This document shows, piece by piece, positions 1-64,000 of a stretch of DNA of 64,000 nucleotides. The stretch covers positions 8,958,334-9,022,333 of the forward strand of contig NC_045147.1 of NCBI RefSeq assembly GCF_008831285.2, read 5' to 3'. A program made the translations under genes and the position numbers. How positions within the stretch are numbered: position 1 is the stretch's first letter; each line of letters starts with the position of its first letter. Source of the DNA: Nymphaea colorata (taxonomy: Eukaryota; Streptophyta; Magnoliopsida; Nymphaeales; Nymphaeaceae). The notes beneath the pieces were generated by a model. The model had not been told where the DNA came from. It did no database searches and saw only the letters and a program-made list of their open reading frames with translations.

Positions 1-1490
1 TTGGACTTTTGAGGCAGATCGAGCATCTAACATGATCAAGAGAAAAATGAACAAGCCCATATTGGCACTTCCTGATTTTTCTCAAGCCCTTGAAGTTGAA
101 TGTGATGCGTAAAATGTAGGCATAGGTGGAGTTTTCAGCCAAAACCATCGGTTATTGCTTGCTTTAGTGAGAAGCTATTGGCAGCTAAGCGCAATTACTT
201 TACTTATGGCCTTGAGTTTTGTGTTGTTGTTTAGTCTTTTGGTATTGGAGATATTACTTAATTTACAAAGAGATTGTTCTTTATACTGATTATGAAGCAT
301 TACAATTTTTAAATAGTAAAAACAAGGTTAGTGCCCATCAGGCCAACTGACTTACCTTTTTGGCATTCTTTGTGGGTTTTATTGAAAATGAAGTTGCGGT
401 TTAGTGCCTATCATCCCTAGGCGGATGGGCAGACTGAAGTGGTTAATCGCCATATGGGGAATCTTTTGTCGTTCCTTGTCGAAGATCATGTCAAGACGTG
501 GGATATTATGTTGTCACAGGCCAAGTTTGCCTATAATAATTGTGTTAATAGGTATGAAAATTGCCTATGGTCAAATTCCTGTGTATGTTGTTGTTCATGC
601 CTTCACCCCACAGGTTAGTCAGCCACCACGTGCCGTCAATTCTATTGTTGAGTATATGCATGAAATTCATTCCCATGTGAAAATGACTCTAGATGAAAGC
701 TACAAGCTATGTACAATGTTTACAAGGCTCGAGTCGGCCAGTCATGTTGTGTCCTGAATTTTGAGGTTGGGGATATACTTATAGTCTACTTACGTCCTTA
801 GCATTTCCCTATCGACACGTATCATAAATTGAGTCTCCTTAAGTGGTCCATTAAGGTCCTCATAAGTTCAATCACAATGCATATTTGATTGATTTGCCAG
901 GTGATTGGAATATATCACTTATCCTTAATGTTTCTCATCTCACGGCATATCATGAGCCTTCAAATTCGTTGGAGTCTAATTCTTTCCAGCCAATGGAGAA
1001 TGATGCATGGGAGACCCAAAAGGACCCGATAGTTCTAGACTGGCTTGATAGATCTGGGGGTCCATCCCCAACGAGTGCGCCAATCGAGCGCTCCAACGAG
1101 AATCCATGTATAGGTCGAAACTCTAAACCAGATGAGGTGCACGTGAGGAGGTCCGCATGCACGACGAAGGGGGCAAAGGCACAGGTTCAGCCCTTCTCGG
1201 GCTTAGTGGGTTGTCTTGGATCCAGTATGAGTGTTTGGATCCTTATTGGATCCATTTCTTATTTTTGTTACATTGAAGTATAAATGCCTCACGAGGAGTT
1301 TTAGGTTTTTCTTAGTTTATTTTTTGAGAGAGAAATCCGAAAGCTAGTTTTGAGATTTGGCTTTTCCTTTTTGTTGCTTATGACTTTTTAACATCTTGCT
1401 TACAACATTGTTCATCAATATTATTTGAGACGTCGTTGATTTGGGATTTGAAGGAGAAAACCCTCCCTATCGCTGCATCAACAACGTATT
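1..1490 (+). pseudogene. Ty3/gypsy retrotransposon remnant (RNase H and integrase pieces)
   Basis: Translation of about 60-230 reads as the RNase H end of a gypsy polyprotein (DFSQALEVECDA, then GIGGVFSQ), with an in-frame TAA at 109-111 and a frame change before the EKLLAAKRNYFTY-like part. From about 388 the frame switches to the integrase C-terminal half (FSAYHP, then DGQTEVVNRHMGNLL, ending AKFAYNN). Around 885-960 comes the tail motif DWNISLILNVSHLTAYH that ends many plant gypsy polyproteins. The integrase catalytic core between RNase H and the C-terminal half is missing, so roughly 1 kb has been deleted. The 1160-1490 stretch is probably 3' untranslated or LTR sequence, but no matching 5' LTR lies inside the window. 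It is clearly dead, and its left part lies outside the window. Confidence 0.75.
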
Positions 1491-2364
1491 ACTGCATCGA
1501 GAGAACCAATAGAGAAATTTGATAGTTTTACTGCTGCAAAGAAATTGGTTGGACCATAATCCGTTGATCCCAATTTGATTCGACTAGCCAACAACGATCT
1601 GAACGATTCAATTCGACTCTTTTGGAGTTCGGGGTTAAATAGGTCAATGCTTGGATCATGACCCAATTTTTGTTCGATCTCGAGTTGACTCAGGTGATTT
1701 TGGAGTAGCCTCAATGGATTTGCCAACTATGCTTTGTGAGTTGCCCACCCTTATGCACATATAGACATGCACACTCACATTGATTTATCTAATACCCAAC
1801 ATGGTGCGGTGGTAGGCCATTTCTAAGTCTGTTCTCATTGAGTATTCTTGTAAATCCACACTGCCTTGTTCCACATTTTTCTCAACGATAATCCACATTG
1901 AGAATATCTGCCTTCCACGTTGCCAACTCAATTGAATTGCCAATAACAGCAACTGTTGAAAATACAAAAAAAATGTCAATGAATAGAACAAGCAGAACAA
2001 AAAAACAAACATCAAATAGAACATATACGATGAACATTGAATGAAACAGACAAAAATAAATAGATGTGAAACAAACACTGGACAGCATTTCTAAAACGAT
2101 CAAATAATGGATAGAGAACTCCACTAACATGACAACAAGGAAGTAGTGTGGTGGACAACAAAACGTCCTCACCCCGAACCCTGTGACGGTGACTAAAAAA
2201 TCCTGCCCTCTACAGGAAGCCTGCCTTGCAAAGAGACAGAGACGGTGTGAGGGAGAGAAAAAGGGATTGCAGTCTGAGAGATGAATCCTTTCTTTCATTT
2301 TCACGAAGCCATTTTCGTCGTGTAGTTGGTCCAAGGTCTTCCCGGATATGCCAGCATTCTCGTG
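1491..2364 (+). other. Intergenic region and probable LPXC 5' flank
   Basis: No coding region is supported here. The short open frames on the minus strand (1478-2334) show no family motif and have AT-rich, low-complexity composition. The last 200 bases become GC- and CT-richer, as expected for a plant 5' untranslated leader. An in-frame TAG at 2323-2325 closes the LPXC reading frame upstream of its first ATG. I see no convincing TATA box at the usual distance. Confidence 0.4.
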
Positions 2365-5300
2365 ATGCTGCTAAATCAGAGTCTCCGCACTCTCTTGCCT
2401 CGTTCCGTGAGGCATGCTATCACTTTCTTCGGCTGTCACTTTTCCTCGGTCGCCGGAGAAGCATCCTCGCCAGTGCCCATCTCTTCCGAGACATCGTCCA
2501 TCGCGTGGCTCCGGGTACTTCTTCAGCTCTGCCACTGGGGTGCCGTGCGTTCTGTAAGCAATATAAGAATATAACCCAAAAGTAGGGGAAAAGGTCTCCT
2601 TAAAGAACTTAAATCTTCATTGTTTTTGTTCCAATGCTCATTCAAGAGAGTTTATGGGGATTCCATTGGTCCTTATGAGCATGCCTTTTGTGGATCAATG
2701 TCGAAAAACTTATATTGTAGTTGCAAAGCTTGGGTGATCTTCCTAGCGTGATTTGGCAGCCTTGGTGAAATTGCGAGTGACCATTTTCCAGTTCCTGATT
2801 TTTCCAGTGGTTCTTGGAGATCCTTATTGTTGAAAACGTCAAGATACTTTGCTCTAGTATAAGTTTCCTCTTGAACTTCGAAGGCCAGAAAAACTTTAGT
2901 TAGAGCATGGATACATAATCATGAGACCTTCTGCTGGAGTCCTTTTCTCTAGTATAAGTTTCATCTCTTTCTGCTCCTTCCTTTAAAACAAAAGCAAAAT
3001 CATGAGACCTTCTGCCGAGTCCTTTTCTGAAGTCTAAAAGTATTTGGTACTTTTAACATTTGTTCTTTCTTTTTTGTTCTTGGGGGATGATAGACTGGAA
3101 AGACGCAAAAGACTCTTGCTAGGGAGATTGTTATGTCTGGAAAGGGTCTACATTCAGGAGTCGACGTGGTGGTAAGATTATTTCCAGCTAAGGCGGGTGA
3201 AGGAAAGTACTTCGTTCTTGGCGACAATTTGTCTATCGTTATTCCGGCCTGCATCAATTTTGCTGTGGAGTCTGCACTTTGCACCACTTTATCCCGCCAA
3301 GGGATGAAAGTCAGAACAACTGAACATTTACTTTCAGCACTAGAAGCCATGGGAGTCGACAATTGTCGGATAGAGATGGTGGGTGGTGACGAGGTAAGGG
3401 AGACATGTTGTTGTTTGGCTTACCATTTTTTTAGAGAAGTAGTAGTTACAGGTATTGAAGCCGTTACTACTATTATTGCCACCTTTAATACTTCTATTCG
3501 TATATTTTCTTTTATGGAGATGGAAATCAGACTTGAAACTAGAGAACTAGCTTATGATTGTGATGCACTTGAGTGCAAGAAAAGTAGACACGAGTTCTTC
3601 TTGGAAAAAGTATAGTTAGAGTTGCTATGAAGTGTCCATGCATTGTTTAAGCTTTGTATATACGGAGTCAGATGAGGAGTTTGCAAATGGCATATTCATA
3701 TGAATATAATGATGCTTCGTTTAAGATAATCCACTATTTCTTGAAATTGCAGCAATTGTTGTCCTTGTAGATCCATGCAACAAATATAGTCTTGGATGCT
3801 TTCTGAGATGAGGAAATAGTGATTGCTAGCATTCATAATATACCCATTGCTTGCTGCAATTAAACTGAAATTCATAATGGTTGCCTATCTTCTTTTTAAG
3901 AGGAAAAAAAAGAAACGTAAATCTTTTTTGCAGGTTCCGTTATTGGATGGTTCAGCAAGAAGATGGGTAGATGCAGTTGAAGAAGCTACTCTATGCGATG
4001 CTGTTGATGACTACGGCAGATGTATAGAGAAATTGGCACCCTTTGTTGTTGAGCCGGTTCACATATTGTATGGTGATTCCTTCATAGCTGCATATCCTTC
4101 AGAAAAGATTCACATTACATATGGGATAAATTTTCCACAGGCAAAGTGATTTCTTTTGGCTTATTAATTGGCTTGTGATTTGCCGGCTTATTCCATTTGA
4201 TGTTCTGCTATACATAATTATAATTATTCCTCCAGAATCTTTCTGAAGCATTGTAAGAATAACTTTGGTACATTCCAAAAGGGTCATTCCTTCCTTTTAC
4301 AATATTATAGATAGACTCTAGACTTCATAGCCTTAGGGGGAGGGGAGGAACCAAGCACCTGATTCTAGGTAATGCACAAAGCTCCTAGGGAGGTAGGTAC
4401 CTCAGAAGCTTTTACAAGACCTGCTGATGGTTGAGGTATTCGAAAATTTGTTGATGCTTCTACCAAAATTTCATATAGTTACCATTTATCAGGACATCCA
4501 AATTTCTTGTACATTCGGTATAGATTCCAAATCTTCTGTATATAATTCCTTCTTCTGATCTGATATCAACAGTCTAGGAGCACAGGAGTTAAAACCAAGT
4601 GGGCTCCAGAGATCAAAGTTACTTGGAGCACTAAAAAATGTCTTACATCATAGGGGCAGTTTAACACGGATATTTTCGTACTTAATCATACACTATTAGC
4701 ATGTATTTTTTAATGTAGGTTTCCTGTGCACCACTGAGTTGTGCTGGAGAAGCATTTTCTTGATCAGCCTAATTTGCAGAAAACATTCCAACCGTATAGG
4801 CTTTCCTTCTATATGCGAATAATTGGTGCACAGGACCCTATCTCAGTCTAAATTAACAGTGCAGAATACATCACAAGATAAGCACGCCGGGTTGCACTTG
4901 GCAGCATATGATCTCAGTAGAGAGAAAAAGAGAGGACAAAGAAAGAGGGATGCCATGGGATAAAGTATAATACTGTAGGTGTGTTGGAGAATATTATGGG
5001 GCATATCCCAGTTCGCTCGTTGAGCTGGGGGATTCCCAGCCGTTGATGCTTCCTGTTGGCACTCCAACCTGCGGCCCAGAATCAGCGACATCCATCTGAG
5101 AGACATGCACTACAAGTGGCCACGGCCCCTCTGACTTCTTATCCAAAACCGTGCAGTTCATCCACATTACATGTGGCTGCTATTGTCATGGTCCATGTCA
5201 TGTGAGTGAATCCTGGCATGGGATTATCACTTTTGTGACAAATGGGCCCAAACTACTGGGGCCTTGCTCGGCCCAATTAGTTATTGCATTGGGTCAAGCC

Positions 5301-8300
5301 AGGTCCCTATATATTGAAGAAGTTATAAAAAGGATGAGATGCTCAGCGAAGAACAACTATTGTACACATTGTTATTAATTTAATATCTGATGTGTTGTCC
5401 ATGTGCAAGATAATATTAAATTATTTTATTGTCTTAATAATAATGTTTTTTTATATAATTTATATGGGTGGATACTCGACAGAAGGTCTCAGCTGCTACC
5501 CATTTAATCCCATACTTGACCCAGCCCAAAAATTAAACCAGCCGGTCGGGCTGTGTCCAAGCTAAATATGGCCTGGCCGGGCCCGATGTCCAGACTTACT
5601 TTCAAGTCGAGGAAATTAATTTGTTCAATTAAGTCCATTTCTTTTTTCTGTCTGGACCATTTTAATATTTCTTTTCTTATGATATTTGAAAGCCTGCAAC
5701 AGGGTAAAAAGATTAAAGCTGTATACATATTTGTTAGCAAGCAACCAAGGAAATTCTGAATGATGCTTATGTAGACATTCAATATTTTGTGGTTTCAGGT
5801 GTCTGCTATTGGCTGTCAGTGGTTTTCTTGCTTCCCTATGGACAAATTTGTTTATGTGAAAGACATCTCCAGTGCACGAACATTTTGCATTTATGAGGAG
5901 GTTTATATTTTAGTGCTTATGCTTCTGTTTCTCCGCCATCATATCCATCCAAAAGTTTATGATTTTCCTGTAACAAAATAATTCATGCTGTGTAACAGCA
6001 ATTACTAAGTTGATCTATACTTTTTATTATGTCCTTTTCTTTCTCAAGATGTTTAAAATGGGTATGCTTTCATCAACGTGTTTTACATCCCCAACGTGAT
6101 GAGGCCGATAGTTTCATTTCAACTGCCTCACGTTAGGGTTTATGAGTTGCATATATTGATGAGTGAGTGTGTACACATGTGCTTCCATGAGTTGATACCT
6201 AATTCTTGTTACATTTATTTATAATTACTGGAGTAGGGTGTGTGGTTTTCTTTTTCTTCTTCTTTTTTTTTTTGTTGTGGGGGTGGGTTGGGTTGGGGGG
6301 TTGCTGTTAATACTTTAATTATAGATGCTGTTGAGATTTGGGGATGGTAACACAATATTGAGGATACGTTGGTATAGTTCTGTTGTATGTAGTTCTCTAT
6401 GTATGTGTGCTTCTATGATTTACAACCTATATGTCTTGTTATGAAATCTTGGAATGGTAACAAAATATTGACGATATGTTGGAACAGTTTGGGTGAATGC
6501 ATGCATGCAAATTTTTATAGACGTTTCATAGTCTGCAATTTTTTATTCAATTAAGTCTTGTTATGGATAGGGATCAGCCTTGGTGCAAATCATGATAGAA
6601 AGCAGCTTATGAGCAGCATGGTACATAACACAACATATAATATGATGTACTAAGTTACGTAACATAACCATGAAAAGAAACTGTTGAATTAGAAGACTTT
6701 AAGTTTCTATGTGGTTCTTTGCAATCGTTAGGAGTTCTCTTTAAACGTTCATCTATTTTTGGTTGATGTTATTTGTAAGTCTCTACCTCTGCCCTAATCT
6801 CTTTATTATTGAGATTAGGGTTAGTAAATAACAAGTTATTCCCTCTCTAAGACTGTTGGCTATAACATGGTATCAGAGCGGGCGATGTGACTCAGGCTGC
6901 CGGCGACCATCCTTCTCTTCTCAGGCGATATTTCTTCCTCTTCTTCTCCTTCTTCTCTTCTTTCTCCCCCTCTCCTCTGTCGTCTGAGCTGGTCGAGATC
7001 CATCAACAAGGAAACTGTGTGAAGGAGTTTGTTCACGCTCTGAAATATGTGTGAATAGACTCCAGCCGTGGATATCAACATAAATATATATTGGCGCAGA
7101 TGTGTGGGAGTCTGCATTGGTTAACATCTTATGGACTGCCGTTGTTCTATGATCAAAGCAGCCAAGTGGAGGACTGCTCTCTATGAATGCTGCGGTAGTC
7201 AATGCTGTAGATTTTTTTTGTCTTATTTGATGATTCGTGGAGGATAGGAAACGATAATCTGCTGATGTAGCAGTGTTAGATGCATTAAAAAGCAAGTCTT
7301 TGTTGGAGGAGATAGCTCAAGTGGTTGTGGATTAGTCACGGTTATTCGTGGTGTGGCTGTTAGCAGGTGGACAGAAATTTGCTATGGAGTGTTGCGCGTT
7401 CTGTTAGCAGGTGGACAGTAATCTGCTGCTGCGGAGGTATTTATACTTGCTTGGAAGGAGTGCTGCTTTATCCACACAATATCGTTACTTCTGCTGTCTG
7501 GTTATTTATAATTTTGTTTGGAAGAAGTGCTAGACATCTACATGATATTGTTTACTCCTGTTGTGTGGTGTTGGCAGACTGTTTATTTCTGATCAGTCTT
7601 ACTCTATATATTCCTCTTTGTTTTTGGGCTGAACTCTTGTGGACAGATTTACAATGACGGAAAATCCCAAACCTGATTCATCCCATGAGTTTAAAATTAG
7701 AGGAAATCCATTCTCTTATGGCTCTGCTGTAAAGTTAGATGGATCGAACTATGAGATTTGGTCCCGTGTGTTTATGATGTCTGTGATTGGACATCGGAAG
7801 GAGCATGTTATAGAAGAAAATGAGCCTATGGAGAACAGTGGAAAATATAGTTCATGGAAGGAAGATAATAATATTGTCATGTCATGGATCATGAATAGTG
7901 TGCAACCACAGATTACCTCTATTATTGCATACTATACCTCTGCTAAACAAATGTGAGATTTTTTGAAACAAACATACTCTAATGATAAGAATGTTAGCAA
8001 GATCTTGTAGGTGGAGGAGGAATTACTTAATTTGCAACAGGGCGACCAAAGTCTTTCTCAGTACTTCGCTTCCATTAAGTCAATCTATGAAAGACTTAAA
8101 GTTTTACGTTCCCTATGTCCAACATGCCACAAAGGTCATGGTGAACAGTCTATGGGTGCATAGTTTCTTCAGGGTCTCTCTCCCAATTATGCAGTAGCAA
8201 AAGCGTAGATGTTGGCTGGAGCAGAAATCCCTGACCTAGCTGAGGCTTACAACAGACTCAGTCGTCTTGCTGTGACCCTTTTTCCGCCTTCCAGTGATGT

Positions 8301-11300
8301 TCATGTCTCAACCTTGGTGGCTTCAGGAGGTCATGGACGTAGTTTCTCCAAGGAGAGGGGCATAGGTCGAGGGTCAGGAGGAGGTCGGGGGAGATTTCAG
8401 TGCACCTACTATGGGAAAATAGGGCATTTGGAAGACAGATGTTAGAATAAACATGGTCGTCTTTCCGCTGCATCCCTAGGAAGAGGTGTTGTATCTAAAG
8501 GGCAAGAATTCATTGCAGTTTCATATTGGATCTGTCTAGGCAGCTTGATCAGTAGTAGAGGGTCTTTATCTTCTTCCCATCCTGAGACTGTGACTATGAA
8601 ATATCAACAAGTCAGAGTATGAACAGTTTTTCTCACACAGATCTATTCAGTCGTCGGCCTCCACAGTTATGATAGACAATGCTATGTTTGTCAATACTGC
8701 TCCACATGATATAGGTACTACTTGGATTATTGATTCAGGAACATCGAGACACTTTTGTAGTAGACCCTTTATGTTTACCGTGCTACACACATTACCTCAG
8801 ACACGTCATGTGAGACTTGTAGATGGCAGGTGGTCTCATATTATGAGTTATGGAGATATTAAGATTTCTCAGTCTATGACAATTCCTAATGTGTTATATT
8901 CTCCTAAGTTTCCACTAATCTTTTATCAGTCGGACAATTGACTAATGATTTACATTGTCGTGTTACATTTAACTCTCGTTTATGTTCATTTCAGGACTTG
9001 CAAACTGGGAAGACGATGATTGGTGGAGGCTATGAGAAAAGAGGCATCTACATCCTGTCTGATTCTGTGGGTGTTGCAGCTTCCTCGACTTTTTCATTGT
9101 CCTCCTCCTTCTAGTGGCATCTCAAACTTGGTCATCCATCTGTCTCCAAGATCCGTCACCTACTTCCTCATCTATCAGTACCAGAATTGTTCCAGTGTGA
9201 AGCCTGTCAACTTGACAAGGACACCCGTAGCAGTTATTCATCAAGTCTTAGTCCGTCCAGTTGTGGACTATTTGATCTTCTTCATGTTGATGTGTGGGGT
9301 CCTAGCAGAGTTGCTAGTAGATCTAGATTTCGTTATTTTCTTGTCATTGTTGATGGTTACTCTCGAGTCATTTGGGTTTTCCTTTTGAAAGAAAGGTCTG
9401 AAGTCATATGTACTCTCAATAACCTTATTATTGAAATAAAGACCCAGTTTGCTATTCTTGTTAAAAGCATTCGCACTGATAATGCTTTTGAGTTCAAGTC
9501 ATTTACCTTAATGAAATTTAACTCTGATAATGACATTTCCCTTCAGTTTACTTGTCCTCATACCTTCCAGCAAAATGAAGTAGCTGAGTGAAATCGCAAA
9601 CTTTTAAATGTGGCGTGTTCCTTAATGCTTCATACTCATTTACCTACGGGCAAATGCCATCCTTACTGCCTGTTACTTGACCAACTGTTTATCCTCCATA
9701 GACAACCAGGTTCTCATTAAACTTATGCACCCACAACGACCCTTGTTTCCAATAGCTCTCAAAGTATTTAGTTACACATGCTTTGTTCACATCTTTGGAC
9801 CCACACGTGATAAATTGGTTGCTCAAACAATTAAGTGTATCTTTATTGGCTACTCCAGAAATCATAAAAATTACAAATGCTTTGACCCCTTGATTCAAAA
9901 AGAGTATATCAGTGCGGATATCATTCTTTGAGTCTCAGCCTTATTATAGGCTCACTCCTACCTCTACTGAGATGCCACAATCATCTGACCCACTACCTAT
10001 TCCTCCCATTCCATTAGAGTCATTCCCATGTGAGTCTCCTTCTAGTGATTTTCCTTATGTGGTTTCCATGTTTCATAATCCTCCGTTGGTCTACACACGT
10101 TGATAGGACCCCTCTCATAATCCTTCCCCAACCTCTTCTCAAAAGGTGAGTATACCTAGTCCATCTGAGCCCACTATAGGTATCTCTGATCTTGTCAGGT
10201 CTTACTTATTGCTCTTCGCAAAGGCAAGCGACAATGTACTCTGCATCCTATATCTCATTTTGTCTCTACTGACGGTGTTAGTAAAAGTATGCAACAGTTT
10301 ATTCAAGCTCTGACTGTCCATACAGTTCCTACTTGTCGCCAACAAGCTTTATTAGATACCCAGTGGAGACAAGCTATGTAAGATGAGATGGATGCCTTAG
10401 TTCAGCGAGGCACCTTGGAACTTATTGATCTTCCTCCTGATTGTGACATTGTTGGCTCCAAGTGGGTATTTACAGTGAAATATAATTCTGATGGTTCTGT
10501 GGAAAAATACAAAGCTTGGTTGGTTGCTAAGGGCTACACGCAGACTTACGACGTTGATTTCTTTGAGACTTTTTTTCTTGTTGCCCGATTGAGAACCATT
10601 CGTCTTATCATCTCCGTGGTTGTACACCATGACTAACACATGTATCAACTTGATATCAAAAATGCCTTTTTGTATGGTAATCTCGATGAGACTGTCTATA
10701 TGCAAAAACCACCAGGTTTGAACGACAGGAGGAGTGTGGAAAAGTGTGCAAACTGAAGAAGGCTATTTATAGACTCAAGCAGAGTCCTCGTGCGTGGTTT
10801 TACAAGTTCTCTGAAGTAGTCTCAAAGTGTGGCTTTGCGAGATCCCCTCTTGATCCTCTGTTTATCAAGAAAAATTCCAGGGGTATGACCATTCTAGTAG
10901 TTTATGTTGATGATATTATCATGACAGGTGACTCCGATCAAGAAATTTTTGATACAAAGTTGTTTCTTCAAAAACACTTTGTGACGAAAGATCTTGGTCA
11001 ACTATGATATTTTCTTGGGAATAGAGGTTGCTCGCAACAGGGAGGGTGTAGTTCTATCTCAACGGAAGTATGTTCTTGATTTATTGCAGCACACCGGGAT
11101 GCTAGGAGCTAAACTGGCCAATCTACCTATGATTCCACGCATACATCTTCATGATGACCAATCAGAATTAGTAGATTCTCGATCATACAGATCTCTTATC
11201 GGGAAACTTCTCTATGTTACTATGATCAGACCAAGCATTAGCTTTGCAGTGGGGAAGCTAAGTCAATTCATGGAAAGACTTAGGAAAGTTCATTGGGATG

Positions 11301-14300
11301 CAACTGTAATGGTGGTCAAATATTTGAAATCGTCTCCAGGTAAAAGACTTTTGTTTACAAAAGGTAAGACTTTGGAAGTGGAAGCCTATAGTGATGCTGA
11401 CTATGTTGTGGCTAAGTCGAAGACAAGAAGTCTACCACAGGATTCTGTGTATTTGTGGGAGACAACCTTATATCCTGGAGAAGCAAAAAGCAAGGTGTAG
11501 TGTCAAGATCTAGTGCAGAATCTGAATACAGAGCTATGACTCAAACTGCCCCTGAAATGACTTGGGATAAATCCATGCTATCTAGCCTAAGTGTGTCAAT
11601 TCCTCTTCCCATGAAGATGTATTGTGACAATCCAACAGTCACATACATTGCAGACAATCCAATTTTCCATTTGAGAACTCCATTACATTTGGGATCTTGT
11701 TCAAGGAGGAACCATAGCCACTATTCGTGTATCATCTGAAGATCAAACTGCAGATGTCTTCACCAAACCTCTTCTTATTGGTGATTTCTCTAGATGTTGT
11801 GACAAGCTGATGATTAATATGTATGCTCCAGCTTGAGGGGGAGTGCTGAATTAGAAGACTTTAAGTTTCTAGGTGGTTCTTTGCAATGTTTAATATTTAG
11901 GAGTTCTCTTTAAACATTTCTATATTTTTTGTTGTTAATATTTGCAAGCCTCTACCTCTGCCCTAATCTCTTTATTATTGAGATTTGGGTTAGTAAATAA
12001 CAAGTTATTCTCTCTCTAAGATTGTCGGCTGTAACAAAAACAATACAATGTGCCCTTGAAACTAGTTTCGGGTGTACAACTATACCATATAGGTTGTAAC
12101 TTTTGATAGACCATCTTGTCTCTTACCTTATGGTATGATACAGGATGTAACTTATGTTGCATCTTGGAAACATAAAAGAATGTCAAAAAGGTCTTTCCTT
12201 TACTGTGTGAAAGGCTTTCTTATACATTTAAAGCAAAAAAAAATAAAATTTAGGGCTGATTCCATTTAACAAATTGGGAGCTTACATGGTTTTCCTTGTA
12301 AGGGGCCTTTTTGTCTTCAAAAATTAAAAAGGCAAATTTTATGACTATAAGAAGTTGTCAAGGACTAAGTCATGCATAATGTAGAGCTATTGATTTTCTA
12401 TCCATTTAACTATTGGGAGTAATTTAAGTTGTCAAATTTGATTTTGTTTAACGAAAGTGTGCATGTTGTATAGCATATACTTGCCATTTTTTATGTTTTT
12501 GCAATTTATTTTTTCTCATAGAGATAAAAGTTTTTCTCATTGTCCCCAGTCTTTTCTCATTATTGGTATTGTTGCTAATTTGGTAAATTTCTAGTTAAGG
12601 ATGTTCATTGACTCGAGGCAGCTCGGGCTCAACTTGAACCCGCTCAGTTAAACTCAAGTTGAGCTCAGCCCGTTTAGTAAAAGATTTGAGTTTGAGTTGA
12701 AAAATGAGCTCGATTAACTTAACAAGTTGAGCGCGAGCTAGGCAGGCTCAGCTTGACTAAGCTTGATTAAGCTTGCAGAAAGAAAATATATAAAACACGC
12801 TGCACCATATTGTCACAAGTGGAAAGTTACCCCAATGGGTTTCCTTGTGGCTGACAACCTTGACGTTCAAGGTTCCAACATGGGCATCTTCAGTCATATT
12901 AAAACCAATTTTTTAATGAATGGTTTGGCTCAGCTCCAACCGAGGTTAATGAACGGCTTGGCTAAGCTCAAGCCAAACCTCGGCTCAAGCCTAACCGAGA
13001 CGAATTTGAGCTTTTAAGCTCAAGCTGAGCAGAACTGGAGCTAGCCAACTTGATCTCGACAAGCTCGATTTCTGGCTTATAGTGCTTGAACCGAGTTTGA
13101 GCCAGCCCAGGTTAGGTGGACCTTGGCTTGTCCTGCTTCTTGCTTGTTGAATTCTTATATCTGCAGCAGGGCTGGAGCCAAGGGGTAAGTGGGGTTGGCA
13201 GGAGCCATGGCCTCCACCCCGCCACACACCAACCCCCATAAACCCCCAACCCACCCCCCAACCCCTTCAAATGTGTTGTTTTCGTCCCTGTAAAGATTTT
13301 CAAAATATATATAATGGCAGTCGGTTCCTAGACTGTTTGGCCCCTTTAAGGGAAAAACCCTAGCTCTGCCTCTAATCAGTCGTCTTTTTTGGTCCAAGCT
13401 GGTCTATTCTCTGGGATTCAAATCTAAAGCTGTTTGATTAAGATAGACCATGCTCTTTCAATCAGCATATTTTTGAGGCAGAACGTGTGTATTCAGTATT
13501 TTTCTTTTTGTTGGTTGCAATGTTAATCCTTTGAACTAGAAGATATTAGAGTCGTGTTATAGTGCAAGCTTTGTTGGCAAAGAATCACACATAGATGATA
13601 TGTGATTCAACTGTTTCACTTTGGTTTTATTTGTCTTCTTATTGCAGATCAAAAGAATGTTGAGTCATGGCCTTGTAAAGGGTGGTTCACGTCAAAATTC
13701 CATGATCTGTAGGTTAGCTAGCTTTCTTTTCTTAACTTTCAGATGGTGTCTTTGCAATGTCAGTTGGCCATGCTTGGTGCGGTACTGTTTGTTTTCACGG
13801 GCAACTTTTGTTCTCTGAAATCTGCAATTGTTCTTAGCTCATTGCAAGGTGATTCACTAGAAGAACTCACAACAAAGGCTTTTCATTGCAAACCATGCAG
13901 TACCATGGTGTATATTTGCATTATCATTTAAGAATATTTCCATTTGGGCCTAATTTTTCGCCATAATTTTGAAAATTGGGGCCACATTTTGAGATTTCCT
14001 GAAAAAGGGCCATACATTTCATGGAAACTGTCAGCTAAGAGCCTGGAGTGAACTTTCGGTAACTTGAAAAACAAAACAAAAAAAAAATGATAAAATTGTA
14101 AAAACGTAATTGTAGAAAGTACTAAAAGAAATTGCAACTAATGTTTGCTATGTTTCAAATTAAAATGCACTCCAGGCCCCTATTTGACTGTCTAAAATTT
14201 AAATGAAGCATGCTGTCCTTTTTTGGAAAAGCTGAAAGGGTGGCCTTTTTTTTGGAGTTATAGGCAAAAGGTAGGCCTGAAAATGAAAATTTCCCTATAA

Positions 14301-15136
14301 TTTATTAGTGGAACACATGCTGCGCTCACACACATGTGGATGCTGACCCTTGCTTTCTTTCTTTCCTTTCTTTTTTAATAAATTAATTGTTGCTTGCACA
14401 TTCTCTTATTATAGTGCACATAGAGGCTGGCTCAACCCACCCTTGCATTTCCAAAATGAACCTTGCCGACATAAAGTTTTAGACCTCATAGGGGATCTCT
14501 CTCTTCTTGCACAATATGGCAATCAAGGGCTTCCTGTGGCACATATACTTGTCTATAAGGTGGGTTACTTTTTTGTATTTTAACAATTTCAGCATATAGA
14601 AAGTACAACATCTTGTGGAAGTTTAGACGACACTGATGGATCTTGTTTATGTGACAACATGCACCACATATGAGCACTTTGGAAAGCATGGTATTGATTA
14701 TGAAGAGACTTTCTAACTCTATACTGTATCATGATTGATGGATGGCATTTGCATCCGTTCATTTTAGGAAATGGCTATTGTTAAAATATAAATCCTTCAC
14801 CAACACGTTGAAGAGGAGTCTCTTAGGATTCCACCTCCTTGTAAAATGTGTTAAGATATTTAATATCCTTGTAACATGTGAAGAGTCTCCTAGGATTCTA
14901 TGTTGTAGTTAATATCCTTGTTATATGTGAAGTCTCCTAAGATTCTATGTTGTAGTTAATATCCTTGTAATATGTGAAGTCTCTTAGGTTTCTATGATGT
15001 AATTAATGTCCTTGGAGCTTGTGAAATCTCCTAGGATTCTACGATTGGAGACTCTTAGAATTCTGGAAATGGGATTATAAATAGAGGCTGTGCAAACCAT
15101 TTTGGCTACGGCTTCTTCTCTTCAGTTTCTTCTTGT

Positions 15137-15189
<53 letters not shown>

Positions 15190-16591
15190 GCGTGAGTACT
15201 ATTTTCTGGTTACAGATATTGGTGCTAGATTTCTATCAGCTATGACATGATTTTAGACAATGCACACACAGACACACTGTTTCCAGGCAACTTCGGGATC
15301 AGGCACCTCAAAAAATTTGTAGTCCTTATATTTTAGTTTGCCTGAATATATTTTAATGCACTCAAAATTGCTTATTTATTCTGGTCCATGACTATGTTCA
15401 AGTAAAAATTCAATCTTAGATCTTCTTCCATCAAGTTTGTATTATATATAACCATTGATTTCTTAAACTGCACAGAAAGCATACTTAAGCATGAATTATG
15501 CCTGATTTAGAGCATGGTTGTCACTAAAAATTGAATAAAGATTACGTAGACAAGGTTGGATTAAGCAAGAACTTGTGCTACTATGTTTTAAGTGGTCCAT
15601 GATACGGTACGTTGGGCTCTCTTGTTTGTGTTTATTTGGGCATTCAATTTTTTATTGAACAGTGTGGGTTTATTTAGCATAACATATACATACCACGTTT
15701 GTTTGTTTACTTAACTTTAATGAATGCATCATACCTGTGGAGCCATTCATTGGGACAAAAACCAATGCATCATAAAATTGTGACTTTGAAAATCAATAGT
15801 TCACAATTAATGAAGATGGAGTGCTTAAAGGTAGTTCACATGATCATATTGATTTTTGATGCATGAAAATAGTAAACAAATCCTGCTAAACATGATCAAG
15901 ATATTGGCTATTCTTGATAAACGATGTGCAATTTACATGCCGTAGATTACAGATCAGTACGTTGAACCTTCAAATGTAAACAGATACAACGTCGTCTATT
16001 TCCACATAGGCAAACTTATTGCCAATTTGAACCTGCTATGGTTTGGACAGTTTGGCATCTACAGTAATACAGTTTTCATATGCTTGATCATTGTTTTAGG
16101 TTTAAAATTGTTGGCAAAAGTTGTCAGAAAGTTATGCCCTTAATACACTTGCTCTATCTGAACGTGAGGAATTTTCTGCTATTTCTTGCATGCATACCTG
16201 CTTTCTTTCCTTGATGATGCTTCTGATTGTCTTAGCACTGTGTTATTTCTGACCTTGTGAACGCATGACATAATATATACGTGATTAGGCCTATTATATT
16301 TAAACTCTTTTATTCATGAACACCTTTCAGTTTTTACGGTCATTTTCCTGCTTTCTTTTCTTTGGAGATGGATTTTTTTTTTTGTGGGGAAGTTGAAAGT
16401 CATCTATTGCTCCCCTTCTCTAATTGTCATGACGTTCTCTATTGACCGGTTGGTTGTTCAGTGTGACTTTTGTTTATTATTTTTTCATTAAAAATTTGGA
16501 GATTTAAATAAATGACATAATGTGGGAATTTTAGGGTGGCCATGATCTGCATCATAAACTTTCTTGCGCCCTTCTGGGCCATGTGAAATAA
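2365..16591 (+). CDS. LPXC: UDP-3-O-acyl-N-acetylglucosamine deacetylase (plant LpxC), seven exons
   Basis: Exons by eye: 2365-2553, 3094-3393, 3934-4140, 5799-5900, 13648-13712, 14415-14559, 16535-16591. They join in frame to 354 codons plus TAA. LpxC is the zinc hydrolase that deacetylates UDP-3-O-acyl-GlcNAc, the committed step of lipid A-type synthesis; in plants this pathway is mitochondrial. Residues 1-63 are rich in Ser, Arg and Leu and almost free of acidic residues, like a mitochondrial presequence. Catalytic Glu140 and zinc ligand His141 lie in [16 protein letters not shown]; zinc ligands His307 and Asp311 lie in [12 protein letters not shown]; the general acid-base His339 is in the short last exon (GGHDLHHKL). 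All introns are GT-AG except intron 3 (GC-AG). The start is the first ATG after an in-frame TAG and has G at -3. Intron 4 holds copia element A and intron 6 a probable solo LTR, yet no exon is broken. The exact exon 1 junction (TCT|GTAAGC, phase 0) and the last exon are the least conserved calls. Confidence 0.87.
4141..4142 (+). other. Non-canonical GC splice donor of LPXC intron 3
   Basis: The exon ends in CAG and the intron begins GCAAAG. Joining 4140 to 5799 gives INFPQ followed by VSAIGCQW, the expected LpxC protein order. The nearest GT (4146-4147) would shift the downstream exon out of frame. Confidence 0.75.
4143..5798 (+). other. LPXC intron 3, no gene seen
   Basis: AT-rich intron sequence. 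Short stretches with repeated GGCCC/GGGCC words (about 5240-5300 and 5510-5600) may be transposon termini, but no paired ends or target duplication could be found. Small open frames on both strands here carry no recognisable motif. Confidence 0.4.
5901..6681 (+). other. First part of LPXC intron 4, upstream of the copia insertion
   Basis: Non-coding, T-rich. Two related short segments with 'gatatgttgga/gatacgttggta' (about 6360-6380 and 6470-6485) suggest a small old duplication. No RNA gene or open frame of note. Confidence 0.35.
6682..6867 (+). repeat. 5' LTR of copia element A
   Basis: Begins TGTTGAATTAGAAG and ends TATAACA, and matches 11844-12036. It contains a perfect 10-bp stem (6792-6801 with 6811-6820) that separates CCCTAATCTC from GAGATTAGGG. 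Confidence 0.9.
6868..6879 (+). other. Primer-binding site of element A
   Basis: TGGTATCAGAGC directly after the LTR, complementary to the 3' end of plant initiator tRNA-Met, the standard copia primer. Confidence 0.9.
7639..11838 (+). pseudogene. Decayed copia gag-pol of element A
   Basis: Order of pieces: gag (7639-8210, [17 protein letters not shown]), zinc knuckle near 8400-8443 where the second Cys is replaced by Tyr ([14 protein letters not shown]), aspartic protease ([11 protein letters not shown], about 8730), integrase (from about 9290; [23 protein letters not shown]), reverse transcriptase (10388-11100; [10 protein letters not shown] about 10906) and RNase H (to about 11830; [11 protein letters not shown]). 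At least eight stops or frame changes break it, for example at about 7954, 8008, 8443, 9589, 10378 and 11005. Element B shows what each segment looked like. It cannot encode a working polyprotein. Confidence 0.9.
11844..12036 (+). repeat. 3' LTR of copia element A
   Basis: Begins TGCTGAATTAGAAG directly after the purine tract TGAGGGGGAG and ends GTAACA. It is a diverged copy of 6682-6867, with a few extra bases near 11890. Confidence 0.9.
12042..13647 (+). other. Rest of LPXC intron 4, including an AGCTCGAGC-rich repeat
   Basis: Nothing coding is seen. From about 12600 to 13110 the DNA is packed with short alternating words such as GAGCTCGAGC, CAAGCTTGA and GCTCAAGC on both strands, typical of the subterminal region of a non-autonomous DNA transposon. 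A related block lies at 62320-62560. No clean terminal repeats or target duplication could be fixed. Confidence 0.4.
14779..15214 (+). mobile_element. Probable solo LTR with internal ~47-bp tandem repeats, in LPXC intron 6
   Basis: The segment starts TGTTAAAATATAAATCC, ends GGTTACA, and is flanked by GCTAT and GATAT (4 of 5 match). From about 14812 to 15060 it holds about five imperfect copies of a ~47-bp unit built around 'gtctcctaggattctatg' and 'taatatccttgt'. A TATA-like GATTATAAATAGAGG follows at about 15072 and then a CT microsatellite (15146-15182). Repeats upstream of a TATA box are a common layout of LTR U3 regions. No internal retrotransposon genes or second LTR are nearby. It could instead be some other promoter-like repeat. 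Confidence 0.5.
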
Positions 16592-17963
16592 CAAGTACCA
16601 GAAACATCTCACGAATTTCATGCTAGCATATGTTCATCAATCCTACCTTTACGAAATCAGAGTGAGTTGGTCAAGGATCTGAAATGGTGAGTTAGTCAAC
16701 ATGCCTTTTCAAATCAGTGGGAGTTTGTTAAGGATCAGAAGTGGTGAGACGTCAGATTGCAGTCGACATAAGGGCCTTCCAATTCTGTGTTTTTATTTAG
16801 CTGTGATATTTCTTGTGAAAGTATCAAATGTGAATGAATCTAATTTCTGTAGCTCCAATTGTTTTATACTTCGATATCATCTAAAGTTCAAACTGTCATT
16901 ATTGGGAACTAAATTGCCCTTCTCTCGCTCTCCCTCTCTCTCTCTCTCTCTCTCTCACACGCAGAGAGACACAAACACACACATGCCTGCCACTCAGAGT
17001 TTCTATTTAAAAATTACACTTTCATATCCTATTCGAAAGTGTTGTAAACAGCCGTCCTGTTATACTACCTACGCGGGGTTTATGCCAGTGCAGGGTCAAA
17101 GATCTCAGCCCAGACGAACCCACTACCCACGTTTATTTCAAAAGGAGGCGTTTTGCCCCTCGTACATCTCGGGGTGGCAACTTGCACATTGGTGATGGTC
17201 CATGGCACGCCTCTCAGATAGAGAGAGCTTAGTGTGATGCAACAGCATCGTGAAAACAGAAAAAATTGAAAAATTGTGTTTAGGTCAAGGAAATCCCATC
17301 CTTGGGGTATTCCTTTCCTTTCCCTCCATTTGATCGATTGAGCGCCATTATCATTTCCCCTTCTTTCTGCTTCCTATCTTCCTCCCCTCCTCCGTCATAC
17401 GGCAAGAACATCTCAATCTACTTTGCTCAAAGAAGTTGAAAGTGCAAGAAGAGCAAGTATCCTTGGACAACAAATTCAATTGTCATTCACACGAATAAAT
17501 AGACATTTCCACAGCATGAATCCCTAACAGTAACTACGTCGATTAGCCCCAATCACCCTAATAAAAAGAAAAAAAACAATGACCTGGTGATGCCAAATAA
17601 AAACAGCAAACCAGGTCCACACGAGAAGCAGCAGCACCACAAATAGAATAATAACCCTTCTCTAAACAAAGGGATTTCCCAATGGGAACAGTTTTAGAGC
17701 TGCACGGGCATGGTCTTACCCATTGCTTTCTTCTGAAAAAAGTGGCTGGAAGCCTGGAACCCCCGCATCACATAGTAGTTCACCATTCCACCATCCTCTT
17801 CTTCTCCACCTTCACCACCTCCACGTGTTGGGGACAAAAGGTTGATGAACGAAGAGATACAGCAGCTCCGCAATTACAAAAAACACATTGCAGTAGCTGC
17901 TGAGAAGAAGGAAGATGACACGGCCTGGCAATGAAAGAAAAGACGAGGAAGGAACGTCAACCA
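16592..17963. other. Intergenic region between convergent LPXC and ERF genes
   Basis: Holds the 3' ends of both genes. A CT microsatellite (about 16925-16956) runs into ACAC repeats. No RNA gene and no convincing coding frame are seen; the 164-codon frame starting at 16701 is low-complexity and motif-free. Confidence 0.4.
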
Positions 17964-19205
17964 TCAACAGTCAGAGAAAAACGCCTCCCAGTTCACGTCT
18001 ACGTCCAGAGAAGGGAGCTTCTGCAACAGCAAGTTCTCGAACTCGCTCCCTGATGGACTGGTGGGATCGTCCTGCAGGTTGGTATTCGGGGCCGGAGAAT
18101 GCCGTGAGGCGGAAGCCGTGGAGTCGCTGCCAGAATGCGACGGCGAAGAGATCTCAGGCTTCTTCGTTGCGGCTGCCGATTCACTGCTCCTGTTTTCAGG
18201 ACAACCCTGAAGAGAGAGATCAGCAGCAGGCTGCTCTGCTATAGACTTGTGATCGGCAGGAGGGGTGGAGGACGGCCCTCCCCGAGTTGCCGCCGGAGAA
18301 GCCAATCCCTGATATACTGCCTTAAGCTTGGCGTCTATAGAGGATTGCAACAAGATCATGTTTGCATCATTGAAATTCTGGCGAGTGAGGCCAGGGAAAT
18401 TCAGCCTTGCAAAGTCCCCTCTGAGCTTGTAGGCTGCTCTATCGTAAGCCATGGCCGCCTCCTCGGCGGTATCGAAGGTACCTAGCCAGAGCCTTGTCCG
18501 GTTCCTAGGCAATCTGATCTCGGCCACCCACTTCCCCCAGTGCCTCTGCCTCACTCCCCTGTAGAGCTTGGCAGGTTTGGTTGAGGGACTGGCGGCGTTG
18601 GCGTGGACGACAGCACCGCCTCTGAGAGCTGCGACGTGCTTCATCGGCTGCATTCTTGGGGCCAGAAAGTGGAGGACCTCGCTCTCCCTTCCGTTCAAGT
18701 ACTGCTGTGGCTGCTGCTGAACGGTGGGAACGGCAGCCAAATTATGGCACTGTTGTTGGTACTGGGCCTGGATCCACTGCATGTGGTAAGAGGGGAGCTG
18801 TTGAAAGGCTACCCTTTGAGTAGGAATTGCAGAAACAGAATTCTGCAAGGAAGGGATGGAATTAGGCTCTGCAGCATCGACCCCATTGGTGAACATGGGG
18901 GTTGATGGAGTATTGGGCAAACTGAAAGAAGCAGGATTTGAAAAACACAGGCAAGTGGTAGATGAAGGAGAGAAAAGGGGAGCTTGAGGGGAACCGCCCC
19001 CGCTAGTGAAAGAACGAGAAGAAGAACTAAATGAAGAGGAGGGGAAGGAGGAAGAGGAGGGTAGGCCCTGTGATGAGTTCACAGAGGGGGAGGATGGTAA
19101 AGCACCTTTAATAAAAGGTTCAAGTGCTCCCATCAACTCCCCTTTGGGAGAAGGGTGATCTGAAGCTGAAGACCAAATGCTGTAGGGATCTATTGCTGCT
19201 GCCAT
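17964..19205 (-). CDS. AP2/ERF transcription factor, DREB A-6 (ERF group I) type
   Basis: Intact single-exon gene of 413 codons. One AP2 DNA-binding domain spans residues 215-272 ([48 protein letters not shown]). Val at domain position 14 followed by IRLP instead of IRDP places it in the DREB branch, subgroup A-6/group I, which includes RAP2.4-like factors. Members bind DRE/GCC-type promoter elements in the nucleus and act in drought, cold, light and wounding responses. Residues 39-82 are Ser-rich, 134-169 are Gln-rich with the motif [16 protein letters not shown], and the acidic C-terminus [21 protein letters not shown] looks like an activation motif. The start is the first ATG of the frame and lies in a MAAAIDPYS context typical of this subgroup. 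It is convergent with LPXC. Both strands around it show overlapping open frames that are shadows. Family is certain; the exact orthologue is not. Confidence 0.93.
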
Positions 19206-20400
19206 ACTTCAATCACAAGCAAATAAAAGTGAAACAGCCTAACAAGCTAAACAGTCTTTTGGAACCTTGGAAAAACAAAATGAAAAGAATGAAAAGAAAG
19301 AAAAGGAAAAGAAGATGTATGCTTGTTTCTTATCAAAAGCAAAGAACAAGCATCACAACCAACTACCAGGTTGTAAGTTAAAAAAATCAAAATTCTTAAT
19401 AATTACAACTGAGAGTAAAAGAGAAACAAAAACTTTCTTTTTCCCTCCTTTTTGCTTCTTCTTCTCTTTCTGACCTGGAATCAAAGAGGTGCCCTCATGA
19501 ACTAAAAAAGCAAGGGGCCTCCGTTCCCACCTAAGCTTTGGCGGATGAAAAAAGAGAAGAAACCGGGAATGAATTCGAAAACCGAGGATTTTTTAAAAAA
19601 AGGGGAATCCTCAGTTGATCCTAAACAAGCAAACCCAGCAAGAAAAAGAAAAAAGGGTCCGGTCTTGTTAAATTGAAGGGAAAAATTTAAAGAAAACCTG
19701 GATCTCTGTTCTGAAACATCTGTTCTCCATAAGAAAAGATCTTTTGCCAACCAGAAAACTCCCTCTTTGGTAAGCTTTGATTTCCATATGATCTTCTATC
19801 AAGTGCAGTCACCAAAAACCCTCACATAAGAACATCCTTTCTAGAAGACAGATTATTACAGATAGGGATTCAGAGAAGCGGGAACACAGAAGGGGAGGGG
19901 GAGAGTGAAAGAGATTTGGCAGCACTCACTCCGCACGCACAGACAACAAGCGAAGAGGAAGGAGAAATAGAGGAGACACAGGAGGATCTTACTTTTTTCG
20001 GCTCTTTGAATGATTTGTCCAGTCTTCTGCTACCCCATCTCTTTTATACACCAAGGGGAAGGAGTATTATGGCCGCTAGCGCTGGCAGATCTCATCTGAT
20101 TCATCGTCGGAATGGAAGGCAGACAGCAAGCCAGTATGGCCACAGCCATTATTGGCCGTCCATCTCTTTCTCACACTAAAGGCGCTGGCTCTCTTTACTC
20201 CTACGGTAGTAAACTCCTTTGCTTGGACTCTCAATGAACGCGGGGGAGTTGTCAACGTCCATGGCGTCAGCCTGAGCCAATCACAGAGCCCATCTCTCGG
20301 ACGGAGCAGATGCCGACGGACACCTGCCCCTTGGTACACCGACACGTGACGGTTTCCCTGAAACGTGGTGTCCTCCAATTGGAAAGGGCTGGTCTTTTCC
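19206..20400 (-). promoter_or_regulatory. 5' leader and promoter region of the ERF gene
   Basis: Read on the minus strand, a TATA box (TATAAAA) lies at 20042-20048, about 840 bp upstream of the ATG, so the leader is long or contains an intron. Upstream of the TATA box are a DRE/CRT core GCCGAC (20312-20317, written on the plus strand) and a palindromic G-box/ABRE core CACGTG (20343-20348). The block 20040-20350 is GC-richer than its surroundings. Single hexamers are weak evidence alone, but all lie within 310 bp of the TATA box. Confidence 0.5.
20042..20048 (-). promoter_or_regulatory. TATA box of the ERF gene
   Basis: On the minus strand the context is GGTGTATAAAAGAGA, a near-consensus plant TATA box correctly oriented toward the ERF gene. 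Confidence 0.5.
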
Positions 20401-21235
20401 CGGTGAAAATGTTTTTTAACTTTTTAAATAAACGCGCAACTTCGAGGCAGGAGATTGAATGGAAGGTTCGACTGTTTTGACTTGCTTCTGGTCAGACGTG
20501 GGGAGAAGCCGCGCAATGGGAGGCCAAGTCCGTCCAGCTCATTAGTTGGGTATGTAGGGTAGAAGTTTTATGTAATTATATTCAATATTCATGGTCCTTG
20601 TAGTTAGCTGTTGATGTGATTTTTCGGGGTTTTCTTAAGTGGTTATGGTAGAGGTATCCCTCGTTTAACACAGTTTTGTTTCGTTTATGAAAATAATTTT
20701 TTTTAATGAATTTTGAAAGGCATAATTAATAAACCTAGTTGTCTGTTAAGAACCGATGAGGGATAAGGTTTTCTCTTCCTCTTACAAAACCGATGATGTT
20801 GAAACTAATTATTTATTAAAATCCAACTCAAATGACGGCTAAAAAGTGATAAGACAAGTAAATGAGTCAAGCCAGCTAGAACTTTACTAAAAAAAAAAAA
20901 AAAAAAAAGACTCCAGCGTCAAATTCGAGTACTAAGAACTCAACTGGTCTAAACTGACTTTTGACTTGGTTTGCTACCTAAAATGCTGGACCGCCATTCG
21001 TATGTAATATTTCTTCTCTCTCTCTTGGTTTGCTACCTAAAATGCTGGACCGCCATTCGTATGTAATATTTCTTCTCTCTCTCTCTCATCGGCCATCGCA
21101 TTCGCGTATCTTTGACTCTCTCTGCCATAGTGCCCTCCATCGATTTCAAACATACCTAGCCAACACTAGGCCTAGGCATCGGGGCAGCTATCGGGTACTT
21201 GAAACACGGCCGAACCTGAGCGTAGGCCCAAGTAC
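20401..21235. other. Intergenic, with A-tract and a 59-bp tandem duplication
   Basis: No gene seen. An A run lies at about 20890-20908. A 59-bp unit is duplicated head-to-tail at 20965-21082 (listed separately). Confidence 0.4.
20965..21082 (+). repeat. 59-bp direct tandem duplication, two copies
   Basis: Unit one starts at 20965 and unit two at 21024, both beginning CTTGGTTTGCTACCTAAAAT and ending in CT repeats. The copies are virtually identical, so the duplication is recent. The CT run at each junction suggests slippage. Confidence 0.9.
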
Positions 21236-24200
21236 TAGGGATGTCAACGGATCGAATTCAAATCGGATATATAATCCGAAATGCTCTTACAAAATCGGAT
21301 ATGGTAACCAATTTGACATCTGATTGAGAAATCAGATCGGATTTAAGAAATAACATCCGATCGGATACGGATTCGGATTCAGTTTTAAGTAAATATCCGA
21401 TCGGATACTAACTGTAACCTGATATCTGAATCCGAACTTCAACCTGATATCTGAATGGTCTAGCCAAACCCACTAACTTAACACCATGAATGAATTAGAA
21501 CATAAATATTATATATGGTATAATCTCATTAAGAGCCGATTTTTTCATGGAGTTGCATGTAACAATATTTTTCTAGAAATCATGTACACCATTTAACTTA
21601 AAATATTTTAAAATATATATAATTAATTAACTAAATAATACTATGTTTAATTAATTTCTTTTTTAATTAAGTAAACTATTATAGTTAAGACATCAATTAA
21701 GCATGATATCTTATTTACTTAATTGAAATAATAAAGAAAACTTCAATGAAGAAATTCAATAAAATGAGAATTTTAAAAAATATGAAAAAGACAGCTGCAA
21801 TTTTTTTAATGGACCGTAATGTCAAATTGGTTACAAGAATAGCTATATTATATATTTAAAAAACAACAAGTTTAAAAAAAAATATTGGCATGTACTTCAC
21901 CTATGAAAAAAAAAGTTGATAGCAAAAAATACAATTTTTAAAAAAAGCAACTTAAAAAAAGTATGTTTTATAATAAATAGAAATCTTAAACGCATTATGA
22001 TATTCATTTTAAGTTGAAAGCATCTTCATTGTGCATAATCTCACTATGAAAAAACTGCTAAACTTATAAAAAAGTTTTATTTATCAAATTATCAATTTAC
22101 TTATTTAATCAATCAAGTAAATTACTTTGTATAATCATACTTTGATGGAGGTAAGAAGAATAATAAATTATTTGATATATCAATGAACATTCATTTTACA
22201 TATGTAACACAAACTATTTCAATTAACTCAATGAAATGAAAAAAAAAACATTAAATAATGTCTTTTTTTAAATGAGAAATAATATGGATCACCTGATTTA
22301 ATAATTCTTAATAAGAAATCATCACAAAATAATAATTTACTTAATTAAAATATGCTATTATTTAAAATAGACCAATCAATGTTCACTATGCATAGTTAAT
22401 TTGAAAAAAATACAAACATACTAGTTGTTCAATAAACCAATCAAAGTTTAATAGACCAATAAACATAATAGTAATTTGTTTGCAACAAGTATTTAAAAAA
22501 AAAAAGAATTTATCAAAAATATATGTGAAAATAGTTTAAAACGTCCTTAAACAACTTAAAGACATAAAAGTCAAATATGATAAGATATGAGCATAAAGAA
22601 CTTATTGAGAAAATTAATAAGCTAACAGTTAAAACATTTTAACCAACCATCTCAAATTTAAGTAATAAATATTTGCTTATAAAAAGAAAATATAAAAATA
22701 TAAAAATTCAAAATATAAAGCAATTTATAATCAAATTCAGTAAAAAAAACTCGGCTTGTTGAAAAATATTAAGAAATCAAGCATATCTTAAAAAATTAAA
22801 AAATAAAGATAAACTCATTTTAATAATTAAGTTGAATTCGAGTTCACTAAACTTAAACTGTTAATTAAGGTGTAAAATGGTTTACAACTTTTACATACTC
22901 ATTTTTTAATTAAAATAACCGGTTTCAAAACCCTTTGTCTCAAATGTGAACTTTTTCTGCATTTCTTTGTTTTGCCTCCAAATGCAAGCTAAGGGGGGCG
23001 TTTGATGCGCCAAAAATCTACTGTTGATTGAGAAAAAAATTCAAAAATTTAAAATTTTTGATTCTAACAAACGCAGAAAAATTTATTCGGCCCTTTCCGG
23101 TCGATTCCGAATTTTTTTTTTCGAAAAGAAAATTCCACGTGGAGGAACGGAAATTTTTTCGGACATTTATTTTTGCCCGTTAGGGCACGCGAGCGCCGGG
23201 TTCCCGTCTTCCTTCTCTTCCTTCCTGTGCCGCAGCTGCTCCCTCTTCTTTCTCGTCGTCTCACACGCAGAACAGGCGCGTCTCCATTCTCCTCTCCCTC
23301 TCCGCATCAGAGTTCCACTCCACCGGAGCAATGCAGCCGCGAGCCTCCCGTTCCTCTCTTTCTCGCAAGGTAGTCTCTCTCTCTCTCTCTCTCTCTCTCA
23401 TTCTCTCTCTTGTTCCCCTCTCCAAGTAGGCCTTTTGAATGGAGCCTTTTTTAATCCGCTCAAGCAATCTGCCTTTTTGATGTCTGCACTCTTGTTTATC
23501 GTTGATTGTGTTCTACTGAGCGAAGCTTGTACTGTTCCAGTGAGCTAGGGCAGTTCGTGAAGTAACGTAGGGGTTTTTTTTTTTTTTTTCCTGTGTGTGA
23601 GAGTTAGTTTCGGAAGTTTCAGAGAGTTGTATAATACATTCCTGTGTGTGATCACTTAGTCCTAATACATTTCTTTCTTCTCACGGGAAGCGGTAAATCC
23701 TTCGTTGCCATTCTTGCGTCCTTTCTTATGTTTCTCTCTCGCGTCTTCTGGTTAGGGCTTCTTCTGGTGGGTTCTTATCCGTTTCAGGCCCAATGGTTGA
23801 GTTCTAGTTGATATGTTCCTGTTACGTTTTTTTTTTGGTTCTGTTGGGGAGAAATAGTTTTTCTTGATTGCCTAATGGGCACCAAATATTCGACAGAATG
23901 ATCCAGTGAAATGTTGTACCGCGTTCTGCTTCATTTCTACTAATTAATTGAAATCTACGATTCGAGGGACGGTCTATTGAACGCCTTAATTCTTCTTATA
24001 TGGAACTCTTGAGAAATTGCTGTCGCTTTCGTACTGTTCCACGAATGAGCTCGGAAATAATGGATCAGCATGACCACTTGTCCTCCCATTTGAAGGTCAA
24101 TTTCGAATGTGTGTGTGTCTCTATGTCTCTGTCTGTGTCGGCTCTAGTTTCCTTTTCCACTACTAAACAGGCCTTCCTGAATTGAGCATCTGTTAAAGTA

Positions 24201-25520
24201 TCCCTGACCGTGTTAACATCTTACTGTGGTGCTTTCCAAATGTTATGTCATAGATGATCAGCCTATCAATAAAATGCATTCTAAGTGTGTTCCTCTTAGT
24301 TTACGGGCATTTACTTGCCATGTCTTCCTCTTATGCTGTGTGTTGGCCTTGTTGGGACTTCGAAGAACGGGAATTGAACTATAACTGGTTTTGACATTTT
24401 AATGAAATCACACGGATCACCTTGTTGACTGCCTGCCTGTCGTCCTGAATTTCTTTTTCACCTTAGCTTTTTTTTTTTCCCCTTTTGAATGAGTTGTCAA
24501 GTCTTTCATGCGTGAATTGAGCATCCTGTCTTTTTGCTAATCTGAAACATGTTCCACCGTAAGTGATTCAAGTTGTTACTCTCGTTCTATGTAGATGCAT
24601 GTCATGTGTTCTCCTATGCATGGGCTTATCTCATTTGTTCTAACTGCTCAATCTTGCCCATTTTAATATTCACTGGTGTTAATTTTTTAGTTTATTACTA
24701 TAGCTTATGATATTTTTAATCCTTTGGTAGCAATTGTCAGGGAAGCTGCTGTGAATTTCTGGTTTTTAAAAGCCAGTTTTCTGACTTGATGCTTACTCAT
24801 GCAGCACTATTGAGTTGAATATGCTTGAATAATGGCTAGTTGTTGTGTACTCAGTTCTGCCAATGCATATCCATTTCCATGAATTTCACCTCTTTATCAT
24901 GAGGGTAGGGACCGTATCTGCATTTGATGGATGTTTTTGCATGATTCAGTAAAGTGAATACACTGCCATTTCTTACAAATTTCTCTTTTTCTTAGAAACC
25001 ATTTTTTCCTGTTCTGCAATTGTTTTTTGAAGTTCATAGGTGAAGGATCTCTTGACAATGGAAGGAGCCATTCTGTTGACAGAGAAACCATTTTATCTTT
25101 GTTTACTGCATATTCAATTGTAACTTGTATTTATTGTTAAGAGTTCTTATTTGTAAAGGAATTGTGACTTTTAGTTTTTATGTAGTTGAGCTTTTCTTTT
25201 TAAATTCTAGTTGATTGCATATATCAACTAATGCCCCTAAAGCTAGCTTCCTAATCACATGGTTTGAAATTGGATTTTGCAAAAAGCATAGCAAGTTGGT
25301 GACTATAGGTTGCAGGCTTAAAGCAACAGCACATGCATCAACAAGAAATTGAATTCAATGTTTGCCACAAGCCGCTCAAGGATCACGGCTCTGCTTTTCC
25401 TAATGAGGGTAGAGATGTAGGCTGATAAATCAAGAACGTGAGGGACAGCACCTGCTCTTGCTATGTACTTTTTGATCTCTTGGCTGATAACTTGGCTAGA
25501 GCTCCCAAAGACAGCTTTTG

Positions 25521-25562
<42 letters not shown>

Positions 25563-26000
25563 TCTCTCCTTAATAAGCTTGACAATTATCACCAATGTTA
25601 ATTTTGGTAGTTTATTTGGTGTTTACTATATATATTTTTGATACATAAATCAGATTTGGATCAGATTTTATATGGTTTGAATTCGGATATAACATAAAAG
25701 TCGGATTCGGATACCTTCTGGTGGATTCGGGTATAGCATAAAAGTTGGATCGGATTCGGATATAAAAAGTTGAATTCGGATCGGATTCGGATAAATTTAA
25801 AATTCGGATTGAATTCGGAAAAAATTTGAAGTTCGGATTTGGATCAGATTCAAAATAACTTAAAAATCGGATTCGGATATGATGTAAGGTTTTTTTCATC
25901 CGAATTCGAATTCATATCCAAATTCGAATATATGAATATCCGAAAAATTGGATATGGTAAAAGATACATCCGATCCGAATCCGATCCGTTGACATCCCTA
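21236..26000. mobile_element. hAT-like DNA transposon with TIRs and 8-bp target duplication
   Basis: Left end reads TAGGGATGTCAACGGATCG. The right end is its inverted copy, with about 24 bp of TIR and one mismatch. Flanking 8-mers are CCAAGTAC (21228-21235) and CCGAGTAC (26001-26008), 7 of 8 identical. The TAGGGATG start, 8-bp duplication and dense subterminal repeats (CGGAT/ATCCG words, about 21240-21440 and 25650-25990) are hallmarks of the Ac/hAT superfamily. No transposase frame is seen inside, so it is non-autonomous. The interior is very AT-rich (21480-22980), then changes at about 23050 to a GC-richer gene-like segment, then intron-like DNA to 25500. Confidence 0.75.
23150..23369 (+). 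other. Exon-1-like segment carried inside the hAT element
   Basis: A GC- and CT-rich stretch resembling a plant 5' leader leads to an ATG at 23331, 13 codons (MQPRASRSSLSRK) and a good donor AAG|GTAGTC at 23370, followed by a CT run. Nothing downstream could be assigned as exon 2 with confidence, so the gene is not identified. It may be a captured first exon, a resident gene, or chance. Confidence 0.3.
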
Positions 26001-26008
26001 CCGAGTAC

Positions 26009-28639
26009 TGTAGCATCAAGATCAGGCCTGCTCGAACAGGCACGACCAGGCCCAGTGCCCATCGAAGTCGGGTACAAAGCAAACAACCAAGCCCATCAGG
26101 GCCCTAGTAAGCCCACGACAGGGGTTAGGGTTTTTCACTTTTTCTTTTTCATTGGAAAGAGAGAGTTGTGCAGGTTTAAACTTGAGAGTCCGCTAAACTG
26201 CCATCACCACTGCTGCATAAAAAGACATTAGGGTTATAATTTTTGTATTGGAAATGCTTTCTACCGTGCACTACTAAGAAGTTTCCTCCTCTTCTGTTTC
26301 AATTTTGAACGATGATTGATATGGAAAGGGAGGTGGATTTGCGACATGATTTTGTGTTTTTCCTTTTTTTTTTTGGTAGCTTGTGTTGTGCTATTGAGAT
26401 TACCTCATGTTCGACAGACGTTCTTTGATATTATGTTTGGTGTGTTTGTGATGTGATTCAATGTAGAGGATCACATAAAGATTAGGTGGTGTGGGACTCT
26501 ATTTTGGGTCTTCTTATGGTTCCTATTATGGTTTATGTTATAATTTTTGTAATGCTTTTCAACCGGTTTTGTCTCATTTTGTGTGGTGTTCTACCAGGCT
26601 CCTACTGTGTTTACACTACCAAATTCAGTCAAGAATAGATAATTAGGATAATCGTGTGAATGTTTTCTCATGTCAAGAAAGCTAGGAGCTTTGTACATAA
26701 TCATACTTTTTTGGATCTTATAAGATGAAATTTCATTTTAAAGTTCTTACAAAATCTGAACCGCACACCAAGGAAGCATGTTGTCAATTTAGACCCAAAC
26801 TTTTCAATGCGGAGACGCACCCATACAGATTACCTTTTCTAAGTATCCCAAAATTTTGGCTTTTGTTTAAGCATGTATGTTTGAAATAAAGCTACTACTA
26901 CACTTAGATTCACAAATTTCACATAAAAACCATAGTTTTCTCTTTTGTAGTGGAGGCACAGCCTTGAAAAATCTGAAATAATGCGGACAAGATTGAGTTA
27001 GATAAGGTTAAGAATTTATGATTAATGATGATTTTCATTTGTCAGATCAGACGATAGTAGTTATTTTGGGTTGTCATCTGACCACGATAAAACATTGAAT
27101 ATGTTCAGTTTAATATCTTTCTAACAGAAGCAATAACAACATTTATAAAGCATATAGACAAGGGATACCTTGTGACATAATCTGTAAAGTGGGAACTACA
27201 TTACAAAGAGACCTTTCCTTCCTCCTTTTGGTTGGATAACATATGCAAAAGCCACTTCACTGACTGCTGATCTTATTGGTGTAAAGATCTTAGAGGCCTT
27301 CTTCCTTAGCTACCAAGGAGCAAAGACCAATGTGCAGCAATATGCCAATGGATATGCACACAATTTGAGAATTGGGATAAAAGTGATATTAACAATTGGC
27401 CCTCTTGCTATGTTAGTAGAACTCTGCTGAGCATACGAGTGTTGTTGGAAAGCAAGAACTTACAAAGAGAACTTATGAAAACAGCGGCTAGACTAAGCAG
27501 CAGGTCATTTTAGGGCTTGTAAATAATGCTTAGAACATGTCTTCTTCTTGCTAAATGCCTAGTTCATGTTCTTATTTGAGGAAACATCGTGTGGTTATGA
27601 ATGTTATTCTTAAATTCAACAAACAGATGCTAGACATAATCGCTATGTTCTCTTATATAAGAAGGTAGTGGTTATGAAGTGTATGTTCTAGAAATGCGTT
27701 TCAACAGCACAATGTTTTTCCTCATCAAACGCTCCCCTAAAACTCCTTGTCTCCCAGCTATGAAAATAGGCAAGAACAACTACTAGACGCAAGCTATATC
27801 AAGTAGGTCTTTTCCATGTTGGTTAATTAGACTATTTAGTAATGTTGGCCACTCCCTCTCTCTCTCTCTCTTCTCTCTCCCCTGTGTGTGTGTTGAATGT
27901 GTTGACTTTGCTATTCTTTCTATTTTGATATAGTGAATGAATGTTTTGGGACCATCCAAGTTGTTAAGAGCAGCACGGTCTCTCCTTTTTCTTGCAAATC
28001 CTTTTTCACTCTAATTGATTAGTCATGAGGCCACCTTTTGTTTGCACTCATTTTTCTCAAAATGTTCTTTGCTTCTCTATTTGAGTAGTCATATAGACCA
28101 TAGTCAACTTCTGCCTACAATCTAGTTAGCCTGAGCATAATTTTACTACTTTTTAATCGTTGTTGCTTTTTGAATGCCTTTTCTTGATTTAATGAGGGAG
28201 GGGTTGATTTCTAATGTAACTAGAAGTATAGCATGTTAGCTTATTTAGTTTTGATATCCTCTTTTTATTACGTATTCTTGCTTTGGTGGCCATAACTCTT
28301 CTCTTAACCACTACAAAAAATTCATAAAATAACATGGTTGCAATTATTAGACACCAAAAATTGTGAAATTTCTCAAAGACTTTCAAGTCGTGCCAATCTC
28401 ATTTGTGGAATGATTTCTAACTAATGTATTAGTTACAAAAAATAGTTAGGCACTACATAGGAATTAGGTAAATAGTGACTTACTTTGAATATAAGTTTGT
28501 GATTAAATGTTATATGATAGTTACTGAATGATTTCATATACATGATGCCATATGAATCTTGTTAGCCTTTTCTTCAGATCGAATTTCATTTCTAATAGTA
28601 AGTTATGTCTTCTAGGGTTGGGAATGAAGAATATCATCT
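26009..28639. other. Intergenic, no gene recognised
   Basis: AT-rich. Short frames carry no recognisable motif. A CT/GT microsatellite lies at about 27853-27895. The sequence GGGGAGCGTTTGATGAGG (minus strand, about 27722-27739) resembles GGGGGGCGTTTGATGCGCC at 22993 in inverted orientation. The pair might be transposon ends, but the interval overlaps the hAT element boundary. Confidence 0.35.
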
Positions 28640-30532
28640 ATGGCAGATATGGAGGAAAATGAATCTTTTTCATCTACTGAAAAGGAAGTTGAATTTAAGA
28701 TGAAAAGAACTTCAATAGTATGGAATGACTTCGCATTAGTACAATTTAAGAAAAAAAAGTATGCAAATTGCAAGCATTGTGGTGAACTATTAAGTGGACA
28801 TAGTTCTAATGGTACTAGTCACTTAAAACAACACAGAGATATATGTGCTAAAAAACAAGTTCTTGATAAAAAACAACGAACTTTATCATTTGAAGTTAAT
28901 GAATTTGGTGTCACTTCTTTATGTATGGAGGCTTTTAAAAAATGTATGGCTAAGTGTATAATAATGCATGCACTTCATTTCAGTTTTGCAGAATATGAAT
29001 ATCATAATAATCATTTAAAGGCTTGCAATTCAAGGTTTGTTTCATTCTCTAAAAAAACACTTGCAAAAGAAGTTCAACCCATACTGAAAAAATGAGATAT
29101 TAAGTAGTTATAAATAATTATGTGCAGCGGGTTTTTCATTGACATTTGATGTGATCCTCACGACAGACGTTAGGATACTTATGCTTGACAAACCAATATA
29201 TTGATAAAGATTGAAATTGCAACTTTTATATACTTAATTTTATATATGTGTCTCTACCACATAATGTAAGTTGTATATGTGATATTTTATCTTAGTGCAT
29301 TACTATTAATTGAAAAATTCAATTGAAGTTATTTTTTTTACTGCTGATAACTCTTTAGCAAATGATAGTGGAATAAGTTTACCAAGAAGGACCGTAGAAA
29401 GAAAAAATAATATTTCATTTCCATTATGAGGGGAATACTTTCATATTCATTGTGGTGCACACATTATAAATTTCATATATAAAGATGGTACGAATGATAC
29501 AAATGATACAATTTCAAATATTCGTGACGGTGACAAATATATAAGGGGATCACCAAAACGACTACATGCTTTCAAGCAATATATAAAGGTAATGGGTTTG
29601 AATGAGAAAAAAAGTTTAAACTATGATGTTCATACTCGATGAAACTCTACATTTATAATGATGAAAGATGCATTGTTATTCAAGAGATGTCTTCCAACAT
29701 TTGACATCATGTGATCCTAATTATGGATGTTTGCCTTCTAAGGATAAATGGTGTTATGCATTTGATTTATGTCAATTCTTAAAGTTATTCTATAATGCTT
29801 CGACTAAACTGGTAACATCTAATCTTATTTTTGAAGAAATTTTATCAACTTACCATTATTTGTGCATGCATCATGAAACAACAAATGAAAATATAAGGGC
29901 ATTGACGTACAAAATGCAAGAAAATTTTGACAAATATTTCAAGAGATACAATATTCTCTTTGCAATTGTAGTTGTTTTAGATCCTAGGTTCAAGTTGTCA
30001 TATTTGAAGTATTAGCTTGACAATTTGGATAAACCTGATGCAATGATAAATATAAATTTATAAAGAGAGCATCCTTTATCAATTATATGCTGAGTACAAA
30101 AGCATGCATAATTACACTAACACAAGTAATATGCAAAGGAGTAATGCATCTACTAATACCATGACTGCACCTGAAGAGTATAGAAGTGTGGATAGATATG
30201 AGCTCAAAGCATACTTCAGCTCTGTATCTCATGTAGTGGCTGACACAGATCTAGACAAATATTTGATTGATCCAATAAAAGAAATTACACATACTACAAA
30301 CTTCAACACATTATCTTGGTGGAAGACAAATGAAAACTAATATAAAATTTTAACAAAGACTGCTCGAGATGTATTTGCAATTCCTGTACCTACAGTTGCT
30401 TCAAAATCTACATTTAGTATATCAAAAAGAATTCTTAATGATTATCGATGTTCAACCACTCCTGAAAATGTTGAATTATTAATGTGCATACATAGTTGGA
30501 TTCATGATCAATGTAACTTGTGTAAAATGTAA
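28640..30532 (+). pseudogene. Broken hAT transposase with BED zinc finger
   Basis: Residues 1-85 of the first frame form a BED finger (WNDF, then CKHCGELLSGHSSNGTSHLKQH, then C). After damaged DNA, 29440-29660 reads CGAHIINFIYKDG and IRGSPKRLHAFK, then VHTR-stop-NST, where the usual Trp codon of TRWNST is TGA (29640-29642). 29668-30015 matches the RNase H-like hAT region (ENIRALTYKMQENFDKYF, VVLDPRFKLSYLKY). 30104-30532 is the C-terminal dimerisation domain (YELKAYFSS, then LSWWKTNEN, an in-frame TAA at 30338-30340, then FAIPVPTVASKSTFS). Several stops and frame changes plus missing N-terminal catalytic sequence make it a pseudogene. Terminal inverted repeats were not located. Confidence 0.88.
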
Positions 30533-30849
30533 GAAGCTCATAGTTCAATCTAATTTATTTTACATATTAACATTGTACCGTGCTTAAATTAATATGTGTT
30601 ATAGTTATCATGATGCGGAGCAAAATGCTGACAAGGAATGTTGATCCAATGCATGATTATCAGAATAAATTTCCTTCAATTTGTAGTGTTTAGTATTCTA
30701 TTTATGTAATTTGTGAACTAACTATTGTAAATCTTTTGCAGGTAATATCTTTCGTGGTGCAGAGTCGTGGATAAACTTATGATAGCATGGAATGTTGTTG
30801 TAAAATTCTTGAAATGTAAACTTTTAGATATTAAACTTGTGGTTCTAAA

Positions 30850-32330
30850 TAAGGGAAAAGATTTGGTTTGCACATATAGCTTTGACTCTACCTATGAACG
30901 CCATGGAGGCACAAATCATCACCCAATCTCTCTGTCTATGATTAAACCCCAAGATCTTCATAGCCTTCATGAGGAATGCCCAATTTTATGTCATATGGCT
31001 TCAACATATCAAGCTTTAGAAAGAGAGATGGCCATTGTTGAACTCAAGACTATGACCATCTACTGCAACACATGAACCATTGCACTCTTGGATAAGCTTG
31101 GTGGGGACCAGGGCACCCTACTCATGGCTATTTAGTTCTTCAAGTTTTTCCCCATTCCATTAACCATGACCTTCTATATGAACTGTAGAGACTATTGTAA
31201 TAAAAGACAAAAATCTTTTATATCCACTACTCTATGGAATTTGGAAAGTAAAGCAAATGCAATCGCTATTCACTTTATGGACTATCTTCCCAGTTGCAAA
31301 GTAGTCTCTAATGGCAGCAGCCATATCTAGACCCACAATGTCTTAAAACATTGGTGAAAGCCCACCAAAAATGCATCAGCATCTGGTGCCTTATCTCAAT
31401 GATAACAAAAAGCTACCTCCTTAAGCTGGCCACCTCATGCTTGAGAAAGTTTGGGACCTTAACACACCCCTCCCACATGGTACCATCCAATGAATCTACA
31501 TAGATGGACTCAAATAGCTGAGGACACTCCAAGTGGATCATATCTTGGATATCAGCTATGAGCCCATTAATAAACAGAGAAGTGATTTGGTTCTGGTTCT
31601 TCTAGTAGTTAAGAAAGGCATGAAAAATTTTGTTGTTCATGTCATCTTCAAAGAGTCATGTTACTCTCGATTTCTACTTTCAACATGTCTTCATACAAAG
31701 TTTATTTCATCTCCTTATGTACAGTCCACTCCAGCATATCATCTTGACTTGATGACTGAATTTTATCAAGCTCACACCTAAGATGGGGAATCTTCTCATC
31801 TTGCTTCCTTTACCGCCTAGAGTTCCACCAAGAGAGCTAGTAGTGGCAGTGTTTGAGCTTCTTAAGAACATAAACCATGTGGCATCCATATTGGGGTCTC
31901 TCCCACGCCTTTTGGAGCAATTGTTGACTATCTAGGCATGTGGTCCAGCAGTAGTAAAACCTAAAGATGTCTTTCTTGGTCGGTGTAATCATTTCCTTCT
32001 TTGTAGTTAGGTTCGGTGGGCCATGGTTTGAGGTTGTGTTGGCCAAGACTTTTAATGCGAAGTGAAACTAGGGAAGACCAACCTAGTTGACAAGGGCCTA
32101 ATCTAGTCTACACTACAATTTCTCTTCCACTCACCTGTTGTTACACAAAGTAAACTTTCTTCTTTCATCTTCTATAATCAATAAACCACTATTGTGAACA
32201 AATCTGTTGAAGGATTCACAAGAGACGTGGGTGGGAGCTCTTGCCTCTTTGTTACTCATAGCATTAATATCTCCTAATAGGAACATTGGTTTGGGATACT
32301 TGAGACATCTTCTCACCTAGCTATTGGAGC
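30850..32330 (-). pseudogene. LINE (non-LTR retrotransposon) remnant
   Basis: On the minus strand, 32316-32131 reads as the end of a LINE apurinic endonuclease (PMFLLGDINAMSNKEARAP, FNRFVHNSGLL, RKFTLCNNR). 32046-31837 continues with the linker before the RT (FRFYYCWTTCLDSQQLLQKAW, KKLKH). 31430-31190 reads as broken RT sequence around KAPDADAFLVGFHQCF, a decayed KAPGPDGF motif, then LSKFHRVVDIKDF. 31000-30930 may be later RT (MKAMKILGFNHRQRDWVMICAS). Multiple stops throughout; both ends are undefined and no poly(A) tail was found. Confidence 0.65.
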
Positions 32331-33798
32331 GCATGAATTCTAAGCAGAAGATTTGAAGGTGTATACACTCCACACTCGACAAACTGAAAATTGGGATCTC
32401 TCTTAGTACGTTGCAAGGAAATCCAGCCCCTATTTATACCTTTCAGGTGCACTTCATGCAATCTGGTTTCTAACCACACATGATGCTAGTGACACAATTG
32501 CACAAAACAACAATGGAGGACAAATCATAATCATGCAGTGAGTTTTACCAGTTAATCTAACTGATCAAGAAATAAATAGGTCTCCAGCAACATGAACAAT
32601 TTAGGGTTTTATTCTTGCAAGATTAGATGAAGATCCCTCTAGGCCTCCAATCTCACAGCCCCTCTTAACAATCCACATGAGACATCGCATGAATGAAAAA
32701 TTAATAGAAGTAGCATAAATGAGAATGAGCATCAAGTGGATGCTCTCTGATCGCTCTCCATAACATCCTTAGATACATGAGAAATGAGAATCTGCCCTTC
32801 ACCACAAAGAGGCACCAGCAAGGCTTCATCCGATCCCTGATCGGCTCTCACCACCTTGCACATGTTCCAGCCTTAGCTATCATAGCTTGGCTCCTTCCCC
32901 ATCACCTGCACTTATCAAGAGCGGATCACTGCCTTGCTCGTCAAATGGTGCCATCACATCTTCTCCAGACTATCCCTCTCCACCAACTTTGGATTTCATG
33001 TTTCTACCACATGGCACTCTTCTTCATCTAGTTGGACGGTGTTGGTGACCTCTTTGAGAAAAATGCAAGGGTGTTTAGATGAAAACTTTAAACCCTTCAA
33101 AACTTTGTTTTGCCTCCAAAAACAAGCTTTGGAGAGTTTGGGTGCCATAAAAAATAGGTTTGAGAAAAACCAATTTTAACAAAGGATTATTTTGTAAAAG
33201 GAAGTGAAAAACCTGACTTCCCTCATGTGAAGTTTGAATGCCATAAACAAATGTTGAAGGATTGAAATCTACAGATGAAAATTCATGGATCAAAAAAATG
33301 TAGTCGTGCATGATTTATAGCCAACTTATATTATTGGATTTTCTCTTTCTGTTTGGTAAAGCTAGGATAAAATTTGGGTGACAAAAATGATGTCTATTGT
33401 TTCCCACCAATACCAACAGACACATGAGCACTAAATACAACGGCCAACACCAAAAAACCCATTTTGTTGTGTGTATCATATAAGTTTCACTAACAGCCAC
33501 TACCGCAATTCCAATCAGCCTTAAATCTGATTGTAGTACTTAGCATTTCTAACTATAACTAAACATTCTACTCGAGTCTCATAAAATACAAGAGGAAGCC
33601 ACTGAAACACAAAGAGAGAGGCATGCACTACATGAAAAACAAATTTACAGCATTGGTGGAGACGGACCAGTGGCAGAAATGGTGGAGGTTGAGTTCAGCT
33701 TGTTGTGCTAATGGTTGGAAGGCACTAGCTATTGCTTGGTGAAAAGGAGACGAGTTGGGAGAGGGAGAAGAAAAGAAAAAACCTAGAAACCAACCCAC

Positions 33799-33833
<35 letters not shown>

Positions 33834-34107
33834 CGTACATTACATGGAACCTAGAGTGGCAATGGTGGTGAAGCTTGACGAGGCTGTGGTGATGGTGGTC
33901 AATGCTTGTTACGCCAGTGGTCAGATTGCACGGGTTGCAGCTGCAGATGAAGAGGAAGACATGATGAGAGGATAGAGAGAGGTGCACATTACCTGGAACT
34001 AGTGGCGACATTGGTGGAGCTAGACGAGCAATGGTAATGGTGGTCGACACTTGCTGTGGCGGTGATCTAAAGGTGCAAGGTGAAGAAGAGATATGAGTGT
34101 CAGGGGG

Positions 34108-34141
<34 letters not shown>

Positions 34142-35343
34142 TATAAAGCAGAGAGGAGAAGACGAACGAAGCCCTAACAGCTTGTCTTTTTTTACACATA
34201 TAAACATTGGACTTGTTGATGTCCGATCTTTTTAGGCAAACAAACATCCATGAAAACTCAATATAGAGCGCTAACCGCACATGATGGGGTGCAGTGCAAA
34301 TTGTGAAGGATTATGATCCATGCTCTACAATAAGGTCTGTGCAATTCAAAAACACCCTCATGCTATTCATACAAAACTAGGTTTTGGACATATCACCTAA
34401 ACAAACAAACCAATTTTTTTGGAACTCACTAAAAGTCTTGGAATCTTCATAAACCAAAGTTTTTATAAAATTAGGTTAGATTAGAGTGTGATCCAAATGC
34501 CCCCTCAAAATCGAGAGTAGGGAGTTAGCACAGTTGAAGTGCGGGATGGTGCTTATTTGATGAACTAACACGATTTGGCTCTCATGAGTCTCAAACTCTT
34601 TATGTCTCAATAGATGGATCAGCGTTGAGGCGTGCACCTCAGGGATAGTTTTTAAATAATTTTAAATTAACAAATTAAAAAAAAAAAAACTAGTCGGATG
34701 GGTGAAAGTCCCACCCGATGGTTTGTATTATTCACTATTCACCTTCTCTTTATGATAAATAGTAAATGCACCTTAATCCCCATTTCAATCCCTAATCCTC
34801 ATTTCATATGTAACCGGCGAACCTAGAGTTGGAGGCTGAAGCTACTACTGGTGGAGCCACCAAGTCAACCCTCGTTGCCATTGGAATCATTAATAGCAGG
34901 AATCGACCATTGTTCTCAATGTCACGTATCTCCCTGTCTCTCAATATGTCTTGCAGGTTTCCTTCTCTCTCTCTCTCCTTTTCTCTCTCTCTGTCTCTCT
35001 CTCTCTGGCCATGGCTGGCTGCCCTTGCTCTTTCTTATCAAAGAAGACACTGGAAACCATAAATCCATTGGAGATCAGTCCAGCATTACAAGAAAGAAGT
35101 TTGATGATTATGAAAACAAAATCAACCAAAAAGAGGAGGTGCTCACCATGTCCTGCTATTGCTCAATAGAGAACAAGCAGTTTGTAATTATACTAATTTT
35201 CATATTGACCTAAAGGAAGCCAGAAGGTCATGCACTTCTCATATTTTTGTTTTCAAAAATATACATAGGGATTGCAACACATCCTAAGAGCTAACTCCTA
35301 TTATTCTTTTAAAAATTAGTGTTGTGGAATTATTATTATATTA

Positions 35344-35388
<45 letters not shown>

Positions 35389-35589
35389 GTATGTATATCT
35401 AAAAGCTTTTGTTCAATAGTTTCTTTTCATTGAATTTGTAATATGTTAATAATTTCAGTTTGTCATATGTCGTTAATATGTATTACGTTTCATGTTGTTA
35501 ATAATTGGATATGTTTGGTAATTTGAGCTTGCAAATAATGTAATTGATCTCATTAGATGATTATTGAATTATATTTGCACTACATTATT
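32331..35589. other. Non-coding stretch rich in GA/CT and ATT microsatellites
   Basis: No gene supported. Microsatellites: GA at about 33800-33833 and 34110-34141, CT at about 34964-35007, ATT at about 35336-35383. Frames such as 33628-34050 (minus) and 34829-35213 (plus) are driven by these repeats. Segments at about 33068 (GGGTGTTTAGATG) and 34490-34504 (inverted GGGGGCATTTGGATC) look like ends of a non-autonomous hAT element, but no target duplication was confirmed. Confidence 0.4.
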
Positions 35590-37880
35590 CAGGTTTTAGA
35601 AAACAATGTGTTGTAGAATATCTTGATGATAGAAAGACAAGAGGGAACTTGAAATGCAATTACTGTAAGAAAATTTATAGAAGTGGCACTTGCAGAATGA
35701 AACAACATTTGGCTGAAACTGAAAAAAAATTGCTAAAGCATGTGACAAAGCACCACAAAGTGTTGTACAATTTTTCAAAAACTATCTAAAAGTACAAAAA
35801 AGTGAAAGACAAAGTAAAAGGGAAAATCTTAAATTGCTTAGAAATGAATGTTTGGAAAAGGAATAATCAGTGGTGGACTTATATTTCCTAATGTTAGTGA
35901 AATAAAGTCCACAAGACCTAGTGGATCAATTTATAACTTCAAATACTCGACATCTAACAATCAATTGAGTCTTCAAGAAAGAGGAAAGAAAGCAAGTATA
36001 TTAAGTTATAGGTCAGTTTCTTTTTTGCAAATGTTTTGCCATTTCACTAATGTAACAATGCATATTTTGAGATAATGATTTAAGTTGTTGGTAATTATGG
36101 TCGAGAATCGAAACCAACAAATTACAATGAGATGTGGACCTCGATTCTAAAAAAAGAATTGACAAAGTTCAAATGAAATTAGAAGATTACAAAAAGACAT
36201 GATTGATGACTAGTTGTATCATAATAGTAGATAGTTGGAATGATGGTAAAAATAGAAATTTGTTTTTTTTTTGTAAATATTCTTTCATATGTGTTGTTTT
36301 TAAAGTCTTATGACATTAGTGGTGTGAAGAAAATAGCTGATCATTTGGTAAAATTAATTGTAAAAACTAAACAAGTTGAGAGAAAAATAGTGTAGGAAGT
36401 TATAGAGGTTGCTAATTACAAAGTTGTATGTGTGAAATAAAAAAAATGATGGCTTTCAACATATGTTTTTGACACATTGTACAACCCATTGCCTAAATTT
36501 AATTTTTGAAGACATCACCATGATACATAAACAAGTAATTGACAAAGTAAATATTGTTTTATATACGGTCATACATGGGTATTAAATTTGATGAGAAAAT
36601 GTACAAATGGCGAGAAACTTTTATGACTTGTTACATTTTTTTTATTTCTGATTGATTCTGTAGATTCTTCACACACACACACACAAAAGAGCATTGAAGT
36701 ATATGTTTCTGTTTTCAAAATTTCAAAGTAACAATTGTTATACTAAAAATCCCAAAGGTAAAGATGTAATGTGTACTGTTACTCAAGATGAAAGTTTGTG
36801 GAAGATAATTTCACATATTATTAAAGCCGCATTATTTTGGTAAATGTGGTTAGAATTGATGATTCAAATGAAAACCAATTATGGGATTTTTATATAATTA
36901 TATAAGAAGGGCAAAAGAAGAAATAGCTGACAATATAGTAAAATTTGAAAAAAATATTATTTGAAAATTTAAGAAATAATTGATAATAGGTGGGATAATC
37001 AATTGATATTATCGTCCACATGCTATAGAGTATTACTGCAACCTACATTTTCATTATGATGATGATGATATTATAGACTTACAATGTGATAATCTAGTTC
37101 AACTTTTTTCATACTATAGACAAACATTTTATAGATGAACAATGTGATAATCTAGTTCAACTTTTTTCATACTATAGACAAACATTTTATAGATGAACAA
37201 TGTGATAATCTAGTTCAACTTTTTTCATGCGAGAAAGGAGTTGGTGAGTTTGGCAGATCATTAGCAATTGGAACAAGAAAGTAAAAACATCCAAGTACAC
37301 TTTGTTTTCATTGTTTTGATTTATATTATGAACTTATGATTGGATAAAATGAGGCCATCTAAACTATTCTTTTGGTTTGCTTTTGTTAGCTGAACGGTGG
37401 GACATATTTGGTGATGAAACAAAACAAAATTGAAGAATTTTACTATGAAATCTCAATCTTACATGCAGTGCATCAGGGTGTGATTTTAATTAGAGCTCAT
37501 TTTCTTTGGTAAATGAATGGAACTTTCATATCATTTATTGTGCTACCATTCAAATGTTTTTCTTATAATTGTTAGATGATTAATTTATGCAATTATACAT
37601 ACAAAAAGAATAAGTCACTTTGAACATAAAAAACTAGATTATTTAGTTTTTATCATGTATAATATGAAATTGAATGAAAGAGAAATGAGAGAGAAAAGAA
37701 CTCAAGATCCATTATGTATTGATACTATTGATTCATATGATCAATGGGTTATTCAATAAGACAATCAATAGTTGATTCTTGGTCGGACTCTTCTTTTGAC
37801 ATACAAGACATTGACATTCATCCTTTTGAAGATATATCAAGGTTTACAAAAAGCGTAAAAAAGATTCAATCTTCTTAAAG
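35590..37880 (+). pseudogene. Second broken hAT transposase, DUF659/BED type
   Basis: Starts with a BED-like finger (NLKCNYCKKIYRSGTCRMKQHLAET, 35650-35720). Decayed pieces typical of DUF659-containing hAT proteins follow: SYDISGVKKIADHLVKLI (36310-36360), LYNPLPKFNF (36480), WDNQLILSSTCYRVLLQPTFS (36990-37060), then a C-terminal KRTQDPLCIDTIDSYDQWVI (37695-37755). Almost every segment has stops, so it is an old pseudogene. A 58-bp tandem triplication (37081-37228) interrupts it. It is a different hAT lineage from the copy at 28640. Confidence 0.7.
37081..37228 (+). repeat. 58-bp tandem repeat, about 2.6 copies
   Basis: Units start at 37081, 37139 and 37197, each beginning ACAATGTGATAATCTAGTTC. 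They are essentially identical, so the expansion is much younger than the hAT pseudogene around it. Confidence 0.9.
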
Positions 37881-39032
37881 GAGAAGTGTTGACAAATGTT
37901 GTTTGTAATTTTTGAAATAAAGATAAGAAAATTTCCTTTCCTTTAAGAAATAAAGATAAGAAAACTATCTTTTTCCTTTACTAAATGTTGTATTTTTTTA
38001 TTTGTTATTTTTTTAAAGGTAAAGTAATATTAAAAGATTTAAAACATGAGAGTTTTGATTATGGAGAAACTTAAGAAGAAGATGAACTTATTCAATGTAT
38101 GAATTATTTAAATGAAGATGAGTTGTCCTCCACTAAAGAAAATGGTGAATATACAATTAAACAATTGTCTTCAAAAGACATTTGAACTTTGTTAAAAATC
38201 ACTTGGTAATTGCACTTTTTTTTTTATATATGCATATTTCAATATGTTTATATTATTATCCACCAATATCCATTATTTACTTGTTCTCTCAGTTAATATT
38301 ATCATTGCAATCTTGGTTTCTCTAGCTTTGATTATTCATTTGCGAATGTTAGTAGTGTGCAACAAGATTTTGTCTATTCAAATAGCTCATTAGAATATTT
38401 TAACTATTAGACCGGTGTTATGCGCCTATTATACAAGCATTCTTCATACTACTCATGTTAGGATAGGTTGAGCCATAAGCCAATTACATAAGCAAACATT
38501 GCATCTATTCGAATTTACAAGATTTTATGGTTTGCATATATATTGTATGGTTCTTTATTGATATGCTTAATATTTTAGTTATTTCTTAAATTTGTCATTT
38601 TCTTATAAATATTACATGATTCACAGTTTTGTCTGTTAAGCTTATACTTCAATTAACACTTTGTCTCGCCTCAATTCACAAGAGGCTCAATGCTTAGGGC
38701 TGCACACAGGCTGAATTTAGCTTGACTAGACTCCAAACACAACAACAAATAATACGTTTAGGAACAATAAAAAACCGATCATAAAAGTAGGGATGGTCGT
38801 TCCTAAACATAATTAGCAACAGTCAAGCAACCGTTCTTCAAGTATTCCTCAAAGTAGCATTCCTAATTACTTTTAGGACCAGTCACGTCAGTTCCTAATC
38901 ACTAGGACTGCTTTTACATGTGTTCCTAACAATTTAATTTTTAATTACATTTTCTCATTACATTTAAGAACAGTTACCAGTCATTCCTAATACTTCATCC
39001 AATCACTTTTTAGAAATGGTACCCCAATCATT

Positions 39033-39089
<57 letters not shown>

Positions 39090-39240
39090 GCAGAGAGAGA
39101 GAGAGATTTCCATATAAACATTGAAGAAAACAACCTTGTAGAACTTGGTCTTCAATTTTAAAAGTAACTATACATGAATATCAAACTGTACGTTACGGCC
39201 CTGCCTAAAATATCAATGAAATGCCAAAAGACCATATATC
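37881..39240. other. Non-coding, with a repeated TTCCTAA motif and a TA microsatellite
   Basis: From about 38760 to 39025 the words TAGGAAC, GTTCCTAA and ATTCCTAA recur about ten times on both strands, resembling the subterminal region of a small DNA transposon. A long TA run lies at 39037-39085, followed by a GA run. No coding frame. Confidence 0.4.
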
Positions 39241-39259
39241 AGTCAATAATCACCCATTC

Positions 39260-39718
39260 CTAAATGATCAATATGAGCTGAAGATATTTGGTTTGATCCA
39301 TGGCAATGTGCTTGGGCTGCTGGTAATATTCCTTTTGACCTCTAAAGTCATCAAAAGACTGCTGTGAAGTAGCCTCTGAATGCTTGTCGCTATACTCAGA
39401 ATAGTTATCCAAATCAAAACTTGCTTTTGTTTGTGCTGCTGCTGCCACTGCATCACACGGAGAGGAACTTGATAAGGGCCTATTTATGTTTCCAGTGGAA
39501 GATCTTTGAACCCGACTACTGGAACCTCCTAGAGTTGACCTAGGAAACAAAGACAATGATCTTTGAGACTTCCTTGGTAACTCCAGGTGAGAATACCCTC
39601 TGATCTTTGAGAGACTGCAACTGTTCAAATTTCTGCATCCTTCTTTGCAACTAGCTCCTTCAGTTGTCACGTATAGAACAGAAGTTTGGAACAGTTTTTC
39701 ATTTTTACAAGCTGGCAA
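39260..39718 (-). CDS. Unrecognised open frame, possible exon
   Basis: 152 codons, Ser- and Gln-rich, including GYSHLELPRKSQRSLSLFPR and DDFRGQKEYYQQPKH. Composition and codon use look more like a real plant protein than the surrounding AT-rich DNA, but no domain is recognised. Splice acceptors on the minus strand are possible near 39538 (TTCCTAG) and 39655 (CTGAAG), so only part may be coding. It lies about 600 bp downstream (minus direction) of another exon-like segment at 40315-40435. It may be part of a decayed or unidentified gene. Confidence 0.35.
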   Translation of the reverse strand: MPACKNEKLFQTSVLYVTTEGASCKEGCRNLNSCSLSKIRGYSHLELPRKSQRSLSLFPRSTLGGSSSRVQRSSTGNINRPLSSSSPCDAVAAAAQTKASFDLDNYSEYSDKHSEATSQQSFDDFRGQKEYYQQPKHIAMDQTKYLQLILII

Positions 39719-40314
39719 AACATATAGTGAAATACCATGTAAAAGGACTTTCCTTGGAAATAAATCACATCATACAAAACACATGCTAAGCATGAATTAT
39801 AAAGACAATAGAATAACATAGATAAATATATTTTCATGCAACAAAATACATACACAAACAAATGGTGTCTTAGTGTTACTAGAATGGCAACCAAATTGAG
39901 GAAAAGACAAAGCCCTGCAATCTAATAATGAAAAGTATTACAAACTAGCTGCCCCAATTTCAAGAAACTGTTTGACTGTCATGCACTTGAGAAACAACCA
40001 CTAAATCAAGCTGCTCTCTCCCTGAGATGTGAGCTGGTAAAAGAAAAAAATTAATATCGATGATCAAAGAAATTTTTTTCAAGAAATAAATACCTGGAGA
40101 AAAATAGAACAGGCAAATTCTCCACCTTGTTTTACCCTATGTTTGATTGCAAGAAATAAACTTCATGGAAAAACGTCAACATGTGATGAGCAGGTGAAAA
40201 GTTTCTAGTTAAAAAAACAGTTACTGCTGATATAGTGTTCAAGACTTTTTGAAATGGCAGAACTAATGCAATTTATTGGGGCAGATTAAAATTGAAATAG
40301 AAGCAAAGAGTTAC

Positions 40315-40435
40315 CTCTGCAAGTTTATTGATCTTATCTCTCACACATTCTGCAGTAGTTTTGGGAGATCAGCGTTCTGCTTGTAGAACTCCATCCCAAA
40401 ATGATGAATTGGCATGAGGCTTCCTCCTCAACCAC
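40315..40435 (-). pseudogene. Exon-like segment with one premature stop
   Basis: On the minus strand an acceptor AAGCAG precedes 40435 and a donor GAG|GTAACT follows 40315. In one frame the 121-bp segment reads WLRRKPHANSSFWDGVLQAER, an in-frame TGA, then SPKTTAECVRDKINKLAE. The clean splice borders and protein-like composition suggest a former exon; the TGA suggests decay. The gene is not recognised. It may belong with the open frame at 39260-39718. Confidence 0.35.
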
Positions 40436-41192
40436 CTGCTTAATAACATCACCATATTATTAGTTGTAATCCAATTAGCTTAAAAATGGCAAAGGACTTG
40501 AATCCATACTAAACATGAACCGAGCAAATGAAAAAAAATTGGTCCTCAAATTCAACATGCAAAGTGACTTAAAGTCTTAAACCACAAAGAAACCACCCTC
40601 CCTCTCTCTCTCTCTCTCGTGTTCAACACCTTGGTGTGTTCCATCTCCTTTCTGGTGTGCTCTCTAGTGTCTGGAAGCCTAACCACCTTAGAGCCATTTG
40701 GTGTAACCTCACCAAACCACATGAGCAATGCATCTCACCTCAATGAAGAAGAATAAGAAGAAATGAGAGAGAAACTTACCAACACTGGTGTTACTCATTA
40801 CACTCATAGAAGTTAGTGGTGGATACGGATGGCGCAGCATGGTGAATGCCCTAACAGGCAAAAAAATTTTTACCTCTTTCTCCTTGCTTGACAAATAGTA
40901 CCTAAAGAACCTTGTAGAATCTGAGTAAGCAAACTGTTTCTAAATGGTACATGAGAGTTCTTTTGAGATAGAGCATGTATAACATCTCCAAGAAATCAAC
41001 CCTTTCACTTCTAGCAAGTATCAATTTTTTCTTTCCCATACAAGGAAAGATATAATATTAGAATATATATTGTTGGAACTCACGGTTGGAGAGAGAGTAA
41101 AAAAGTTATTCATTTAAATAACCCTAATCTCTAACTTTAGAGAGATTAGTGGTCGACAAGCCTCCTTACATAAGTGAACCACACAAATATAA

Positions 41193-41414
41193 TGTTGAAT
41201 AAGAAAAGTTTTATGTTTTAGGAGGTTCCTTGTAATATTAAAGAGTTATAAGATCTCTTTAATATTTTCCTTATTTCCCATTGAGTTATTTTGTAAATCC
41301 CTTTTTACCCTAATCTCTTTTATAAAAGAGATAAGGGTTATCGTAATAAGATGTTCTTTTAGTTCAATCTCACGGCAGCTTCTCTCTCTCACTCTCTTCT
41401 TCTCCGCTGCAACA
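41193..41414 (+). repeat. 5' LTR of element B
   Basis: TGTTGAATAAGAAAAG to CGCTGCAACA. Contains an almost perfect inverted repeat at 41308-41337 (CCCTAATCTC paired with GAGATAAGGG, one mismatch). Confidence 0.95.
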
Positions 41415-42121
41415 TGGTATCAGAGCTACAGACGTGACTGGAGACTTGAAGCACACAGCCAGCGCGCGGACGTGACGCACATCGTCGGTGATCCTCCGCC
41501 TCCTTTCAGGCTTGATCTCTTCTACTTCCTCCGTTTCTTTCTCCTTCACCTCTCGCTTGTTCTAGTTGCTGTTTTCCAGCAACAGAACAGTGTGGAGGAG
41601 TCTATTCACGCTAGGAGAGATGCGTGAATAGACTCCAGCCGTGGATTTTTTTTCAGAAGTGTATATAGTATTGCAGCTGTGTGGGAGTCTGCGCTGATTA
41701 ATCGCCTATGATTTGATATGTTATATGATCAACGCAGCCAAGTGGAGGACTGCTATCTATGACGTCTATGGCAAGTTTATGTTGATGGTTTTATTTGCTG
41801 TCGTTATTCATGATCTGTGAAGGATAAACTGTGGTACAGCAGCGTTAGATGCATAAATAGATAAGTCGTTGGTCAGTGCAAACAATACAAACAGTGGGGA
41901 TTCGTTTTCAGTTGTGGGCTTGCTGATAGCAGCGTTTTTCTGTCTTCAGATTGCAGTCCTCTTTGTTGTGGTATTGCTGTCAACAGTTGGACAGCAGGTT
42001 GATTGTTTCTGCGCATCTAACTTTGCCGTGTGGGACGTCTGTTCTTGTTGATCAGTTTCTTTTTCAATAGAAATATATATATATATATATATATTCTCTT
42101 GCTATTGGTGGTTGATCTCTT

Positions 42122-45100
42122 GTGGACAGATTTATGATGGCTGAAAGTAATAAATCTGATTTTTCTCATGAAGTTAAAAGTGGAGGAAATCCATTTTTGT
42201 ATGGTTCTACTGTAAAGTTAGATGGATCTAACTATGAGATTTGGTCTCGTGTGTTTATGATGTCTGTGATTGGACATCAAAAGGAGCATGTTATAGAAGA
42301 AAACGAACCTGTTGAAAAGAGTGGAAAATATAGTTCATGGAAGGGAGATAATAATATTGTCATGTCATGGATCATTAATAGTGTGCAACCCCAAATTGTA
42401 TCAACTATTGCATACTACACCTCGGCTAAGCAAATGTGGGATTTTTTGAAACAGACTTACTCGAATGACAAGAATATTAGCAAAATATTGCAGGTAGAGG
42501 AGAAACTACTTAATCTGCAACAGGGTGACCAAAGTCTTGCTCAGTACTTCGCTTCCCTTAAGTCCATCTCTGAGCGACTTAAAGCATTACGTCCTCCATG
42601 TTCAACATGTTATAAGACCCATGGTGAACAGTCTATGGTTGCGAAATTCCTACAGGGTCTCTCCTCTGAATATGCAGTAGCAAAGGCTCAGATGCTGACT
42701 GGAGCAGAAATCCCTGATCTAGCTGAAGCCTACAACAGGCTTAGTCGTCTTGCTGTGACCCTCTCTTCACCTGTCAGTGATATCCATGCCTCTGCCTTAG
42801 CAGCTTCAGGAGGACGTGGACGCGGTTTATTCAGGGGAAGAGGCATGGGCCGTGGGTCAGGAGGAGGTCGGGGGAGATTTCAGTGCACTTATTGTGGGAG
42901 AATAGGTCATTTGGAAGACAGATGTTGGGATAAACATGGTCGTCCTACTGCAGCGCCATCCTTAGGCAGAAATGTTACATCAAAGCTGGGGAAGAACTCT
43001 TTACAGTCTTCTATTGGAGCGGCCCAAGCAGCGTCATCAGTAGTAGATGGGTCTTTATCTTCTTCTCAGCCTGAGACAATGACTGTGAGTATCAATAAGT
43101 CAGAGTATGAGGACATTCTAGCACACAGATCTACTCAGCCATCGGCCTCCACAGTTATGACTGACAGCGCTATGTCTGTTGACACTATCTCACATGATAC
43201 AGGTACTACTTGGATTATTGATTCAGGGGCATCGAGGCACTTTTGTAGTACGCCTTCTATGTTTACTGTGCTACACTCACTACCTCAGATACATCATGTG
43301 AGACTTGCAGATGGTAGATTTTCACCCATTATGGGATATGGAGATATCAAGATCTCTCAATCTATGACTATTCCCAATGTGTTATATGCTCCTAAGTTTC
43401 CCACAAATTTGTTATCTGTCGGACAATTGGTTAATGATTTACATTGTCGTGTTATGTTTGATTCTGGTTTATGTTCATTTCAGGACTTGCCAACTGGGAA
43501 GACGATTGGTGGAGGCTATGAGAAAGGGGGCATCTACTTCCTATCGGATCCCGTGGGTATTGCAGCATCATCGATCACATCGTTGTCCTCCTCGTTCTAG
43601 TGGCATCTCAGACTTGGTCATCCATCTGTCTCCAAGCTCCGTCATCTCCTTCCACATCTCTCCTTACCAGAGTCGTTCCAGTGTGAAGCTTGTCAACTTG
43701 GCAAACACACTCGTAGTAGTTATTCATCGAGTCTTAATACGTCCAGTTGTGGACTATTTGATCTTCTTCGTGTTGATGTGTGGGGTCCTAGCAGAGTTGC
43801 TAGTAGGTCAAGATTTCGTTATTTTCTTGTCATCGTAGATGATTATTCTCGAGTCACTTGGGTTTTCCTTTTGAAGGAAAGGTCTGAAGTCGTATCTACT
43901 CTCAAAAACCTTATTATTGAAATAAAGACCCAGTTTGGTATTCTTGTTAAAAACATTCGCACTGATAATGCTTTTGAGTTTAAGGCATCTACTTTAATGA
44001 AGTTTTACTCAGATAATGGCATTTCTCCTCAGTTTACATGTCCCCATACTTCCCAGCAAAATGGAATAGTTGAGCGAAAACATCATCAACTTTTAAATGT
44101 GGCTCGTTCCCTTATGCTTCATACTAATCTCCCTGCATATTTTTGGGGAGATGCTATTCTTACTGCTTGCTACTTAACCAATCGTTTACCCTCATCCTCC
44201 ATTGATAACCAGATCCCCATTAAACTTGTGCACCCACAAAGATCCTTGTTTCCAGTGGCTCCCAAAGTATTTGGTTGCACATGCTTTGTTCATATTCTTG
44301 GACCCACACGTGACAAATTGGGAGCCCAAGCCATTAAATGCATTTTCATTGGCTATTCCAGAAACCATAAAGGCTACAAATGCTTTGATCCCTTGACTCA
44401 AAAAGAGTATATCAGTGCGGATGTCACATTCTTTGAGTCTCCACCTTATTATAGCCTCACTCCTATGTCTACTGAGATGCCACGGTCTCCAGACCCACTA
44501 CCTATTCCTCCTATTCCTTTGGAGTCGTTCCCTGTTGAATCTCCTTCGTCTGTTGTGTCCAAGTTTCGTGATCCACCGCTGGTCTACACACGTCGACAGG
44601 ACCCTTCTCATAATCTTTTGCCAACCATTTCTCAGGAGGTAAGTACATCTGAAGCGCATAACCCTACTCATTCTGATCCTTGTCAAGACTTACCTATTGC
44701 TCTTCGCAAAGGCAGACGGCAATGTACTTTACATCCTATATCTCATTTTGTGTCTACTGATGAGGTTGGTAAAAATATGCAACAATTCATTCATGCTTTG
44801 GCTGCTCATACAGTTCCTACGTGTCACCAGCAGGCCTTATTAGACACCCAATGGAGACGGGCTATGCAAGATGAGATGGATGCCATAGTGCAGAGGGGCA
44901 CTTGGGAACTTGTTGATCCTCCTCCTCGATGTGATATTGTTGGCTCAAAGTGGGTATTCACAGTTAAGTATAATTCTGATGGTTCTTTGGAACGATACAA
45001 AGCTCGATTGGTTGCTAAGGGCTACACGTAGATCTACGGTGTTGATTTCTTTGAGACCTTCTCTCCAGTTGCTCGGTTGGGAACCATTCGTCTTATTATT

Positions 45101-46358
45101 TCTGTGGCTGTCCACCATGACTGGCACATGTATCAACTGAATGTCAAAAACGCCTTTTTGTATGGTGATCTTGATGAGACTGTCTATATGCAACAACCAC
45201 CGGGATTTGAACGACAGGGGGAGTGTAGAAAAGTGTGCAAGCTGAAGAAAGCTATTTATGGACTCAAACAGAGTCCTCGTGCGTGGTTTCACAAGTTTTC
45301 TGAGGTAGTCTCACAGTGTGGCTTTGTGAGATCTCCTCTTGATCATTCCTTGTTTATCAAGAAGGCTTCCCGAGGTATAACTGTTCTTGTGGTTTATGTT
45401 GATGATATTATCCTGACGGGTGATTCTGATCAAGAAATTTTTGATGCAAAGCTGTTTCTTTAAAAACACTTTGTGACGAAAGATCTGGGTCCTCTACGAT
45501 ACTTCTTGGGAATAGAAGTTGCTCGCAATGGGGAGGGTGTTGTTCTCTCTCAATGGAAGTATGTTCTTGATTTATTGCAGGACACAGGGATGATAGGAGA
45601 GAACATCTTACAATAAATCAAGAACATACTTCCATTGAGAGAACATACTTCATGATGACCAAACAGAATTAGTGGATTCTAGATCTTACAGATCCCTTAT
45701 TGGAAAACTTCTCTATGTTACCGTGACAAGAGTAGACATTAGTTTTGCAGTGGGAAAACTAAGTCAATTTATGGAAAAACCAAGGAGAGTTCATTGGGAT
45801 GCTGCTTTGATGGTGGTTAAATATCTGAAATCGTCTCCTGGCAAAGGCCTTTTGTTCACAAAAGGCAAGACTCTGAAAGTGGAAGCCTATAGTGATGCTG
45901 ATTATGCTGGCTCAGTAGAGGACAAAAAATCTACCACAGGATTTTGTGTATTTGTGGGAGGCAATCTCATATCGTGGAGAAGCAAAAAACAAGGTGTGGT
46001 GTCAAGATCTAGTGCAGAATCCGAGTACAGAGCTATGGCTCAAACAGCAGCAGAAATGACGTGGGCTAGATCCATGCTATCCAGCCTAAGTGTGTCAATC
46101 ACACTTCCCATGAAGATGTATTGTGACAATCAAGCAGCCACACACATTGCAAACAATCCAGTTTTCCATGAAAGAACTAAACATATTGAGGTGGATTGTC
46201 ATTACATTCGGGATCTCGTTCAAGCAGGAACTATTGCCACTGTTCATGTTCCTTCAGAAGATCAAGCTGCAGATATCTTCACCAAAGCTCTTCCTATTGG
46301 TGATTTCTCTAGAAGTTGTGACAAGCTGAGCATGTTTAATATGTATGCTCCAGCTTGA
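42122..46358 (+). pseudogene. Copia gag-pol of element B, three stops and one rearrangement
   Basis: Gag at about 42122-42870 ([17 protein letters not shown]), zinc knuckle [14 protein letters not shown] near 42886, aspartic protease WIIDSGASRHFC near 43212, pre-integrase WHLRLGHPS from 43601, integrase 43778-44450 ([34 protein letters not shown]), reverse transcriptase 44850-45600 (YVDDIILTGD near 45397) and RNase H 45672-46355 ([10 protein letters not shown]). In-frame stops are TAG at 43598-43600, TAG at 45029-45031 and TAA at 45461-45463; the last two sit where element A has Gln. Near 45600-45655 a local inverted duplication replaces about 40 bp and shifts the frame. Otherwise the gene is close to full length. 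Confidence 0.93.
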
Positions 46359-46365
46359 GGGGGAT

Positions 46366-46587
46366 TGTTGAATAAAAAAAGTTTTATGTTTTAGGAGGTT
46401 CCTTGTAATATTAAAGAGTTATAAGATCTCTTTAATATTTTCCTTATTTTCCATTGAGTTATTTTGTAAATCCCTTTTTACCCTAATCTCTTTTATAAAA
46501 GAGATAAGGGTTATCGTAATAAGATGTTCTTTTAGTTCAATCTCACGGCAGCTTCTCTCTCTCACTCTCTTCTTGTCCGCTGCAACA
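46366..46587 (+). repeat. 3' LTR of element B
   Basis: Same length as the 5' LTR; three substitutions seen (near its start, its middle, and 11 bases before its end). Confidence 0.95.
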
Positions 46588-46679
46588 TATAAAAAATGCC
46601 TAAAAAGGACTCTATCTCTAAAAACTAGAAAACTACCAAACTTGAACATAAACTTTCTAGTTTCAACACTTCCCTTCAA

Positions 46680-49600
46680 GCTGAGCACAGATATTAATCA
46701 TGCTAAGCTTGTTACAACATCTAGAAAAATCACCAATAAGAAGGGCCTTCATAAACATATTTGCTACCTCTTATTCAGAAGCTACATGAATAGTAGACAA
46801 CAACACCTCCTTGTATGAGATCCTGAACATAATGATAATCCACCTCGATATGTTTTGTGCTCTCATGAAACACTAGATTATTAGCAGTGTAAGTGGCAGC
46901 CTTGTTATCACAATACATTTCATAGGAAGAGGAACATGAACACTTAGACTTGTTAGCATATATTTAGCCCAAGTCATCAATAGCCGTTTGAGCCATTCTC
47001 TCTTTCGGATTTTGCACTTGACCTAGAAACTACATTTTGTTTCTTGCTTCTCCATTATATGAGGTTGCCTTCAACAAAGACATAGAAGCTTGTGGTGGAT
47101 TTTCTATCGTCAACAGACCCTGCATAGTTAGCATCACTATAAGCAACAATCTGTAGAGAGTCACTTTTCTTGAATAGGAGCCTCTATCTAGGGATGACAT
47201 TAGATATTTTAAAACCATCAATGCAGCATCCCAGTGAACTTTTCTGGGCTTCTCCATAAATTGACTTAACTTCCCAATGGCAAAGCTAATGTATGGTCTA
47301 GTCAAAATGACATAAAGAAGTTTGCCAATGAGAGATCTGTAAGATCATGAATCCACTACCTCTGGTTGATTATCGTGAAGATGAAGACGTGGGTTCATAG
47401 GAAGATTAGCAGGCTTGGCTCCTAACATCCATATATCTTGCAATAGGTCAAGTACATATTTTCTCTGAGACAAAACTACACCTTCCTTGTTATGGGCAAC
47501 CTTAATCTCAAAAAAATATCACAAGTGACCAAGATCTCATGTGACAAAGTGCTTCTAAAGGAAAGTTTTCGTAGTCGAAATCTCTTCATTACAATAACCT
47601 ATTAGGCTAATGTCATTAACGTATCCTACCAAAACTATACCTTTGGAGGTCTTATTGTTGAATAGAGAATGATCCACAAGAGATCTTTCAAATCCACACT
47701 ATGAAACAACTTCAAATAATTTATGGAACCATGCCCTGGGACTCTGTGAGATTAGTAATGTTTGTTGATGACTAGTCGGTACAGTATGAACTAACATAGC
47801 ATGAATGAACTATTGTAAGTTGTCACCAAGATGATCAGTAGAAACAAACTGTGAGATAGAATGCATGGTACATAGTCTCATACCTTTGCGTAGAGCTATA
47901 GGTAGGTCCAGAGATAGATCAATGTCAAGTATACTCATTTCAGTAGAGTTCACACCCTAAGAAGACTCTGATAGTCAATCATGAGAGGGATCAAGTCAGC
48001 ATGTATAGACCAATGAGGGCTCCAGGAACTGATTCACAGTCAGAGTAGAGGAAGGAAAAGACTATACTAGGACTGGAGGAATAGGTAAAGGAATAGGAAA
48101 AGACATCTCAGAGGACACTAAATGAACACTAAAGTAGGGCTGGTACTCAAAGAAAGTGACATCCACACGAATAAACTCTTTGTGAGTTAACATATCAAAG
48201 CACTTTTAATCTTTTTTGTTTTGAGGATAGCCAATGAATACACACTTAATGGCTTGAGCAGCAAGTGTATCACATTTAGGACCAAGAATATGAACAAAAC
48301 AAGTACAACCAAATACTTTGGGTGCAATGGGAAATAATGGACGATTAGAGTAAACAAGTTTAATAGGGACTTTGTTGTCAATTGAGGATGACGGTAAATG
48401 ATTGGTCAAGTACAAGCCATGAGCATTGCATCACCCCATAAGTAAGCATGTACATGATTATGTAGCATTATAGTACATGCAAATTCTTTTCGCAACTCCA
48501 TTTTGTTGCGAGTATGGGGGCATGTAAATTGGAGAGATGCAATTTTAAGAATAAAAGGTTATTGAGATCGATGATTTGAACTCAAAAGTATTATCAGTGG
48601 GAATACACTTGACTATAAAATCAAAACTGAGTTTTTATTTCAATAATCAGGTTTTTGAGAGTATAAACAAAATCAGACCTTTCTTTCAAAGAAATACCCA
48701 ACTAATTCGAGAGTAATCATTGACAAAAATCAGAAAATACCTAAATTTAGATTGGCTAGCAACCCTGCTAGGTCCCCCACATCAACGTGAAGAAGATCAA
48801 ACAACTCTTAACTCGATAGATTAAGACTCAAAGGAAACCTACTACGAGTAAGTTTGCCAAGTTGATAGGCCTCACATTGAAATGACTTTGTGACTAATAG
48901 ATGAGGTAGGATGTACTGGAGCTTGGACCCTGAAGGATGACTAAGTCTGAGATGCCACTCAAAGGATGTTGACTCTGATGTACTGCAGACTTCGATGTAG
49001 AAGAATAGCTGTAGACTCCATAGGATTTGATAGGATGTAGATGCCCCCTTTCTCATTGTCGCCACCAACCGTCTTCCTAATTTGTAAGTCCTGAAATGAG
49101 CATGAACCATGATGAAAAATAACTCGACAATGTAAACCAGTAGTCAACTGTTTAATATATAGCAAATGAGATTGAAACTCAAGAGCATATAAGACATGTG
49201 GAATGGTCATGGACTGAGAAAGCTTCACATCTCCATACCCAAAAACAGGAGACATTCTACCATCTGGAATTTTGACATGACGTGGCTGGGAAATCTCTGT
49301 AAGGAGGTGAAAGAACCAGGCCTACTATAAAAATGGCTCGATGACCTGAGTCAATAATTCAAGAAAACCTGAATAAGGTGTGGATGTACGCAGAGAGAGA
49401 GCTCGATCAATCAAAGCTATGTAAACTGAAGCTTGTGAGGCTTTGTGCGCCAAAAACTGCTCATACTTAGATCTGTGAATACTAACTGTAATTGTCTTTG
49501 ACACTGAGCAATGAGAGCCGTCCAAAGTAGGAGTGCCTACCTGGGCCAAGCCCACAAGAGGCTAGGCAAGGCTCTTCCCATGTTTAGTCAAGGTACCCTT

Positions 49601-50420
49601 GCCCTGTGCTACAGAGGATGAACGACCATGTTTGTCCCAGCAATGATCCTCCAAGTATCACATCTTCCCACAATCGATGCATTGGAACCTCCCACGACCA
49701 CCAGTTCTATGACTTGTACTTCTTCTTCTAGCACTATAAATGCTGCCCTGACCATGACCACCCCCCACAATAAGAGTTGAAGGGAGAGCCTCACCAACCA
49801 GCTGGGACAACTAGACAAGGTAATAGCAAGATGACTACATTTATTGTATGTGTTAGAGAGGTTAGGGCTTTCATTCTTAGTGAGCATCTGAACCTTTAAC
49901 TGCATACTCATGTGACAGACCAGCAATAAACTTTGCAACTATGGTAGATTCAAAGTGTGACTTATAACAAGATTTGCACGGGGGATGCAGGAATTTCAGC
50001 CTCTCATAGGTTGCTTTAACATATGCAAAGTATTGTGATAAATCCTAATCTCAATGTCAAAGATTGTGCAAATTTCCTTCAACTTGAAGAATTTTACTAA
50101 CGTTTTTGTCCTTTGAGTATGTCTACCTAAGGAATTCCCATATCTCCTTAGGAGTGGTATGGTAGGCAATAGTGGGAGCAATCTGTGGCGGGATGTTATT
50201 CATAATCCAAGACATAATAACCATGTTGTTGTCTTATTTCCATGTCATGTATGTCATGTACTTCCCTGACTTGGCAATAGGTTCATCCGCTTCAAATATA
50301 TGCCTCTTTCAATGCCTTGTAACTGACATTATAAAAGATATAGACCATAATTCATAGTTCTGTCCATCCACCATGATCGTAGACCTATAGGAGAAGGGAT
50401 TGCCGGTTACTTTGTATTCA
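46680..50420 (-). pseudogene. Decayed copia gag-pol of element C
   Basis: Read on the minus strand: gag from about 50420 (DGQNYELWSISFIMSV), a zinc-knuckle remnant near 49680, protease-flanking and pre-integrase segments at 49255-48808 (WHLRLSHPSGSKL, CEAYQLGKLTRS), integrase at about 48760-48190 (FGCTCFVHILGPK), then RT and RNase H pieces to 46900 ([15 protein letters not shown] at about 47290). Stops and frameshifts occur throughout. Same family as elements A and B. Confidence 0.85.
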
Positions 50421-51149
50421 TTTCCACCATTTGACTAACTGTTTTCATCTATAATTAAACATAATAGTAAGCAATATCAAGGGGAAAGAAACTACCCAAA
50501 AATGCAGTAAGTAGACACACAAAGAACGCCCAACTTGTAATGAAGTAGTCACGCAAAAGGCTGATCAACAAAACAGAAGCCAGACATATCACATGCAACA
50601 CCACTAACAACTTAGATAGAGTTCCACAATAGGCAGATCTCAAGGAATTTTCTGACCAACAACAATACATGGTACTATTCATCAAAATAAAGTAGAAAAC
50701 CAGCACAAAGTGATGAACATATCACACAATCCACACTTACGTCGCCAATGCCACAACCACATCCCACAAACATCAAGAAACTGCTCCCTACTTCATGTTA
50801 TTTATTTTCACATCGAGAGTCTCATCACGTCTACATCAGAAAAAAAAAACGTGATTAGACTCCACACACAAGGGTGATCAGCAGATTAGAACTTGATCAG
50901 ATCTGGACATTATGTCTTCAGATCTGAAATAGATATAATCCTTGTGGTAGAGAAGGAAGAACCTCAGATCTGACGTTCCAGAAAAGTCAGACGATCTGAA
51001 TCATATTAGAATCTGATAAAAAAACCAATTAGAGAATACTGACAGAAAGATGCAGTGGCCAAAATCTCCCCACTATCGTCAGAGTTTGCCAGAAAATGGT
51101 CACCACCAATGGAAGCCCACTGTTGTCATGGCCGATGGCTCTGATACCA

Positions 51150-51341
51150 TGGTGGAACTCACAATTGGAGAAAGAGTCAAAAGGCTATAATTTAGCAATC
51201 CTAATCTCTAACTAAAGAGAGATTAGGGGTCTGCAAGCCTCCTTACATAAGAGAACTACACAAATATAAGAAATGCCTAAAGAGGACTCTAACTCTCTAA
51301 AACTAGAAAACTACCAAACTTGAACATAAACTCTCTAATTT

Positions 51342-51346
<5 letters not shown>
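51150..51346 (-). repeat. Upstream LTR of element C
   Basis: Plus-strand text begins TGGTGGAACTCAC and ends TTTCAATA, where the other LTR has TTTCAACA. The terminal CA appears mutated to TA next to the TA microsatellite. Confidence 0.85.
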
Positions 51347-51412
<66 letters not shown>

Positions 51413-51992
51413 AGGAAATTTACAAGAGAGACATAGAGAGGTACCAAGAAGTATTTATAGTTTATACACAACCAACCCTCACATGTGCATGCATGAAGAC
51501 ATCAATATTCACGCACATTCACATGTACGTGCATATTGACATGCACATATAACATGCATGTGTACACATGAAAGGAAGACACAGATCAGATCAGATGGTG
51601 TTGAACATCTAGTTTAGGCAACTTAAATAGACAGAAAATGATACAATGTGAAAAACATGTCAGTAGCTCTATGACAGTTTTCTCACCACTATTCCTTGAA
51701 AAGGTTCCAACTGTATTTAGTTTTAGCAACTCTCCATGCACTTGAATCATGGTCTCCTGCTAGCATCACCAAACATAGCCTAGCTTGATCCCCAATGCAG
51801 CTACAACTTTTTCTGCATCAGGACGATCTTGGACCTCAACATGGAATAGAGTTACCAACATTTCATTGCAAAGGTGAAAGCAAAGATATTAACATTGATT
51901 ATGTAACAACAGAACATTGACAATAATTGATAACAAAACTGCTCTGTTTGTGAGGCAAAAAATAAAGAAAAGGATACCTCTGATTCAATGAA
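51347..51992. other. TA and GA microsatellites and gene 3' flank
   Basis: TA run at about 51344-51390 followed by a GA run to 51412. Then comes sequence downstream of the DeSI-like gene, with repeated 'catgcatgtgtacac' type words at about 51480-51570. No other gene. Confidence 0.5.
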
Positions 51993-52418
51993 TTACTTGT
52001 GGAAATGAGGTGCATATGGTTCAGCCAAATATTCTTGAACATCTGGTAGATGCCTAACGGCAGTAACCTGAATACTTTTAGGCAGTAGGCAATTGCGCAA
52101 AGAGCCTAAAGAACAAAGATCTAATATGTTCTAGCAAAAGGTAAGTGAACAAGAAAGAAAAGCGGCAGATAGTCACCTAATTTCACAAGGCGATTCACCC
52201 AGCCAGGAATAGACTTTCTAGTCAAGCACATACACACATCATCAATGAAGTGGTTGCAATCTTTCACAATTTGATGATACGTGTCTCCCTGGAATTTACC
52301 TACGAGATGTTCAATGAATGATTTAAATTCTGATGTTGACATGTCTGTGGTGCCCAAGCAGATAGAGTGCCTAGAGATAAAACCAGGACTATTTTTAGGT
52401 TCCACATTAAAAACTCCA
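51993..52418 (-). CDS. DeSI-like PPPDE thiol peptidase, last two exons
   Basis: Minus-strand exons 52418-52177 and 52105-51993 join in frame. The first encodes VFNVEPKNSPGF, LGTTDMSTSEF, GDTYHQIVKDCNHF and PGWVNRLVKLG. The second encodes SLRNCLLPKSIQVTAVRHLPDVQEYL and ends in TAA. This is the C-terminal half of the PPPDE/DeSI fold, a papain-like cysteine isopeptidase family linked to removal of SUMO or ubiquitin. The catalytic Cys (in KDCNHF) is present; the catalytic His would be in an upstream exon that I could not find. Borders are TGTAG acceptor, G|GTGACT donor and TTTAG acceptor. Copia element D starts about 445 bp upstream, in the intron that should lead to the missing exon. The C-terminus is shorter than in most plant members, which continue with an acidic Ser-rich tail. 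It may be a gene whose 5' exons lie beyond 58100 or beyond the window, or a truncated copy. Confidence 0.75.
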
Positions 52419-52862
52419 CTACAGATATGATCTACCATGAAAATAAAAGATAAGCAAGAAATGAGTACTAGAAATTGTGCTCCCATACTTAATAAAAACT
52501 GGTCTCAACTTAGCTGGATCTGAGATGCATTTGCTTAAATGCCATTGTCTGCAACAATCATGATAGTCTTCTGCTTCCCTGTTTGGAAACTCAAACATTT
52601 GATACTCAGAAGAGAAAATTGCTTAACGTAAGGAATAAGAACATAATAGAGTAGAAGTAAAGACCTTGCATTTCATTAGTAAATTCTAAAAAAAATGTCA
52701 AGCTCTTGTTTACATGCTCTAGGTTTATTGAGCTTCCCCAAGCCATAGGGTTTCTTGATATATACTATGTTCCACGAGTAATGCCTAATAGAAAATGTTA
52801 ACAAAGCTGATAACAAAAACAATTGCTTTTTCGCATTAGAACTCCACCTACTAGGTGAGAAT

Positions 52863-53140
52863 TGTTAACATATCATGTGTAGGGAACCGGGTCTGGATCC
52901 AGACCCGGTCCCATGGGCACGGGTACCGAGAGTGGCTCGGTACCCTAGGCGGTTTTCCCTCTTATTTAATCCCACTTATGGTGTAATTGTTGATTAAGTG
53001 GAATAACATTTTCTCTCTCCTAGGGTTGCGGTTGTGCCCCTAGGTTAGAGCTTCTCTGTGGTTTTTTACCTCTCTTTGAGGTTTTCCATGTATATTGTGT
53101 GTTCCTTCTCTTTCCCTCCATCTTGGTGTGTGTTTCTACA
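52863..53140 (+). repeat. 5' LTR of element D
   Basis: TGTTAACATATCATG to GTTTCTACA. Contains a perfect 22-bp palindrome (52887-52908) and a perfect 10-bp stem with 5-base loop (52921-52930 with 52936-52945). Confidence 0.95.
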
Positions 53141-53229
53141 TGGTATCAGAGCCAACGCGTGAGAGATTGTTGGTGTGATAGTCGTGTTTCCGCCGGTTTT
53201 TTTTGTCGCTACTGTTTCCGCCGGTTTTT

Positions 53230-53490
53230 TCTGCTGCTGCTGCACCGTCGCTCTCTGCTGCGCCGCCGCCGTCCAGCGCTGCCAGCTGCGCCGCCACCGT
53301 CCAGCGCTGCCAGCTGCGCCGCCATCGTCCAGCGCGGTTGTTCTCTGCTGCGTTGCCACCGTCCAGCGCCGCCGTCGCCCACTTCAGCGCCGCCGCCGTC
53401 CAGCGCCACCGCCGTCCAGCGCCACCGCTGCCCACTGCCGTCGCTCTCTTCAGCACCGCCGCCATCCAGCGCCGCCGTCGTCTAGCGCCG
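53230..53490 (+). repeat. GC-rich minisatellite in the leader of element D
   Basis: About a dozen imperfect copies of a 15-27 bp unit around GCCGTCCAGCGCC fill the space between the primer-binding site and gag. All frames on both strands stay open here because the repeat lacks AT; these frames are not evidence of genes. Confidence 0.85.
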
Positions 53491-53545
53491 CTGCATCTTG
53501 TTTGTCGTCTCTGGCGCTGGGTATTCTTTCTCCTTGGTGATTGTG

Positions 53546-56500
53546 ATGGCCGAGGAGATGTCCCTCAAGATCGATGATGCCCTAGACTCGGGCAGCAATA
53601 CCAAGAGCGAGATCTTGCCTGTTCAAGTCACCTCCATCCGGCTGAACAAGGATAACTATCTCTCTTGGTCGGCTGCCCTAGAAATTGGGATAACCAGTCG
53701 TGGTCGCCTGTCCTACATTACTGGGGAGAAGCTTGCACCTTCAAAAACCGATCCGCGATGGGCTACTTGGGCGTTGGAAGATAGTCAGGTTAAAGTATGG
53801 ATTATTAGTTCTGTTTCTGCAGATATTCAGTCTTTGATCTTGCGTAAATCGACTGCCTACGACATGTGGACTGTGCTTGCACGGATGTATGGCCGTAAGA
53901 AGAGAGTATTGCGTACGTACCAAATCAAACGTAGCATATACTCTCTTAAACAGGGTGACTTGTCTGTAGCCGCTTTCTTTGCAGCCCTAAAGACTAAGTG
54001 GGAGGAACTTGACTACCATGTGAATGATGACTGGCACTGTGGGTCTGATCATGCCTTGTACTGGGACAAAGAATGGATGGATCGGACGTTTATTTTTCTT
54101 GGAGGCTTACGCGATGAATTTGAATCCATTAGGAGCCAAATTCTCAATTGTGACGAGGTCCCCGGAATTGAAGAGGTGTATGCCCGTGTGGAATCTGAGG
54201 AACAACGTCGCCAGGTGATGCATATTGACACCAGTCAAGGGAGTTCTCCTTCAGCCTTTGTTAGTCGTGCTTCTGGGATTTGACAGCGTCCTGTTCGGCG
54301 GTGTAGCCATTGCAACAAATCAGGACATTCTGTTGATTTTTGTTGGGATCTTCATCCTGAGAGGCGGCTTGTCCGGGGTCGTCCTCCTTCTAGCCGCCGG
54401 AGTCCTTCTGTGCCTGAGCCTAGTCAGAGTAGTCCTTCAAATGTTGCCAAATCTAAGCTTTCCTCCGATCAAATCAAAGAACTGCAAGCGTATATCAGCC
54501 GGCTGTCTACTACTCAGGAGGATACTTCCACGTCTGAGGGGGCTAAGTTAGCCCAAGCTCTCGTGGCCACTAGTGACCAAGGTAATTCCTCACATGGTGA
54601 TTGGATTGTTGACAGTGGTGCTACGCATCATATGACAGGGGACCCTAAGATGTTCCAAGAATATAAATTGTCTTCGGGGCAGCAACGTGTATCTATGGCT
54701 GATGGTTCTTGTATCTCTGTGGCTGAAAAAGGGAGTTTGTCCTTGTTAAATAAATACTGTCTTCATAATGCTCTTCATGTTCCCAATATTCCTGTGAATT
54801 TGTTATCTGTTATTACTAAAGAACTCAACTGTAATCTGATCTTTTCTGCTGATCGGTGTTTTCTGCAGGACTTGGTGACGGGGCAGAAGATTGGGATTGA
54901 TTCGGCTATTGATGGACTCTACAGACTGCCTGTGCAGGTTGCGTCCGCTCTTATTTCAGCCACTAGTGGACAGTTGTCAGGCATGGAAGACAGATCTACT
55001 ATTATGCGATGGCACGAGCGGCTTGGTCATCTTCCGTTTCCATTGATTAAGAAGTTGTTTCCTAGTTTGTTTCCTTCCATGGACTCCTTCACCTGTGAAG
55101 TGTGTCAGTTGGCTAAACATGTTAGGGCCTCGTACCCTATTTCATTCAATAAAACCACTCGTCCTTTTGCTTTGGTTCATTCTGATGTTTGGGGTCCTTC
55201 GGGAGTACCCACTTGTCGTGGTTTTTATTACTTTATGACCCTTATTGATGATTACTCCCGTTGTACGTTCGTGTATCTGTTGAAAGAACGTAGTGAAGTT
55301 CCCATTATTGTCAAAACTTTTGTGGCCTTTGTTGAGACTCAGTTTCAGACGTCTGTCCAAGCCTTTCGCACCGATAATGCTAGAGAGTATGTCTCTCAAT
55401 CCCTAGATGATTTCTTGAAGAGCAAGGGTATTGTTCATGAAACGTCATGTAGTTACACACCTCCCCAAAATGGCGTGGCTGAATGGAAGAATCGCCATTT
55501 GCTTGATGTCACCCGGGCTCTTCTGTTCCATCAACAGGTTCCCAAGCGCTACTGGGGTGATGCGCTTCTCACTAGTGCCCACCTTATCAACCGTATGCCT
55601 ACCCGTGTGTTGCAGGGCCATTCCCCGTACTCTATGCTTTGGCCTACTCAGAATCCCTGGCCTCTTACTCCTCGGGTGTTCGGGTGTGTCTGTTTTGTTC
55701 ATGACCATAGTCCCACCGTCAAGAAACTTGATCCTCGGTCTGTCAAGGCTGTCTTCCTGGGGTATTCCTCCACTCAGAAGGGATACAAATGTGTTGATCC
55801 TACCACCTCTAAAGTCTATGTTTCCCGGGACGTCACCTTCCATGAACATGAGGCATACTTTCAAGTGAATCCTCTTCAGGGGGAGTATTTAGGGCACAGT
55901 AGTGAAAAGTATTCCTCAAATCAGTTGATTCAGTTTACGGATTTCTTGGATTACAAGGCCAGTGACAGTGTGGCAGACAAAGTCAGAGATGATAGAGACC
56001 GTCACATGGACGAGGGTCTTGTTGATAATCAGCCTACAGCTCGTGATCATTTGTTTGGCCAGGTGTACAGAAGGAAGAAGACAGATGTGATTGAAAATGT
56101 TGATGTAACCAATCCCAATCCTGTGAGCTCCCCGGATGACCCAAGTCTAATCAATGAAGAGCTTCCTATAGCCCTGCGCAAGGCACCAGGTCTTGCACTT
56201 CTCATCCTATTCAGAGATTTGTCTCTTATGCGAAATTGAGTAAGAATTACAAGTGCTTTATAACATCCTTGTCTAAGTATGTTATTCCCAGGTGTGTGGA
56301 AGATGCTAGAGAGGATCCTAAATGGCTACAGGCCATGACAGATGAGATGAATGCCTTGGCAAAGAATGACACTTGGGAAGTTGTGGATATTCCCAAAGGG
56401 ACTCATTTAGTTGGTTCAAAGTGGGTGTTCAATGTGAAGTACAAACCAGATGGTACTGTGGAAAGGTATAAGGCTCGGCTTGTTGCAAAGGGGTTCAGCC

Positions 56501-57828
56501 AGAAATATGGTATTGATTATCTTGAAACCTTTGCCCCTGTTGCCAAACTGAAAACTGTGAGGGTCATATTAGCACTTGCCGTGAAAAAGGGGTGGAGCAT
56601 GGATCAACTTGATGTTAAGAACGCATTCTTGAATTGCCATCTAGAAGAAGAGGTCTATATGAGTATGCCTCCTGGATATGTTCAAAGCGAAAAATGCTGT
56701 CATCTTAAGAAAGCCTTGTATGGATTAAAGCAGTCTCCTAGAGCATGGTTTGAAAGACTGAGGATAGTGATGAAGACAAATGGATACAAACAAGGAAATG
56801 GTGATCACACCCTATTCATTAAGCAGAGAGATGGCCTGAGTCTTCTTCTTGTGTATGTTGATGATATGATAGTCACAGGTGACGATGAAGAAGAGAAAAA
56901 GAAGATGAAGGAGAGGTTAGCTGCTGAATTTGATCTTAAAGATTTGGGTAAACTAAGGTACTTTCTGGGGATAGAGATTGCTCGGTCAGAGACAAGGCTA
57001 GTTATGAGCCAAAGGAAATACACTCTGGATCTTCTAGAGGAGACAGGCAAACTTGGATGCAGACCCTTTCTAACTCCAATGGAGTCTAGTACAAAGATAA
57101 GCATCAAAACTGGCAACATCCTAGATGAGGAAGGAAAAGGGCGGTATCAGAGGCTGGTTGGTAAGCTCATCTATCTTACTCTTACTCGCCCTGATATTAC
57201 TTATGCTGTGAATGTGTTGAGTCAGTTTATGCATGCTCCTACTGATTGTCACTGGAAGAGTGCAGAAAGAGTGTTGGGGTACCTAAAGAATGACCTAGGA
57301 AAAGGATTACTCTATACTCAGCAAGACCAACTTAATATTGAAGGGTACTCTGACGCAGATTGGGCAGGATGTACTGATACTAGGAGGTCTACCACAGGGT
57401 ACTGCATCTTTCTGGGGGGTAACCTAGTTGTATGGAGAAGTAAGAGGCAGGAAGTTTGCTCTAGATCCAGTGCTGAGGCTGAATACAGGGTTGTGGCTAT
57501 GGGAGTTACAGAAATGTTATGGTTAAAGATTCTCCTAGCAGATATTGGTGTTGAAATAGAAGAGAAGATGAGGATGTACTGCGACAACAAGTCTGCAATT
57601 AATCTTGCGAATAATCCTGTTTTGCATGACAGAACTAAACATGTGGAGATTGATCGCCACTTCATACGGGAACGCATAGATTCAAAGGAGTTGATCCTAC
57701 CTTATATGAAGTCTGAAGATCAAATTGCAGATGTTCTAACCAAAGCCTTATGTACATCTCAATTCGAGAAAAATGTAAGCAAGCTTGGCATGTTTGACAT
57801 GTATGCCAAGCTTGAGGGGGAGTGTTAA
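53546..57828 (+). pseudogene. Copia gag-pol of element D, one stop and one frameshift
   Basis: Gag from ATG 53546 (IRLNKDNYLSWSAALEIGI), zinc knuckle CSHCNKSGHSVDFC at 54302-54343, protease WIVDSGATHHM near 54602, pre-integrase MRWHERLGHLP near 55004, integrase 55160-55500 (DVWGPSGVP, LIDDYSRCTF, FRTDNAREY, QNGVAEWKNR), reverse transcriptase 56310-57050 (YVDDMIVTGDD near 56850) and RNase H 57340-57800 (SDADWAGC, RSSAEAEYR). A TGA at 54281-54283 separates gag from the rest without a frame change. A frameshift of one base lies near 56185-56195, so the last third is read in another frame (56236-57828). Otherwise full length. The final codon and stop lie inside the 3' LTR. Confidence 0.93.
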
Positions 57829-58100
57829 CATATCATGTGTAGGGAATCGGGTCTGGATCCAGACCCGGTCCCATGGGCACGGGTACCGAGAGTGGCTCGG
57901 TACCCTAGGCGGTTTTCCCTCTTATTTAATCCCACTTATGGTGTAATTGTTGATTAAGTGGAATAACATTTTCTCTCTCCTAGGGTTGCGGTTGTGCCCC
58001 TAGGTTAGAGCTTCTCCGTGGTTTTTCACCTCTCTTTGAGGTTTTCCACGTATATTGTGTGTTCCTTCTCTTTCCCTCCATCTTAGTGTGTGTTTCTACA
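57823..58100 (+). repeat. 3' LTR of element D
   Basis: Same length as the 5' LTR; five substitutions, one of which shortens the palindrome by one base pair at each end. Confidence 0.95.
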
Positions 58101-58105
58101 AGAAT

Positions 58106-58440
58106 CAAACATATGTCAACTGTACCTGCTGAGTAAGTTTTAATTTACTATTGTCATTTTTTACTATGAAATATTTAAGGCCCGTTTGGTTGACACCTCA
58201 AAAAAAACTTGGTCTTTTAAAAACCAAGTATTGTGAAAGCTTGGGTTTCTAAAAACCAAGTTAGAGGACACCTCAAAAAAAACTTGGTCCTTTAAAAAAA
58301 AAAGTTTTGTGAAAGCTTGGTTTCTAACCCATTTTTAAAACCTAGTTTCTATGTTTGGGTCACAATGCACAAACCAAGTATTCACTTTTCAAAACCTGCC
58401 TTTTTGTTTATATGAAAAAAATGAATTTTTGAGGGTATAA
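58106..58440 (+). repeat. Imperfect 74-bp duplication in a MITE-like segment
   Basis: Begins near 58182 with GGCCCGTTTGGTTGACACC, a sequence style common at ends of small hAT-type elements. The unit starting GACACCTCAAAAAAAACTTGG occurs at 58193 and again at 58267, and AACCAAG/CTTGGTT words recur in both orientations. The other end of the element is unclear. Confidence 0.5.
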
Positions 58441-59600
58441 TTTAGTTGTCACATGGGTGCGGATGCAACATGGGTGCGGATACGGGTGCGGATACAACAA
58501 TTTTCAAAATTTTCAGATATGTGGACACGGCTACATTAAATATTCTTAAAAATGATAAAATTAAAAAATACATTAAATTAATAGTTCACTCTTATAATCT
58601 TGTGAGAAAATGTGTTTTATCACAAAAGTACTGAATATTTGAAAGGATTGTTCATGGAAATAATTGGATGCATCACAAAAAATTGATAAAATGAAAAAAA
58701 AAACATTAATTTTTTTATATATATTTTTTACTGTGTCCTAGCCGAGTCCCGTGTCAGAATCGCCGTGTCGGCGAGTCGACACGGGTATGTGGCCTCTTTA
58801 GCCGCGCGGCCCGTGTGACGAGTCGACACGGGTATGTGGCCTCTTTAGCCGCGCGGCCCGTGTGACATAGGTTGTTAGTAAGCCTCACTAGCTTGGCCAA
58901 AGAATCGAATGCAGGGCTCTAAGAGCACATATTTTTGCCTGCCAACCAAAAAAGTAATGCCTTTGCCATTTAGTTCATCTACAAGATATCATACTGAGCG
59001 CAAATAATGTTGTAACTCATGTCACATAGGTAGGAGTGTGGGTGCTGGTACGGGCATGGGTTCAGACTATTTTCCAAAAACTTGGGTACAGGGGTGCGCC
59101 GATATATATATATATATATACATATATGTATATATATATATATATATATATAACATAAAATAATAATTCAAACAAAATAGCACATTCATGATTCAAAATT
59201 TATAGATTCTAAAGAATAAATTATTGAACAAAATATGAATGCGCAGATCTATATGTGTTTAGAGTGTAAATGGTGCAGAGAAAAAAACTGAAATCCTAAA
59301 TTTTGGATAGGAAAGGACCCGGTCAACTTTGACCGAGTCTTAAATGGGACAAATACGGTCCTAGGTATGTTGACCGTTTCTGGTACAGGAAGTAACTAGG
59401 ATAGTACCAATACCGGTGCCTGGTATATGGGTACGCTGCGTTTACAGCAGTACCCATGTGACAAAGGTTGCAACAAGATGAGCAATGCAAGCCAATATTT
59501 CTGTATGTTGGTCAAAAGTACATAGACCTGTAATTCACTGGCTATCGGATGCTATTCTTTGGCATTAGTAAGCATTGACTACACAAGCTTACAATAACTT
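58441..59600. other. Non-coding, with 47-bp tandem duplication and TA runs
   Basis: GTGCGGATACGGGTGCGGAT-type words near 58455-58495, a 47-bp unit duplicated at 58772 and 58819, and a TA microsatellite at about 59102-59152. The copies of CGGGTATGTG and GGTACGG words suggest remains of non-autonomous DNA transposons. No gene. Confidence 0.45.
58772..58865 (+). repeat. 47-bp direct tandem duplication, GC-rich
   Basis: Two identical copies starting CGAGTCGACACGGGTATG, at 58772 and 58819, inside otherwise AT-rich DNA. Confidence 0.9.
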
Positions 59601-59708
59601 GGCATCAGGGTGATTCGAGCACCTGCAAGACTTAAACTGCATCGGAGAAAGAATCACAATCACAAATTCAGACGGAGAGGGGGAATAGAACCAACCGGGG
59701 CTGCTTAC

Positions 59709-59763
59709 CTCGGTAAAGATTGGAGGCGTAGCATAATCGCAGAGGCTTCAACACGCCGCTCAT
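59709..59763 (-). other. Possible first coding exon (minus strand)
   Basis: The minus strand shows an ATG at 59763, 18 codons (MSGVLKPLRLCYASNLYR) and a strong donor CGAG|GTAAGC at 59708, within a GC-richer island (59690-59840) that looks like a plant gene start. It points toward element D and the DeSI-like exons and could be the 5' end of that gene, but the peptide is not diagnostic and the connecting exon was not found. Confidence 0.3.
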
Positions 59764-60568
59764 GGATGCTTCCTCAACAGAACCCGCAAAAGCGCCCGAT
59801 GAACCGTGCGCGCAGGTGCCCACGGCTCGCTGTAACTTAAATACATCAGCTTAAGAATTATATTGCGTGATCCATATTCAGCGCCATCCATCTCCATGAT
59901 GGACGGCATGATATGAGTATGGAGATGGCCGCGATATGAAAATGAGAGAATTGCTTGCACTGCATTCATTGTGGAAGAGAAACCTGTACTGGATGGCCTA
60001 TATGCGACGGTCGGTGGTTGGGTGTTGTTCTTAGAGGATCGTCGTCTATCTCCACATTCAAATTTTTATTCCAAGGTCAATTTTTTGAGTTTCGTCGGCA
60101 GAAAAGATTTTGAAAAATAATGACAGAAAATTGAATTTTAAAGCGATTGTTGGGTGATCTAGCTAAAACAGTCTATTGCTAAAACAGTTGACGGGTACAG
60201 GTCTAAATCAGCGATCGTTGCACCTCTCAATCTGGATTGCCCAACATGGCCTTAGTCATGCTTAATCACCCTTGACACAACTTTTCCCTCTCCCTAATGC
60301 ATATTAATGTAGATTTAATAAGAGGACAGACCAAGACGCACGCATGCACTGCTGATCTTGCTTCACAAAGCAGCTGAACAATCCACAGATATACATTCAC
60401 GTAAAGCCTTAAAGATGATATGGCATACCATATGAGAACTGAAACATGGCAAGCCCTCCAAGCTGGATATTCCTAAACTCTAGTGTCTCCTACAGCAAGA
60501 ACTACCACCAATTATCACAGAAGCTTCATGATTAAAAAGAAAAGTGCCAATAAAAAATTTTAAAAGAG

Positions 60569-60617
<49 letters not shown>

Positions 60618-62319
60618 AGACAGAGCTTATACCTTAGACTACGGAAAAAAACACCCTCTGTTTGCATCTGATTAGACACCGGATTTTCCTTTTAGATGCA
60701 CAAAAGTTCCGGTCCCTAACAATTGCCCCAGTTCGGCATCATGTCAACAAGCCTGAGTGTTCTGATACCCTTTTACCAATGATATCCCTCAAAAAAACCG
60801 TTTAACACTTTGTAAGACACATACTAGAAGTCAACTACAACTTCACCTACCATAAAAGAACCACATGAGATCTTCCAAGATAACTGCAGATTGATCATAA
60901 ATTCATAAAGTAGCGACAAAATTAATAAGACCATACAAAACATTTTCCAAGTCATGAAGCAGAACACAACGTTAGCAATGATGACCACATGGGTTTCGCA
61001 TGGGATGGCTTGCGGAGCTTTCATGGCATGTTGTGCGCCTCCAAGAGCTCAGATGGTTTAGAAGGTGGTAAATCCAGTAGTGCATGGAGGGGAGACAGAA
61101 TGCCAAAAGGCTCTGCAAAAGGTCCGGTCCCATGAGAAGCATAATGGAATATTGAGGAGGAAGCAAGCATGGTGCTAACTTGCGTTGTATGGACTTGTAC
61201 CACAGGCAATAACTGCTTTCATGATTTAGACGACCTGCTTGCAGCAGTAGGCCAATTGATGGATGGCCCCAAGTGACATGCAAAAATCTTTTGTAGCTCC
61301 AAACAGCAATATCGAGCAAGAAGCAAAAAATGAAAAAAATTATGGTGGAATAAAATTACCGATTGAGGTCCACGGTCTAGGCTGTCCATGCTGCTATGGT
61401 GCAATATAGAAGATGAATTCCTTTTGCCCTTACTGCAGATGAAGTTCTTCCATGCATATTGCTACAAGGCAATGGCAAATGAAACTGTTCTCTACACCCT
61501 TACACCCATCCACCAAAGACTGTCTTCCCATAATAGATGAAAAAACTGGGAGGGGGCAGCTTTTTGCATTTCAACCATATGCCGTCAATCAAACATTTCT
61601 AAAACAGGGTTTTGGAGTTCTAAAACAGGGTTTCCAAGACAAAACGAATTCTAGGGTGTCATCCAAGGACAACATATGTCATCCAAACATTCCTAAAACA
61701 AGGTTTCAAAGGAAACCCCCCATTCTAGGGTGTCATCTAAGGGCAGCATTCATGGGGTTTTGAAAATCAGGTTTGCACTTTTTAAAACCCAATTTATGTT
61801 TGGATAACCAAAAATGGGCTTTAGAGGTACTTTCAAAAATCATTTCAGCTGAATGATGGTTGATAGTTGGTTTCTAGTTAGCTGAATGATAGTTGATAGT
61901 TAGTTAATGGTTAGTTAAGCAAAGATAGTTGATAGTTGGTTTACGGTTAGTTAAACAAAGCACTTGCCCAATTGCCAAAGGAAGCAATCAAGAGTACGTG
62001 ACACCCCCATGAATATAGAAATTTGTCGCAAGTGTTAGAACAAATATACATATATGTAAAGCATGAGGGCAGTGAAGCCTTGCCACCCAGAATAATACAA
62101 TTGAAAGCTCAAATTCAACAAAGAACCATACAAAATTGTGTGAAAAACCCAACGTCACACATTTAAAGGGAATGCCTTAAGAACTATCACAACAAAATCA
62201 ATGAACATCACAAAGACATGAAAATGGCCTCCATAGAGCAACAACTTCAGCATAAAAAGAAGGTTTTCCCATCAACATGCCTCTAGTATTTGATAATCAT
62301 GTACATCTCACCATGATTA

Positions 62320-62560
62320 GGTTTGAAAACGAGCCGAGCCCAAGCTGACACAGCTTGAGCTCAGCTCAGCTAGGCTCAACTCACAAAACCTTGAGCTCGA
62401 GCTCATCTTGAACTCAACCGTAGCTCCATTCAATAAACCACTGTATTTTACGTCAACTTCAGCTCGACTCATCGAATTCGTTTAAACAAGATGCAGCTTG
62501 TCTCAAGCATGTTCATACAAGCTCGAGCTCGATAAAGCTCGATTAAATGAGATCTACAAG
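62320..62560. repeat. AGCTCGAGC-rich subterminal-type repeat
   Basis: Dense alternating GAGCTCGAGC, CAAGCTTGAGCTC and GCTCGATTAA words on both strands. Similar to the block at 12600-13110, suggesting two copies of one non-autonomous DNA transposon family. Confidence 0.5.
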
Positions 62561-62582
62561 CATTATATAGGGAACTGCATTG

Positions 62583-62722
62583 CTGAACATAAATCAACAA
62601 TTCATATCAGAACCTCATAAATATTCAAAACCAAAAAATTTATTCCAAGGTACTGAACATAAATCAACAATTCATATCAGAACCTCATAAATATTCAAAA
62701 CCAAAAAATGTATTCCAATGTA
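62583..62722 (+). repeat. 70-bp direct tandem duplication
   Basis: Units start CTGAACATAAATCAACAATT at 62583 and 62653 and differ at only a few positions near their ends. Confidence 0.9.
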
Positions 62723-64000
62723 CCATTCAGTGTCAAGAGTTGTGCTCATGGTTTACAGGTATTGACAACAATGACGGCTTTTGGCATCAGATGGTGGCAA
62801 TAATAATAGCTGGTTTGAGCTGAGGAAGCACGGCTCACGAAACCACTCATAGACTAATGTCCTCATTGAGATTCTGATATCTGTTTAGCCACATACAAGC
62901 ATGGCGAATACTCTTGGTTGACAACAGTGGAAAATGACTGAGATGGCTTGAGGCCAGGCTTGGAGGGCAACTGACAGCGGGATATGTCTGAAAGTCTGCT
63001 TTAGATGTAGCCTCTATGCTTCAAACCATGCAATGCTCACGTGATAGCTTCTTTCGTTTCCGTATTGTGTCTATTTCGCCCGTAAATATCTTTTTTGGAA
63101 ATAAAAGCAAGAGGACTCCTCCATCACCGTTGATTCGGCAGAACTATAAGCGCTCTTAAAGAATTTATAAATCACAAGGCCAAACAATTGTGTGAAGATA
63201 ATAAAAGCCCACGTCCCATGAAAATCAAACAGATAATTCATAAATTTTGTTCTTCAAATCAATTCAAGTGCCCAAAGGGCCCGCTTGGCAATAAGAACAA
63301 GTTATTACTGTTCTATGAACTTGCCCCAGAAATTGGGGAAAGTTTATAAGACAGTGTATTATAATAATTCATGAATTTATCACAAGTTTTGAGTTAGATT
63401 CATGGAGAGTAACAACTTGCTTTGGCTCCCAAACAAGCCAAAAAGATAAAATTACACACCCATGTCATTCTGTGCACTAGGGTGTTGGGAGAGAATGAGG
63501 ACGATCCTAACTTCCAGCCCTCTGCAAGAAATTAATGCCCTACCAAGAAATGAACTGGGTTGGTCTTCCAGTAATGAAAATCATTAAAACATGCTTGAAT
63601 GGTGGAGAAAATAGTCCGAGACAAACCATTTTGTCTCCCCATGCACCCTCCATACAAACATGTGCAAGATGTCAAAAGCTTCTTTTCTTGGTAAGGCGCA
63701 CACCTTGGGGGCGACGGAAAAAAGCCAGAGGGCCATTGCACGATGCCCGTCTCACGACCAAGGGTAGTGAGATGAAGCATCAACCTCCCCAGCTTCTAAA
63801 GCACCTTTGTTAACGAACCAAACAGTGAGAGCCAGAAAAGATGTTTGGACCAAATATATGAATATTCTTGCTTAGTCAAATATTCATTACCAGCAACAAT
63901 TCAGATAACTTATTATCTTGATAAACAAAGACAGCCGCAGAAAAGAATGGAATGTATGTGATAGAGGAGCTTCCCTCATTGTATATTTGCCACCACTTAC

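Follow-up and report, generated by a model that had tools for sequence, protein, structure and literature searches.

A predicted seven-exon LPXC gene of Nymphaea colorata with a decayed copia retrotransposon in its fourth intron

The LPXC locus and its gene model

UDP-3-O-acyl-N-acetylglucosamine deacetylase (LpxC) catalyzes the second step of the lipid A-type pathway. We analyzed a 64-kb stretch of Nymphaea colorata DNA (the window) in which an LPXC gene occupies 14.2 kb of the + strand, at 2365-16591. The original prediction of seven exons joined in frame was borne out when the window was spliced and translated: the joined exons amount to 1,065 bases and encode 354 residues and a stop, with consistent phases and no internal stop codon. 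The parts of the gene that matter below are as follows.

2365-2553, + strand: exon 1, an ATG-started open frame with an upstream in-frame stop at 2323 and the donor TCT/gtaagc
3094-3393, + strand: exon 2, where the LpxC domain begins, carrying Glu140 and His141, from the frame and from family and structure alignments
3934-4140, + strand: exon 3, ending at a GC donor, from the frame and a donor/acceptor trial
4141-5798, + strand: intron 3, of the GC-AG type, CAG/GCAAAG ... TTTCAG/GTG
5799-5900, + strand: exon 4, with Thr260 and Phe261, from the frame and residue mapping
5901-13647, + strand: intron 4, 7,747 bases, from the exon boundaries
13648-13712, + strand: exon 5, from the frame and homology to solved structures
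14415-14559, + strand: exon 6, with His307, Lys308, Asp311 and Asp315, from the frame and residue mapping
14560-16534, + strand: intron 6, 1,975 bases, from the exon boundaries
16535-16591, + strand: exon 7, 18 codons and a stop, with His339, from the frame, homology and residue mapping

The six introns measure 540, 540, 1,658, 7,747, 702 and 1,975 bases in order, a sum of 13,162. All six end in an AG acceptor, and five of the six begin with a GT donor, the exception being the GC donor of intron 3. The window also contains an AP2 gene, and scans of its 64 kb with Rfam (at gathering thresholds) and for tRNAs returned no matches.

Intron 3 was examined by pairing GT and GC donors after bases 4080-4200 with AG acceptors before bases 5760-5839. 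Nine combinations kept the frame free of stops, and the donor was GC in all nine. The pair 4140/5799 joined the LpxC sequence with no residues gained or lost; donor 4140 with acceptor 5775 was also workable but adds eight residues, and the other combinations insert or delete residues. GC-AG pairs account for 1.488% of splice-site pairs in plants according to a table of PMC7072748, so a GC-AG intron 3 is uncommon but ordinary. A canonical GT donor was ruled out within the range tried, where no GT combination kept the frame. The GC donor had gone unmentioned in the original prediction.

The LPXC protein, its active site and its ends

The translated protein scored 258.1 bits (cut-off 27, E value 1.3e-76) against Pfam PF03331, covering model positions 1-267 of 268. 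Against the NCBIfam equivalog TIGR00325 it scored 208.3 bits (cut-off 187.25) and covered model positions 3-273 of 297. These near full-length matches above curated cut-offs place the protein, as judged by sequence, in the LpxC family. Scores for two other LpxC models, among them the fused LpxC/FabZ type, were far under the respective cut-offs. A search of solved structures at E <= 0.001 picked out 28 distinct sequences, and each of the 28 listed is named as an LpxC enzyme. The protein is identical to P. aeruginosa LpxC at 91 of 270 aligned residues and to A. aeolicus LpxC at 93 of 255, where we take structures 6mo5 and 1xxe to be the LpxC enzymes of Pseudomonas aeruginosa and Aquifex aeolicus, respectively.

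Pairwise alignments were then used to map nine active-site positions (E77, H78, T190, F191, H237, K238, D241, D245 and H264 in P. aeruginosa numbering, plus the A. aeolicus equivalents), and all nine are kept in LPXC relative to both bacterial enzymes. Translation gave Glu140, His141, His307, Asp311 and His339 exactly the numbers first claimed for them. Assuming roles as in bacterial LpxC, we take His141, His307 and Asp311 to be zinc ligands and Glu140 and His339 to be catalytic. Two further P. aeruginosa positions differ, G58 being Val121 and M62, which presumably lines the substrate pocket, being Leu125 in LPXC. The motif GGSRQN of LPXC also has Arg where both bacterial sequences have a hydrophobic residue (Leu, Val). 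From the kept residues and the open frame, we infer that LPXC is functional.

The catalytic His had been placed on an exon of only 18 codons (16535-16591), and the frame, homology and residue mapping all agree with this placement. The family and structure matches extend as far as residue 346-351 of 354, which lies within exon 7, and homology thus supports the last exon in addition to the frame. An alternative last exon elsewhere, the finding that was to speak against the gene model, was also sought: the 10 kb after exon 6 held none besides exon 7, according to a post hoc pattern of an acceptor AG followed in phase by (x)[AGS]GHx[LM]. This pattern occurred once in the 10 kb, whereas 300 first-order Markov simulations gave 0.017 occurrences on average, a figure that is indicative only because the pattern was picked after the exon had been seen.

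The other end of the protein is less secure. Exon 1 encodes 63 residues, with 5 Arg, 0 Lys, 2 Glu and 0 Asp, and could possibly specify a putative organelle-targeting peptide. The Pfam family match begins at residue 68 with none before it, and so none within exon 1, which leaves this exon without homology support and, on the sequence, the weakest of the seven. Exon 1 also contains a second in-frame donor, after 2514, besides the one after 2553. There is thus some chance, clearly the smaller one, that LPXC is real and its model partly wrong, with either a different exon 1 upstream or splicing after 2514 to give a protein 13 residues shorter. Such an error would be compatible with an intact gene; the late start of the family match and the two frame-keeping donors leave room for it, but the donor after 2553, GTAAGC, is closer to the usual donor consensus than GTACTT, and exon 1 has an in-frame ATG with a stop upstream.

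Retroelements in introns 4 and 6

Two features within the introns were recognized as transposon-like.

6682-12036, + strand (the gene's orientation): Ty1/copia LTR retrotransposon in intron 4, from an LTR pair, a relative in the window and broken frames
14779-15214, strand not given: solo-LTR-like block of 436 bases in intron 6, with TG...CA ends and flanks GCTAT/GATAT that agree at 4 of 5 bases

The whole copia element expected in intron 4 is there structurally. It has both LTRs, at 6682-6867 (186 bases) and 11844-12036 (193 bases), a primer-binding site (TGGTATCAGAGC), a polypurine tract (TTGAGGGGGAG) and an imperfect target duplication (flanks GAAAC/AAAAC, 4 of 5 bases alike). Comparison of the window with itself revealed a younger relative at 42088-46531 that is 82.5% identical to the intron 4 copy over 4,476 aligned bases; the two LTRs of this relative share 98.7% identity over 223 bases. 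In the intron 4 copy, an rve match lies in an ORF at 9187-9591, with integrase before reverse transcriptase, and 10193-10540 aligns with the terminal part of an ORF in the relative, at which that ORF matches RVT_2 weakly (28.7 bits, below the cut-off of 31.6). Alignment of the intron 4 copy, leaving out 10541-11170, to three ORF pieces of the relative gave 10 segments with frame changes within every piece, so the element is dead and its coding capacity is not intact. Stop characters in these segments sum to 14, some perhaps counted twice as the segments overlap.

The LTRs of the intron 4 copy differ at 19 of 186 sites, a corrected distance of 0.110 substitutions per site. Rates of 1.3e-8 and 6.5e-9 substitutions per site per year give ages of 4.2 and 8.5 million years, respectively. 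At 1.5e-9 the age is 36.7 million years, and a rate of 1.51e-9 was used in PMC8626473. All three rates thus put the insertion of the element millions of years back. With LTRs at only 86.5% identity and broken frames in the element but open exons flanking it, the LPXC exons on either side appear to have stayed open as the element decayed.

The LTR expected in intron 6 is less clear. The block has TG...CA ends and near-matching flanks, along with internal 47-base repeats, but self-comparison at E 1e-8 found no second copy in the 64-kb window; we tentatively regard it as a probable solo LTR. The claim that the gene was stretched by transposons likewise stands in part. Elements recognized by window self-comparison and repeat searches, without a repeat library, make up 5,791 of the 13,162 intron bases (5,355 + 436), and the remaining 7.4 kb of the 13.2 kb was not recognized as transposon.

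Expression across the elements and relation to known systems

Work in Arabidopsis bears on how a gene with such introns might be expressed. PMC4417168 describes only 241 intragenic TE-gene pairs there, genes poor in long TEs, and full-length TEs that appear to be preferentially purged from gene bodies, so a long intronic element is not neutral by default. The same source reports that IBM2 and EDM2 are required to transcribe genes with intragenic heterochromatin, and that silencing-factor mutants show premature polyadenylation at several genes with long intronic TEs. By analogy, IBM2/EDM2-like machinery may be needed for transcription of Nymphaea LPXC too.

If transcription did end early, LPXC could be a recently silenced pseudogene, with either the copia element, through its own LTR termination signals, or the intron 6 LTR stopping transcripts before the last exon. 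The element does lie in sense orientation to LPXC, and the polyadenylation defects of the Arabidopsis mutants are of this kind. We nevertheless consider a pseudogene unlikely, as an LTR divergence of 0.110 corresponds to millions of years and yet 354 codons are open and nine of nine active-site positions are kept.

Early termination could also be conditional, with the silencing or chromatin state of the copia element and the LTR determining whether LPXC is made at full length or in a truncated form that lacks His339. Read-through from exon 6 into intron 6 would add seven residues and then a stop, and intron retention or early termination at this point would thus yield LPXC lacking the catalytic His. 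PMC4417168 reports dependence on TEs of this sort for RPP7 among other Arabidopsis genes. An old, dead element may equally be passive, and we give such a switch very little credence, less than the pseudogene; if true, it would tie the silencing of transposons to the lipid A-like pathway.

We instead consider it highly probable that this is an intact plant nuclear LPXC gene with passive elements in its introns, presumably transcribed across 14.2 kb and spliced, and with a putatively targeted and active product. The whole region would be transcribed and its six introns removed, one via the GC donor, while intron 4 would carry the old copia and intron 6 the LTR-like block as passive cargo. An N-terminal peptide of the precursor would putatively serve for targeting, and the mature enzyme would bind zinc through His141, His307 and Asp311 and use Glu140 and His339 in catalysis. 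Counted against the intact-gene view were the lack of homology for exon 1, the G58 and M62 changes, the Arg in GGSRQN, the minority status of GC-AG introns and TE purging in Arabidopsis.

LPXC presents several hazards for annotation: a 57-base exon 7 that carries the catalytic His and lies 2 kb from exon 6, a GC donor, and a 7.7 kb intron that holds a copia element. At these places an automatic gene caller could truncate or split the gene, and it is plausible that annotation pipelines miss exon 7. The gene is also a further case of a conserved plant gene apparently tolerating an intronic retrotransposon. Such a gene is not novel, as plant lpx genes and TE-loaded long introns are both already documented (PMC3087551, PMC12005169, PMC3058033, PMC8626473).

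LPXC shows nearly full-length homology to the bacterial enzymes (1xxe, 6mo5) and has the nine compared active-site positions in common with them; unlike them, with which it shares ~34-36% identity, it has introns and about 64 extra N-terminal residues, and G58 and M62 of the P. aeruginosa enzyme are not kept. A scan of genome contigs for bacterial relatives gave 43 pattern matches, 0 of them confirmed. PMC3087551 reports that Arabidopsis, rice and other plants have at least six of the nine lpx genes, and rice with LPXC knocked down is reported to be less tolerant of cold (Islam et al. 2023, cited in PMC12005169). The Nymphaea gene resembles LPXC of Arabidopsis and rice in being an LpxC gene with an N-terminal extension, and differs from them in its long, transposon-holding introns.

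For those introns the closest parallels lie in other plants. The account of large grapevine introns in PMC3058033 (2011) gives a repeat content of >80% and a copia to gypsy ratio of about 6.5 to 1, and considered TE-enlarged introns unobserved outside grapevine; PMC8626473 (2021) describes them in magnoliids and Chloranthus. As in these plants, whose gene introns are enlarged by LTR retrotransposons (in grapevine frequently copia) according to the two sources, LPXC holds an LTR retrotransposon in its longest intron. The difference we see is one of size, not kind, with introns of >20 kb reported for grapevine and >40 kb for Chloranthus against 7.7 kb for LPXC intron 4. By this analogy, a conserved gene with a dead copia element in a 7.7 kb intron fits the pattern of grapevine and Chloranthus.

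Coding regions around LPXC

Further open reading frames with recognizable domains lie in the window.

17964-19205, minus strand: intronless AP2-domain ORF of 413 residues
28640-29095, plus strand: BED zinc finger ORF of 151 residues (E 2.1e-5)

The first of these matched the AP2 domain with an E value of 2e-15 and is probably an ERF-type transcription factor gene; it is in convergent orientation with LPXC, the seven-exon LpxC-family gene on the plus strand. The BED zinc finger ORF possibly originated from a DNA transposon.

Repeats upstream of and within LPXC

Upstream of LPXC, at about 1-900, decayed pol-like coding stretches from another retroelement, perhaps of the Ty3/gypsy type, were noted by eye. 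Within the LTR-like block of LPXC intron 6, 47-base tandem repeats occupy 14817-15024, and a long CT run lies beyond them, still inside the block.

Copia elements elsewhere in the window

41193-46588, plus strand: younger copia relative of the old retrotransposon in LPXC intron 4 (LTR pair and ORFs)
46645-49363, minus strand: another related copia sequence, recognized by similarity to the intron 4 element
52863-58100, plus strand: a different copia element (LTR pair and ORFs)

The LTRs of the third element are 98.2% identical over 278 bases compared, and its ORFs of 261, 609 and 530 residues include gag, integrase and reverse transcriptase matches. The younger relative has LTRs of 98.7% identity (223 bases compared) and long, yet interrupted, ORFs. 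The minus-strand sequence shares 69-71% identity with the intron 4 element.
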